In this document: positions 1-64,000 of the stretch, piece by piece
How positions within the stretch are numbered: position 1 is the stretch's first letter
Layout: every line of letters starts with the position of its first letter
NCBI GenBank assembly: GCA_021234155.1
Contig: JAJEKV010000058.1
Location: forward strand, 5,528,600-5,592,599
Source: Isoetes taiwanensis
Taxonomy: Eukaryota; Streptophyta; Lycopodiopsida; Isoetales; Isoetaceae
Direction of reading: 5' to 3'
DNA: 64,000 bases
The notes under the pieces: generated by a model
Seen by the model: only the letters and a program-made list of their open reading frames with translations
Told to the model about the DNA's origin: nothing
The model's database searches: none
Position numbers and translations under genes: made by a program

Positions 1-479
1 ATTCGATCCCGAGCTTTTGCAACAATATCTCAATGGTTGTTTTTCTCAAAAGATATGGGACCTTGATTACTTTGGCCCAAGTGAAAACGGGTCATTATCA
101 TGCACACATAAATCCCACCTTGGCACCGGGGCCCCAAGCTTATTTGCTTGCTTCATTGTCCAGAACAAGCTTGTAGCTATTGCATCAATTCGCGCACGGG
201 GTCCCACAAAGCTACTGTTTGATTGAGACAGTAGATGGGAGCGGCCGCGAATTGCCGCTGAGAAGCGAGACTATGTGCCTGTTGCCAGTTACAGGTTATT
301 GAAGATGAAAGCCATACTCTTCTGAGTTGCCCTGCTTTTGAGATAGTTCGGAATCATTTTTTGACCTTAGCATTCCATTCCACGCTTCCACAACTTCTCA
401 GAGCACCATCTGTGCATGACTTGGCATTATACATACTTGAGGTTCTAGATAAACGTCTGCAATTACTGAGCCCTCAGTA
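1..479 (+). mobile_element. LINE (non-LTR retrotransposon) 3' coding fragment
   Basis: This is the C-terminal end of a LINE ORF2. Around 277-330 the translation reads CxxC, then IEDESHTLLSC, the zf-RVT-like CxxC...H...C knuckle at the end of plant LINE polyproteins, and it ends at a TAG at 477-479. The upstream piece (17-226) matches the same protein in the copies at 33.6-34.0 kb and 52.8-53.4 kb (QYL.ACF.KLWD, then IASIR). A frameshift near 226-280 separates the two parts, so it is dead. It continues off the left edge of the window. The characteristic 3' tail is not visible here. Confidence 0.75.
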
Positions 480-2117
480 GTCATTATCAGAATAGAAGCA
501 AATATCAGTGAAGATGGTTATTGCCATACCTGAATCGCATGTATCCCCATCATACACACATGGTTATCCTATTTGTTGAGAACAGAAAAAAATAAACGAC
601 ATATGGCGTGCATGCGTTTTAGACATCAGAAACATTTCGATCCCAGCCGTAAAGACAATGCCTGGTCTGTCTACAATTAGGTACAGGTGACACAGGGCCG
701 ATGCAGTATAACACAAGGAGTCCAAAAATGAACTATTATAATAAACTAATATGAAATCATCTAAAAACCATGGTATATGTGGTTTTTTGTGCATGAATTT
801 ATTTGATAGTAGAAAACCACATGCCGCAGTGGTTTTTCAAGACTGATAATGGTTTATGGATGGTTATTGATGTTGGTTTTTGATAATATAGTGGTTTATT
901 AAAACTAATTGTGGTTTATGAGATAGTTTCATTTATATAATAGTGGTTCAATACCAAATTTAATGGTTTGTTAAAACTGTCCTGAGTTATGACATGGTTT
1001 GGAGGCTGATTTATTATATTCAATATTGAACAATATATATGGCATGCTTAATTTAGCTGACATAGACAATTGATTTATGGTATGTTCTCGGATTGAGCAA
1101 TAGGGCCCCCGGGGAGGAAGGCATGGAGGAATTTAAATTAAGTTAATGGAATTCTTGCATATACATATATATTTTTTTAGTTTAGCTCAAGGAGTTCAAC
1201 CATTTGTATAATTATTAGTACAAGAAATTTATCGCGGCGGCCAAGGCCGCCGCGAACATTTCTCTTTATCCACACCCTGTATCTAGAGAAGCAAACCACT
1301 CTTTCTATTTATCTTAAACATCTTATGTGTAATTGCATATCAATATTGAACATGCACGAAAGCACTTTATGATCCTGTGTTCTAGCAGCTGAACAATAGA
1401 TAGAAAGCTGTTGATCCTAATGACAAAAGATCCCACGTAATAATGATGTCACACATTCACTAAATTCAATATTTAATTTGGAAGATTAAGTTAAACCCAT
1501 CCCTTTTCACAAATGCTAAAACTTGGCATGTTAAAGACAAGAATATTGACCACGTTTAAGGAACCGATACCTACTCTAGCACCAAAAGCAATGCTTGCCC
1601 AACGAGTAATTAGGCTTCGAAAGAGCAAAAGGCCTGCAAAATTAGCAATATCTAAAGCATTAAAGTCGAAGAATGCCATTTTCCTTCTGCTTAAAAAATT
1701 CAATGGAACTTGGAAGGATCGTGTTTGAACTCAGTTATGGAAATGTCCAATGGTCAAGTTCACAACTCATGCAACTTGTGGCCAAAGAAATCAATCAGTT
1801 ATACATGGGGACGTCTATTGACCAAGCTTACTGGCAAGCTCCGCATAAAGTGTGGTAACGGACGCATGACAACAATCAATTTTAGAATTTATAGTGATCC
1901 CCCTCTTTTCTTTCTGAATTTTAATGATCCTCCATTCTTTTCTGTTTATTGTTTATAAAAGTTGGGATTTCTCTGCTTTTGTTGAACCGTGTTGTAAACT
2001 TGGCAACCGTTGTAACAAAATCCACAAGCTTGTCGACATAAGATACTCAACAGATTTACTCAGAAGATGATCAAGAGCACACTTAGTGGTCCTGTAAGAA
2101 AAGCTTGGTTAAAGGGT
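480..2117. other. noncoding AT-rich stretch with a TGGTTTAT-rich patch
   Basis: No convincing gene. Between about 745 and 1010 the motif TGGTTT(A/T) recurs about nine times at irregular spacing, often as ATGGTTTAT or GTGGTTTAT. A GC-rich palindrome lies at 1220-1266 and is listed separately. Short ORFs at 1.5-1.9 kb show no recognisable family. Confidence 0.5.
1220..1266 (-). repeat. short GC-rich palindromic element, copy A
   Basis: The left arm is ACAAGAAATTTATCGCGG followed by CGGCC. After a 2-nt loop (AA), the right arm is GGCCGCCGCG then AACATTTCTCTT. The same asymmetric hairpin, with arms GAAATGTTCGCGG and CCGCGATAAATTTC, recurs at 23357-23400 and 24789-24830 in the opposite orientation. 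This looks like a family of tiny inverted-repeat elements or joined transposon ends. Confidence 0.7.
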
Positions 2118-2524
2118 CTAAGAACAATAAAGAATCCAATTCCTAGTGCATTTAATCAAGGTGCCACTGTGAGTATAGCCATGACTTAGAATTCTAAAGA
2201 TATAAGAGATAACAACATGGAGTGGGGCTGGACATGGAATGACTTTGCAGATCCTAGGCAAATGATGGCTACTTCCAGAACAATAATTGGAAATTAGAGT
2301 GAACGAGTCATCTGGAATTATTGCAGAGCAAATATCAGTTGGAGAATGTAACTGCAAAATATCATGAGCAGACACACATCCCTATAAATGTTGCATTGAC
2401 AGAAATGTAGATGAACTGAATGTGCTCTATAGCAGCCATGCATAGGAGTTTAACCAAAAGGGATCTTGATGCAATAGGCTGACATTTAGTCTCCTACTTT
2501 CGATACGATGATTATAGATGTTAC

Positions 2525-5102
2525 CTGAAGTCCTTTTGAATGGTTTTCGAAAGCTACTTGTGTCACCTTTTTTTTCTTCGGCATAGACAAAACAGCTGCA
2601 AAGTAAATGTTGTTAGAAGTAATAATCGAGTTCAGTTCAGAGCAGATCTTTAAAGGCATGCCAAAGAACGTATTACAGTGCACAAAATTCATCTCGAACA
2701 TGCAAAGGATACATTATAATAGAATAGAATAGAATAGAATAGTTTTTTTAACGTCCACGGAGACCAATAGGTCATTGGACCCATACAATGGAGCGGAAGA
2801 TAGTTTGTGCTTGATAAAAGGAAGAGACTTGCAAGTAAACAAACTTGTTGGTTCACAATCAAATGCCCTACATCTAGCTCTTATTTTAGGACCAAATTAA
2901 ATGGCAAGCACGGACATAGAAAACTATTGTGGACATTTTTTTAGTATTGATCAAGCAATTAGATATGGTAGACCATCAAAGATACAAAGCCAATGTATCT
3001 CAAGCTGCTGGATTTGGGGCAAATGCATGCAGTTATTCCAACAAAGATATTAGAGAAATGATGATAAACATGATCATATATAACATTACTCCAGTACTCG
3101 TACCACATTTTGAATTATAACGCCTCGCTACATGGAAGGGCCATGAGGAATTTCTATAGTCTCACAATTTGCAATCATGTAATTACTGCAGACACATGGA
3201 AAAGATGCACACCCATAGCAGAAACCTCAACTTCTTATAACTTGACCAATATAAAAACATCATATTTCTAAAATGAACCTAAATGAGTTTTACCTTGATG
3301 AGTTTTAGGATCAGCTTCCATAACTTCTATAATGAACATTTAAAGCTTCAATGAAAACTTTAAACCCAAAGTCATGCTTATTCCTATTTGCAAAAGGATG
3401 CCAAGATAAAATCTTCATAACGCCAAGATTCTTGGTCTTCATTGCCTTGTGACTCTATCAAAGAAAGTTCAAGCATAAGATATTAGCTCCTGCTGTTTCA
3501 TGGTTTCATGGAAACATGTTTCTTATGTTAACCCATGGACTATCTGAAATCCAGCAAAATTAAAATGTTGAAGCTTGTTCATAACATTGTAGCTCTGAGG
3601 ACTCTAATTGGATGGAAATAGGACCATAGGTAAAGAATATAGCTTAAAAGAACAAAGCAGCAAATGATTTTTCCACAATCCTACTGAAGTGAGAAGCTAC
3701 CTATGTCCATCTGCAGTGCTTGAGGAATCCCATTCCCTAAAAGATGAAGGGTGGTAATAGTATCATTTCGTTGGAGCAACCCAATGAATGCATTGGCCCA
3801 ATTGCTTTCCACCTGAGATCTGCATAAAATGAAAGAGACGAAGTAATGACCTAATGGATCTACCTCCACCAAACCAAACCAATGCATGACGTTTCTGAAA
3901 TTTACTTTAGAAGATGGTGTTGCAATTTAACCAATAGCAATATGATACCATGTACGATTATATCGTAGTTGGATACAAATTGGTTTGCTGGACAACATAA
4001 ACTGCCGTAGTTACCAAGATTGCCTTAGAATTGAAAGTCATTATAGCAATTTGCTAGTATGACATAGTAAATTGTATCTGGATTAATTTTTACCGATATG
4101 CACGAAGTGCATTTGCCAATGACGCTGCAAATCTTGGACCAATTTTGTTGCTCTGTAGATCAACCTTCATCCATAGATTATCACCAACCATTTTTTATAA
4201 GGAAGGATGTTTACTCCACCTTAGAGAATAGAGAACTATGTCAATAAAAGATTTTGACGTATACCAATTAAGGTACATAACGAAGCCAACAACCTCAACT
4301 ACAGTCTCAAATATTCCCTTTCCATTGTAGAGTTAGCATTGTTGTAAAGCTTCAGTAGGATGACAAAACGTATCCAAAGTACATTAAAAAAAAAAGTTTC
4401 CAGTGTTTGAAATATCTAAAGAAGTAATAACCACAACGTAGAAAGCGCATACAACTGTGCCTACCTTGCAAAGACAGACTGATCTGTGCTGTGAGCAAAA
4501 GGGTTGTATTTTCCTCAATATGGGTTACTTCTGTTTGCAAACCAGACAGGAACTCCCCAAGCATTTCCAGTTCCAAAACTTGTGCTTGAAAACCGAAAAG
4601 AGCAAGGCCAAATGTACCGTCATAAAAGCAGGGAATATGATCTGTGGATTTTGGTTGGCTGTGAAAATTGGTTCGTGAGTTCGAAGCATATGCAGGACCC
4701 TGTAAATTCGCATTATTGCACACGCATCCTGTAAATTTGCCACATCTCAGCCTTCATTTCCAAAAGCACAAATCCGCCATATCCCAGCTTTTAATTTTAA
4801 AAACACAGAACCCAGAACGAAAAAGAAAAGAAAAAGAACAGAGAAAAGGGCTGCCATAGCTATACCTTGGGTGGTCTGACGCTTTCTTTGGTGCCAAATT
4901 CTATGCCGTAATCCCAGATTATAAGCTGGAACTTGCTTGCCGTAACTGAAGACACAATCCGCTTGCTCTGGTCGAGTTCCTCTTCATAAGTATGCTGGCA
5001 GAGCATTATGTCTACTACCTGCTCTTTGAGAAAAGTAGCTTCCAAGTCTGAATCTAGCACCGATCTGAAATTGGTCATGGCATCTCTGCCACAGAATTTC
5101 AT
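2525..5102 (-). CDS. multi-exon protein with ribonuclease-inhibitor-type LRRs (function unknown)
   Basis: Likely exons, each with a consensus splice site seen in the sequence, are 5102-4866 (start MKFCGRDAM, donor AAG|GTATAG), 4641-4465 (donor CAAG|GTAGGC), about 4180-4094 (donor TCG|GTAAAA), 3819-3701 (acceptor TATGCAG, donor TAG|GTAGCT) and 2595-2525 (acceptor TTTGCAG, donor CAG|GTAACA). The third and fourth exons encode leucine-rich repeats: VDLQSNKIGPRFAASLANAL, and NAFIGLLQRNDTITTLHLLG then NGI. This is the short RI/NLRC-like repeat type rather than the plant extracellular LRR. I see no kinase, NB-ARC or membrane segment. Phases of the first two exons do not join without another exon or a correction, and the 3' end was not found, so the model is partial. 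A LINE tail (2743-2830) sits in a putative intron. Family not recognised. Confidence 0.45.
2716..2830 (-). mobile_element. LINE 3' terminus with (TATTC)n tail
   Basis: Read on the minus strand, the end matches the other LINE copies: a GGACC block, CCTATTGGTCTCCGTGGACG, TTAAAAAAA, then a tandem (TATTC)n tail lying at 2716-2742. Only about 90 bp of the element is recognisable, so it is a severely 5'-truncated insertion. Confidence 0.65.
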
Positions 5103-5137
5103 CGCGGCCCTGTGTAACCTTGGCCACGGAATTTCAT
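5099..5137 (-). promoter_or_regulatory. 12-codon uORF overlapping the LRR gene start (ATGA)
   Basis: An upstream ATG at 5137 opens a 12-codon frame. Its TGA (5101-5099) overlaps the main ATG (5102-5100) in the sequence ATGA. The two start regions are near-copies: ATGAAATTCCGTGGCC upstream and ATGAAATTCTGTGGCA at the main start, about 35 nt apart. A local duplication therefore created the overlapping pair. Whether the transcript includes both is unknown. Confidence 0.4.
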
Positions 5138-8100
5138 CGCGGGCCTGTGTAAGCCCAAGCTGCGTCTTCTTCCTTGTTGAGGTACCGAGCCATACAGCAA
5201 TGCCCGGAATGTCGGATAGCTGGCTATGGCACTACCAAACACATACGCAGGAGAGCTCTTTGGCCTTCTCGCCTAAAAACGTGGCTTCAGATGACGTCAC
5301 TTTTTATTTTAATCCCAGTTATTATTTTCTAGGGACACGCGCCGCCGCAAATGTTTTCCTGGAACGGAAATATTACATCAAACAAAAAATCAAGCTGGCT
5401 TATATATGTTGTGAAAGGTGTGCTAACGCTTGGCATAAGTCGATATGTATATTAATGCAACCCTCATAGATGACATAGATGGAAAAGGAGGTGAAGGACA
5501 AAAGTATGCTGGTGGAATATAAAAGTAGGTGTCTGGACACATGCTGACAGCACTCATATATCACCCCGTATGGCAGCTTGTTTAGGGTGTTATCAGTACT
5601 AGCACATGGTAATTAGGTAATCAATATAAATATGTAATAGCTCCAATGAATGACAAGTGGAATACGATAATAGAATCGTAGGTGCAGGGTGTTGATCTAA
5701 GTGCTGGGGTCGCGTTTTCTTGTACCCCACCAACATACTTTTGCTCTGAATCTAAAATTTCAGCTCAACACCTTACGAAGTGGGATGATGATGTGATATA
5801 CGACGTAGATGCGGACTATGCTTGGATGTTGAACATGGATGCTTAAGTGCTTATGGGATGATTAACTGGCTTTGAAGCATTGTGTTTTCACAATTAGTTA
5901 CTAATATCACAAAAATGAAATGAGGATGAGTTTACATGAGAATGCATGATATATTCCAATGGAAACAATGGCAACGCCTCCAAACACACCCTTGTTATGC
6001 AAAAGGCATTGTTGTTTTGATTCGTACTTCTTTAATATCACAATATTAAAATTTGCAATATATATAACATAAGGTAATAAGATAGTATTTTAATGTCATG
6101 CCACTAGGTAACATCCAACTGGACATGTGACCACACACCACACTACATTGCTTGGTTTCCAACCACTTTACATTGCCTCCGTGGGTTTTTGACACCCAAT
6201 AATTCAGAGTGCGATTCTAGGCAGTCTCAAACTCGAGATCTATAGTTGCTAGACCTAGTATGTTACCACTAGACTAAACGTCCAAGATGCAAATAAAACA
6301 CTACAATGTTATAAAATAATCACATTTAGTTAATATTCTTAACATGCCCTAGGCCATTGATAACTACAATACTAGATGCATATAGATTCTTTCTCAAGCA
6401 ACATTTTTTACTTTGTACTGATTCTGTTGTTGCACATTTTTAACCTGCAAAGGCACCAAAGAACAAATGGCATTTTCATGTCTAGTTTGGTGAATATGTA
6501 CAGCCAAATTGAGGCTACAACTTTCATTATATACAATATTTGAGCAACATTTTCAAAAGTGGCCGCTACACACTTTTATACATCAAGGGGTGCGAGATAC
6601 AATATTTTGATTGAAGCACGTGGAGGTTCCTGCTAAAAGTAAGATGCATGTATACCTCAAGATGATAAAGGTAATTGTTAATGAAATGGCAAGATGAATG
6701 CATAGCTCCAAGCACACTCTCAAAAAATATCCAAGGGGCTCCAAGTATTCTCTGTAACTTGAAAGCACCCGCCAACATCCTTTTTCTCCATTGCAAATTC
6801 TTGCATTTCTAGTAATAGAGAATGGTTGCAAGTCTCAATAATCTTTTGCTACATCCTAGATAAGAACAAACTAAGTTGTGCTAAAATTCGATCAGGTAGT
6901 CACAAAGAAAAATGCTCTGTACACTATGAAAGAACAACGTAAAAATTAAACGACAAAGGGAACAATGATGTACATATAATAGAAGCCAAAAAGATAAACT
7001 TTACTTGTGAGAGCTAAATGCAATAGAGTTAGGTAGGGAAAATTGCATCTAAACAAATGCCTCCTGGAAAATTGCTTCTATCAGTGACCCAACTGGTATA
7101 TCCTATATAAAAGATGAGTTGGGCACACAAACACGCTACCATTGACATGCATTGCTCATAGACAACCAACCATTCCTTATAGTAGTGCACAATACAAAAA
7201 TTACTAGGCATCATAAACTTGCAATATTGAGTTTCGTATTGCGGGAGGACTTTTTCATGCATGGTTCGGACTATGATTCCTGGCACGTATTGTATGTAAA
7301 ACTGTATATTTTGCCATGTTTGAGCAGCTTAATTGCACTTAAAGGTCAAGTTTCCATTTTTCAATATTTTGGATGGGTTTTTTTTTGCAATGGTTCAAAG
7401 TAAAAAGGAAATGTTACGAATTTTAGAATCTGACTGGGTGCCGACACCGTGGTTTTGCTGCACTTCCATGCCGAACTAAAGATGCAAAATAAACACGTAA
7501 AGATGCAAAATAAATCCATAAAGATGCAGAATTACTAAGCATCATTAGTGCATACTATAAGGTTCCCAAAAGATCATTTTCCGTCCGGTTTTGAAGGGTG
7601 AGGGGGATTCTTTAATACCTTGTTTTTTTTGGACGAAGGTCCCAATTTAGATCTTTTTTTTTTTTTTTTTTTGTGTGCGATGGACTTCTTTTTCTGGCCC
7701 GATGGATTGGGGCCGATGAAAGGCTGTCGGTTTTGGCGATGAAGGATAGGGCGGATGAACTGGCCGCCGGATCAAGCTATGTGGTAGGTTCAAGGCAAAT
7801 CCATCCGACATATTCAATCCTGGAGAAATTGGATGTTTGATTGCATCTTCTTTGTAGATGCTGGTTTGGTTTCAGCGAGGTTGAACTCTCCAGCAAGTAG
7901 GTCTGGTGCAGGGCTATAGAACTACGAATTTGGCACTACGAATTGGGACGCTAATTCTTCAAACGTATTTTTTATTTCTTTAGCCATTGATTTGTGCATG
8001 TATTTGTACATTTTCTATTTGTGGCGAGCCTGATTTTCTTGCAGAGCAAAATGGAACATGGCTTTCTTGAAGAGCAGTTGAAAAGTTTCTTGAAGAGGGC

Positions 8101-8348
8101 TGCGATGGTTGTGCCATGGGGGCGATTCGGTCGTAGATGGCGATGGTGTTGCGCTGTTTCTTGTCATTAAATCAGATGTTTGTATGCTTCTTATGTGTAA
8201 CTGGTTGGTATTACCGGGGTTTGACTCCCCGGCCAGGAAATCTTCTGTATAGATAGTTGGTCCATTTATTTGTTGCTGCAGTTTCTTATTTCGGATTTTG
8301 TTCCAAATTTGTGTACACCTGATTCTGCTGTTGCTTCTACCTCCGGAT
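5138..8348. other. no gene recognised
   Basis: Intergenic stretch. The ORF at 5008-5469 (+) has no family resemblance and overlaps exon 1 of the LRR gene on the other strand. A poly-T run lies at about 7654-7672. The left flank of the big transposon ends at 8352. I see no RNA gene or conserved coding segment. Confidence 0.4.
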
Positions 8349-8352
8349 GTTT

Positions 8353-8376
8353 GGGTAAAAGAAAGCTAGGGTGTCT
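8353..8376 (+). repeat. left terminal inverted repeat (24 bp)
   Basis: Starts GGGTAAAAGAAAGCTAGG and ends GTGTCT. It is the exact reverse complement of 17438-17461. The preceding GTTT (8349-8352) is the left target-site duplication. Confidence 0.92.
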
Positions 8377-8394
8377 TACATTTGGCCAAATGTA
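8377..8394. promoter_or_regulatory. left subterminal palindrome of the transposon
   Basis: TACATTTGGCCAAATGTA is a perfect 18-bp palindrome abutting the left TIR. Its six-base arms TACATT/AATGTA are the same as those of the right-end palindrome. A transposase-binding role is inferred from the symmetric position. Confidence 0.7.
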
Positions 8395-8688
8395 GAGTAA
8401 GAGATGTATCACATTTCAAATACATAACCGTTTTTTCAGTATGTACATAATAGCTATATTATGGAATCTTTTTTTTCGGAACTACTTGCCACGTCAATTA
8501 AAACGCAATCATGAAGCAGATTTCAATTCCCGGGCTTCTAACCACTCCAAGAAACGCCTGAACGTTAGGAGAATTTCCCACTTTCGGCTAAAACTTCGCC
8601 CAGCTCGAGATTTCCCTCCTTCTTGCCGTAATTCCTCCGCCTAACCCTAAACCACGCAAGAACAATGATGAACAACGAAGGAACGTAA

Positions 8689-11600
8689 ATGGCGCAAGAA
8701 GATTGCAATATCGGGAATGTGACAAAGAAAATGAAGCGTAAGATTGATGAAATTTGTAAATTTATATATGATCGGGTTCAAGATTTACGCCCCAGGTGCA
8801 AAGGAGAGCTTTTAGCGCTGAAAACCGGGATGAAAGGTCGTACTTCTTTTTGAACTCGCCATTGGAAATCCAAATAGCAAGCAATTCGAAGGATACTATG
8901 CTAAAAAATATCCGCGGAAGGTCTGCGGGGAAGTGAAACAAGCAAATAGCAATGATAAATTAGCGACTAAGCATTCCCCGTTATCAATGATTGTTGGTGA
9001 GAATGGAAAACTCGTGCAAAAGGAGTAGCCTCCAGAATTCTTCAAGTGCAAGCAAGAAACCTCACAAAAGCTGCAATTAGAAGAAAGCGGATGTCATTAT
9101 CAGGTGCTAATATGTGGGCACTGGCAGGAAGGCAACCCAGGGCAGACATGCTTCCGGAATCAACCAAACAGTTGGTAAATGAGTTTTGGTTAACCCACAC
9201 AAAAACTTCTCCAAAGTACAGGGATGTCAGGAAGAAAAGGACACTTCCAATCCAGTTTTTGGACATGCCCCAGGTCAGTTTTAAGTCTTTTAATCCTCTT
9301 TTTTGCAAGCTTGATAGAAGCTAGCTTCTGTGCATCCTGGATAAGTTTAGTAATCCTATTTGCATTCCATGTAAGGGATGTATCTGATATACATTGAAGT
9401 ACATCCAACTACCGTAATTATATTTTTACACTTGGAGGTATTAAATGAGCTATGTTTAACAGGAAACGTACTAGGATGTACTTCCAATTACATCCAATGT
9501 GGCATAAGGCAGAAAATGTGTTGAAAGTCAGGCTGTGTTATTATAGTCTTGATTTTTGTAGTTTCCAAGTACATTACATTACATTTTAAGCTTTCCTGAT
9601 CTCAAGATAGTTTTTAAAGATAGGGTGATACATAAAAGTATTTAAATGTACTTCCGTCCATAACAAAAGTATGAAATACATACATCTATAATACAGTGAC
9701 ACTGTCTGTGACCTGGTTACATATTGAGTTTTTTATGTACATCTGGGAACTCTTTGGAGTACATTCTTTATACATTTATACATATCATGTACATGGTATG
9801 TACGATGTTGTGGTATAGTAGTTGAATGTATATCAAATCATGATCTGAGTGCCATAGAACTAATGGAATGTCTGCAACATCTTTGAATTCGTAAGTAGTT
9901 CTAATTTATATCTTACTTATACATGTCGCTTTTTTCCTTGCAGAGTGAATTGTATGAGATGTTCAAAGATGAACATCCTGAAGTGCAGATTAGCATCAGA
10001 AAGTTCGAGCTGCTTAAGCCTACGTGTGTGAGAAGGTTGAAAGAGAGGAACACATGCTGCTGCGTGAAGCATGAACAAGCTGATCTATACAGAAAAGCTT
10101 TTACCGTCCTGAGGAGCAAATTTCATGCCAATTGTACATGTTCTTGTGGTGTTTGTGCAGCAGATGAGAACAATGGCGCCTCGCTAAGCTCCTTCTAAAA
10201 CATTTCAAAATGTTGGTGCTATGTGGAGAGCTACGGCCCTGTGACAAGGAAGGCTAAGAGTGGCATAGTTTGGATCAGGTCAAGGGAGAGTGCCGGGTAA
10301 TCGAAAATATTCAAATCTGTCCTAAGGAGAAAAGAGTCGCAGAATGAGAACATTGAATGGCAAGTTTACAAGCACGTGAACTAACCTTCCAAAGTCGGCA
10401 CTTCAAGGAGGTTGAAGCTTGTTACCGAAAAGCGGGACTCGGTGCACATTGCTTGACAAGATGTTTCAAAGACCTTACAAAGTTCACTAGTACAACTTTT
10501 CAAAGAAGTTGGCGAGAGCAAACAATTCAGAAATCGATTGCAAAATTTGAGGGATGATTCTCGCTTTTGTCAAAGAATGGACTTTGCAGAGAACTACACT
10601 TTGCGACCATTCGGAGGAGGTTCAAATCCGAGAGCATTGGAACAATGACCGATAACTATTCTCGTGCATATAACCATGATGAAAGTCAATGGCGAAGCTG
10701 AAAAAAACCGTTCATTTGTATGTTTCGATGTTATGAAGCATGATGCTTTCTTTGTTCAGCCGCACTCAAGAAGCACCATATTTGGATGATGCAAAAGGTT
10801 TTGGCCACATCAAATACCATGTCATGTGGTCTGATGGGTGTCTTTGCTTTCGGTTTAAGTGTTCTCGAGCCTTTTATTTGAATGTGGCCCAATATTATAA
10901 CAGGTATAAAATTAGGATGCAGTGGAATTATTTTGGCTCAGGCCATGGAAAAGGAGAACATGATGGGCAGGCTGCTTTGGAGAAAAGGTTCCTAGCAGAC
11001 GAGCAAAGGAAAGAGAATGGTGTTCCGATTTTGGGTGCCAACTCTGCTTGCACTTTGCTGAGACAAAAGAAGTGCAAAATGGACAGAGTCATATGGGAGT
11101 TGATGGCAGAAGACATTAACAGGGACCCTCGTTCAGATTGTGAGACATTGCCTGGTACTCTAGCTATACATTTTGTGTCTGCTATTAATCCAGCTGACCC
11201 AACACTTGTCATGTATAGATCCCTGTCATGTTTTTGCAATGGTTGCTTGAATTTCAGATGGGGAGAATGTGAGAATCTCGAGCATTGTGGTGCGTGGAAG
11301 CTGCATAAACTGGAGCCTAGTTCGGCCCAGGTCGACGAACAAGAAGAGCTAGTTGGTTTTTATGCAGCTGATGAGCAAGAACTGTCCGATGTACTCCAAA
11401 TTGGAGACATATTTGCATCTTTTGCTGCTCCAGGGAATCATGAAAATGTTCCATACGCCGCCCTCCTTTTGCGTGAAGGAGATGCATATTCTTCAGGAAG
11501 ATGTGATTGACGACTATGGAAATAGAATGCTTGCTGGTGACAGGGTTATAGCTGGTCATTACTATCAACTGCTACAAGGCACAAAGCACAAGTACAAGTT

Positions 11601-11768
11601 GTTGGATGACAAAATAGTATTAGTACCAGCTGAATCTGTAATTGGAGCAAAGTTCACGATGCAGCAGGTCAAGCATAAGTTGAAGGGGGCACGTACAGCA
11701 TATATGATCACACGAGAGGTGCATGACATGCTTATATCAAGCCTACCTGAGATTGTTGAGTGCACATG
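8689..11768 (+). pseudogene. DDE-type transposase of the 9.1-kb transposon, frameshifted
   Basis: The first segment starts MAQEDCNIGN at 8689 and shifts frame near 8853. A second exon (about 9040-9270) ends at CCCAG|GTCAG. A 670-bp TACAT-rich intron follows to the acceptor TTGCAG at 9943. The next exon (9944-10197) is cysteine-rich (NTCCCVKHEQAD...CTCSCGVC), possibly a zinc site. Then come MDFAENYT (about 10575, likely first catalytic Asp), FVCFDVMKHDAFF, SDGC (about 10830, likely second Asp) and NYFGSGHGKGEHDG (about 10930-10970), the diagnostic motifs of this transposase type. The longest open part is 10740-11510. A one-base shift near 11490 moves the C-terminal domain (QEDVIDDYGNRMLAGDRV...) into the frame ending at 11768. 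At least four frame breaks make it non-functional as it stands. It would cut and rejoin the element ends in the nucleus. Confidence 0.7.
9340..9943 (+). other. transposase intron rich in TACAT/ATGTA
   Basis: This intron is crowded with GTACAT, ATGTAC and TACATT words, matching the arms of the subterminal palindromes. The 13-mer TACATTGAAGTAC at 9390-9402 recurs at 15490-15502 in the accessory-gene intron. This may reflect internal protein-binding sites or simple low-complexity expansion. Confidence 0.5.
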
Positions 11769-11813
11769 ACTAAGTTCTGTACAAAGGAACTTTCATATTT
11801 GCCATCATCTTCT

Positions 11814-12363
11814 GTTATGTTGAGAAAACTAGTCGATTGCTGTAAGTTTTTTTGTTATTTACTTATTTTTTAATCTGAAGTGCATTTTGATACTTCAATT
11901 TCAGTATCACAGAATATCTTCTGTGATCAAGCAAAATGTATATCAGAAAGTACAAAATGTTTATCAATTATTGCATGAAGAAGTTAAACTAGTCTGTGTT
12001 ATGTTGAGAAAACTAGTCGATTGCTGCAAGTTTTTTCTTATTTACTTCTTTTTTAATCTGAAGTGCATTTTGATACTTCAATTTCAATATCACAGAATAT
12101 CTTCTGTGACCAAGCAAAATGTATATCAGAAAGTACTTAATGTTTATCAATTGTTGCATGAAGAAGTTAAACTAGTCTGTGTTATGTTGAGAAAACTAGT
12201 CGATTCTTCGCAAGTTTTTCTTATTTACTTATTTTTTAATCTGAAGTGCATTTTGATACTTAAATGTCAGTATCACACAATATCTTCTGTTTCCAAGCAC
12301 AATGTATATCAGAAAGTACAAAATGTTCATCAATTGTTGCATGAAGAAGTTAAACTAGTCTGT
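11814..12363 (+). repeat. three tandem copies of a 183/184-bp unit
   Basis: Units start at 11814, 11998 and 12181 with GTTATGTTGAGAAAACTAGT. Each contains an intron-end-like stretch (TTTTGATACTTCAATTTCAG) followed by TATCACAGAAT. The third unit ends at about 12363. A frame stays open through 11887-12381 because one period is 183 nt. The array sits between the 3' end of the transposase and the 3' end of the opposing accessory gene. No protein family was recognised in it. Confidence 0.8.
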
Positions 12364-12606
12364 GAACTTGTTCTGTTATAATGGATATCAATAGCTTTTC
12401 TTTTGATTCATGAAACAAAGCAGAAAGTGGAACATGTATGGAGACAAAAACTCTTGTATTACATATCACAAGATATACACAACCTGGTCATATCGGATAT
12501 GATGCCAATATATACAAGTCGTTGTTCATGTTTTATATTAACATTAATTTACAATCAAAATCTGGTCACAAACCGATGTGAAGCCAAGACATACTATTTC
12601 ATTGTT

Positions 12607-13295
12607 TCAATATGTTACTTTCTTGCAGCTTGTCCATAGCCTGGACATGCCATCTCTGTCCTTGTAGCCCTCTGAAAGCATTTGCCTCCAAACAGCTGTT
12701 GTTAGTACATCGGATGGATTGCGTAAAGGATTCTGCTTCACATCTTCATTTGTGTCCGGTGCTATCAACAAACCCTCTAGCCATGGTTTCGAAGTGTCAA
12801 GAGACCGTGTGTCTTCAACATCACTTTCCCCGCCATGAAGGTGGGCATATGCAATTTTCGTTGGGATTGAAGAGCATCTTGTACTCAGAGTCGTCTACTA
12901 TTAGTGTGTTGCCGTCATTCCTGTCTGGATACTTCTCGTATATAAACTCAATTGGCTTCAGATACAAAGGTTTGTCTTCACTTGCTGCAATCCGGAAAGG
13001 CAACTCCAAACAGTGGCTTCCATCAAAGGTGAACCTTAAGTCCCTTATCTGCGTCATTGTGAGTATTTTATCCACTACTCTTGATAGGTTCCATGGAGCT
13101 ATTGATGACCATATTCCTACTTCAAAGTGTTCAAATACAAATTCCGTGAATTGCCTAGGTGGGGCCTTAAAAACAACACTTTCTTGCCTATTATGTCATA
13201 ATTTCCAACTAGCTGATCATCTGATACCAAAGTCCTATGTATTTGTTTTGCCAAAACATTATTGATATCAAATACTATCAACCTTTTCGGTACAC
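12607..13295 (-). pseudogene. FCP1/NIF-type HAD phosphatase domain carried by the transposon
   Basis: Starting after an acceptor (ATATCAG|GTGTACC, exon from 13295), the translation shows HAD motif I VPKRLIVFDINNVLA (nucleophile Asp; the +2 position is Asn, as in plant DLNG-type members). Motif II follows as VGIWSSIAPWN, then the motif III lysine in DKPLYLKPI and motif IV as TLIVDDSEYKMLFNP. The C-terminal tail (WLEGLLIAPDTNEDVKQNPL) resembles plant FCP1-homology proteins. Two one-base shifts, near 13150 and 12830, interrupt the frame, and the last frame stops at 12607. Known relatives dephosphorylate phosphoproteins such as the RNA polymerase II CTD; the substrate here is unknown. All four catalytic motifs are present. 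It lies in frame with the protease domain through a 147-nt intron. Confidence 0.72.
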
Positions 13296-13442
13296 CTGAT
13301 ATGAAAGAACATGCAATTTATCAATAAAGTATGGTGGATTTGAATAAAAAGAGATTTTATTCATTAAAAATCAATGAAAAAATGTGTATTTTATAATCAA
13401 ATAGTGTTTAGCATTGACAATAGGGATAGGTCAATTTCTCAC

Positions 13443-14600
13443 CACATTTATTAGTACCGTGTGGTCTAATAGTTTGGGTCGCGATGTGAATGTGGTCTAA
13501 CTCCTCGAAGTAGTGCTCGGGTGAGAACATCATGACGATCCTCTCAGATACTTTGGCAAGAACCAGCTTCGGGTAATCTGCAAATGTGACAACAATACTT
13601 ACATAATAAGTATTAAAAACCATTTGTTTGCATGACAAAAGAAGTGAGACACTCACATTGGTAGTTTTACCACACACGATTGTGTCTACAAACTTCTGCA
13701 TATAAGCTGCAACATATAGGCCACATGAATCCCCATCTTTCTGCTGTGGACACTTATGAATCTTCACAACTGGTGAAGGATTTTGTCCATGCTTCAAAAA
13801 AGTGGGACACTCGACACAACCGCGTGCCATAGTGAGTATGTGGAGCCTGCAAAAGACCAGATCTATTTTGTAGCAAATGAATGAAAAAAGCTGCTAACAT
13901 GGTATCCAATCTACTCAATATTAATAAAAGGAGATGTGAAATACAAAATACCTCTTAAGTGCAAGCATGTCAACGCCAATGTCCCGGCAGAATTGAAGAT
14001 CCGAATGTTGATGGTGTTCTTACTCTTAGTAAGTGCCATGTTGAAGATGGCCAAAGTGTGATGTTCAAGAACTCTACATAGCATTGGAATCATGATCCAT
14101 CCGCGACTTCAGCCAATTTATCCCCTCAGAAGAGCTACCTTTACAATATCTCTTCCACGCTTTCGGAGGCTGCCATAGATTTATCTTTTTCGCTTGCCTT
14201 GGCCCATGCCGCAGAAATTCCATGAAGCTGTCCGTTGGGAAGAACCGGACGTCGACCTTCTTATCATCATCCGGAACACGAGAGCTGCGGTACCTATAAC
14301 AAGTTGAAAAGGATAAAATTACTAACTTCACTTACACATACAAATGAACAAGTTCAAAGTCCAGTACCTGGCATACATATCCACATGCCGGTTGGAAAAT
14401 TTTCCCACATCCATGTCCAGACATCTTGTTCAAATAAATAACACTCCATTTCGTGCAAAGATCCGGGAAAATCCTTGCCTTCTTGAGCTTCATCATTCGG
14501 TTCGCACCAAGGCATCGTATGATGGCGTATTGATTCTGAATGCGGGTTCAATGACCAGTACATTTACACAAATCATCTACATTCGTCTACTACTATTTAT
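13443..14600 (-). pseudogene. Ulp1/SENP-type cysteine protease domain (C48) carried by the transposon
   Basis: The signature end of the domain is clear in the 13830-13443 exon: KCPQQKDGDSCGLYVAAYM holds the oxyanion Gln and catalytic Cys. Upstream, exon 14093-13960 has LEHHTLAIFNM (candidate catalytic His, HT in place of the usual HW) and RIFNSAG, with Asn where Asp is usual. Exon 14290-14074 and the piece at 14563-14354 give the N-terminal part (CEPNDEAQEGKDFPGSLHEM). An intron at 13670-13578 has GT-AG ends and removes 93 nt in frame. A frameshift separates the 14.07-kb exon from the His exon. Such proteases remove SUMO or related modifiers. The minus frame otherwise stops at 13408 if the 13442 donor is not used. 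Confidence 0.72.
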
Positions 14601-14639
14601 AGTATTTTAAAGTTTTTAACTTGGATACTAGATGTAAAA

Positions 14640-15395
14640 AAAAATGTAAGACATGTAGATCAAGTTACCAGAGAGATCATTCTTACGCTTTCTCGATATC
14701 GTTTTCTGAGTCAAGATCCATTTCCTTCCCTGCCTTTTTGGTTTCCTCACTCAGATTCTTATTAGGTCCAGAATCCTCGTCTTCAACCTCTCCTGATTTC
14801 TCATTGGCATGAAATTGGCGTCCTTTGCTATGTCGAAGCAATATTTGACACAAACTTAAAAGTATCCCCGCTCTACATCTTGATGCTGGAAGATTCCTCT
14901 TCATTAGGACCTGTAAAAGATAGGATGTCATGGATTTCTCACCTTTGTATTAATTGAAATAAAATGTTTTCTTACTGTTTTCTACCGCTTTAATTGTCTT
15001 CTTCGTGGCTTTTTAGCGTGGAGTTCTTCTTTGGAGTCACATTTTCTGCTGCTGCCTTTACTTTTGAAGATGTGGCCTTAGCCTGCTCCCTCAATCTCTC
15101 AAGTTCCTCGTCATAATCTGGAATGTCACCATGCAGACCTGAAGTGCCAGCCTCCTCAACCTGTATCACCGCAGGAATAGTGATTTTGCTTTTTCCTTCA
15201 ATCTTTGCTTTTTTCCCTCGGCTACATCTTGCACCTCAATTTTCTTTGGAACCTCCAAACTGTGGAAAACCGAACCAAGAATATGAAATTGCTTCCTCCT
15301 CGACACAATGCAAATTGAATTTGAAAACAAGCGCGACCTTGACCCGTGGTGTAATTTCGCCAAGTAGTAGTTTTTGGCACTTTGAAGCTCTGAAA
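14640..15395 (-). pseudogene. linker region of the accessory gene, low complexity and charged
   Basis: Two exon-like pieces lie between the RING and protease parts. About 15395-15000 (acceptor TTTTCAG) reads ELQSAKNYYLAKLHHG, then, after a shift, DIPDYDEELERLREQAKA and a lysine-rich tail. About 14931-14690 reads GEVEDEDSGPNKNLSEETKK and ends at a GCG|GTAAGA-like donor. This acidic/basic composition suggests a disordered linker, possibly with nuclear localisation signals. No domain was recognised. Confidence 0.45.
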
Positions 15396-15399
15396 ATAA

Positions 15400-15924
15400 A
15401 TCACATAACAGTCAGATATCAGTCTCAAACTAATCAGTCTCTAACTGTTCTGTACATATCAATAGCTGTACATATTACTAGAACTGATCTACATTGAAGT
15501 ACTTTGAGTACATACACATGTAAACAGCTATTTATCTAGATGGAATGTACATGTAATGTACATGAATGTGCTCCAATGCATGCACATGTACACATCAGAC
15601 ATTACATAAAATACCTCTAAATGTTCTGCCACAAAACTCAGTACACAACTCCTAATTTTATGTATTTAAGTTCTACATTTAGGACCCTACACTGTGAATG
15701 TACAACATGTATGTAAGAAACACATATATGTATGACATGCAAGCCAAGGAACTATAAGTATAAAATAACCAGTACACTCCTACATGCTGTAGCAAAACCT
15801 TAAGTGCAGCAATCTACATGTAAATGGATTCTACATGTAAATGGATTCTACATGTAAATGGATTCTACATTGCAGTAATTCTGGGTGCAGCAAATTGAAC
15901 ATAAATCATGAAATACTGCTTACC
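15400..15924 (-). other. accessory-gene intron rich in TACAT/ATGTA
   Basis: About 525 bp between the RING exon donor (GTAAGC) and the TTTTCAG acceptor. It contains many TACATGTA and ACATGTA words and a 20-bp unit beginning CTACATGTAAATGGATT tandemly repeated near 15818-15868. It shares TACATTGAAGTAC with the transposase intron. Confidence 0.5.
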
Positions 15925-17130
15925 TCCAGTGTACACACCCAAGGTCTTTGAAATGTTATCGTCCCATTTGCATGCTCTTGGGCAGGATAGTCCAGCAGAA
16001 ATAGAATATGAGAAACAGAAGATATGAAATGAATGCTCGCATGGAGCAACTAGGATAGGTTCATTATTAGCAAAGCCATTACTGCAAAACACACATCCAT
16101 GCACAGATATGAATTTTTCTTCAGCTGGAGAGATCACTAAGCTTGTTTTGGGCTGAAGGAGAATTGCTGCAGAATGCATCATGTACTTATGCATATCATC
16201 AAGCCGTCTCTGCGGCCTCAAATCGAACTTTGTGAGCCTCCTCAAGTTCTGCAATCCTCTTTTCACATAACTCCTTCTCCCGAATGGCTTTCTCCAATGG
16301 CTCCTGAATTCTCTTCAGCATTTCTTCCTTTCTGGTTCTATCCCTCATCAAAAGGTCAACCTCCTGCTGCACAGTCTTGATGTCTCTCTTATTCTGCTTA
16401 GCATCGTCGAGAACACTATTGATGTCTTCTTGTATCTGTGCTAGGTCCTCTTCATGTGCATCCTTTCTTCCTGAAATCTTATTTATATTGTCACGTAATT
16501 CTGTCTGCTGAATTTTCAGTTCTTCAACCTTGGATGTCTTTGCTAATTAACTCTCCATGACACTTGCTTTGCCTTGAGTTTACGCAAATTCAAGCTCTTC
16601 CTTAGGGTAAAATCCTTTGCTGAAATTTAGGAACCTTGGATGTGGATTTAGAGGTCGCAATTTCTTTCGTAATAGCAGATTCTTTTGCTCCTCCCTTTGC
16701 CAAATCTTTGGCCAAAACTTTAAAAAGTATCCCAATCTACTTTTTTTACTGTCAATTGAAGGGCAAATGCACGAGCAAAGTACTCGTGTACATGGCGATT
16801 TGTGACCTCCCGCTTACCAAAAACAATTTCATAATGTTTGTAGAAGTTCTCGCCCACTCTCGCTTCACGCTAGATTCTTTGAACCCCCGTGATGTCTTTG
16901 GGCCCCCTTGCGCCGTCCATTATCTGTTGTAAATCTGGAAAAATTTCATCCGCATTTACACATCTTACATGCTTTGCTTCCACAACAATGGGTTCTTCAC
17001 AAATAAGTCTTTTTTTTGGCCCTGGTTCCTCGAAGTTTGAACCTTCCTCTTGTTTTTTCGGCTTTCTTGCTAGAATCGGCTATTTTCAAATTTTTGTTTA
17101 ATGGGTGACTTCCGGGAGGCAAAGGCGTCC
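15925..17130 (-). pseudogene. N-terminal coiled coil and RING-like zinc finger of the accessory gene
   Basis: The first Met candidate lies at about 17130 (MDAFASRKSP), and several shifts and a stop follow, so the 5' part is decayed. From about 16545 to 16215 the frame gives about 110 residues of heptad-rich coiled coil (KTVQQEVDLLMRDRTRKEEM ... EKELCEKRIAELEEAHKV). After a frameshift the 15925-16266 segment has a RING-H2-like knuckle: CVFC, then APCEHSFHIFC, then CPRAC. The order C-x2-C...C-x-H-x2-H-x2-C...C-x3-C is one residue longer than canonical in the last pair. The exon ends at GGAG|GTAAGC. RING fingers commonly act in ubiquitin or SUMO ligation; the role here is inferred only from the motif. 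Confidence 0.55.
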
Positions 17131-17405
17131 ATTGCTTGGATTTTGGGCAAGGATTTGAGGAAGAAGAATAGTTACAATTTAATTACTTCGTTGATCACTT
17201 TAAAACACGTAAAATGGAACGGCGGCAAATTTTTTTCCTAAACAGGAAACATTTCGCAATCTCCCTCCGAAAAATTGCAATGATTGTCCGTTCTGGTTGC
17301 CACTGCCACTCATAATTTTGAATTGCTGACGTGGCTACTCCTAATCATTACATATCCCAACTAACTAAAATTCAAAAAAATAACAAAAACGGTGCCTACA
17401 TGCCC

Positions 17406-17423
17406 TACATTATACATAATGTA
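17406..17423. promoter_or_regulatory. right subterminal palindrome of the transposon
   Basis: TACATTATACATAATGTA has eight-base inverted arms around an AC centre and lies 14 bp inside the right TIR. It sits within a longer GCCCT...AGGGC hairpin at 17402-17428. Arms TACATT/AATGTA are shared with 8377-8394. Confidence 0.7.
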
Positions 17424-17437
17424 AGGGCATTTTTTTT

Positions 17438-17461
17438 AGACACCCTAGCTTTCTTTTACCC
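17438..17461 (-). repeat. right terminal inverted repeat (24 bp)
   Basis: Perfect inverted match to 8353-8376. It is followed by GTTT at 17462-17465, matching the left target duplication. Confidence 0.92.
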
Positions 17462-17465
17462 GTTT

Positions 17466-20200
17466 GTTGCTTCGCGGGAGCTTTTCAGGTTGAAGCTTTG
17501 GGCCATTTGAATGCCCATATTTGGACGTCCTTGTGTATTTATTCATATTTAACAAGTCCAATGATTTATAATCCAATGATTTATAATCCAATGATTTAGC
17601 AAAAAAAATTCAATAAGATATGGGTTAGAGATAAGGTATGGGTTAGAGATATAAGGTATGGGAAATATGACCAAGAAAATGAGAGGCAATGGTCGAAGTT
17701 TCAAATGCGCAAATGCCAACGAGACAGGAGAAACATAGGGTTAGAGGCCTTTAGGGCAATCGTTTCGGCAGTAGACCAAAATGAGGTGCGGCTATGGCAG
17801 GTTATGGATCAATGCAACAGCGGCTGTGCGTGGATGAAGAATAGGAGGCAATATGCACATGGTTCTCTAAAAGCATTCGTTGGGTTGGCCCCCTGCATTT
17901 TGGTCACATCGGACGCAATCATCACAATAGCTTAGATCGGATTCTCAATCTATGTATTTGTTATAAGCAAGATTCAGAGCGAAAGGAACTTTGCCTCCGC
18001 TTTTAAATAACCCCAGGTAAACTTTGTATTATTTGCAGCTCAGTAAAAATATAAATAGGCGCTGATACGGATTCCAGAAAACTATATTGAATAATATAGA
18101 AGCCTAGCTCCAGATAGCACTTCAAACAGACTTGGTGCAAACGAGGCTTCCGAGTCAACACAGTGAGGTAAACTGTTTCTGTTTTATAAGATAAAACATT
18201 TTTTTGACTGTAGTGTAAAGTTCTATAATCTGTGCAGATTGTAGCCATTCTACATCTATATGTTTCTTTTGTTCAAATCTCCTTTTGGCTGAGCTTTTGG
18301 AAGTGTAAAATTGTTTCTGCTTTACCATGATTTATTTCTGTTTTTCTTCCTCCATTGTTTGCTTCATCAGCCTTATGTTCAGTCCGTCTTTACAAAAGTC
18401 AATGAATAGTTTCATCCTGTATGGAGTTTGCTGTGTATTTAATGACCTAGTTTAATGATTCACTTTTTTGCATCCAGTGGCCCTTAAACGTACATTTTGG
18501 ACATGTACATAGACAATGCAGAATCTACTCAAGAACTTGTAGTAGAACAGACGCTATCTGTTTTTGCAAAGTCTCTGCTACTGCAAAACCATTTTGGCAA
18601 CTTAGTGAAGTTCTATGAAATACCCTTGATGAATTGATGATCGATCTCTTCCTCCATGTTTGTTCTTTCAATCCTGGTCTATTTCACATGATCGAGAATT
18701 GTTTTTTTCAAATGGATTTAGCTATGTATTCTCGTATTATTTCTTTAGATCTGACTTGCACCATTGTATGAATGTTCTAGTTCTTAGACAGCCAATTTTC
18801 ATCCCATTGCATCTTTTACGTGGTTCATTATTACTTGAGTGATTCATGGTACCTTTAGTATATCCTTGCAATATGTAATGCAATTTAAAGAAGGATAGCT
18901 TGTGTGTGTACTATGTCCTTGCATGTTCCAATATTTGATCTCTTCAGTTCTTCTAATTTGTGCTTATTTTGAATGTCATACTTATTGAGGTAATGCATTT
19001 GACAACAAAGGTACATTACATGACTTTGAAAAGATGTAGGTTGAAAAAGGTATTTGATTAGCGCATTGGTTTGGCTGCCTTGTTGATGTGATATCACAGC
19101 TGGAAGAGCAGCAAACGTGGATGGTTGCACTCAGGTCTGGCTGCATGGGTGATTTTTGTTGCTTGCACTTGCTGGAGATGAAAGGCGTCTGCTCAGGAAA
19201 AATATAAATGCTGGTAGCCGTCTGCTATTTTAGGGCAAAACTCCATGTGAGTAGACAACATCAAGCATGGTAACGGTGAGAATTCTCCCACTGAAAAGCA
19301 GCAGGGTTCTGATAATGTAAATCTGCCATTAAACAACTTAATGAAAATTTTTGTAGGGCTATTTTGCTTGGTTGTTCTTTGTCTATTATACTATTTTCGT
19401 TCATAAAATTTAAAAGTTCTGATAACTAACTTATGAATCTTCTTAAAAGTTTATAGGGTTCTTCACCAAATGGAAATACCAGGGTTCAAATCCCTGATTC
19501 GCAATTATTATGACTTTATTAGTTTAAAATAACAACAAAATATTCATTGGACATTTTTTGTTGTATAAACAAATACTAATTACAAGACAAAAACATTAAG
19601 AACTTGATGCAAAAAGTATTGTGCAAACTCGTACCAATTCCAACAAAAACATTTAGAATTTAATGAGCATAAACCAATACTAGTTATAAAATGAAGACAT
19701 TAAGAATTTGATGGAGAAAGTGTCATCATTTAATGGGCATAAACCAATATGAGTTACAAAACAAAAACATTAACAATCGAATGGAGAAAGTGTCACTAAT
19801 TGAAGGAGAGAACATATAACAACAGTCTTAAAGATGACATTGGTTTCAACAAAAATATGGGAAGTGCTTCTAAGTCAAATCAATACTAATTGCATTGTCA
19901 AAAACACCATTTGTTTATCCTCAATATCTTAAATAGAACAACATTGGTTTATATAAAAAATATATAGACTTCATTGAAAAATATTAAAGCAAAAACTATT
20001 AGCAGTTTGTGTCCCAAATCATTAACTAGATGATAGACTTAAAGCACGTCAATAAATCACTATTAAGACCATGGCATTAAACCAAACAAATAAATTATCT
20101 TGAAAACCCATGATGTTGAACCATAGTAACAAACTATCTACTCTTATATAATTTATTCACACCAAGATTCGATTCCTTGATTCCCGAGTGGGGGAAAAAA
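17466..20200. other. no gene recognised; degenerate tandem repeat at 19.56-19.80 kb
   Basis: From 19560 to 19810 a unit of roughly 75 bp containing ATAAACCAATACTAGTTA and AACATTAAGAATTTGATGG recurs three times with substitutions. The ORF at 17705-17935 resembles nothing I know. The remainder is AT-rich noncoding DNA. Confidence 0.4.
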
Positions 20201-21569
20201 TAGGAAGGAAAAAAAACGTTTCGTAAAAATTCCTACACCGACACAACTCGACACAACTGGCGATGGCTGCGTTTCGGAGCAATCCTTATCTCCTTCAATA
20301 CGCGTGGTCGGATTTAAGACTTCAAGCTCTAGGTGGCGATATGACCGTAGCCAGCATCTTTGGGATCTGTTTTTTTCCTGTCTATATAAGCAGGGCTTCT
20401 CTTATTTGTTTGTTCAGAGATCTGGGAGATGAATAAGGTGCGTTTCTATTCCGTTGCTTTTTGTTCAGTATTAGGTTTTTTCATTCTTCAATTTCCCAGA
20501 ATCAGAGCTCAACCAACCAGTAAAAAGAATTCGTCAAATTTTGCCAGTCAGGAATGGCCAGCGTGGTCTTCTTTTGCAAGGCTCAGCCATAAGTTTATTG
20601 TGGCCTTGCCTAGATTTCTCTTCCATCCAGGTTTTTTTTTGCCCCCATAGCTTGTGGCTAGGAATTTCTTGCAAAAAACTGTCAAAAAACTGGAGACAAG
20701 GGGCAAGGAAAAGAACAGAAGGCAGCGAAGTATCTTGACTCGAGTTTGGGTTCGTTGGTCCTGCAGACAGGGATTTCTGTGTTGATTCGGTAGAAGACGG
20801 CATGCATGTGAATAAGGGAGCCGAACTTATTAGATAGGAGACGGCAAATGCCAATATTGAAAGATTGATCTGGGAACAGAGATCTTTTGCAGAAACATAC
20901 TGATTCGTTCTCTTTGTCAGTATTGATCTTTTATTGATGCATTGTTATGCCCAGTGCTGACAAATTTTTTTCCACGCAGCGACATTTCTGCAAGGCTCGT
21001 GCCGGATGGCTATGCACCTGAAGGTATTTGAACGAATAATTCCGTCTCCAATGCATTTGCTTTTAAACTGGAAGACAGGAAGGGACGTATCCATATGTTT
21101 CAATGTGGTGAGTTATCACAAAGATTTATTCACAAGTTGTGGGGTGAAGCACTAGATAAAAAATGTGTTGTTCCTTATTCAACTTTTTTTTTCCTCTCAT
21201 GCAATGCAATTTGTGAAGAACAGAAAAATGGATAGGAGACTGTTTGTTTTCAATAGGTTTTATGGGAACAAATGTTTCAGTCCAGCAGCTATTCCATCAA
21301 CATAGTCTATCAATGCATTGCAGATTGTCTTAACACTGTGATGTGTACACAAGTTGTTTCACTTCTATATTTTGTTTGTTTTGCAAAATCTGCAACCAGC
21401 TTCTGCTCTCAGTTCATATCTACCTTCTTACAGAAGATGAAAGCCGCAGGTCCCAAGGTAAAGCTCCAGTTTCTAGGTGTAGCTTGGGAAAGAAAATACT
21501 ATCCGATTGTTTTGCCGCATTAAATATACATGCATTCCTCTTGCCCATTTTTTCTGCAAATCTAGGGCT
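20201..21569. other. upstream of ferrochelatase fragment; no clear exon
   Basis: This could contain decayed first exons of the ferrochelatase copy. The short ORFs at 20429-20738 on both strands look like chance openings. A splice-like boundary CCCAAG|GTAAAG occurs near 21458. Confidence 0.3.
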
Positions 21570-22055
21570 ATGTTTAAGGAGTTCCCCGCCTATGCTATGG
21601 GAGTTGGCAGTCCTCTGTTTCTTTCAAATCTTTATCCTCTGCTTTGTATAATATTTAATTGCTCTTATTATTTACCAAACTACAGGCTGCTGCACTAGGG
21701 CGAGCTCTTCAAATGAAAGATTTGCATGCATATGTCTATGTTGCCATGCGGTATTGGCATCCATTTACAGAAGAAGCTCTTGAACAGGTGCACACTAAGT
21801 TGTGCATGTTTTGTTACCACTGCTTAAGAATGATCTAATTTATCAGATTCTCCAGTTCTTTGAACTTCAGAAGTGATGGCATATTTTTGTGGCTGCTTAA
21901 TAGTTTAGTTGTGTTTGGTTCAATATAGGAAGGACAAATACCCTTCGCAGATGCCACATACAGTGATTCCATCATGGTACAGAAGAGGGGTATATGTGCG
22001 GGCTATATCGACGTTAATTTTGAACGAGTTTAACAGTTTTGAAAGCGCAAATGAG
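21570..22055 (+). pseudogene. ferrochelatase fragment with a missing exon
   Basis: Exon 21686-21787 (acceptor ACTACAG, donor CAG|GTGCAC) encodes GRALQ, then [20 protein letters not shown], closely matching the [12 protein letters not shown] block of plant ferrochelatases. Exon 21929-22055 encodes KDKYPSQMPHTVIPSWYRRG, matching the later SWYQREGY block. The intervening segment, which in the family carries VVLPLYPQFSISTTGSS, is absent: 21788-21928 is noncoding and the exon phases (0, then 2) do not join. A decayed upstream exon (21575-21625) still reads AYAMGVGSPL, like YASIGGGSPL. Ferrochelatase inserts iron into protoporphyrin IX in plastids and mitochondria, but this copy cannot make a full enzyme. 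Confidence 0.7.
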
Positions 22056-24186
22056 GTATATAGGCCTTTGTTGTGTCCTTTTTTTTATGTAGTTCTATCT
22101 ATCATGCATTGTTTGCATTAGCATTGTGTCAATATATTTATGAAATTAAAGTCCAGATAACTTTGCTTTCTTTGGATTAGATAGAACATGTTTGGAACAT
22201 GCACTATTTGCATTAGCATTGTGTCAATATATTTAAGAACTTAGGTCCATGTAACTTTGCTTTCTTCAGAACATGTTTGGTAGAACATTTCTAATTTACA
22301 TGTTCCTGATATTGGTTGCTCATTCCAGATTGGTTAAATTGTATCAGCTAATCTTAGTACCTTACATGCATTCTTAAGTCTGATTGACTAAGTCAGTTGT
22401 GGTAGCCACGGTCTTGCTATATTGCAGTTAGAAGACGTTTGGCAGTATCAAATGAGTGTCATGGATTGCCATGATTTTAGATCTGATTGTTGCTTAATAA
22501 TATTTTTCATCTGATGTTCTAAATATATTCCGGATGTTTCAGACATTTAAATAAGTTTTTTGGCTTATCTAAGTATAAAACCAAGTGTGTCTGTCGACTT
22601 TCTGATTTCGGGAAATAAAGTGTTCATTTATGTACACAAAGTAGGCTTCCAATTATATAGGAGATAAGTAACTAGAAACATGTTTGCTAAAAATCCATAA
22701 GTGATAGTCATACGTGAAAAAGTCTATATACACATTCTCTATAACACAACCCCAATGGGTTATGCAACAATTACGGTGCTTGCTGCAGTCCTATAGTGGC
22801 TTCTATGTGAGGAATGGCAACCAACAATGGATATAATATGTCGTTTTAGCTTTTGTTGCTTTGGTGAGCTACAATGGAATTGGAATTTTGAACTAGTTAT
22901 TTCAAATTGGTTGATTCAGTTTGTTTGCGACACATTTTGTCTAGTGGGCTATGCGGGGTAATAAAGTTGTTTTAACATGCATGGATAGGTCTAATGTGTA
23001 GATTGATTTCATGCTTTGTAAGGATGTTAAGAGTGCACAACTATTTCTTTTCATTCTTTTAGATATTCTTCCACCAAATTGATTACACAATAGCTCTTGA
23101 AAGCTCTTGAGAGAACTGAAGCATAAATATTTCTCTTTGATATTCAATGATATTCTAACACTAACATCAATGAGCTGTATGTTGGAATACTTTCACTAGG
23201 TTCATGTCATGACAAAGACATGACATGGTTAGATTACTTTGGTTCGAAGGTTACACCAGGTCGGGAAAGAGAAATGTTTGCGGCGGCCAACTAGGTTCAT
23301 GTTATGACAAAGACATGGGCAGATTACGTGGGTTCGAAGCTGACACCAGGTCGGGAAAGAGAAATGTTCGCGGCGGCCCTGCCGCGATAAATTTCTTGTA
23401 ACAATAAATCTTAAACAAGAACCACACGGCATAACTATTCATAGTTATTCAACATATTAACCCACAAAATAATATTGCTTTCTTATAGCGGTTTCATATA
23501 AAAAATGTCATGAAAAACTGACAACTGTTCTATTTTGGGGGCCTTGTGTAAAACTTTTTGGAAAATGCTTTGAACTCCTCTTATTCTGCTGAAAGGGTGC
23601 AAAATCCCTGCTCATGAAACTTCGGACAAACCAGTTAACAAAGAAGATGAGGGTAAGGCAATACCTGCTTCTTCATATGTAAGCCATATTGCATCACGAC
23701 CTTTTAAATGTCCCATGACCTTTTAATCAGTCTAGCTTTACTAAGAAATGATCTTTGAAATTTCTCAAAAAGGGGATGAGACAAACCTAAGGAAATATGA
23801 GAAACGACTGACACAGATCAATTACTATGTTGGTATTCTATCATAAAGTTGATTGTTATATCATTGTTGTTATCACAAACTCGAATGCTATATTATTGTT
23901 TTTGTATCCACCACACATGTTTTGTGTTTGATGGTGATACTCTAGTGGCCAAATTGTTGTGTATGGGTGTCTCTTATGCAAGGTTCAAAGCCCATCGAGT
24001 ATCATTGAATGACACTATTATATGGAATCTTATGGCCATGAGGATCAGAAACTTTCAATTGTACAAATACTAGAACACAAGGTCATAAAATGCATGTTCA
24101 AATCCTACATGTTTTATAACACCTAGATGTGCATTGAATTATTTTGCAATAACGATGCAATACATGGAAGGAAGGAAGGAAAAATT
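22056..24186. other. noncoding; 95-bp tandem duplication at 23196-23385
   Basis: Two units starting CTAGGTTCATG (23196 and 23291), each ending in GGTCGGGAAAGAGAAATGTT and GCGGCGGCC, lie directly before palindrome copy B. No gene was recognised elsewhere in the stretch. Confidence 0.5.
23357..23400 (+). repeat. short GC-rich palindromic element, copy B
   Basis: AAGAGAAATGTTCGCGG continues CGGCC, then CT, then GCCGCGATAAATTTCTTGTA. It has the same asymmetric arms as copies at 1220-1266 (inverted) and 24789-24830. Confidence 0.7.
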
Positions 24187-24788
24187 TTTAACGTCCACGG
24201 AACCCAATCGGGTTATGGGACCAAGTACATAAGGGACCGAAGTTCTGGACCGAAGTCCAAACAAGAACATGGGCCGAAGCCCTTAAACCAAAGCACAACG
24301 TGAGCTAGAACACAGCCATCATGACCCGGATTAAAAACCACCTGGGAAAAAACCGTTGCCAGGATGACTATGGCTGCTCACCGATCCAAAAATCCATGTT
24401 GTTGCACAAGCAACAAGCATACCTTCATACCTCCAGCAGGCAAAGCTTCACCAAGCAACTCCGAACCGTAACCTCTTCACAACTGGGTGCTGGAAAACAG
24501 ACGCCCCCAACGCCAATCGCCCAGACACGCAGGGAAGGCGACGCTCAGAAAAACCGCTCAGGGAAATCGCCCATCGGAGGTGCCTCCTCACCCATCCACC
24601 AGCCCTGCGCCAAGGCGCCAGCACCCCCAGGTATGCACGCAGGCGGACATCCACTCAGGCACACACAGGGGCGCCATCCTTCACTGCCGCTGCTCCAACG
24701 CCATCCGTCACTGCATCCGCTCGGGCAGGCCTCAGGCAGCGCCTCAGGCAGGCGCCAGGCGCCAGGCGCCAGGCGGAGGGAGATCGTC
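24174..24788 (-). mobile_element. LINE-like retroelement 3' part with (TTCC)n tail
   Basis: On the minus strand the element ends GTCCCATAACCCGATTGGG, TTCCGTGGACG, TTAAAAATT and a (TTCC)n tail at about 24169-24183. This terminus is shared with the LINE copies at 34.3 and 52.65 kb. The sequence inside it (GGGCTTCGGCCC, AGTCCAGAACT) differs from theirs, so it is a second subfamily or a SINE that borrowed the LINE end. The body to 24788 is GC-rich (GGCGCCTGGCGCCTGGCGCC near 24750), and its ORFs are composition artefacts. Confidence 0.5.
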
Positions 24789-24830
24789 AAGAGAAATGTT
24801 CACGGTGGCCGCCGTGATAAATTTCTTGTA
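24789..24830 (+). repeat. short GC-rich palindromic element, copy C
   Basis: AAGAGAAATGTTCACGG, TGGCC, then GCCGTGATAAATTTCTTGTA with no loop. G-to-A changes in one arm are matched by C-to-T changes in the other (CACGGTGGCC with GGCCGCCGTG), which hints at selection for, or copying of, the hairpin. Confidence 0.7.
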
Positions 24831-26513
24831 CAATTTCACTTTTACTACTCAAAACAATTAACATGAAAAACATAGAGAGATGCTCGAACTTTTAAGGATA
24901 TTTGTAATCACCTCAAAATAGAAGCAATATTTATTCTAGATAGGACGTAACATGTAAATAACAAATAAAGAAAGGAGATCACACAAATAAAGAAAGGCAA
25001 ATGTAAAGATAGATAGATAGATAATATTTTTATGTCATGCCACATTGGCAACATCTATGAGGATATATGACAGAACCCCAAGGTCTTGAACACAAGATCT
25101 CTTAAATGCTAACCCAATGGACTAGCCACTATACCGAACAAAGAACTTTATATTCTTAATTGAGAACTTTGTACCAACCAAAAAATAGCAAAAATGGCAT
25201 ATGTATAAAGGTTAAGTCTTGTCACCTTGTAGAGCTTTGCAATGAAGTGCAAGAATGGGTGCTGTCAGAGCTCTTCTTCTAATTGCAGTGAAGTGCTTGT
25301 AAAATGGATAAAAATGCTTCATAAAGCACATGAAAACATGTCACTTAAGCAGAATTGGTACAAAAGAAATTGTAAAATCTTGCTATTTCTTTATATCAGA
25401 CAGTGCTTTGATATATCTATGAACAATACTTAATGAAATTTATAGTACATGGAACTAAGAAAGCAAAACATGCTATCCATGTCTCAACAAGTAAAACTGA
25501 CACCGATTTATTTATGATTTTGCAGTAACATCTGCACCTTTGAACCTTTTGACTTATTAACGAAAGAAATGAAGGTAAAATAGGGTGACGATGAACATAG
25601 CTCTTTCTAATTCATTGGGCAAATTTGCTATTCATTTTGAACAAAGGGCATTATTCAAACCAGACAATGTTTTTGATTGGCTAGTAGTAACAATTCTAAG
25701 AATATTAGCCCAACCTCCATGCAAACAAGTGTTGATCTTTATAAATAACCCAAGAAGGCAGTAAAGGAGTAATTGTGAAGAAAATGGTTGTATTATTAAA
25801 GGCTAATTAACATTGAACGACAATGTTGTTTATGTGTTAACATCAACGACCTATCTAGCAATGATGTTTAGGGCAACTACTATGCTCTTTTGAGAATTGT
25901 AGTATACCTTATCAATATAATTGGCTGCCCTTTTCAACAATCTTCACAATCCTTAAACCAGTTGAATATTTAGGACTAGGAAAAAGTGTATAGTAATTGT
26001 GTGGAGTCTCATGTTCATGCTTTGTTAACCATTATACATGACCACAAAAAATGGCGAGCAAGAAGTTCTAAGGCACAAGTCAGAAATGCATAGTTGATGA
26101 TCTTCAAGTTCGCACGCTAATTAATTATGGGAACTTATATTCCAAATCCATTATCCCTCCCTTAGCCAAGGCTATGAGAAGGTCTTGGAGCTGATCATTT
26201 GATCAGATCGTTGAATATATCAAAGATACTAAAGCCTTAAAAAAATTAAGGAAAAAAGAAAAAATCAAAGATATTAAGCAATGTTAAAACATTCAAAATA
26301 AACCTTAAAAGATGCACTTAGTCACCTAAACACATGATTGATTGATCCGAGTATTGAAAAATTGTGTTGATTGAATATGTTCATATACATAGAGATATGT
26401 TTCCCAATCTTGAAGGAGTGAGAAGAGAATGCAGCATCAATAACCCTGTTGGTATTTCACAAATTTGTTGTACAACATATGTACAGGGTAACAATATATT
26501 TCTAAACTCTAAT
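24831..26513. other. no gene recognised
   Basis: AT-rich noncoding DNA downstream of the kinase gene (which is on the minus strand). A short (GATA)n run lies at about 25008-25023. Small ORFs have no recognisable content. Confidence 0.4.
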
Positions 26514-27620
26514 TCAGCAGGCAATAGCACATGGCTTCACACCTTGCCATACTGCACTTGTTCTTTGGATCTTAGAAGAAACCATAGAAGCATCATTTTC
26601 GAAGGAGGGGCTTTTGCGTTTTGAACTTTGATGAGCCTGCATCAGAGCCTTCATTACCTTCTGCCTCTCACAAGCAACTGCACTAGCATAGTATTTAACA
26701 ATCCAGGGGTGTGATAAAATTTGCTCCAAAGAGATTCGTTCCTCTGGATCAGGCCACAACATAGCCAATACAAGGCTCTGCGCATCCTCTGACACCAACC
26801 CAACTGGCCATTTCAAATGCGAAGCGGCCAAATCCTCTCCATATAGCAACCTTTCTTCAATCTCCGATGTCTTCAAACCTGAGAAGTGATGCAACCCAGT
26901 AAGGGTTTTATACAGTATCAAACCTAAACCCCATATGTCAATCTCCTTGGAGTAATTTCTCTGCACAAGCTTAGGTGCGTAATATCTTGGAGTCCCGTGT
27001 TTGCGTTTTAAATTCGGAGTCCCAAATCCTGGAAACCGAGCCGACATGCCGAAATCTGAAACCCTAATATCAAAGGGTTTTGAAGCTGAAGGAACTAAGA
27101 TGTTGGCGGGTTTTAGATCTCGATGAATAATATTATTATTGTGAAGGTATTGGATAGCTAGTGCAAGATTTCGAATAAGGAGAGCTGATTCCATTTCGGA
27201 GAGCCGACCACGTTTTTTGATCAATTCAGTCAAGTTGCATTCGCACAGTTCCATGATGAAGTGCCAGAATCCGTGGTCTTGGATTACCTCGTGAAGATGG
27301 ACTACGCCAGGGGCACGGGATAATTTCTTCATGATTTCCATCTCTTCAACGAGGTCTGTGTATTCTACAGAGGCTGTGGACATTATTTTGCAAGCGAATT
27401 CCTTTTTGCTTCCCCCTTTACTCCGGCAAAGAAAAACCGTAGCATAGCCACCATTGCCGATCTTCTTGAGCAGATCATAGCGCTCCAACAGATTGGGATA
27501 TGAAGCCAAATAAGTGCAATTCAGAAGCTGTTCTTCCGTCTCCTCCATCTCTGTATCCATTCTGTCCTGTAATGCTAACACAATGGATTGTTGTGTAGTA
27601 TATAGAAGCGCACTTCGCAT
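26514..27620 (-). CDS. intronless Ser/Thr protein kinase (CAMK/CDPK-like catalytic domain)
   Basis: An open frame of 368 residues; the likelier start is Met21 (27560, MDTEMEETEE), since the first 20 residues look like 5' UTR. The kinase domain spans residues about 48-316: glycine loop IGNGGYATV (54-62), ATP lysine in FACKIM (Lys78), catalytic loop IHRDLKPAN (165-173), DFG (189-191) and GTPRYY (209-214). The usual APE is APK here (215-217), a change at the glutamate that normally pairs with a conserved Arg; the copy at 63.5-64 kb keeps APE. Subdomain IX is DIWGLG and is intact. A C-terminal tail of about 50 residues is basic then hydrophobic, with no EF-hands, so it is not a CDPK proper. It transfers phosphate to Ser/Thr of unknown targets if the APK change is tolerated. 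Confidence 0.85.
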   Translation of the reverse strand: MRSALLYTTQQSIVLALQDRMDTEMEETEEQLLNCTYLASYPNLLERYDLLKKIGNGGYATVFLCRSKGGSKKEFACKIMSTASVEYTDLVEEMEIMKKLSRAPGVVHLHEVIQDHGFWHFIMELCECNLTELIKKRGRLSEMESALLIRNLALAIQYLHNNNIIHRDLKPANILVPSASKPFDIRVSDFGMSARFPGFGTPNLKRKHGTPRYYAPKLVQRNYSKEIDIWGLGLILYKTLTGLHHFSGLKTSEIEERLLYGEDLAASHLKWPVGLVSEDAQSLVLAMLWPDPEERISLEQILSHPWIVKYYASAVACERQKVMKALMQAHQSSKRKSPSFENDASMVSSKIQRTSAVWQGVKPCAIAC

Positions 27621-28779
27621 TTTCTCGAAATATCCTTTCCTGGCCCGAGCCTTTTTTAGGGACCTTTTTACTAAACATATCCCTTTCCCTTATTTAGGGA
27701 CCAATTCTACCCAATTGCAGCTTCCGCATCAGCGCAGTTCCAGGCCCAGCACTAGGATTTTCAGGCATATCACAGCATGTTAGCACTAGAATTTCTTAGC
27801 AACGGCTGACCCGATTTCATGACCTGCAACAGCTGATCTGCAAAGCTTCGGCCTCCTTTGCAAAACTTCGACCTCCTCTGCAAGAGCTCAGGTCTCTGCA
27901 ATTCTAGGGCAGCCTTTCAGGTAGAAGCAAGCGTCTGAAGCTGGTTTCAGGAGTCTTATTGTGTTTCATTACTTCTACTACACCTATTAGAATTTCGTTA
28001 TGCCATGTTAACAACTATGAATTTAGCATTAGTATTGATGGTCAATGGGAAGATGATTGGTGTTACAGCTATGTGTCTTCTCATATTGGGAATGAGTTGC
28101 AGAGCCCTAGCCATTTTAAATTTGCATTTTTGGACTTCTGAATGCATTTATTTTCCCTAGATAATAAAGGGAGGCTAAGTGGAATGTCAAATTTCATGCA
28201 GCCAAAACTTGAATTACTTGGTCAGTTTCTAGAGCTGTGTTTGAGCTTGGAATAAGCATGTGTAGTTTGATTTCACTCTATTGTAGTTCACGCATGGAGG
28301 TAAGACTGCTTTTTACTTCCTACGTGCAATGTTTAATGCAATGTTTACATTGTGTTTGAGCTTGCAATAAGCATGCTGGATAATCCAGAGCAAAAAATCC
28401 TGTAACACCAGGTATAGGTAAGTTCTTCATTTAAGTTCTTTTGCAGGAAAGGCTATGTATAATAGCTCTAAATGTTTTATTTTTTGCACCTCATTTCTCA
28501 TTTCCTTTCTATTTGCAGCACATAGATTCTTGAACTTTGGCAGGAGGCCAGACCAATGCACAGAATACAAGGCCAATGCCAAGGTCATAAAATAATCTTC
28601 TTGCTGAAGGCTAGCAGAAAGCTGCTTTTCGATGAATAAAAGACACTGCTGATATAGGTGTTGCAATGATCGTCTTGTAAATGCATATAATTTTGTCTAC
28701 TCTTTAGATAGCAATCCACTTCCCTTATCCATCTGTTACTCATTCTGCAGGCTTAAGCTAATTAGGTCAGCCACTTAAC
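27621..28779. other. kinase upstream region and noncoding spacer
   Basis: Contains the presumed promoter of the minus-strand kinase gene. A CTGCAAAGCTTCGGCCTCC-type unit is repeated two to three times at 27838-27895. No gene was recognised. Confidence 0.35.
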
Positions 28780-29460
28780 ATGTGCCAATGCATTATTTAG
28801 TAGCTGCTTTGAAGAGATACTTCGAAGCCAATGAAGTTGTACCTCACTTTGCTTGGAAGACAAGGTTCTCCAGGACATCAGGGAAGAGTTTTATTATGCC
28901 GCAGAATAGGGCAGATGTTTTGTACATTTCAGACCCTTTGAGAGCATCTAGATGTTGGTGGAGATGATATAGGCTTTTTTCGCGGAATCTTTTGCTCTTT
29001 TCGTATGCCTAGGATGTGCAAAATGCTGATTGAACGAGGTGCACAGCTTGAGCAGCACAGGGTTTGCCCATTTTGCAAGGCAAAAATGTGGAGCATGGCC
29101 AGAATGGTTCCAACCAGTGCTCAGAGAAGACTTGCAAGACTTGCATCGTATGAAAGTGAAGACAGCATCGAGTACTTTGTCTGCCTTAATGGACATTTGC
29201 ATGGAATGTGTCTGCTGCTACCCCTTTCAGATTGTAAAAATGATTCTGGTGAAGAATAGCAAGATTGTATGCAAGTGAAGACATCATTTGGGTCGTACTT
29301 TTTCTACCTTAATGGACATTGGCATGGAGTGTGTCTGTTGCTACCCCTTTCAAATTGTGAAAATGATTCTGGTGAAGAATATCAAGATGCTGAGGAAGAT
29401 CATGTACTATGCGCTGTGTTTGGAGTTGCTTTCACATATATTTTCTTTTCTACATAAACA
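28780..29460 (+). pseudogene. EID1-like F-box protein fragment with duplicated 3' end
   Basis: Pieces in three frames read VVPHFAWKTRFSRTSGKSF, ADVLYISDP, MLIERGAQLEQHRVCPFCKA, KMWSMARMVP and SIEYFVCLNGHLHGMCLLLP. These match, from memory, the C-terminal half of plant EID1-like (EDL) F-box proteins, including the cysteine pair before KMWSM. The F-box itself is not present. Frameshifts lie near 28950 and 29000. The final exon end is duplicated with a period of about 119 bp: SIEYFVCLNGHLHGMC at 29165-29215 and YFFYLNGHWHGVC at 29295-29335. EDL proteins are substrate adaptors of SCF ubiquitin ligases in light or ABA signalling; this copy is dead. Confidence 0.6.
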
Positions 29461-31935
29461 ATAGCTTTAGGTGAACTAACTCTTGCTTTTGAATTTTGGA
29501 GGGAACAGGCAGATGCGTGGTTGTTTGTATGGCTTTAACCTGTATGCTGATGATGTTCGAACCCTTCCAAGTGATTCACTTTATCTAGTTGCAAAATATC
29601 TGAAGCATCAGGTGGAAGTTCGCAGTTATTTAATGATAAGACTAGGAACTCTCTTTCCCATCAACAAATACTACAAAGGCAATGACCAATGATGACAATG
29701 CATCAAAGATAAAATACTTACACAATGAGCAGGAAGGAGCAGTGCTTTTATCTTGCAGTACAATGGATTCCAAAATAAAAATTAAACACATGAAATAAGG
29801 GTATTAGACTTACAAAAGTAAACACAAGTTAAAAAATAAGCCAAAAAGACCTTAGCTCCTCAATGTGCTGATAAGCCTGGAAACTCGAATTGCATTGTAT
29901 AATTGTATTCAATTTTATATTACGAAACACCACCCACATCATAACCTACAATTTGCTATGCATAGTAATCAAACGTGCTTTGGACTAGTTTTTTTTTTTT
30001 TACATCCTTCTTATGCGGCAAAAGGAGAATTTGATTGGTTGCATTTTGATGTCACAATTTGTGGCAGGGTTTTTCCTAAAAGAAAATGGGACAGCAAAAG
30101 TTTACACAATGTAAATGAGACATGACACAAAAGTGTCCATGAGAAAGCTCTGGAGTCTTATTTGCTTAAGTGGCTCAATCAAACTTTGAAAAAATTAAGG
30201 ACAAACTTGTCGTGGACCTTTTCCCACCGCAACTACGTCTTCTTTTGATTAAATTTGGTTGGTCTACCTCAGCAAATAAGACACGATGGATTTTCCATGG
30301 CAAGTTCTGGGACATCGTGCAAACATCTTCCATGCCCTGGATTTTCCACGGCAAGTTCTGGGACATGGCGCAAACCTCTTCCTTGCCATGCGAATTCCGG
30401 AGTCGCATTTTCTTCCGAGGGATTTCTCCCGCCACACAATAAGATTGCAATCTAGCCCAACCAGGATTGGTTTCTTCCGGAATGTCTGCTTGTTTTAGCT
30501 TTCTGGAAGAATAGGTAATGCCGCTTCTTGGTGCTTCGCTTCCAGGATGCGTTGTGGTACATATCGACCTTAAAACAATGATCATGTGGATGTACGACCT
30601 GTTCACAATTTATTGAGTTCAAAAGCTTTGCAGCTATGAAAAACATGCAAAAGCTGGCTTAATTTTTGAAGGAGATGTGTTTTGAAACAAGGCTTTTTGT
30701 CTTGCCATTGGCTTAATTTTTGAAGGAGATGTGTTTTGAAACAAGGCTCTTTTGTCTTGCCATTTGCAGGAGATATGTGCTGGTTCTTGAATACTTGATG
30801 CCATATACTTTTATAAGAATAGAATCGAGTTCTTAAAGACTTGATGCCATATACTTTTATAAGAATAGATTCAAGTTCTTGAGTTGTACTTCAACGAATT
30901 GAAAAAAAAAAAAAAAAAAAAAAAAATCAAAACCCATTAGTCGTACTTTCCTTGCCTTGCTCATCATTAAACAACTAGCAAAAAGGCACGTCAGGGGCTG
31001 TTGCCAGGTTGCGCAATGCAATGAAGGTTTTTAAATAATGTTCTTGCATTTTAGGTATCAATAGTTGTTTTATGTCAATATATTTGCGACCGGTAAAAAC
31101 GTATTGTTTGAGATGTATAAGGTGTAGGGTTACGTAGGGTATGCAATCATAAGTTAGATCTATTATATTGAAAAACCATCTATTACGTATGTCACAAAGA
31201 CCAAATTAGCCATTGGCTCAAACAAACTAGCATAGCAAGGCGGATTAATCTTGGGTGTGTGCTAGCTCGGAGGTCTAACAATGACGGTTTAAGAGCGTGT
31301 TGAAGACCCTGAAATCCATTCACGATTCATAAGAAATAAGGGTATGTGTATGAATTCTTCTCTAGAAGTCTAAGTCTTCATTGCGATCTTTAACTTCTCC
31401 ATTCAAAGAATTGTATGCGCCATGATTAATGAAAAGTTGACATTAAACCATAGAAAGGCTTACGTTGGGTCAATTATAGAAGCAATAAACCACTATTCTA
31501 ATAATGGATAAGTTGTGGTGCACTAATTGTCCGGTTGAAATTGTAAATTTTTCGGTTAAGTTAATCTATTGTAGAAATTTTTAAGGCAAGCTTTTTCTTA
31601 TGATTTTCTATTTTAAACAATGTAAAACAGTCAGGTGCATTCCAGCCAACCGGAACATAGGGTAAAAGCTCGGAATGCAGGGTAGAAGCTAAGGTAGAAT
31701 CTTGACGACACAGTTTTTTTTTCATGTTAACATTCTTGCAAAAGAAATGCGCCATGTGGCAAGGCACAATTGGGGAATAAGGCTGCTTATGGCCATACAA
31801 ATTTCATTTGTTGCAACTTTTAATTAAAAAAAATATCCATATAACAATTATAATTTTGCTTATTCATTTCAAATCCAACAGTCGAGTAAACCCAACAGGT
31901 GATAAACACTCTTCATAACCTAGGAATGAGTAAAC
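29461..31935. other. noncoding with clustered tandem duplications and a poly(A) run
   Basis: Direct duplications of about 52 bp lie at 30289-30391 (TGGATTTTCCAYGGCAAGTT), about 58 bp at 30652-30770 (GGCTTAATTTTTGAAGGAG) and about 52 bp at 30787-30890 (CTTGATGCCATATACTTTTA). A run of about 26 A lies at 30901-30926. The A-run after transcript-like sequence may mark a retroposed 3' end. No coding family was recognised. Confidence 0.45.
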
Positions 31936-31949
31936 AATCATAATGAAAA

Positions 31950-32866
31950 TCTAGAAATGAAGACAACGTAAAAAAAATCTATGGTTACCTCTGGAACCAT
32001 AGCCCCTGAATCCAAGTTGTTTCTGCAAGACATCTGGTGGTGCCTCAATGGAAGCACTATCTGCACAAGAACTTGCTCCACAACGAGGAGTCTTTCCTCG
32101 CTGGTAGCATTTGGCAACAAGGCCCACTGGACCACCAAGGCTGCAGCCAGAGCTACTGCCCCTGTTACAACAACTGCAATAAGAGCTCCACACTTCTTTT
32201 TATGGTCATGAGCATTCATTGATCGAGGTTCATCATTCAAGGAGACTGCTTGACAAGATGATTGAGGCTGCTGGACCTGCAAACTTGTTGTAAAGCAGTT
32301 TCTGTCAAATATAATTGATTTTTTTGTGCTATTATGGGTGAACTCCTGCGGAAGTTTTCCAGAAAAATAGTTGGAGGAGATATCCAGCACAGAGAGATTT
32401 TTTCCAAGAGAAAGATTTGCAGAGAGGTACCATTTAAATGATTATTATTCAAAGAGGAGGACCTCCAAACTTGGTATGGCAAAGATGAATGCTGGTGGTG
32501 TTCCGCATATCAAGTTTGAAGACAGCTTCAAAACTTGCAAGTTTGTAAGGTTCCAATATGATTCTGGAATTGATGATGCTAACTGGTTCTTGCTGATTGT
32601 CACTATAGTAACCTCATTAGGAAGCTCTGGAAAATATGGCCCAAAAGCATTCTCATCCAAATTCACTACCTTGAGGGTCTTTATACCACTAAGAGATGGG
32701 ATGACTCCTGAGAGCTGGTTTTGAGAGAGGCTAAGGGTCTCCAGATACCTGACATTTGACAGAGAAGGGGGTAACGTTCCATTGAACTAGTTTTGTTCTA
32801 GACGAAGTGTTTTCAGGGAGCCGAAAAGCAAAATCTGGCTTGGAATTTGTCCCGAGAGACGATTAT
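31950..32866 (-). pseudogene. LRR receptor-like kinase ectodomain, left copy, kinase lost
   Basis: Leucine-rich repeats (LPPSLSNVRYLETLSLSQNQ, NEVTIVTISKNQLASSIPES, LTNLQVLKLSSNLICGTPPA) are followed by IIFDRNCFTTSLQVQQPQSS with CQAVSL, the cysteine pair typical of the At3g03770-type receptor family. A membrane segment (ALIAVVVTGAVALAAALVV) follows at about 32140-32200. The frame shifts at 32420-32460 and no kinase domain follows toward 31.9 kb. It is nearly identical to the right copy at 43.15-44.3 kb but keeps about 46 bp deleted there (around 32712-32757). In intact relatives the protein sits in the plasma membrane and its kinase is often inactive. The gag-only retrotransposon begins at its upstream edge. 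Confidence 0.75.
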
Positions 32867-33095
32867 TGTTACGAATCCAACTCAGAAATCAGCTAAGTTC
32901 TTATCCTAGCACACAGCAGGAAAAAGGCAGAACTCTCCACCCAACCATAGAATCCTCAGATTCACCCCCGAGCAGAGAGAGACAGCAAAAAGCCAATCGC
33001 CAAAACACACCTCCCTTCCTTCAACGTCCTTCCCTATTCATATGTCCACATCCCCTATTCATAAGTCCTCCTCCCTATTCATAAGTCCTCCTCCC
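32867..33095 (-). repeat. left LTR of gag-only element, first part
   Basis: Matches 42667-42895 nearly base for base. It contains CCTATTCATAAGTCCTCCTC repeats and is cut by a LINE after CCTCCTCCC. Confidence 0.85.
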
Positions 33096-34347
33096 ATATC
33101 GGGGACAGCCTGTGGACGTCACGCCCACCTACAAGTACCTAGGGGTGGAGTTCCCCTCCTCGCCTCGGTTTGGGAGGCATCTATCCGCTATGGTGACAAA
33201 GCAGGCCGGAAAGCGCTTTTATGCCATGTAACAAAAACCACCGTGCAGAGCTATATGATTGGGGGCCATCAGTCACACGTTCTCGCACCGGTCGAGCCCG
33301 GCCCTTTCAGACGGGTCGAGGTTTAGTCCTGGTCTGCCTCTTTTGGCGCACTGAATGACTTGGAGCAGGTGCGTAAGGCATTTTTGGCACTGCACTTGGT
33401 GAAACCTTCAGTCCCCTATCGATTCTGCTGCAGAAATCGATTCTTGCCGCCACGGGCAAACCCTTGATAGACACATCGCCTATTTTCGTGAAAGTGGTTA
33501 CTATGGGTGATGCTCGCCCCCGCGACTGGCTTACACCAGGGCTATGAGTCCGCAGCCGCTTAGGGCCCGTTTGAGGGGTAAGAGAGACTGGTTCGCCAGA
33601 TGGAACGCGGCAGGAGCACGACAAATCAGCGCATACCGGGCGCAGCGCGGCCGATCGTGGGCCCAGCGGGAGTACCTAGATGCTTGTTTCCTTGGCAAGC
33701 TCGGGACCCCATTGCTCTAGAGCAGGTCAAAATGGCCCATTACAAGGAGCACATCAACCCGTGCACAGCCCGGGGCCCACTCTACCTCTGCGTTCCCAAC
33801 CGCCCGGAAAAGCGGACTCATTGCCTCCATTCGCGACGCAGTGCCCACCATCTTCGCGATCGAGGCAGGCAGGTGGATTGGGGCCCCCGCCAGGGTTCGG
33901 CTCGCCTTTGTCAAACGGGTGCCATTGAGGATGAGTCTCACACTTTCCAGAGTTGCCCAACGTGCGGTCGGATCCAGGGCCGATCACGCCCCTTAGTACC
34001 TACGGACGTGTTCTTGCATTTGCCGATGAACACACCGCAAGAGACGTGCCACGGGTCATACATCCAGAGGTACCGGACCGGCGAGGTCACCTTTGCCCCA
34101 CTGGCTGTCTCACGACTAGGCACTACGGGGTGGTGCATGATCAGATATATTGGGATGTTTACGCATTTTATATGATTAGCACGGTTTGTCGGCCAGGGTG
34201 ATTGTCGCCACGGTTTTCCCTCGAAAACCCTTCGGGGCGGGGGTTTTTTAATCCGGGCAGTAATCCGCTTGCTGCGTTTTTGTATTGGGTCCCATAGACC
34301 GATTGGTCTCCGTGGACGATAAAAGTACCTTCCTTCCTTCCTTCCTT
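33096..34347 (+). mobile_element. 5'-truncated LINE inserted in the left LTR
   Basis: The opening translation VTPTYKYLGVEFPSSPRFGR is the region after the RT palm in LINE ORF2. Later parts in other frames match the copy at 52.8-53.8 kb (ELYDWG; MAHYKEHINPCTARGP; GAIEDESHTFQSCP, the terminal zinc knuckle). The 3' UTR has CCTCGAAAACCCTTCGGG and the terminus GACCGATTGGTCTCCGTGG, ACGATAAAA, then a (CCTT)n tail up to about 34347. Several frameshifts and stops. It is a dead copy younger than the LTR it interrupts. Confidence 0.8.
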
Positions 34348-34489
34348 CCTATTTATAAGTCCTCTTCTCTATTTATAAGCTGTGCTCTCTCTTTAGCCTT
34401 TTTCCCTCTGGCCTTAATTGGTTGTGCCCAATAAAGCATCCCTTAAGCGACTGTTACATATTTTTAGACTCTAGCTCAGAATCGTAACA
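34348..34489 (-). repeat. left LTR of gag-only element, second part
   Basis: Resumes at CCTATTTATAAG and runs to ...TCAGAATCGTAACA, matching 42894-43035. Confidence 0.85.
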
Positions 34490-34543
34490 GCCCACCGGGG
34501 TAAAAGACAATTGTCCTCAGTTGTGCTTCCCAATGCCAAGAAT

Positions 34544-35281
34544 TGTGGGAAATAATTATGTTCATATCATAATCCAGGAGGTTATATTGGTTTCTAAACA
34601 GCCACAGATATTTGGTTCATACCTACCCTAGATTAACTGAGTTGACAGTGAACATTACATATGAAGCAAACAAGTGTCTATCAGTGTTGGGGATGCAGTA
34701 AGCTGTGCAGGTGACATGCGTATTCACAGTTGAAATAATGGTTAAACCTGTATGATAATGTACATAGTGAACATTATATTTTCTAAGGTTTCATATGGTG
34801 AAGTATAACCTAAGGTTATAAGGTTATATTTAAGAAACCATTGAAATCGAACGTGAATAGAAAGTTGACTCCAACGAAGGTCGGCCGAATTGTTTGGGAG
34901 GGAAAAAAAACAGTTGAATATGTCGGTCTTATCAGAGATCGACATGCAGCTCCTGTGTAGAGATCGGTCCGGCGAATAGGCCGTGACTGATCCTATAAGA
35001 AAACCTAAATTGTATAGATGGGCACCGGGCATTTTTGGAGTTCACATTGCAGTTCATATATCATTCCTTTGAATTCATAGGTAATGACTATTGAATATGT
35101 TTTTTGAAAGAGAGTAACATTAAATAATGAGATTGCTGGTTGTTGTGTTTCTATCATGATGGTATGAGTATATTTGTTGAAGTGAATTTGCAATTATATA
35201 TTGTAAGTGATTGTTGCAAATTGGATACTCAAAGGTGAAATTGTGATTTTGTTAGTTCATTATTGCTATAAAATCATAACA
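34544..35281 (+). repeat. copia 5' LTR
   Basis: Starts TGTGGGAAATAATTATG and ends ATCATAACA. It is followed by one base and the tRNA-Met-type primer site. Confidence 0.92.
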
Positions 35282-35282
35282 G

Positions 35283-35294
35283 TGGTATCAGAGC
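35283..35294 (+). other. copia primer-binding site
   Basis: TGGTATCAGAGC is complementary to the 3' end of plant initiator tRNA-Met, the usual primer for plant LTR retrotransposons. Confidence 0.9.
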
Positions 35295-35309
35295 TAGCTT
35301 GCAGACAAC

Positions 35310-36782
35310 ATGTCTAGCAGATTCGGAGCAGGTTTATTGAATGCCATAGAGGTATTCAAAGGGGATTCTGGCTTCCAAGTGTGGAAGGAAAAAGTGAAGC
35401 ATGTGCTTCAAGTAGAAGATCTATGGGATCTTATTGTATCTCCAGAAGGAGAAACCAGTGTGCTCAGCTCCAGGAGGAGATTGACATCTGAGACAAATGA
35501 GGGAAGTTCATCTTCACCTGAAGAACAAGGGGAAGTGGCAGCAGCAGAAGTTAGTGTAACTTCTGGACTAGGAGGAGTGGCTGACAGTGCAAAATTTCGT
35601 GAAGCACAAGGCATCATAATGAGTAAAGTTAGTTCAGGGATTGTGTTGAAATTAAGGGGAATGACACCAAAACAGATGTGGAATTATATGATGAAAACTT
35701 ATGAGGCTAAAACTTCTTCACAGATTGATGTACTGGAAAATGAACTGAGGAGGCTAAAGTTTCATGATAAGGACAATGTGAATGAGTTTTTCCAAACCTT
35801 TGATAACATAATTGCAGATTTGGAGGGAGCTGGAATAGTCTATTCTCAACAACAGCAAGTGCTGGCTATTTCTAGAGCAGTCACAAGCTTGGGAAATATA
35901 GCAACATTCATTAGGACTATTGCCACCACTAGAATAGAAGCTGAGAGAATGCTCAAGACTGAGCTTGAGCAAAACAGGGTGCTTGAGGAAGAAGACACAT
36001 CACAGATCCTAATGGCAAAGGGGAAAGGAAAAACTGAAAATCGCCAAGGGGGAAAAGTGGGACCATGTTTTGGCTGCAATGAGTATGGTCACATCAAAGT
36101 TAACTGCCCAAAGCTTTCAAAAGACATTCACTGCTACAATTGTGGGGGCAGAGGCCATTATGCCACGAGTTGTCCATCTCCAAAGGAAAATTTCAGAAAC
36201 AAGAATAAAGGAGGAAGGGGAAATCAGAATTTCAGAGGCAGGGGAAGAGGAAGAGGTAGAAGATCAGGCCCTGAAGCTAACTTGGCAGAAGAAATTCCTC
36301 TTGAAGAGGAAACTGGTGATGAAGAAGAAGAGGTAAGTAATTCAGCTTATTTGTCATGTGAAGATAGATCTAATGGTGATGATATTCTCATTTTAGATAG
36401 TGGAGCTGAGAAAACCATTGCCTGCTCAACAAAAATCTTGAAAGAGTGTAAAGGAAATGGAGGTGGGCACATTCAAGTTGGTAATGGCAATTTACAAAGG
36501 GTTGAAGATGTGGGAGTGCTTGAGTTATTTGACCTAAAGGGAAGAAGAGTGAATTTACAAAATGTACTTTGTGTTCCTAGTTTAGTGAGGAATTTGATTT
36601 CCATTGCTCAACTAGTTGACATGGGATTCAAAGTTGTTTTTGAGCAATTACATTGTAAAATCTTTGAAGGCAATGAATTGAAGTTTTTGGGAAGACGAGT
36701 TGGAAATCTGTTTGGTATAAATCTTAATTGTTTTGGCAGTGTGAACTTGACAACGAAACCAAACATTGAATTATGGCATTAG
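35310..36782 (+). CDS. copia Gag and aspartic protease ORF
   Basis: 490 residues. The N-terminal half is copia gag (UBN2-like: VWKEKVKHVL, MWNYMMKTYEAKTSSQID, LKFHDKDNVNEFFQTFDNII). Two CCHC zinc knuckles follow (CFGCNEYGHIKVNCPK about residue 252, CYNCGGRGHYATSCPS about 273), then an RG-rich basic stretch. The protease active site is ILDSGAEKT (about 362-370). The frame ends at ELWH-stop, inside the gag-pre-integrase motif WHxRLGH, with RLGH present just beyond the TAG. Gag would package element RNA in cytoplasmic particles. The stop cuts pol off this frame. Confidence 0.88.
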   Translation: MSSRFGAGLLNAIEVFKGDSGFQVWKEKVKHVLQVEDLWDLIVSPEGETSVLSSRRRLTSETNEGSSSSPEEQGEVAAAEVSVTSGLGGVADSAKFREAQGIIMSKVSSGIVLKLRGMTPKQMWNYMMKTYEAKTSSQIDVLENELRRLKFHDKDNVNEFFQTFDNIIADLEGAGIVYSQQQQVLAISRAVTSLGNIATFIRTIATTRIEAERMLKTELEQNRVLEEEDTSQILMAKGKGKTENRQGGKVGPCFGCNEYGHIKVNCPKLSKDIHCYNCGGRGHYATSCPSPKENFRNKNKGGRGNQNFRGRGRGRGRRSGPEANLAEEIPLEEETGDEEEEVSNSAYLSCEDRSNGDDILILDSGAEKTIACSTKILKECKGNGGGHIQVGNGNLQRVEDVGVLELFDLKGRRVNLQNVLCVPSLVRNLISIAQLVDMGFKVVFEQLHCKIFEGNELKFLGRRVGNLFGINLNCFGSVNLTTKPNIELWH

Positions 36783-37686
36783 AGGCTTGGACACACAAAT
36801 ATTAAAAATATAGAAATGATGATAAAACAAGGCTGGTTGGACTCAGCATATTTCTTATTAGCCAGAATGACTTTAGCTAAACTTGCTCGATATTAATCCC
36901 AAAACTTTCTGTGGTTTAGCTAAACTGTACACATTTTTTCTCTCATATTTTCTAGCGTTTAGCTAAACTAACTCAAACATCATCCTAAAACTTTCTATGG
37001 TGTTGCCAACAGAAAATATTAAACCAAATTACTATACCTTTTTTTTTCAATATATTCCACTTATTTTAGTCATTTTCTTTGTGAAAACATTCTAAAACAA
37101 TGCTAATTAGCAAAGTCTAGGACTCAAATTAATTCATAATGCTAGAGAAACTACTAATCATATATTTCATATAAACTAAAATGATGTTAGCTAAACTAGC
37201 CCGAAATTCATTCTAAAAGTTTCTACGGTTTAGCTAAACAATACAAAATTTCACTCTCTTACTTTCTGGCGTTTTGCTAAAGAGCTCCAGGACTGGTGCA
37301 GTCCCGAAAAACGTTAAGCTAAAATTATAATTTTTTTCCCAATTTTTTCCATTTACTTTAGCCAATTTTCTTTAAAAATGTGCTAAAAAATCGCCAAATA
37401 GCTAAGTTTAGCCCTTAAATTATTCCATGCACAGCAGGTTGCCATTTACAAAGGCAAAAAGGAAAGCAAAGGAAATTCTAGAACTGATTCATACGGATAT
37501 TTGTGGACCCCTGAATGTCACAGGAATATCAGGCAAACGATATTTTATAACATTTGTTGATGATTAGTTTTTTGTCTCAAAACAAAGGATCTTGCATTTG
37601 AAGCCTTTAAAAGGTTTGCTGCTGAAGAAGAGTGCTCAACTGGAAGAAAGATCAAGTATGTTCGATCTGATAGAGGAGGTGAGTAC
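36783..37686 (+). pseudogene. copia integrase N-terminal region, interrupted
   Basis: RLGHTN and IEMMIKQG follow the stop, then about 570 bp of noncoding sequence (about 36855-37425). Coding then resumes at SRLPFTKAKRKAKEI, ELIHTDICGPL (first integrase Asp) and FVDD-stop (37565). After a frame change, KIKYVRSDRGGEY carries the second Asp. The zinc-binding CxxC of the integrase HHCC domain is lost. Confidence 0.75.
36855..37425. repeat. 570-bp noncoding insertion with TTTAGCTAAAC repeats
   Basis: Two direct copies of a unit of about 100 bp, starting at 36871 and 37186 (TTAGCTAAAC ... TTTCT.CGGTTTAGCTAAAC ... CTTTCTGGCGTTT), lie about 315 bp apart. The right end has GCTAAGTTTAGCCC, partly inverted to the left. 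It is probably a small nonautonomous element inserted in the copia integrase; ends not fixed. Confidence 0.45.
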
Positions 37687-40104
37687 ATGTCTTCTAAATT
37701 TGTAAGTTTTTGCATAAATAAAGGAATCAAGAGGCAATATACCTGTAGTTATACCCCACAACAAAATGGAGTAGCTGAAAGGATGAACAAAACCATTTTA
37801 AATGCAACTAGATCCATGCTTAAGCATGCTGGCCTTCCTAATTTTCTTTGGGAAGAGGCTGTAAAGACAGCTGTGGAAATGCATAATGTTTTGCCCTCAA
37901 GGGCTATAAATGGGAACACCCCAGAAAAAATGTGGTCAGGAAAGGAACCAAGCTATGAGAAATATAAAGCATATGGCTGCCTGGGTTATACTCATGTCCC
38001 TGAAGAACTAAGGCAAAAATTGGATAACAGATCGACCATAAGCTATTTAGTTGGATATGATGAAAATACTAAGGGGTTCAGAATGTATAATCCAGCAAAG
38101 AGGAATATTCTGATGAGCAGGGATGTCACTTTTGTGGAAAACCAGCTATACAAACCTATGGTCAATTGGAAAACAGTCAATGAGAAAGATGAAACCAAAG
38201 GAGTTGAAGAAACAATAGAGAAGGTGACAGAAAAAGGAATATCAGAAAATAAGTTAATGGTTGACTTGGATGAAGACAAAGAAAAGGGGGAAAATACTAT
38301 AGAGCAGAATATTGAGAATGGATCAGAAAAAAGAGCCATTAGAGAAGAAATAGGGGAACAAGTTACAACTGAAAATAAAGGTAAGAAAAGGAGAAGTGAA
38401 GCAGAAAGGCTTAAAGAAGAGTTAAAGTTTGATGTAGATACATATGGGAGAAAAGAAGATGGCAAAAGTGGGAGAACAGATAGATCACTTGAAGATACAT
38501 CAGAAGCATTGATTATACTAGAAACTGGAGTGCCAGAGGATTTTGAGGATGCAATAAATAGGCATGACAGTGAAAATTGGAAAAGGGCCATGATGGAAGA
38601 AATGGAATCTTTTGAAAGAACCTCAACCTATGAGATTACAACTTTGCCAAAGGGGAAACAAGCAATTGGAAATAAATGGATCTTCAAATTAAAACAAAAT
38701 GCAGATGGTTCGGCCAAGTACAAGGCAAGATTAGTGGCTCAAGGATATTCTCAACAAAAGGGGATTGACTTTGAAGAGACATATTCGCCTGTAGTAAAGA
38801 TGACTAGTATCAGAATGATTATAGCTATGGCAAATGCATTAAACATGGAATTACATCACATGGACGTATGCACAGCATTTTTGAATGCTGAGTTGGAAGA
38901 GGAAGTATACATGAGGCAAGCACAAGGATTTGAAAATGGTAAGGAAAATGTATGGAGATTGAAGAGAGCAGTCTATAGCTTAAAACAGGCCCCTAGACAA
39001 TGGTATAAATGTATTGACAGTTATCTGAAAGAGCAGGGACTTAGAAAGCTTGAAAATGATGGGAATGTATATATTTTAAAAGAGGGAAAAGGTGTGTGCA
39101 TTGTAGCCATTTATGTTGATGATTGTGTGCTAGCAGCAAGCAACATGGAGATTCTTAATCAATGCAAGGAAATATTGAAAGAAAAATATAAAATGACGGA
39201 TTTGGGGGAGTTGTCTAAGTTTTTGGGAATTGAAATTAAAAGAGACAGGGCCAATAAAAGAATATTCATGTGTCAAGAAAAGTACATTGATGCAGTGTTG
39301 GAAAGATTTAATATGCAAAGTTGCAATCCAGTGAAAATACCATTGACTGCAGGGGAAAAGTTGTCCAAACATATGTCACCAAAGACTGAAAGAGAAAGAG
39401 AAGAAATGAGAAAAATACCTTACAGGCAACTAGTTGGAAGTTTACTACATGTTGCAAATCACACTCGGCCTGACATAAGCTACATTGTAAATGTGTTAAG
39501 TAGGTATAACAGTGATCCAGGTAAACATCATTGGTTGGCAGCAAAGAAAGTCTTGAGATTCCTAAAGGGAACAAAGACAAGAGGGATTGGATATTATGGA
39601 GATGATTTGGAATTAAAGGCATATGCAGATGCTGATTGGTGTGGTGATGTAGATGAAAGGAAGTCAACCTCAGGCTATGTACTAATATTTGGTGGTGGTC
39701 CTGTATGCTGGAGAACAAAGAAACAGTCAGCCATAGCACTATCCACAGCAGAATCTGAATATGCTGCCACAACACTTGCAAGCAAAGAAATAATTTGGAG
39801 CAGAAGATTTCTGAGTGAATTAGGGATCATACAAACCAAGGGAACAACATTATTTTGTGATAGCCAAAGTTGTATAGCAATGTGCAAAAATCCAGTTATG
39901 CATGAAAGAACAAAACATATAGAGATGGAGATGCATTTTATCAGAGAAATGGTGAATCAGGGTATTGTTGAACTTAAATACATTTGTTCTGAGAAACAAT
40001 TGGCAGACATATTCACAAAGGGTTTAAGTTGTAGCAGATTTTCAAAGCTGGCAGAAGAAATGAATTGTAAGGATTATGATCTGAAAGGGGAATGTGGGAA
40101 ATAA
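37687..40104 (+). CDS. copia pol ORF: integrase C-terminal part, reverse transcriptase, RNase H
   Basis: 805 residues with no internal stop; the ATG is fortuitous because the natural frame starts upstream. The integrase catalytic Glu is in PQQNGVAERMNKT (about residue 25-36). A lysine/glutamate-rich linker spans about 165-280. RT begins near EAINRHDSENWKRAM, with KARLVAQGYSQ, the palm YVDDCVLAAS (about 477-486) and a second conserved block LGIEIKRD. RNase H shows AYADADWCGD, STAESEYAA and a C-terminal HIEMEMHFIREMV. RT and RNase H motifs look intact. The protein acts in cytoplasmic particles to copy element RNA. Confidence 0.9.
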   Translation: MSSKFVSFCINKGIKRQYTCSYTPQQNGVAERMNKTILNATRSMLKHAGLPNFLWEEAVKTAVEMHNVLPSRAINGNTPEKMWSGKEPSYEKYKAYGCLGYTHVPEELRQKLDNRSTISYLVGYDENTKGFRMYNPAKRNILMSRDVTFVENQLYKPMVNWKTVNEKDETKGVEETIEKVTEKGISENKLMVDLDEDKEKGENTIEQNIENGSEKRAIREEIGEQVTTENKGKKRRSEAERLKEELKFDVDTYGRKEDGKSGRTDRSLEDTSEALIILETGVPEDFEDAINRHDSENWKRAMMEEMESFERTSTYEITTLPKGKQAIGNKWIFKLKQNADGSAKYKARLVAQGYSQQKGIDFEETYSPVVKMTSIRMIIAMANALNMELHHMDVCTAFLNAELEEEVYMRQAQGFENGKENVWRLKRAVYSLKQAPRQWYKCIDSYLKEQGLRKLENDGNVYILKEGKGVCIVAIYVDDCVLAASNMEILNQCKEILKEKYKMTDLGELSKFLGIEIKRDRANKRIFMCQEKYIDAVLERFNMQSCNPVKIPLTAGEKLSKHMSPKTEREREEMRKIPYRQLVGSLLHVANHTRPDISYIVNVLSRYNSDPGKHHWLAAKKVLRFLKGTKTRGIGYYGDDLELKAYADADWCGDVDERKSTSGYVLIFGGGPVCWRTKKQSAIALSTAESEYAATTLASKEIIWSRRFLSELGIIQTKGTTLFCDSQSCIAMCKNPVMHERTKHIEMEMHFIREMVNQGIVELKYICSEKQLADIFTKGLSCSRFSKLAEEMNCKDYDLKGECGK

Positions 40105-40829
40105 TTATGTTCATATCATAATCCAGGAGGTTATATTGGTTTCTAAACAGCCACAGATATTTGGTTCATACCTACCCTAGATTAACTGAGTTGACAGTGA
40201 ACATTACATATGAAGCAAACAGGTGTCTATCAGTGTTGGGGATGCAGTAAGCTGTGCAGGTGACATGCGTATTCACAGTTGAAATAATGGTTAAACCTGT
40301 ATGATAATGTACATAGTGAACATTATATTTTCTAAGGTTTCATATGGTGAAGTATAACCTAAGGTTATAAGGTTATATTTAAGAAACCATTGAAATCGAA
40401 TGTGAATAGAAAGTTGACTCCAACGAAGGTCGGCCGAATTGTTTGGGAGGGAAAAAAACAGTTGAATATGTCGGTCTTATCAGAGATCGACATGCAGCTC
40501 TTGTGTAGAGATCGGTCCGGCGAATAGGCCGTGACTGATCCTATAAGAAAACCTAAATTGTATAGATGGGCACCGGGCATTTTTGGAGTTCACATTGCAG
40601 TTCATATATCATTCCTTTGAATTCATAGGTAATGACTATTGAATATGTTTTTTGAAATAGAGTAACATTAAATAATGAGATTGCTGGTTGTTGTGTTTCT
40701 ATCATGATGGTATGAGTATATTTGTTGAAGTGAATTTGCAATTATATATTGTAAGTGATTGTTGCAAATTGGATACTCAAAGGTGAAATTGTGATTTTGT
40801 TAGTTCATTATTGCTATAAAATCATAACA
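40093..40829 (+). repeat. copia 3' LTR
   Basis: Nearly identical to 34544-35281. The upstream AAAGGGGAA (40084-40092) is the polypurine tract that primes plus-strand synthesis. The last codons of pol run into the LTR. Confidence 0.92.
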
Positions 40830-41244
40830 GGAATCACACAAGAAATCTGTCTCTAAGTTCCTCGAACTTAGACAAACTGCAAAGGGCAAAGGAAAGTGAC
40901 TGGACTCGCCACCTATCACCTTTCCTTTCTGCCTTTATCCCATCATCTTTTGGCCGAAAGACAACGTACAAAGGTCAGCGTATGTTTGGGGTCATGACTC
41001 CCAACCCATACGGCCTATCCATCAGGTTACCAACTGATGCAACGTCCTCTTGGACTCTTGCCTATTCAAGGCACAGTGTACACTGCTAGTATTAGTCTTG
41101 CTAATACCTCTTGGGGATTAGACTCCTCCCAAGGCTGAGCATCATGCTCCTAGACCAGTTAACTTGGTCCTCGACCTACCAGGCCGGAGATCTGTCTACA
41201 CAAATCTTGGTGGCTACCCACCGGGAAAAAAAAAACAATTGTCC

Positions 41245-42603
41245 TCAATTGTCAGAAGCTTCCGCAGCTTCAGAGCCCCGAACAGATCTTCGGCTGTCTT
41301 CTTTATTGCCACCTCGTGGACGTGGGTACCGATCAGAGCGTGGATGCTTAGCATTATGAGTACAATCCCGAGCGAAGTGCCCAGGTTTACCACAATTATA
41401 ACAATCAAAAGAGTGGAATTCCCGCTTGCCCAAACAGTCAGATGTTGAATTGTGTTGTTTGGAATCTTGTGGAAGCTCAGCTTTTGAAGTCATCACCTGA
41501 GACCTATATTGGGACTCTTGAGACCTGTATTGGGACTCTTGCCACCTCTTATGGGACTCGGATTGTGCCCGAGTGTTGTGAGCCTCATGAGCTAAAGCCA
41601 TCGTGCGAGCTTGTTGTAAAGTTTTGGGCCGCAACAACTTAATAAAAGAAAATTCCTTTCGTAAAGCCATAAGGAATCGTACCCGCCGATCATGAGAAGA
41701 AATCCCTGGAAGAAGACTGAGCAAGGAGTTAAACCGACTCGTAAAATCTTTCACTGTTTCATCCCCTCTCTGACGTAAAGTTTGCCACTGATATTTAAGA
41801 TCATCCTCAAAATCATCGGGAAGAAATTCCCACTTGAGCAATTTCTGCATACGCGCCCAAGTAACAACAGGATATCCTGCATCACGTTCTTCCTTCAAAA
41901 CAGTAGACCACCACAAGACTAGTTCCCCCTCCAATTGACAACGGGCCCAATACAACTTCCGCTCCTCTGAATGACCATGTTCTTGAAAGAAATCCTCCAT
42001 CTTGGTAATCCACCACAACAGCGAGACACCATCACGTTCGCCCTTAAAGAATGTAGGAACTTCCTTAGGATCTTTCGGAAACTTCTTTTTAGCAGCTTGC
42101 TTTTTATCCCTGTCAGAACCACCAGAATTATTCCCTCCATCTGGAGAACTCCGATCAGGCGAGGAATCTCGAGACACTGAATCATCGCTATTGGTTGGCT
42201 CATCATGTCGGGGTCGACGTGCTACCTTATGGCTGTTAAATTTTGTGCTCTCAGAGACCTTTCGATCATTAAACTTTTTGATCTCAGCTGACAATTCTCG
42301 CATTGTCCTTTCCAACGAATCCTCCTCATCACCAATCGGAGCACCCTCTGTGTGCCCACGACCCTTTCGAGCATCGAACATCAGAGAATCTTGTAGAAAT
42401 CCTTCACTTACCAGTGGAACTTGATTTTTTGAAGCATCTAATGCCATCTCAAGCTTTTTCTTCTGTTTTTGTAAACCAGACCCATCGGGCATACCATTTC
42501 CAAGGCCATCATCCTTTTCTGGCAGAACTTCCAAGGACAGTCCTGACGACTTCTTAAAATGTCGGCGTGAAGCGCTCGACCCCTCACCAGCAGGTAAATC
42601 CAT
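41245..42603 (-). CDS. intact Gag of the gag-only LTR retrotransposon (Ty3/gypsy type)
   Basis: 452 residues starting MDLPAGEGSS about 60 bp from the LTR. The N-terminal third is charged and disordered. Residues about 195-310 form the retrotransposon gag domain (VPTFFKGERDGVSLLWWITK, YWARCQLEGELVLWWSTVL, FTSRFNSLLSLLPGISSHDR). One CCHC knuckle (CYNCGKPGHFARDC, about residue 405) and an arginine-rich tail follow. A short QYRSQESQYRSQ repeat lies just before it. The frame is undamaged despite the nested insertions downstream. No pol is encoded, so Gag could only assemble particles or be used with a partner's enzymes. Confidence 0.88.
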   Translation of the reverse strand: MDLPAGEGSSASRRHFKKSSGLSLEVLPEKDDGLGNGMPDGSGLQKQKKKLEMALDASKNQVPLVSEGFLQDSLMFDARKGRGHTEGAPIGDEEDSLERTMRELSAEIKKFNDRKVSESTKFNSHKVARRPRHDEPTNSDDSVSRDSSPDRSSPDGGNNSGGSDRDKKQAAKKKFPKDPKEVPTFFKGERDGVSLLWWITKMEDFFQEHGHSEERKLYWARCQLEGELVLWWSTVLKEERDAGYPVVTWARMQKLLKWEFLPDDFEDDLKYQWQTLRQRGDETVKDFTSRFNSLLSLLPGISSHDRRVRFLMALRKEFSFIKLLRPKTLQQARTMALAHEAHNTRAQSESHKRWQESQYRSQESQYRSQVMTSKAELPQDSKQHNSTSDCLGKREFHSFDCYNCGKPGHFARDCTHNAKHPRSDRYPRPRGGNKEDSRRSVRGSEAAEASDN

Positions 42604-42666
42604 GTCTTCCGCTCAGATTGTGTGCAGACTTCGCTTTCAATTACCAGCTCTCAGTGAAAGCACCAC
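42604..42666 (-). other. leader and candidate primer site of gag-only element
   Basis: Immediately inside the LTR, the minus strand reads GTGGTGCTTTCACTGAGAGC. Its position fits a tRNA primer site, different from the TGGTATCAGAGC used by the other two LTR elements here. The tRNA is not identified. Confidence 0.5.
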
Positions 42667-43035
42667 TGTTACGAATCCAACTCAGAAATCAGCTAAGTTC
42701 TTATCCTAGCACACAGCAGGAAAAAGGCAGAACTCTCCACCCAACCATAGAATCCTCAGATTCACCCCCGAGCAGAGAGAGACAGCAAAAAGCCAATCGC
42801 CAAAACACACCTCCCTTCCTTCAACGTCCTTCCCTATTCATATGTCCACTTCCCCTATTCATAAGTCCTCCTCCCTATTCATAAGTCCTCCTCCCTATTT
42901 ATAAGCCCTCTTCTCTATTTATAAGCTGTGCTCTCTCTTTAGCCTTTTTCCCTCTGGCCTTAATTGGCTGTGCCCAATAAAGCATCCCTTAAGCGACTGT
43001 TACATATTTTTAGACTCTAGCTCAGAATCGTAACA
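42667..43035 (-). repeat. right (5') LTR of gag-only element
   Basis: 369 bp, TGTTACGAATCC...GAATCGTAACA with 8-bp inverted ends. It includes the 20-bp repeat CCTATTCATAAGTCCTCCTC. Confidence 0.92.
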
Positions 43036-43149
43036 ATTATTCAATAAAAACTTGCAAAGGCTTACTTGCAAAGGCCAAAATAAGATTCTAAAATACATGT
43101 TGGACGTGCTTAAGAAAACAAAAAGAAGAAATATTACATACTTGCATTA

Positions 43150-44310
43150 GATGCGACTTCTGGTGGTGCCTCAATGGAAGCACTATCTGCACAACAACTT
43201 GCGCCACAACGAGAAGTCTTTCCTTGCTAGTAGCATTTGGCAACAAGGCCCACTCACCAAGGCTGCTGCCAGAGCTACTGCCCCTATTACAACACCTGCA
43301 ATAAGAGCTCCACGCTTCTTTTTATGGTCATGAGCATTCATTGATCGAGGTTCATCCTTCAAGGAGACTGCTTGACAAGATGATTGAGGCTGCTGGACCT
43401 GCAAACTTGTTGTAAAGCAGTTTCTGTCAAATATAATTGATGGTTTTCTGCCATTATGGGTGAACTCCTGTGGAAGTTTTCCAGAAAAATAGTTGGAGGA
43501 GATATCCAGCACAGAGAGATTTTTTCCAAGAGAAAGATTTGCAGGGAGGGTACCATTTAAATGATTATTATTCAAGAGGAAGACCTCCAAACTTGGTATG
43601 GCAAAGATGAATGCTGGTGGTGTTCCGGATATCAAGTTTAAAGACAGCTTCAAAACTTGCAAGTTTGTAAGGTTCCGATATGATTCTGGAATTGATGTCG
43701 CGAACTGGTTCTTGCTGATTGTCATTATAGTAACCTCATTAGAAAGCTCTGGAAAATATGGCCCAAAAGCATTCTCATCCAAATTCATTACCTTGAGGGT
43801 CTTTATACCACTAAGAGATGGGATGACTCCTGAGAGCTAAAGGGGGTAATATTCCACTGAACTGATTATAGACGAAGTGTTTTCAGAGAGCCAAAAAGCG
43901 AAATCTAGCTTGGAATTTGTCCCCAGAGATGTTAGTTTGATAAAAACAATGTACTAAGGTTTGGAATGACATTGAGGAAATCTGGAAATGCTCCAGTGAG
44001 CATGTTATCATTTAAAGCAAGAGATTGCAAGCTACCTAAGGCAGAGTACCTGTCAGGGATATCACCAGAGAAGAGATTGTTGCTAGTATTAAGAACTTGA
44101 AGAGATCTGAGGTGGTCGAGATTGACAGATAGCACTCCCCATATCCCCAACGAGACCAAGCTCAAAATTGGAAACTTGAGCAAATTGTTTGCAAGGGCTG
44201 AAGAAGAAAAGCCATCTGAAAGAGTACATTTGCTTCAGTATAATTGGCACTAAACTTCTGCTCCACAGAGGCGTTGGCCTTGTCTTCAACAATCTGCAAG
44301 ACAATCAAGG
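43150..44310 (-). pseudogene. LRR receptor-like kinase ectodomain, right copy
   Basis: Segments 44300-43932 carry LRRs (LDHLRSLQVLNTSNNLFSGD, LGSLQSLALNDNMLTGAFPD). The main piece 43788-43183 continues with LQVLKLSLNLISGTPPAF, KNLSVLDISSNYFSGKLPQE, the NCF...SSC cysteine pair and a membrane helix (ALIAGVVIGAVALAAAL). A deletion near 43838 removes about 46 bp kept in the left copy, and a further shift comes just after the membrane helix. No kinase domain follows. Best match by memory: the At3g03770-type (probably inactive) receptor family. The two copies are tandem with the retrotransposon nest at their junction. Confidence 0.75.
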
Positions 44311-44339
44311 TGTTGTCGGTGCTGCAAGAATTAAGTTAG

Positions 44340-44640
44340 CACTATAAAACACAAAGGTCATCCACCAATCTTGACACAAAATTATATTCTTATCATTGAA
44401 ATCTTCCCAAAACCGTACCATAGCTTTGCCATAAGAATCCTTTGGAAAGAGACCGAGACGTCTGGCCAAACATCATTTATGTATTCTACAATAATGAAGG
44501 ATTCACAGATAGGCTTATCATTGTGAATAAGGACAGGAACCTTTCCGTAGACGGAATTAGAAGCAAGTAGAAGCTCTCTCTTGCACCAATACAACATAAT
44601 GTCAGACTTCTTCTTCTACCAGTCCTTCTGCTCATGAAAA
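44340..44640 (-). pseudogene. tau-class glutathione S-transferase fragment
   Basis: KRELLLASNSVYGKVPVLIH, then NDKPICESFIIVEYINDVWP, is the thioredoxin-fold part of plant tau GSTs: the VPVLIHN...CES motif binds the gamma-glutamyl part of glutathione. A frameshift near 44445 leads into KDSYGKAMVRFWEDF, the start of the helical domain. The rest is missing. Upstream on the minus strand (44640-44830) a 110-bp segment is duplicated (ATGAGTAGACTCTTCTGTAT). Confidence 0.7.
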
Positions 44641-46078
44641 ACAAGGATACAGAAGAGTCTACTCATAATAGCCAAGAGCAACATCATATTGTGGACGGAA
44701 TACAATATAATATCAGACCTCTTCTTGTACCAAGTCTTCTGCTCATGAAAAACAAAGATACAGAAGAGTCTACTCATAATAACCAAGAGCAACATTATGA
44801 TAACTAGGAGCTCTGTCAGTTCTGTCAACACAATAGGCAATAGCAACATGTATAAAAGATGGATTACACCATAGGCAATATCAACGTCGAAGAAAAATAC
44901 AACAACGAAGTCTTCTTAACTCTGCCACAAAATGGTGCAGGTGCTCATATGAAGTTTTGGGACAAAGGAGGATAATCATGGTAACAAATGCAATTTAGAG
45001 GAAATTTGAGATCTCATTTCATCCCTATAACAATCCTCCAATGGAATGGCTACCCTCTATTAACTGCAATTAATGCAGCACCAACAACTTCATTGCTGTC
45101 GTTTTTCCCCAATAACTTTTGATCCACTTGTCAAAATGTTGCGGCGTTTGTTGCATTAGATGCGGAATGAAAAGATCTTTCCAATGATATATGGTTATGA
45201 TGTATTTCAATATGGTCATATGCGTTAACCTTAAAAAAATATGATTTTTTTCTTATTTCTTATATATTTATATCGTAAAAGATATATGAATGGGTTATCA
45301 CTAGATAGATCTTGTGAAGACGAACCCATTGCTACAAAAAGTTTTTGAATCGGAGTTCTGGATCAAAAGTTATAATGAAAAAATGATACTACAGCAGTTA
45401 GTTGCAGCTGCATTAATTACAGGCTGCCACATAATACTGGAATGAGATATACTGGAGCTCTTCTCTTATTGGACAGTTTAAAAAGCTGACATGGCATTTT
45501 AAGCATCCCTTAATGGGACAAAATGTGATCTCATTTTTCGTCTAATGATTGTTGGGACATCCAGTCCCAACAATCCAATTGCATTGGCAGATTTGGAAGG
45601 CCTTGTGAAAATATCCTATTGACATTTTTTAGAGATCAGCAAAAGTCCATGAAATAACCTTATGCTGGTGTATGGTCTACAAAGCTTAAGCTGAGCTGAG
45701 GGAGACTCTACCTTCTAAAGCTATAATAGAGTCATTTGTGCCGTCTTAGGCCACTTCAGCTTTATTACAACACTAAAATAGAAGATATATGTTGTAACAA
45801 GGTGATGTGAGCATCCTTGATGCATGTGTTGATCAGACTCATAGCATTCTCAAGATGGGCTATTGTTTCAACGAATGGAGTTATTTATTGGAGGCTGCCT
45901 CAGGTGCGCCCTTTTCTGTGCACATTTCGAAGCGTAAATAAGCAGAAAACAGAAGCTTAAGCATTTTCTTAGAACAGAGCAACATAGTCATTGGCATGTA
46001 CAGCAAGTGTGGTCATTGGATTTATAAATATGGTATTTGTGCAGTGTGGTCAAGTAAGGATGCACATAGACTATTCAA
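44641..46078. other. noncoding; 110-bp tandem duplication at 44625-44830
   Basis: The duplicated unit contains TCTGCTCATGAAAAACAA and AGAGTCTACTCATAATA. No gene was recognised in the rest. Confidence 0.4.
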
Positions 46079-46680
46079 TTAGGCATTGAACTGAATTACT
46101 AATATTTCACTAATACATCTTGCCAAAAACCCAACATGCATCATGCAAGCTGCCACACTTGCTACACATGTTAACCAGGCAGTTTCGACAATAGAGTCAT
46201 GTTCACTATTAACTGTGTAAGCACGGATAAACATGCCATGTCCCCAATCTGATATGCTCGTACATGCATCAAGAGTTCTTACAATCGTAACTTTATCTGG
46301 CTTCACATATTCATCTGCCATGTCATGTCCCATTCCCATTCTGGGCGTATGCCATTATCAATGCAGTATATGTGATCACATTTTGCTGACTCATATGCAT
46401 AAACAAAGCAAATGCACCTTCTAGGCAACAACTTGTTCCATACATACAATGCAGTCTTTGTGCACAAGGGCATAGAAGCCATGGCCACGTCTTCTTGGGT
46501 TCCTGAGAGCTTTGGAGATAAGTGGCCAAGCTGTGAGGTATCCATATGAAAAACCTTCAATAGATCATGAACCAACATGAATAATTTATGCTTCATATAA
46601 TTCAACGTCTGGAGATGTCTTATTATCAAACAAAAACTCGTAATGCCAAAAGGAGGCCACACAGCCAACTTGCTATGTCA
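46079..46680 (-). pseudogene. pentatricopeptide repeat (PPR) protein fragment
   Basis: GAFALFMHMSQQNVITYTAL, IMAYAQNGNG (46420-46330) and, in another frame, YVKPDKVTIVRTLDACTSIS with GHGMFIRAYTVNS (46310-46190) are consecutive repeats of the plant PLS-type PPR pattern. At least two shifts break the frame and only about three repeats remain. Intact members bind organelle RNA for editing or processing. Confidence 0.65.
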
Positions 46681-48587
46681 TTTGCTGCAGAATGTTGAGA
46701 CAATGAGAAATGGTGATTCACAAGGCAAGATATCATTATTAAGTTAAGGAAATCTGAGCCAGTATCTCTGGGATGAATGCATGGAAAGAAGGGCCATAAG
46801 TGTAGTGGGATCCATGCTTTAAAAGACCAGACTAATGCCTTGCAAATTTGACAGATAATAGATAATGAAAAATGTGTATCATAAACATAACAAATAACAG
46901 AAAGACGAAACTCTAACCTGCACGCTGCCAGTTTTGAAATTCAAAGCGATGATGAAAGTTTTACTCTGTACCAACGAGGCAATCGGAATGGGAAAATTCT
47001 TCTGCTTTGGCTGAATCAAATAACAAGAGCCTAAATCAAAGCCAATGGAAGGAGTTCTACTCCGTTCGACAGCAAACAATGAAGAAATAACTCTCCTTTT
47101 CTAATTTCCTAAGCTCTTGAATCCAGAATGGATATCGAACGGCAAAAGGTAAGTCCCTAAAAAGTCATTTTGTTCTTGCAATGTTATGGTATGCTACAAT
47201 TACGGCTTGGCTTAGTGAACAAGAACAAATTGGGTACGGAGGAGATAGGAAGAATTGAAACTTTGCTCGATGGAAAGAGGAAGTTATTTCGCGACCTTCT
47301 CCATCTCCGTGCCATTTTTAGCCAATTTTTTGATTTCTTTGGCCATTGATTTGTAAAAGAGTGGATCTAAAGGTGCAGGACATGCCACCTCATATTTTGG
47401 TGAGGTGCAGGTGCTACGTGGATAGGCTAGAATTGCAAGGAAGGCTGTAGGCTTGGTTAGGCTGGCGTGCTAAAAACCAAATTTTGGAAAAAATTCTGCC
47501 ATATATTCTGCAACAGCTATCTTGCATCAAAGCCCTCTTCAATTCATTCCATGGTTTTTGCATCTTCAACAAGACTGTGAACCTTGTTGCAAAAATGTAA
47601 GAAAAACAAGAAGAGAGAGAAGTGAAAAAGCGGAATGGGAAGAGGGCCATGCCCTCTAGTACTGGTTGAGTTAAAGGCGGACGCTCATATCTTTCTGTTT
47701 GTGAAGAGGAAGAGGTCAAGATTGCTTTGACCATAGTACAAAGACATCATCTTATGATGGCCTCCAGCATGGTGATTGCTTCAAATGTGCTAATTCTTCC
47801 TACTAGATCCATACGGGATTTTGTGCTTAAATTATTCCTATCAGGCCTATTGTGGAGCCTCAAATCATTCACTATTAATATAAAAATCTTACCCTAAAAA
47901 AAATAAAATAAAAAAAAGCAGAATTTATGAGACATGATGTATATTACAAGTCAGGCCTTGATAATTGATAACGAAGTAGTGAAAAGGTAAATTTGATAAG
48001 ACATGTCCAAGGATGACATGTCATCACAAATGTTGTTGTATACTTATATGATAGTCATGTTTTAAGCCAACCGACCCCCTCAACAAATATGAATATCGAC
48101 TTTCCTGGAGCGCCTGTGCCAGCATGAAGCTAGATATATATAATAGCAAAATCTTACCCACATTGCCAGACTATAGTTAAAAATATATAACGGACCACAA
48201 ACTATTCATAGTGGTGGTGGTTGATATATATTAGCAAAACCTTACCCACGTTGCCGGGCTATAGTTGAAAACATATAACTGACCACGGATTATTCATAGT
48301 AGTGGTGCTTGAGAAGGGCATTGCATGTTTTATATAGAAGACTTAGTGCATTAGACCTATCCCTATTGTTGTTGAATCTTATTATTGCATTATAACCGTT
48401 GGATGAGGGCATATTCTATAGCATATACCCTCATATTCCATCCAAGCCATACACATAGTCGATTGACGGGGTCAATTGTTTATGTGGCTCTATAATTGAG
48501 GCTTTGATGACCATTAGGTAAAATAAGAATACAAATTGGACTTTTTAATAGACACTTCCAATTGAATAGCAAGTTTCTTTTCATCCT
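46681..48587. other. noncoding; about 98-bp tandem duplication near 48128-48310
   Basis: The duplicated unit contains ATATATAATAGCAAAATCTTACCCAC-type sequence, GGGCTATAGTTGAAAA and TATTCATAGT. ORFs at 46879-47079 and 47414-47734 (-) have no recognisable family. Confidence 0.4.
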
Positions 48588-48792
48588 TGCAATAGACACT
48601 GGACGTGGACGTCCAGATAGGGGTTGCATGCATCCATAAAGGGGTTGCATGCATCCCTAAGAGGTTGCATGCATGCATGGAGGGCTGCTAGCTATAAAGA
48701 GGCTCGGGGGAGAGCTCAAGGGGCGTTCAGTTTTCTGTGCTGAGCTCGTGGTTGGGTGGTGAGTATAGCTAGCACGTCATTTGTGCGTTTCA
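48588..48792 (+). repeat. 5' LTR of the 2.6-kb gypsy derivative
   Basis: Contains the word GGTTGCATGCATCC twice plus GTTGCATGCATGCATGG, and a TATAAAGAG box near 48694. Confidence 0.92.
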
Positions 48793-48816
48793 GTGGTATC
48801 AGAGCTTCAAGTTGTG

Positions 48817-49527
48817 ATGGACCAATCTGCTGGGGAAGTGGATCGGATAATGGAGTTGGAGACCGACAATGCGATTTTGAGCGAAAAGTTGGAAGCTGCT
48901 TTAGCTCGCATACAGGAGCTTCAGGACATGGACTCGCTTCGGGCCGAAGTTCGGCAGTTGAAGCTGTCGCATGATGCAGGACATCCACGTGTCAGTGGTA
49001 TTAAGACTGGCGCGAATGTGAAAATTGAGTTCAAACCTTATTTGGCAGCCACGGATGATGCGGAGGAACTCTTTGCATGGTTGCGGATCACCGAACTCAT
49101 ATTTCGCCAAAACCAAAGATGATGATGACACTCGCCTTTATTTTGTGAACGTCACTTAGGAGGGGTCGCTAAGGATTGGTGGCTTGATCTACTCAAGCAC
49201 CGACCCAAGGAAACTCCGATCACAACATTTGCAGAGTTTGAGACACTCATTAAGGAAAGGTTTCTGGGTCATAACTGGGAGCGGGATTTGCTCGCCGAAT
49301 GGAACCAGTTGACCCAGCAAGACAAGGAGTCCGTTCGTGATTTTTCGGCAAGAGTCTTGAAGAAAGGTCTCCAGCTTGGCAAAAATGATGCAGAGAAATC
49401 TGACCGGTTGATGGGCAGTGTCCATCGTTGGATCCGAGCCAAGTTGGATCTTCAAGCTGCAAACCTTTCTTTGGGGCCCCTCGCAAAAACCAGCGAGAAA
49501 AAGTTGAAGAGGAGGGTCTTTCATTAA
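48817..49527 (+). pseudogene. Gag of the 2.6-kb gypsy derivative, frameshifted
   Basis: Frame one (from 48817) has a heptad-rich start (MELETDNAILSEKLEAALAR) and the beginning of the gag fold (IEFKPYLAATDDAEELFAWL), ending at 49122. After shifts near 49115-49165 another frame continues with KDWWLDLLKH, ERFLGHNWERDLLAEWNQLT and DKESVRDFSARV, typical gypsy gag. The zinc knuckle is not intact. Confidence 0.7.
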
Positions 49528-50014
49528 CTCAGCCATCAATGCACAAAGGGGGTTTAAATCTATGTCGATGATTCCCACGCTGGTCATTCTCACAAGTTTG
49601 TTAAAACGTGCATCGTGAAGAGCGCACCAATGGAGATCATGTTCCTCCTATTTTCGTCTTAGGGTCGGGTGCAAAGCGTTTCGGGAGGAGGATAAGTCTT
49701 CGCCAGAGAGGGAGCCTAAAGAATCCTATATGGTTTCGGAAGAATCGCCCGGCCGTGAGCATAAGTGTTTTATTTGCTCTAGTCCCCGACCATAAATTTT
49801 TTGAATGTTCGTGTACACCCCAAAGGAAAAAGGGGATTCAAAATCGATACATCTAAAGTTCCACCGGAATAAGAAAGAAAGCGGGACAAAAACGGTGGCT
49901 TTTGTGGGTCATTCCTATACACTAGACCATCCCAACATAGTCGCCTTTTTTGCTTTTTGGTTAATCGTCCGGATCGAAAGTGCATGCTCTTTTTGATCCG
50001 GTAGTGAGTTTGAT

Positions 50015-50952
50015 GTGATTTTCGACGGCGGGTTAGTGAAGGCGTTGGACTTGTCCACTCTTCCATTGACAAATGCGATGGATTTGTCGTCCGCTGCGGG
50101 TCAAATTTCACCTTGCGCCTTGGTTGTTAAAGATTTGGAATACTCCATTCAAGGTTTTAACGCCAAGCGTACTTTTTTGGTGGCTGACCTTGGCAGTGTG
50201 GATCTTTTGATTGGGATGCCCTGGCATCAAGAGTATAATCCTTTGGTTGACTGGGTTTCTGGTACTCTTTTGTTAGCCTTGGATGGAGGGAAAAGGACCT
50301 TTAAGTTGGTTAAGGATCTTGTGATTGGCCCCATTCCAATGGTTTCTGTTGTCAATTTCAGTGCATGGGCACCAAGCTGAGATTAAGCGCCAACTTGCTG
50401 AGTTACTTCAAGCTGGTTTGATTCGACATAGTTATTCACCTTTTGGTGCACCGTTTTTTATTGGTCAAAAAGGAACAATTCTTGGCGTATGTGTATTGCA
50501 AGTCTTTGGAAGAATACTATTTGCATTTGCAGTTATTATAGACAAGTTTGTTAAGAATTTTGCTAGCATTGCTCTCGGAAGAATAATATGATTTGGACAG
50601 TTGTAGATTGTTTGACTAAGCAAGCCCACTTTAGTCCTTGTTCAAACAACTTAAAAACTTATGATGCATGCAAATGACTTTTAAGGAATGTGATTGGGTA
50701 TGGATGAGGATTCACAAAGGCCACTTTAAGAAGGACGCGCGCAAGAAAGACCTTAAGTTGGCGCCTCGATTAATGTTTCAGTTGAATGATAAATCCACTA
50801 GTGGTTCTAAGCAATATTTGGTTAAGTTTGCCAATCGGCCTTTGGAGGACGCTTCATGGGTTCGTGGCAATTCCGGAAGGCACAAGACATTGGGAAGGCT
50901 TCTAGTAGCCGGCCTAAAAGAGGGCCAAGACAAGATTATGCTAAGATGGTAA
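50015..50952 (+). pseudogene. protease-region, RT start and chromodomain relics of the gypsy derivative
   Basis: 50015-50380 ends with VDLLIGMPWHQEYNPLVDW, the conserved end of gypsy protease regions. A shift leads into IKRQLAELLQAGLIRHSYSP with FGAPFF, the first motif of gypsy RT. Everything from there to the integrase C-terminus is deleted. 50668-50952 ends with KQYLVKFANRPLEDASWV, a chromodomain-like block found at the end of chromovirus integrases, thought to direct insertion to heterochromatin. Confidence 0.7.
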
Positions 50953-51006
50953 AAGGACTCTAGCCCCTTGCAGCAGAGGACTGCTGCGATGTCAAGGGGG
51001 AGGGAA

Positions 51007-51211
51007 TGCAATAGACACTGGACGTGGACGTCCAGATAGGGGTTGCATGCATCCATAAAGGGGTTGCATGCATCCCTAAGAGGTTGCATGCATGCATGGA
51101 GGGCTGCTAGCTATAAAGAGGCTCGGGGGAGAGCTCAAGGGGCGTTCAGTTTTCTGTGCTGAGCTCGTGGTTGGGTGGTGAGTATAGCTAGCACGTCATT
51201 TGTGCGTTTCA
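51007..51211 (+). repeat. 3' LTR of the 2.6-kb gypsy derivative
   Basis: Same 205 bp as 48588-48792. Preceded by TCAAGGGGGAGGGAA, the polypurine tract (about 50993-51006). Confidence 0.92.
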
Positions 51212-52640
51212 ATCCTGCAATAAACAAGGGAGTGTCATTATGTTGAAGTTCATTCTCAATATAGGAGCCAAACGCGATGCTCAGATATTGTAGGCCTGGA
51301 TATTCGAACACCATATGCAAAGCACAATTCCAAAATTGTCTAGCCTCATGCATATGCAGAATCAAACTCAATGTCTTCCACATGACATCTTTGAAGAGGA
51401 TCTGGAGCATCAGAACAATCCCAGGAATAACTTCCACATCTGCACAACATGAAACCCTTGCATAAAAATAAAAGGCAAGAAACAAAAATGCCTCTAAATG
51501 GTTATGCATTTCTACAAGAATTCCTGTTCATGCACATTGTATATGTTCATGAACATTGCATATGTTCATGCCTTACCTGTTTAACAAAGAACCAAAGAAA
51601 AAGAACAAAGTATGGACTAGAACTAATTTTTGGCTCTGCATATTGGCTACACATGAATAGATCATAAATGAAGTCGTATTATATTATACAACAAGCATGA
51701 GTTACAACAAGGGCCTGCACAAAATCGGCATGAAGGAATCTACAAAAAGAATCCACTGCCGAAAAATAAAAAGAAGCTCTTCATACTTAACATCTCCGGA
51801 TATGCTCCATAAGAACAAACAAGTTAAGATGCAAATACACAAAACACACACATGTGCAGAAAAATCTGGATATGGGGATGCAGAAGACCACAATAGGAAT
51901 TATGGCGATGCAGAAGCCAAATATACAAAATATTTGTGCTCCTGCAACAACGCAACAACCGCTATTACGGGCTCCTGCATCAAACCTACGAAATCTAATC
52001 TTAAGAAAAAAAAAACTAACAAAGAGAAATTGTAAGATGCCAAACTTGCTCATTTATCTACATATTTATACGAATGAATACCCACTTTGCTATTAACAAT
52101 CTTAGGTTATTTTACAAACAATATTGATGCATGAGGAAACTTGTAACTTAATACACTTTCAATTGTGTTCTTCATTTGTACTAGTACTAGAGCTCCTTTA
52201 GAATTGGAGATTTCACCATGTTCATTATTGCCAAATGCAAAATGGCATGTCATGCCATTCTAGCACATTTTTTTTTTTTTTAACAAACTAGTGTCATATC
52301 ATTTCATGTTGTATGATCCGTTCCACAAGTAGTTATTGCAACATCGCCTTTTTTTTTAACAAACTAGTGTCACATTTAAGCCATCGAAACCAATAAAAAT
52401 TGAACTTATATACACCCTATTATTTATACACAGAATAGCCCTAGGCCCTGAAGGGGCTAAACTATTTTTTAAACCCATGCACTCCCTATTATATATAAAT
52501 ATTATATTAACACAACAGGTCAGCACTAGTTTATTTCTTTCATTGATGATTTTTGTAGAAAAGGGATGTTATTGCCTAGCCAAAAAAAGATCATGCATTG
52601 GAATATTTCAAGTTATACGTGAACCAGATGAATGAGAATG
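51212..52640. other. no gene recognised
   Basis: AT-rich DNA. Two TTTTTTTTTAACAAACTAGTGTCA words occur (about 52270 and 52350), but nothing points to a gene or element boundary. Confidence 0.35.
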
Positions 52641-53810
52641 ATAATGATTTTTTTATCGTCCACTGAGACCAATCGGCCTATAGGACCCAGAAGGAGCGCA
52701 TCAAACTTATTACTGTCCGTGTTAAAAAACCCCCGGCCCGAAGGGTTTTCGAGGAAAAACCGTGGCAGTAATAAGAATGCTGTCAAACTGTACAAGTATA
52801 CATCATCATGAAATAAATGTATATATACATGTCAAGTGTGTGCCCGAGGACATAGCTGATCTCGCATGTCCATAACCTCCTGAAGGTATGATCCCAGCAC
52901 CCGTATGGATGCTGTGTTCAATGCCACATGTAACGGCTGGCCAGGCCTGACCAACTCAGCATAGCGCGTCCAGATTTGATCATATGCTGGGCAACTTTGA
53001 AGGGTATGAGATTCATCCTCAATGACTCCCATTTGGCAGCATTGACAGAGCCTGTCCTAGCGTGGCTCACCAATCCATCTACCCGTCTCAATTCGAAGAT
53101 GATGTGCCCCGGTGCGAATGGAGGCAATGAGTCTGCGCCTTTTCATGGGCATGTGGGTACGCAAGTAGCATTGTGGGCCTCGTTCCAATGTGGGATTTAT
53201 GTGGCGCTGGTAGTGTGTTGCCTTGACATGTTCAAGGGCATTGGCATCCCAAAGCTTGCTGAGGAAGCAAGCATCAAGATATTGCCGCAAGTTATGGCGA
53301 TCTGCCTCCGTTTGCACATGTATGCACCTGTGCTCCTGCACATTCCATCTAGCCAACTATTGAGCTCTCTTTTCCCTCCAGCAGGCCTTGAGACACTGCG
53401 GCCCCATTGCCATGATATAAGCTAGTTTAGGGAGACGAGCATCGTCCATATTGACCATCTTTTGAAAATAGACAATGTGGCAATCAAGGGCCGCCCTCTG
53501 AAGAGGCAAGGATCCTGTCTCCTGCAGTAGAATTTGATATGGGATTGTGGACTTCACCCGTAATCCTCGTACTAAGAAGGCTTTCTGCACCTGCTCCAAG
53601 TCATTCCAAGTAGCGAGGGATACTACTGGGCCCCATACTTCAACCCCGTATAAAACGACAGGCTCCACTAAGACCTTGAACAAGTGTGACTGATGGGCCC
53701 AATCATACAACTCCGCTCTATGACTATTGTTTTGCATTACATATAGTGCCTTCCAACCCGCCGTCACTCGTAGCCGTATGGATGTGTCCCAGTGCATAGT
53801 AGAAGGAAAC
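52630..53810 (-). mobile_element. LINE 3' half, with (CATT)n-like tail
   Basis: On the minus strand, 53797-53357 encodes WDTSIRLRVTAGWKALYVMQ ... VVLYGVEVWGPVVSLATW and the following LINE region. 53356-53057 continues with HVKATHYQRHINPTLERGP in another frame. 53032-52832 gives VIEDESHTLQSC, the terminal zinc knuckle, and the stop. The 3' UTR (CCTCGAAAACCCTTCGGG) and terminus (GGCCGATTGGTCTCAGTGG, ACGATAAAAAAA) lead to a TCATT-rich tail at 52630-52652. Two or more shifts. Its upstream part appears again at 58257-58890, beyond a gypsy insertion. Confidence 0.8.
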
Positions 53811-55454
53811 TGTGATGCTCCCTGCTAAACATACGGCGCCCGGCCGTACACTCGGCAGGAAATCCCCCGTCCGGCTCAACAACCGCACAGGCCCTCCGTC
53901 TATCCCGCACTATGGAACTCCCGTAGTGCGGAAAGGGGACACGAAGGTGTCTTGCGCGCCCTTCCCCCATGGGCTCCTATCACAGCGGAAGCATAAACAA
54001 CGTCAGAACTAGCAATAACAATACAACATACTACCTCGAAGGGTAGTCCATCACATATCCATATGAGCAAAGAAGATAATCATAAACCATAAAACATGAG
54101 AGCTCCTACCCATGGCTCCGACTCATAAGGAGGTAGACTGACTGGATAGGTCTCAAGATAGAGCAGACCGAGTCATAACAATGGCGAGGGCTGGCATAAG
54201 ACAATGGCTAGGGTTGACCACTCCATCCGCCCCTCCCATTGCATACTTTGCGGATGGGCTAAATCGCCTGCTCGCATGACTCTAGCCTTGGGACACGCAA
54301 TCCCATGGCATCACCCATCGGGACTACTCTAGGTTGCATCTCCCTGGTCCGATGAGGCAGGAAGGGTTGCATCTCCCCTTCCTAGGGTCTAGAGGTTCCG
54401 TGGGCGGCTAGAGAATCGTGGCGACACACGATCTGCACCGACTTAACCCCCCAAAAAACGAGCCGCGCCGACACTTGCAGCTCTCGAGAGGCAGGGCGGC
54501 ACCATTGCCCCAGGAGGTGTCGGACCCATGCTCGGCCCACACGAAGTGACCGACCATAAGCCTAGCCCACTATGGGATCCCCCGAAGCCCCCACTCGGCA
54601 GGGATCCTCCCTCCACATTCCCTCTAGCCCCGTTATGTGGTGCTGAGTCACATCATAGCCTCGATAGCCTGGTGGGCTCCTATGCACAGGCCGCATCTAA
54701 TAGGAACTAAGGGATCTAAACTAGGAGCATACTACATATGGCTCTAGGTCTCTACCCCCCTTCCCAATACAAGAGGAGCAAACATAATCAACCAATCATC
54801 ACATAATCATCATATCACGAGAATCATCATAAGAACATCTTAACCTAATCATACAAATCTAACTTACAGTTAGGGTTCCTTGATTAGGGTTCAAGATGTT
54901 GTATGAGGATTCTAGGATGGCTCTACTCTAGATACAAGATACTAGCACATCTGGAATGCTAATTCCAGATGAGCTATCACAACTACTACCCTACATACCT
55001 GCTCCTGATGCTCTCCCTCCAGATCCGTGTGCCTCCATGGTCTTCGACTCACGTGATGTTTGCTCTTGCTCCAAGAACGAGTCTACCTCGGGGTCTTTGC
55101 ACCAGTCTATGCCACGACAAGCGATGTTCAAAGCGGGGTTTTGAACGAGTAGATGAGTCTCACGGGGTGCTAGGGCTGGAAAGAGGCCTAGGGTTAGGGT
55201 TCCAGCCTATATAAGTTAGGTCCACCTAAGATGCCACGTGGCACCAATCGGGTGAGTCTCGTGTGGCGGTTGCCCAATAGGTTAAGGCCACGTGGAAAAT
55301 GGTCTTAACCTAAGGTTGGCTAAGTTATATGAATAACTTAGTCATGCCCCCTAGTGCCACAATCTATGGTATACAAGGCTATGAAGATAGACTTGTATAG
55401 TGACGGGTCCAGGAATATACGTATTCATAGCGTATATTCCCCTGGAACGTCACA
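53811..55454 (-). repeat. 3' LTR of the truncated gypsy element
   Basis: 1644 bp with ends TGTGATGCTCCC and GGAACGTCACA on the plus strand, that is TGTGA...TCACA. On the minus strand it is preceded by CTAAGGGGGGGAGAA (55455-55469), a clear polypurine tract, which fixes orientation and boundary. No coding content. Confidence 0.8.
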
Positions 55455-55469
55455 TTCTCCCCCCCTTAG

Positions 55470-56340
55470 GACAATGCTGTCCTCAGCATTGCGCTAAGGT
55501 GACTAACCTACCTTATGCCTGCAAAACAATATAACATACTCTTTAATTCAATTTAAACGGTCAACTTCCTATTAAAAGTTAATTGTCAAAATTTAGGCTA
55601 TATTTGTACTTATACAAAATTATACAACCTTAACAAGTTACTTCTTATAATAATTAGGAAATATTACTATAAGAGTTATTAGGGTTCATAATCTAAATTA
55701 TGGCTCCCCCTATCCTCTCGTAATGCGCCCCTCCTCGATGCCCACCTCTTACTTGCCTGCACAAGGAGCACATTACATTAGTTTAATTAATAAATTTGTG
55801 GTTTTAGGGGACCACCCCCCTTACCTACCTCCTTGAGCCGAACTACTAGCTCAAGGTTACCCTACTACCTTGCACTCGATCATGGCCCCATAAGGATTTG
55901 AGCTTAAGGACCATTTAAGATGATCCTATCATCGCCCATGATCAAGTGCTACCTTGTACACGATCCCCCAGATTGAGTACACCCCAGTGCATCATGCCCC
56001 AAGGGTTTTAAGCTAGGGAACGTCTCACGATCCCATCATCGCGCATGATCACTTTCACCTTCACCATGACCCTCCTACGGCCAGGTGTGCGTCCCCCGCA
56101 TCGCGGCATAGAGAGCATCCGATCGATGTCTCATCATCGCCCACCATGCCTCATTCCTCACTCACATGACCCTAATGGTCATGCGCACCTCTTGGTGCGT
56201 GTTGGCCTAGAGAATGCCTTAAAGGCGTATCCCATCATCGCCCACTACGTTCAAGATTACGCACATGCACTCTACTAACTAGAATACATGAGCGTAACTT
56301 AAAACTAACTAAGAAACATACTAAGCTAACCTCCTGGCAA
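55470..56340. other. gypsy 3' untranslated spacer
   Basis: Between the chromodomain and the polypurine tract. The bases ATCATCGC(C/G)CA(C/T) recur about five times (55930-56240). No coding potential seen. Confidence 0.4.
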
Positions 56341-58256
56341 GTCGACGTCGATTAGTTCGGAGACGACTCGCCCATCAAACTCCTTCATAAACTCTGGGTA
56401 TTGCTTCTCCAAATCCTGCTTCAATACCATGTCGCGTCTTCCACGGGCAAGTGCTTCCACTTGACCAAATGCTGGAGGAATTGAGACCACCTAGTCCTCT
56501 TGAATGACTTATCAAGAAGGAATTCAGGCACTATTTCAACTTGATCCTCTGTCATTTCCAACAAAGTTGGAGTATCCAAAACCTCCTCGGGGTTAGGATC
56601 GTGCCTTTTCAATAAACTCACATGGAAGACCTTAAGGTGGGCCAAGGGATCCAACTTGTAGGCTTGAGAGCCCACTCTTCTCCAAGATCGTGAACGGACC
56701 GGCCCACCTAGGGGCGAGCTTCTTACAATTGCCGATGCGAAGCTTCCCTTGCCTAACCTTTACTTGAGCCAACTTTATCTGCCACAACAAAACAACTCTC
56801 GAGGAGTTTTATCTCTATTTGCTAGACTCTTCAGATGTGCCCATGCTGATTGAAGATATTCTCACACTTCTACCAAAAGCTACCGCATATATGCTGTTGT
56901 TGTTGAGAAACTTCCACCTTGGGTCAAGCATTGATAACTGTAACTGATCATGGGGGAGACATCTTCGATGACTCTTGCTTCATATTATTGTACATAATTG
57001 ACCAGGTGGATGTACTCGGCCCATTTGGATTACTTGTTCCAATCATAGTTTCTCAACGTGCTCTCCAAATTTGTGTTGGTGCGGTCCCTTTGCCGATTTG
57101 ACTGCAAATGATGAGCAAAACTCATCAACAAGTTGGTGCAGCTCGTGTTGAAGAAGTCTTGCTAAACGTCGCTAAAGAACTTCGGATCTCTATTGGTGAT
57201 GATCGACCTGTGCCTTCCATGCAGCCTAAAAGAACTCTTATTTAGACCACACGGCTAGGTCCAAGGCGGTGTATATGGTGTGGCATGGCAAGTATGTGCC
57301 CTTTTGATAAACTATATACCACAACCATCAAGGCTTCAAAGCTTCTTGTTGTCCTTGGAAGGCCAACTATAAAACCCATGCTGAAGACTTCCCACTTGGC
57401 GTCTGGCACCGTCCAAGGTTCCAAAACTCCTAAAATTCGAAGTTGTTCCGCTTTGTTTGTCTGGCTGATGCCATCGACATTCTTGGATATATCGACCATC
57501 CGCTTCTTCATGTCCGGCCAGAAGTAGCTACTTCTAATCTTGAAGTAGGCCTTTATAAATTTTGCATGGCCGGAAATAGGGCTATTATGCGTGTCCTGGA
57601 AAATTTTTCTTACTCCTTAGGCTTTGAGTATAGTTGTTCTTTGATATTAAAGATTACCTTCCTTTTTTAAAATATTTGAAGGTTTCTCTTTCTTAATCCG
57701 TTCTTGCACTCTTGTAAGGACTAGCCCATCATGTGCTTGAACTCCATGTTGGGGAAGATGGCTTCTTCTATCTTCTTGCCGAATTCGCTTGCCGAAGTGG
57801 AGATGGCATTGCAAATTGCTGCTTCAAAAGCTTGCCAATGAGTGGCGGCGTCTTAACATCTCCACGGCTGCATGCTCTTCCATTGATTTGCTGTAGATCA
57901 CGATGTCGTCGAAGAGAATTGATGAAGAAATCATCCAAGGAATCTTCGAAGACGTCGTCCTCAAATGCATACGAGTTGGTGGAGCATTCCATAGACTCAA
58001 GGGCATCACTGTGAAGTGATAGTGCCCATACCAAGTTCTGAAGGAGTCTTATAATTATCTTCCCCCTTCATCCTTATTTGCTGATTGCCCGAGCTTAAGT
58101 CGATTTTGTAGAAGAATCCTGCTTTTTGGGGCTGATCCATTATGTCGTTGCTTGTTGAGCTGCCCATGGTTGATATACATCTTTACACTTCCATCTTGGC
58201 CGAAAGGATCCCCAAGTTGATCAACTCCTACAACTGCTTCTTGAGCTCTGCTAGCT
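56340..58256 (-). pseudogene. gypsy pol relic: RT, integrase, chromodomain
   Basis: From the 5' side (high coordinates): SELAELKKQL-stop-ELINLGI (58256-58200) is the RT entry motif. AGFFYKIDLSSGNQQIRMK (about 58115-58060) is RT block 2. NAPPT and FDDIVIYSKSMEEHAA (57960-57840) hold the catalytic aspartates. WEVFSMGFIVGLPRTTRSFE (57400-57330) is the integrase core with the first Asp replaced or shifted. LDPLAHLKVFHVSLLKRHDP and LQHLVKWKHLPVEDATWY (56660-56421) are the integrase C-terminus and chromodomain. Multiple frameshifts and deletions. Confidence 0.75.
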
Positions 58257-58890
58257 CGGAAGTTCGCAATGTGAAGATGTGGTCAATGGTTGAGTGCCGA
58301 GGTCTGAATCCTGCCTGGGTGAGGGCCCGCACCTCTGCTGCCTCTGCCCAGCCCGTCAACTGCTGCTTGAGAATCCCAGCAAGCAGTTTTGCAAACACTG
58401 AACTGACCATGATTGTTCGGTAATTGGCTGGGCAGTGTGGGTAACCTGCCTTATATATGGGAACAACTCTGCTATTGGTCCACTGCAGCGGGAAGCCTTC
58501 CTGTAATGCCTTGTTGAACAAGGCGGCCAACACTGGTATTATGGATGGCCATGGCCACTTAAACAATTCTGCCTGCATACCATCCAAGTCTGGGGCTTTC
58601 CCATTGGCAAGACACTGCAAGCCTTGTTCCACGTCCGAATCTGTGATTTCCAGCACTGGGCCTTCTTGCAGGGGTAATGCTGCATGTGCACCCTGAGGGG
58701 TTGTATAGTTGTTGCAAGTATTCGCCGACTGCTAGAACTCCCGTTCTTCGACTTTGGTTGGCTCTGCTACCCGTACTGTATAGTTGTTGCAAGTATTGCC
58801 TCCACTGCTCGGGAGTGATATTCCCTGTGGGCTGTACTGGCTTTCTAAGAACCCTTCGCCAGAAGGTCCGAGAGGAAAATAGGTAGAAAA
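58257..58890 (-). mobile_element. LINE reverse transcriptase fragment
   Basis: VEQGLQCLANGKAPDLDGMQ, NYRTIMVSSVFAKLLAGIL and QAGFRPRHSTIDHIFTLR are the first blocks of LINE RT. The frame then passes straight into gypsy RT (SELAELKKQL) at about 58256. Upstream, a 95-bp duplication (58700-58800) repeats GTATAGTTGTTGCAAGTATT. It is probably the 5' part of the LINE whose 3' part is at 52630-53810, with the RT palm lost. Confidence 0.75.
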
Positions 58891-61122
58891 TTGAAATTGT
58901 CTTAGGGTCTAGATTCGGGATAGCCTACAAGACAATCCTCCATGAGGATCTTAGTGTCAACAAAGAGGCAAATCCTCAGCAATAGAATGTCGCGGGGGAT
59001 TTTGCTAAAGGAAGAAACTAGAAATCACGAACAAATGAACTGAAGAAAAGAAATAGAGAAACGATATGCCAAGAGAAAAATTTTTGAGTGTTCAAAGAGA
59101 ATACATGAGATCTCCCAAGCAGGAGATAAGACAACAAAAATAACAGGACTTGTCTAAGCTTCTAAGTCTAAGCTTCTGATATATATATAGTACAACGGCC
59201 TTGGGTCCAAAAATAACCAGAAGTCCATCATTTCAGATCTCAGTTACCTATTTTCAAAATCTCCACTGACAGAGCGGGTATATCTACCATGATATTCGTA
59301 GTCATAATTGTCGTAATTCGTGTTGCATGATATTTATGCTCCAAGATGGTCGCGTGTTCCTTATGATGTGGATTCTCGAGGTCTCTTCTTCTTAGTTGGC
59401 GTGGTCTTGGCACCTAATGTGGATGCAGGGCCCTTGCCCTTAGACTCCTTCGTGTACATTAGAAATAGTTTTGTGCCTTTGGGCATGGGACTAACGCTCC
59501 TCCTACCAAAGAACACTTAGAGGAAAGAAAAATAGACACAGCCTCTAGGGGAGGAAAATTCTCAAGCTCATCTGCATCATCCTGGCGGCTGTGTGGTCTG
59601 ACCTGATTATAATAGCCAGCAATCAGCTTCTGACATTGTTGGAGGGCATCAAGCGTGGCCTACCCAAGAACTGGCATGGCCTCAATAAGGAACCTAGTTT
59701 GAACCATTTCTTCTAAAGCATGATGGGCTGCAATGGGGACAGACTGGCATTCCATAAGCAAAAGAGTTTCCAGGCTAAAAGCATTGACACTAGCATTTTG
59801 ATTGCAGTGAAAATGGGGCACCGAAGGTTCAAGGAACTCATGAGAACACATCGCAGAGCAACACAGAAGCCAGCCTGCATGTGGACAGTAGGAAAAAAAA
59901 ACACATGGTAACAGATAGATTTAGATAACCACATAAGAATATGAAATTAGTTTAATAAAAAAATTACTACTGACAGGACATGAGGCTTATCCATAGTGAC
60001 AAAGCTAGAATTGGTAGTTTTCATTTTGTATTAGGAAATGAAGGGGATGCTTCGAGCGATGTATGATGTACACTTCCATATCTTGTTAGACTGTAGAGAA
60101 TATGAGTGCAAAGCTAATGCTATAAGGTTTTCTATTTTCAACAAAACTAGAAACGTGCCTTGCTCTATGAGTGGTTGTGACATGAATGATTGTAACAAAC
60201 ATAGTTGATTTTATTATAATGATTGCTTGCTCTAGAACGCAAAAAGTAGAAGTTTGAAAGTGAAACTTGCAGTGGGAACCAATGTCACCCTAGAATGCAA
60301 TCTCAAATTTGTCAAGCCAAATTTGAACTAAACTAAAGTTGTCAAGATAAAACTGAAGATGTTCAAGTCAATGTCAATCCTAATGAGTGAGGTCAAATCA
60401 AATAAATATGAATTAAACTAAAAGAGTTGAACTAAAATTGAAGAAGTCAGTCATAGTCAAAGTTTAACTCGTGGAAGGCGAATTCATGTTATACACTAGA
60501 AATGGAGCTCAAAATTAACATCTCAGTAAATTCTATGATCCCACAGACTCTCTAAGATTCTATGAAGATTTCCTTTAAGTTTCATATAGATTCCTTTAAA
60601 ATCCCCCCAATATTATATTGATTCCTAAGGATCCCCCTAGATTCTCTCGTATCATATGAGGATTCTTTTGGATTCCCTTAGGACTCGCTAAAATCCCCTT
60701 CAGATTATATTGTGTGTGTAAATCTAGTGGTCTTGCCATATCTGACAAAGACATCAATTGTCTTGTCTAATCTACAATGTCAGTGAGAACTACTTTTGAA
60801 TTCAATGGGCCAAAAGCCTTACATTACATTTTGTTGGTTTTCGCTTGATAGATTTAACCCCCTTTTTTGTTTAGGGTTTTGGGTTTACAATAGGTGGTTG
60901 GCTATCTCAATTTTTACAACACTGCAAATAGGAAGCACGCACATTCGACTGTCTCAACTTTAGCATACTATCAATACAACATTGTAAATAAGAGGCACCC
61001 ACATTTGATTGGATGTTTTTACTTTGGCATATACTATATCATTACACGTTGTAGAAGATCTGCCTTGTCAAAATGCTTATTGACTCAAAATAAAATGATT
61101 ATCATATTTAGTTATCCCCAAC
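58891..61122. other. no gene recognised
   Basis: 59140-59185 contains a repeated AGCTTCTAAGTCTAAGCTTC and (TA)n. 60535-60710 is a degenerate series of GATTCC/GATCCC-containing units of about 20-25 bp. No coding family seen. Confidence 0.35.
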
Positions 61123-61430
61123 CACTATAAGAGAAGGGGTCAATTAGTGTCACTGATTGTGTCAATTCCTGGCCTAAAATTGCAATTCAACATTTTTTTT
61201 AAGCCGACGCTATAGGTGTCAAAGCCCGTTGACACAAATGCAGCAGCGAGAACGTCACGTATAATGTCATCGCAACTATCACCTATAATGTCAGTCACCA
61301 TGTCACCTCTGCAGCAGCGAGAACATCACATATAATGTCAGCGCAGCTTTCACCTGTAATGTCAGTCACCATGTCACCTATAACACCACACTAATGCCAC
61401 CTGTAAACTCGCATTTAGTGTCACTTATAA
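61123..61430. mobile_element. CACTA-like transposon terminus (one end)
   Basis: CACTATAAGAGAAGGGG at 61123 resembles the CACTACAAGAA ends of plant CACTA (En/Spm) elements. The next 300 bp contain many GTGTCA, TGTCACCTATAA and TAATGTCAGTCACCATGTCA units, like CACTA subterminal repeats; the 100-bp block at 61228-61300 is duplicated at 61300-61380. The partner end was not found, so the extent is unknown. Confidence 0.45.
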
Positions 61431-63516
61431 AGTTAACTATACTGAGAAACATAAGGGCATTGACAGCACCAACCGTTACGTTAAGAATTTTGTCACAAAT
61501 AAAGCCACACATATTATCTCTATTACCAGTTTTAATGGCGCGAAATCCATAAATAATACCATCCATCTCCTCAATATCAATGTCATCTAAGCTTGTTGTT
61601 GGGCGAATTCCCCATATCCACCCAGCATAAGGGGGTGTGGCAAACACAAAATTTTACTTCTGGAACAGAGAATAACGAAAGAAAATCTAGAACCAAGAAC
61701 TTAAATTGGTGCACCAAAAATTAACTCTTTTGATAACAAGGAGGAATACAAAGCTTCGGGCAGATTTGGATGTGGAGGAGGCTCTCACCCTCCACCTTGA
61801 GCTCTACCACTAAGCCCATATAGGTTACATTCTGCCACGAGCCTGAGAGGGTTTTTTTATTTTTCATAATATTTATACAACATAAAGTTTAATCTAAGCC
61901 ATTTAATAGCACCTCATAATCTCAACCTTCCATTGCACCACTTAATCTCAACCTTCCATCTCCACCACTTCATCTTGACCCTCCATTTGCACCACTTAAT
62001 CTTGGCCTTCTACCTCAACCACTTCATCTTGACCCTCTATTTGCACCACTTAATTTTGGCCTTTCATCTCAATCATACAATTTTAACCATTGCCCAAACA
62101 ATTAAGTATATGATCTCACACATTATGGTGCCACTGTTGACAAGTTGCCTTCGACACAAGGTTTAATCTCCCCATGTTCCCTCTTGCAACTGGTCTAACT
62201 TTCACCATAAAATCTTAGCATTTATCACTATCATTTACCATTGCTCAGACAATTATGTGGTCTTTAACATTATGGTCTCAACGTTGACGAGTTGCCTTCA
62301 ACACAAGGTCTAATCTCCCCATGTTCCCTTTGCAACTAGTCTAACTTTACTGCCACAAAATCTAGACCATTACATCATTGCCCAAACATTAAAAATAATG
62401 GTTTCTTAATGTTGGCCAAATGTGCCAACATTTGAGCCAACACTTGTCACTATCAATGTCATTTATTTTATTGATCCACTTTTGTGTGTATTTATTGGTT
62501 GACTATCATGCATGATTGTCACATACAATGTACTACTTAGAGTTCAATAATATAGTAGATAATTGAATGTGTCACTTGTAGGATAACTCGATTGTGTTTT
62601 ATCAAATTACCAATGATTTCAATATAAACAAAAGCTATTGATGATATATATTAAAAATTCCAAGAAGTTAACCATTACAGTCTTCTAAATCAATACAAAA
62701 TCATGTCAAATAACACAATCAAGGCTCATCAAAACTACTTCAAGTATGTACTTATCATGTTTGGTTTTACTCAATTTCTACAGCTTGCAATAGTGTTTGT
62801 GTACCTACAACACTAAAGGTTGATAATGTAAAAGATTCTGTAAACATGAAGCCTTTGGCCCGTTAGATTCAGCTGAATGGAGACAGTTTCCAATACATCA
62901 ATTGCATACGTATTCTAGAGCATGCAAAATCTTGTTTCCATATACTTGGTGGGCACTTGCAGAAATTATGTTGTTCCAAGATGAAGAACCTAGGCTCCAT
63001 AAGGTACGACAAATGAATGAAGTGACTCTGATTTTATGAAACACAAAGCTCTAAGTAAATAACAATTCTGTCTCTTCTATGCTCCCACCATAAGATAGTA
63101 CATGAGATCTTGAAGGTTGCACAGGATCACAATATTTGACTTAAGGACGTGGCATTGATGTCATCATAATTACATGGGTTGTGCATGCTTTCTGCAGCGG
63201 CCTTGCATGAAGCAGTGCAGATAGATATCTCCTCATAAAATGTATTTTCTCCATCAATGAAATCAACGACTGCATAAGCAACACCATATAAGCAGATGCG
63301 AAAAAAGCCTATAGAAAGTCTGTGACATAAGAATCCATGTGGCCTACATCTTATGGAGGTGTACACTCGAGACCAAAACCGACTCCTATTTTTTATATCT
63401 ATGTGTACTAAGTTTTGTCAGTTTTTCTCCAATTCATCTGCATCTACCCATCCTTGCACCCTGCATTTTTTTTCCTAAAATAATCTGAAAAATATAAACG
63501 ATATTTGTTATCTAAG
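61431..63516. other. noncoding with two tandem-repeat blocks
   Basis: 61930-62055: a unit of about 25 bp (ACCACTTAATCTCAACCTTCC and variants) repeated about five to six times, which forces a periodic ORF. 62090-62345: a unit of about 165 bp (GTTGACAAGTTGCCTTCGAC ... CCCCATGTTCCCT) present twice. The ORFs at 61378-61647 and 63127-63366 (-) are not recognised; the latter might be a decayed piece. Confidence 0.45.
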
Positions 63517-64000
63517 TTAGCAGACAGCAAGAGATTTGTAGCCGCCTACAACTGTTGCCTTCATTACCTTCTGCCTCTCACAAGCAACTGCACTGGCATA
63601 GTGTTTAACAATCCAGGGGTGTGATAAAATCTGCTCCAAGGAAATTCGTTCCTCTGGATCAGGCCACAACATAGCCAATACAAGGCTCTGTGCATCTTCT
63701 GACACCAACCCAACTGGCCAATTCAAATGCGAAGCGGCCAAATCCTCTCCATAAAGCAACCTTTCTTCAATTTCCGATGTCTTCAAACCTGAGAAGTGAT
63801 GCAACCCAGTAAGGGTTTTATACAGTATCAAACCTAAACCCCAGTTGTCAATCTCCTTGGAGTAATTTCTCTGCACAAGCTCAGGTGCGTAATATCTTGG
63901 AGTCCCGTGTTTGCGTTTTAAATTCGGAGCCCCAAATCCTGGAAACCGAGCCGACATGCCGAAATCTGAAACCCTAATATCAAAGGGTTTTGAAGCTGAA
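63517..64000 (-). CDS. second copy of the Ser/Thr kinase, C-terminal half (runs off window)
   Basis: Nearly identical to 27090-26640 over the activation segment and C-lobe (SASKPFDIRVSDFGMSAR, GTPRYYAPELV). It keeps the normal APE but has EIDNWGLG where the other copy has EIDIWGLG; the hydrophobic residue before the invariant Trp is replaced by Asn. After KVMKA the two copies diverge abruptly: this one ends TVVGGYKSLAVC, losing the 40-residue tail of its paralogue. The N-lobe lies beyond 64000. It could be a functional paralogue or a truncated duplicate. Confidence 0.8.
   Translation of the reverse strand, partial: SASKPFDIRVSDFGMSARFPGFGAPNLKRKHGTPRYYAPELVQRNYSKEIDNWGLGLILYKTLTGLHHFSGLKTSEIEERLLYGEDLAASHLNWPVGLVSEDAQSLVLAMLWPDPEERISLEQILSHPWIVKHYASAVACERQKVMKATVVGGYKSLAVC

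Follow-up and report, generated by a model that had tools for sequence, protein, structure and literature searches.

A Sola-like DNA transposon in the quillwort Isoetes taiwanensis with a putative accessory gene of coiled-coil, RING-like, Ulp1-type and phosphatase-like parts

In the usual view, DNA transposons need a transposase only. Within the 64,000-nucleotide stretch of the Isoetes taiwanensis genome analysed here (the window), positions 8353-17461 raise the question of whether a second gene, composed of protein-modifying domains, can belong to such an element and contribute to its movement. The following features delimit the element:

8349..8352, no strand: target site duplication (TSD) GTTT, left, from flank comparison
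8353..8376, plus strand: left 24-bp TIR, from repeat search and genome pattern search
17438..17461, minus strand: right 24-bp TIR, from repeat search and genome pattern search
17462..17465, no strand: TSD GTTT, right, from flank comparison
11848..12396, no strand: three 183-bp tandem repeats between the convergent genes, from repeat search

The region is a complete DNA transposon with a transposase gene and a convergent second gene, as the initial annotation had described, and it represents a young transposon present in many copies in the quillwort genome. The TIRs (24 nt each, 100% complementary) enclose 9109 bp with GGGTA ends. Allowing up to three mismatches, the TIR pattern was matched 292 times forward and 260 times reverse in the 1.66-Gb host genome, compared to 1 forward and 0 reverse matches for the reversed pattern, an abundance far above chance. 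Identical 4-bp flanks were found at 14 of the 17 other TIR pairs fetched, and the 15 TSDs including GTTT of the window comprised 14 distinct sequences, none of them CCGG or CCGT, indicating mixed targets. Both genes were spanned in all 16 of the approximately 9-kb copies fetched, which covered 98-100% of the window copy; the four-part minus-strand gene is thus part of the transposon, as had been proposed. The first 30 perfect TIR matches included 14 right ends, and each of these also had at least the start of this gene; 13 of the 30 belong to the fetched 9-kb pairs, so that 8 of the right ends are independent. Copies lacking the minus-strand gene, named beforehand as the mark of a local capture, were sought as well: internal windows at 15 unpaired TIRs held the expected region whole in seven cases and in part in four, the accessory gene was not found in the other four, and one deletion derivative (L047) lacks 11907-15557 and has a 4-bp TSD. 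Overall, this check did not refute the gene's place in the element. By eye, an 18-nt palindrome lies directly inside the left TIR (8377-8394), and a hairpin-like stretch lies just inside the right TIR (17438-17461). Scanning the window against Rfam and for tRNAs gave no matches.

The initial annotation had called the transposase a relic, and at face value the frameshifts that the two genes show in the window copy, together with an apparent between-copy identity of only 89-93%, favor a decayed remnant of an old element. However, the copies differ chiefly at CAG, CTG, CCG and CG, which are plant methylation contexts, and carry many indels and transversions. Hypervariable alignment columns touch CAG at 96 of 103 sites and CTG at 120 of 133, and also CCG and CG, but just 8% of CAT and CTA sites; 2749 of their cells are transversions and 3245 are indels, neither of which deamination produces. 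Outside these spots, where a further 2599 indel cells occur, the copies differ from their majority sequence by 0.30-1.93% substitutions (0.30% in the window copy), and on this low divergence they are judged young. The assembly was built on ONT R9.4.1 reads, according to PMC8566536, and frameshifts at methylation-context sites look like nanopore basecall errors. Single copies contain long unedited reading frames, namely 226 aa for the NIF part (L037), 276 aa for the coil and RING-like part (L034) and 312 aa for the transposase (L040). A frame-blind choice among CHG/CG variants opened the NIF exon to 230 aa and changed transposase exon 2 little (202 to 204 aa), while accessory exon 2 became worse (142 to 89). 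The relic reading was rejected as highly improbable given the methylation-context variation and the low substitution elsewhere, and the supposed decay appears to be mostly assembly noise. In nanopore assemblies of plants, seemingly dead transposon copies can be artefacts of cytosine methylation.

The plus-strand gene has the following features:

8665..11769, plus strand: transposase gene, from reading frames, with the start taken from the majority sequence of copies
9274..9943, plus strand: transposase intron with an array of 24 TACAT/ATGTA motifs, from splice borders
D10580 (MDFAENY), D10833 (MWSDG) and D10962 (GHGKGEHDG), plus strand: candidate DDD triad, from copy conservation

The intron borders are intact in most copies (GT in 13/17, AG in 12/17). 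The three Asp residues, whose catalytic role is assigned by motif look alone, are kept in 17, 16 and 17 of 17 copies, respectively, and also align in a divergent relative (L064, below). The transposase core had no significant Pfam or PDB match, even with the unedited 312-aa frame or a 227-aa part; its pieces gave no integrase-core match, searches of viral contigs, phages and PDB gave nothing useful, and an AlphaFold2 model of 10737-11510 alone was too low in confidence to use (pLDDT 30.5).

The convergent gene is made up as follows:

12607..17132, minus strand: accessory gene, eight exons in the splice model, stop at 12607, from frames and splice sites
16211..16546, minus strand: coiled-coil stretch, from generic helical-model matches
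15970..16095, minus strand: RING-H2-like zinc finger with eight candidate ligands, the last pair C-x3-C, in the window copy
15390..15923, minus strand: accessory-gene intron 1 with an array of 26 TACAT/ATGTA motifs
13458..14535, minus strand: Ulp1-type (C48) protease domain, four exons, from Pfam C48
12823..13295, minus strand: HAD/NIF phosphatase-like domain with motif I D13269-x-N13263, from the NIF profile and PDB matches

The splice model was drawn from sequence only; its phases agree across introns, and intron 14686-14536 is the least certain. Some borders are weakly kept (intron 1 acceptor in 3/17 copies; intron 3 donor in 9/17 and acceptor in 1/17), each of them at a CAG or CG. The coiled-coil stretch is matched by generic helical models only. 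In the window copy the finger shows all eight candidate ligands, and it resembles a solved plant RING, AT5G66160 (E 1.2e-4); however, all RING models fell below cut-off (best 25.4 bits in a frame-joined read-through, against a Pfam cut-off of 27), and two of the ligands, Cys 16017 and Cys 15984, each lie at a CTG site and are kept in just 5/17 and 4/17 copies. The Ulp1-type domain scored 19.5 bits against Peptidase_C48 in the window reading frame alone, just under the cut-off of 20.7, and 24.6 bits, above it, in the spliced, frame-joined read-through. Its triad is altered, since His 14063 and Cys 13725 are kept in 17/17 copies but the usual Asp position holds Asn (13994) in 16/17, giving Cys-His-Asn; two Gln codons are intact in 13/17 and 7/17 copies. 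The canonical His-Asp-Cys triad with Gln is therefore not matched.

The NIF match is above its Pfam cut-off of 21.8 bits, both in the window frame alone (29.3 bits) and in the unedited L037 frame (66.1 bits, E 4e-18), and PDB matches include UBLCP1 (E 7.3e-6) and a CTD small phosphatase-like protein (E 2.9e-5). The annotated four HAD motifs hold in part: the nucleophile Asp, the motif II Ser, a Lys and both Asp residues of motif IV are retained, but motif I (FDINNVLA), which aligns with IDLDETL of 2hhl, reads DxN in 17/17 copies, lacks the second Asp and departs from the DxDx(T/V) pattern. The domain thus resembles SCP/FCP/UBLCP1 phosphatases in fold, by sequence match, and in motifs II-IV, and differs from them in having DxN instead of DxD and in sitting in a transposon gene. 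Loss of the +2 Asp of motif I normally cripples HAD phosphatases, and with DxN the implied enzymatic activity is not supported and the reading of an ordinary phosphatase was rejected.

Two divergent loci of the same genome, the only relatives read, were picked by NIF score alone (L064, 78.2 bits; L063, 74.0 bits) and read without sight of their TIRs or TSDs. At both, a related transposase is convergent with the NIF gene, with 26-37% protein identity (L064, E 5e-37, 37% identity; L063, E 2e-14; E-values for these two loci alone). Motif I is DxN in all three families (DINNV, DLNGV and DINGV), and IWS of motif II, a Lys and (V/A)DDS of motif IV are also kept. The Ulp1 part is not shared throughout the lineage: no Ulp1 match was found in the fetched stretch of L064, which has an aspartic-protease-like stretch scoring weakly in Pfam (16.4 of 28.2 bits) and giving no PDB match. 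The zinc finger of L064 at the matching place aligns with that of the window in a four-sequence comparison (E 0.004) and is itself weak (Prok-RING_1, 15.7 of 29.1 bits; best PDB match E 0.069), while BLAST returned nothing significant for the N-terminal part of either the window gene or L064. In L063 the transposase is frame-broken, and the low-complexity sequence upstream of the NIF part has no recognisable partner domain. Because related convergent transposase-NIF pairs with DxN recur at two divergent loci, the pairing seems to be long-standing and not the product of a local capture, and we hold the anatomy of the element and this partnership to be very likely. Since both distant relatives keep the transposase beside the phosphatase-like part, the gene probably helps the element to move or to escape control.

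Alternatively, a host gene fusion may have been taken up by one element as a passenger that hitch-hikes without a role in transposition. Consistent with this, purifying selection within the family was not significant for the accessory gene (unique-event N/S ratio 0.91, p 0.33; NIF exons 15 N versus 1 S events) or for the transposase (0.85, p 0.26); copy-weighted pN/pS values of 0.59 and 0.56 were dropped as evidence of such selection because the unique-event count with the element's mutation spectrum was non-significant. In addition, the host's own NIF genes match far better (up to 195.8 bits, with 12 on contig C1018 at 22.9-26.8 Mb), and the TSD of L047 implies that a copy without 11907-15557 was mobilised. 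However, such shortened copies can move in trans or may have lost the part once inserted, and the convergent transposase-NIF pairs with the unusual DxN in L063 and L064 would need vertical retention or repeated similar captures, so a passenger appears rather improbable. The initial annotation proposed instead that the enzymes are active: the NIF part would dephosphorylate, and the Ulp1 part would cleave SUMO or ubiquitin from, host proteins or the transposase. The retained HAD residues and the invariant Ulp1 His and Cys fit this proposal, and Asn can stand in for Asp in cysteine-protease triads, as in papain; the normally crippling Asn at the motif I +2 position in all 17 copies and both relatives, and the Asn at the Ulp1 Asp position in 16/17 copies, make it unlikely. 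We regard it as reasonably likely that this is a young Sola-like DNA transposon of two genes, probably autonomous, whose second gene encodes an accessory protein.

Membership in Sola is plausible. PMC10741241 describes Sola elements with 4-bp TSDs, TIRs of 11-1124 bp, lengths of mostly 2-9 kb with some larger, and DDD motifs. The quillwort element shares the 4-bp TSD (GTTT in the window; 14/17 TIR pairs), its 24-bp TIR and 9109 bp fall within these ranges, and its three conserved Asp resemble the DDD-type motifs of that description. We also take the transposase motif pattern to resemble that of Sola proteins. Without a significant Pfam or PDB match to the transposase core (312-aa frame and 227-aa part), the element might instead represent a DDD/E superfamily with 4-bp TSDs that has yet to be described, but the agreement in TSD, motifs, TIR and size leaves that a low probability. 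According to PMC10741241, Sola does not appear to be frequent in flowering plants, and a review table in PMC9033089 gives Physcomitrella and Capsicum as plant examples. In the open-licence literature searched, no description was found of a Sola element that carries a gene of the coiled coil-RING-Ulp1-NIF type. In Ginger1 (PMC2836005), Ulp1 is fused to a transposase resembling a Gypsy integrase, the targets are CCGG/CCGT and the ends are TGTNR. Ginger1 likewise links an Ulp1 protease to a transposon with 4-bp TSDs; in contrast, the quillwort element has a separate, convergent Ulp1 gene, no integrase match, mixed targets and GGGTA ends, and Ginger1 was rejected on targets, ends and transposase. 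KolobokP (PMC9587614) similarly adds a second enzyme-like activity, an endonuclease, to a DDD/E transposase, but it belongs to an animal Kolobok lineage, and its His-Me endonuclease is not a protein-modifying domain. Plant MULEs with ULP1 domains (cited within PMC2836005) share an Ulp1 domain on a plant DNA transposon. They differ in transposase and TSD length. Mutator TSDs are 9-11 bp, and we know of no NIF or RING partner in plant ULP1 MULEs.

How the accessory protein of the Sola-like element might act can be proposed tentatively. It would be nuclear and dimerise via the coiled coil; the NIF/HAD fold, without its general acid/base Asp, would mainly bind a phosphorylated partner, candidates being the tail of RNA polymerase II and factors of chromatin or repair; and the RING-like finger and, in the window family, the Cys-His-Asn Ulp1 part would add or remove ubiquitin or SUMO on that partner or the transposase, supporting transposition or relieving silencing. 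More doubtful still is a broader reading, in which a lycophyte Sola-like lineage would have a 'marker-guided modifier' as second core gene, built from a coiled coil, a RING-like finger, a protease that can differ between families (Ulp1 in that of the window, the aspartic-protease-like stretch in that of L064) and a NIF part that reads phosphate and is catalytically altered, and would steer transposition or anti-silencing by editing ubiquitin or SUMO on phosphorylated nuclear proteins. If so, the roughly 100 mid-scoring NIF matches in the genome would mostly be such genes. A second gene assembled from protein-modification modules, whose phosphatase fold retains an altered active site between deeply diverged families, suggests that certain plant transposons bring along their own tools for editing host nuclear proteins, and the element provides testable proteins for why Ulp1-type proteases recur on transposons. 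One of the two proteins may bind the arrays in the introns of the two genes; TACAT/ATGTA motifs number 24 in 9277-9941 (shuffle mean 2.7, maximum 8) and 26 in 15391-15906 (shuffle mean 2.1, maximum 9), with 500 shuffles each.

The DNA transposon at window positions 8353-17461 is a genuine, young and complete element, with perfect 24-bp TIRs, GTTT at both ends and two convergent genes; completeness, TIRs, GTTT flanks and the convergent minus-strand gene had all been described in the initial annotation and were recovered here. With up to 3 mismatches allowed, the TIR occurred at 292 forward and 260 reverse places in the host genome (1,658,258,908 bases in 1110 contigs as searched), compared with 1 forward and 0 reverse places for the control, the reversed TIR pattern. 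The published Isoetes taiwanensis assembly is described as 1658.30 Mb in 204 scaffolds and 909 contigs; it was built on Oxford Nanopore R9.4.1 data, with racon and pilon used for polishing (PMC8566536). Seventeen TIR pairs selected by size from the perfect matches listed were examined (16 spaced 8.7-10.0 kb and one 5.4 kb, leaving out pairs spaced 11-33 kb). The 4-bp flanks were identical in 14 of these pairs, the exceptions being copies L033, L037 and L045. Each of the 16 long copies aligned over 98-100% of the length of the window copy, with identities of 89-93%, and the 5.4-kb copy (L047) was without 11907-15557. The window copy and the long copies (L031-L046) were aligned, giving 17 copies.

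The minus-strand accessory gene is predicted to encode a coiled coil, a RING-H2-like finger, basic and acidic linkers, a C48 protease and a NIF domain.

12607-17132, minus strand (17132 to 12607): accessory gene model, eight exons with agreeing phases

The NIF domain scored 66.1 bits, with UBLCP1 and CTD small phosphatases as closest solved structures, and its motif I reads D-x-N in 17/17 copies; the Asp absent from this motif is the general acid/base of HAD enzymes. The C48 protease scored 24.6 bits, above the cut-off, in a frame-joined read-through, and conserves His (17/17), Asn at the usual Asp position (16/17) and Cys (17/17). The RING-H2-like finger fell under the Pfam cut-off (closest solved chain AT5G66160, E 1.2e-4), and two of its ligands are intact in 5/17 and 4/17 copies. 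Across the 17 copies, splice letters are well conserved at many borders and low at others, namely the acceptor of intron 1 (3/17), the donor (9/17) and acceptor (1/17) of intron 3, and the acceptor of intron 5 (6/17), each of which sits on CAG or CG. Intron 3 is the least certain of the predicted introns. For the last intron, a donor at 13457 (GGTACTA in 16/17) is more likely than one at 13442 (GT in 2/17), and both keep the frame. Because the NIF exon of the window copy has no in-frame start codon before motif I, it should be spliced onto the preceding exons.

Since the 17 pairs were size-selected, a second sample was drawn from the first 30 perfect TIR places regardless of partner, 13 of which are ends of the examined ~9-kb pairs. 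Element DNA lay inside the TIR at 29 places (15 left ends and 14 right ends). All 14 right ends, eight of them outside the ~9-kb set, included the beginning of the accessory gene or more, and in 12 the gene ran through the entire sampled 1.5 kb. Internal windows were taken at the expected Ulp1-NIF position for 16 of the 17 TIRs outside the ~9-kb pairs, one falling past a contig end; among the remaining 15, the region was whole in seven, partial in four and absent in four. The initial annotation had anticipated that the minus-strand gene would be a local capture, and no part of the element, if other copies with these TIRs lacked it or if it lay outside TIRs elsewhere; the long copies (16/16), right ends (14/14) and internal windows (11/15 whole or partial) therefore do not refute its proposal. 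The sole place of the 30 with unrelated DNA inside its perfect TIR, L014 (G000:C277:102558, plus strand), has a long GATA microsatellite on its inner side.

Two distant relative loci in the host genome make the best case for regarding the NIF gene as a long-standing component of this transposon lineage. A NIF search yielded 151 matches, with 150 scored of 3261 first-look candidates; among the 150 listed, 49 exceeded 85 bits and 101, at scattered places, scored 61-85 bits, 91 of these lacking an internal stop. The scattered mid-scoring matches may be transposon genes, and part of them may be extra copies of the window's family. The host genome's NIF-domain set is very large, and 12 strong matches of host type cluster on contig C1018 at 22.9-26.8 Mb. 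Two mid-scoring loci, L063 and L064, were drawn by score and length class alone, as stretches ending inside their elements, short of TIRs and TSDs. Both (2/2) carry a window-related transposase on the opposite strand, convergent with NIF and ~1-1.5 kb away (L064, 37% identity, E 5e-37; L063, 27%, E 2e-14, frames broken; E values for a search of the two loci alone). Their NIF domains score 78.2 (L064) and 74.0 bits (L063) at 26-30% identity with the window's, and their motifs I, LDLNGVLV and LDINGVLA, again read DxN. The surprising part is this transposase-NIF partnership, common to the element and two distant relatives. At the corresponding place L064 shares a coiled coil and a zinc finger with the window's gene, the finger matching the window's at E 0.004 in a four-sequence comparison and scoring under the Pfam cut-off. 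Ahead of its NIF lies an aspartic-protease-like stretch, also under the cut-off.

L064:1909-3039, minus strand: NIF exon and aspartic-protease-like stretch (DGGSAVNL ... LVGRPFL) in one open frame, weak Pfam score

Ulp1 was not found in the L064 stretch examined, which ends short of the element ends; the two loci suggest that the protease part of the accessory gene can vary between families.

Hypervariable columns in the 17-copy alignment touch window-copy sites of CAG (96/103), CTG (120/133), CCG (41/52), CGG (32/42) and TCG (52/78), but just 19/226 CAT and 9/114 CTA sites. The contexts rich in such columns are those of plant CHG and CG methylation, and CHG methylation is described as important in transposon silencing (PMC8514461). 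Deamination would yield transitions alone, yet cells (copy x column) in or adjoining these spots comprise 3638 transitions, 2749 transversions and 3245 indels; the likely source of the noise is therefore basecall error at 5-methylcytosine, uncorrected in near-identical repeats. Outside these spots, substitutions relative to the majority range from 0.30% (window copy) to 1.93% per copy, and 2599 indel cells, some belonging to longer insertions, occur in all copies pooled. When CHG/CG variants were chosen without regard to frame, the NIF exon became open over its full length (230 aa versus 159) and the coil-RING frame grew from 212 to 274; the remaining exons gained little or nothing, and one got worse. 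Individual copies contain long ORFs that needed no editing (L040 transposase, 312 aa; L034 coil and RING, 276 aa; L037 NIF, 226 aa). The differences between copies map CHG/CG sites, so that in a nanopore genome the assembly noise of young repeats reads out their methylation contexts. A Copia-type retrotransposon at 35298-40101 (plus strand) has long, open gag/pol frames, whereas those of the 9-kb element are noisy.

Selection was assessed within the family from unique substitutions outside CHG/CG sites, as a ratio to expectation. Neither the accessory gene (133 N, 45 S; ratio 0.91, p 0.33; 9 stops) nor the transposase (81 N, 27 S; 0.85, p 0.26; 3 stops) showed constraint by this within-family count, as expected for copies drifting after insertion. 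Ratios were 0.66 (p 0.13) for coil and RING and 0.56 (p 0.06) for the C48 exons, and the NIF exons had 15 N and 1 S.

The transposase has three conserved Asp, in MDFAENY, WSDG and GHGKGEHDG, with Cys-rich stretches on both sides, and gave no significant match to Pfam families or PDB. The best provisional label is Sola-like, on the basis of how the TSD, TIRs, size and appearance of the motifs compare with a published description (PMC10741241). No transposon with this domain combination was found described in the open-licence literature searched for the combination, Sola and related superfamilies. Ginger1 and MULEs are reported to carry Ulp1 (PMC2836005). The element's mode of action is a matter of inference.

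Both genes have an intron array of TACAT/ATGTA motifs at about ten times expectation (500 single-base shuffles).

9277-9941: array in the transposase intron, 24 motifs (shuffle mean 2.7, maximum 8)
15391-15906: array in accessory intron 1, 26 motifs (shuffle mean 2.1, maximum 9)

Both are candidate protein-binding arrays; the first is ~0.9-1.6 kb inside the left end of the element and the second ~1.6-2.1 kb inside its right end.

Elsewhere in the window, near-duplicate pieces were seen by eye: protein kinase pieces at 26517-27689 (Pfam match) and 63520-63999 (minus strand), and LRR-like pieces at 31941-32786, of which 31941-32441 had no Pfam match, and 43186-43836 (minus strand; Pfam match). 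These look as if stretches of the window had been duplicated.
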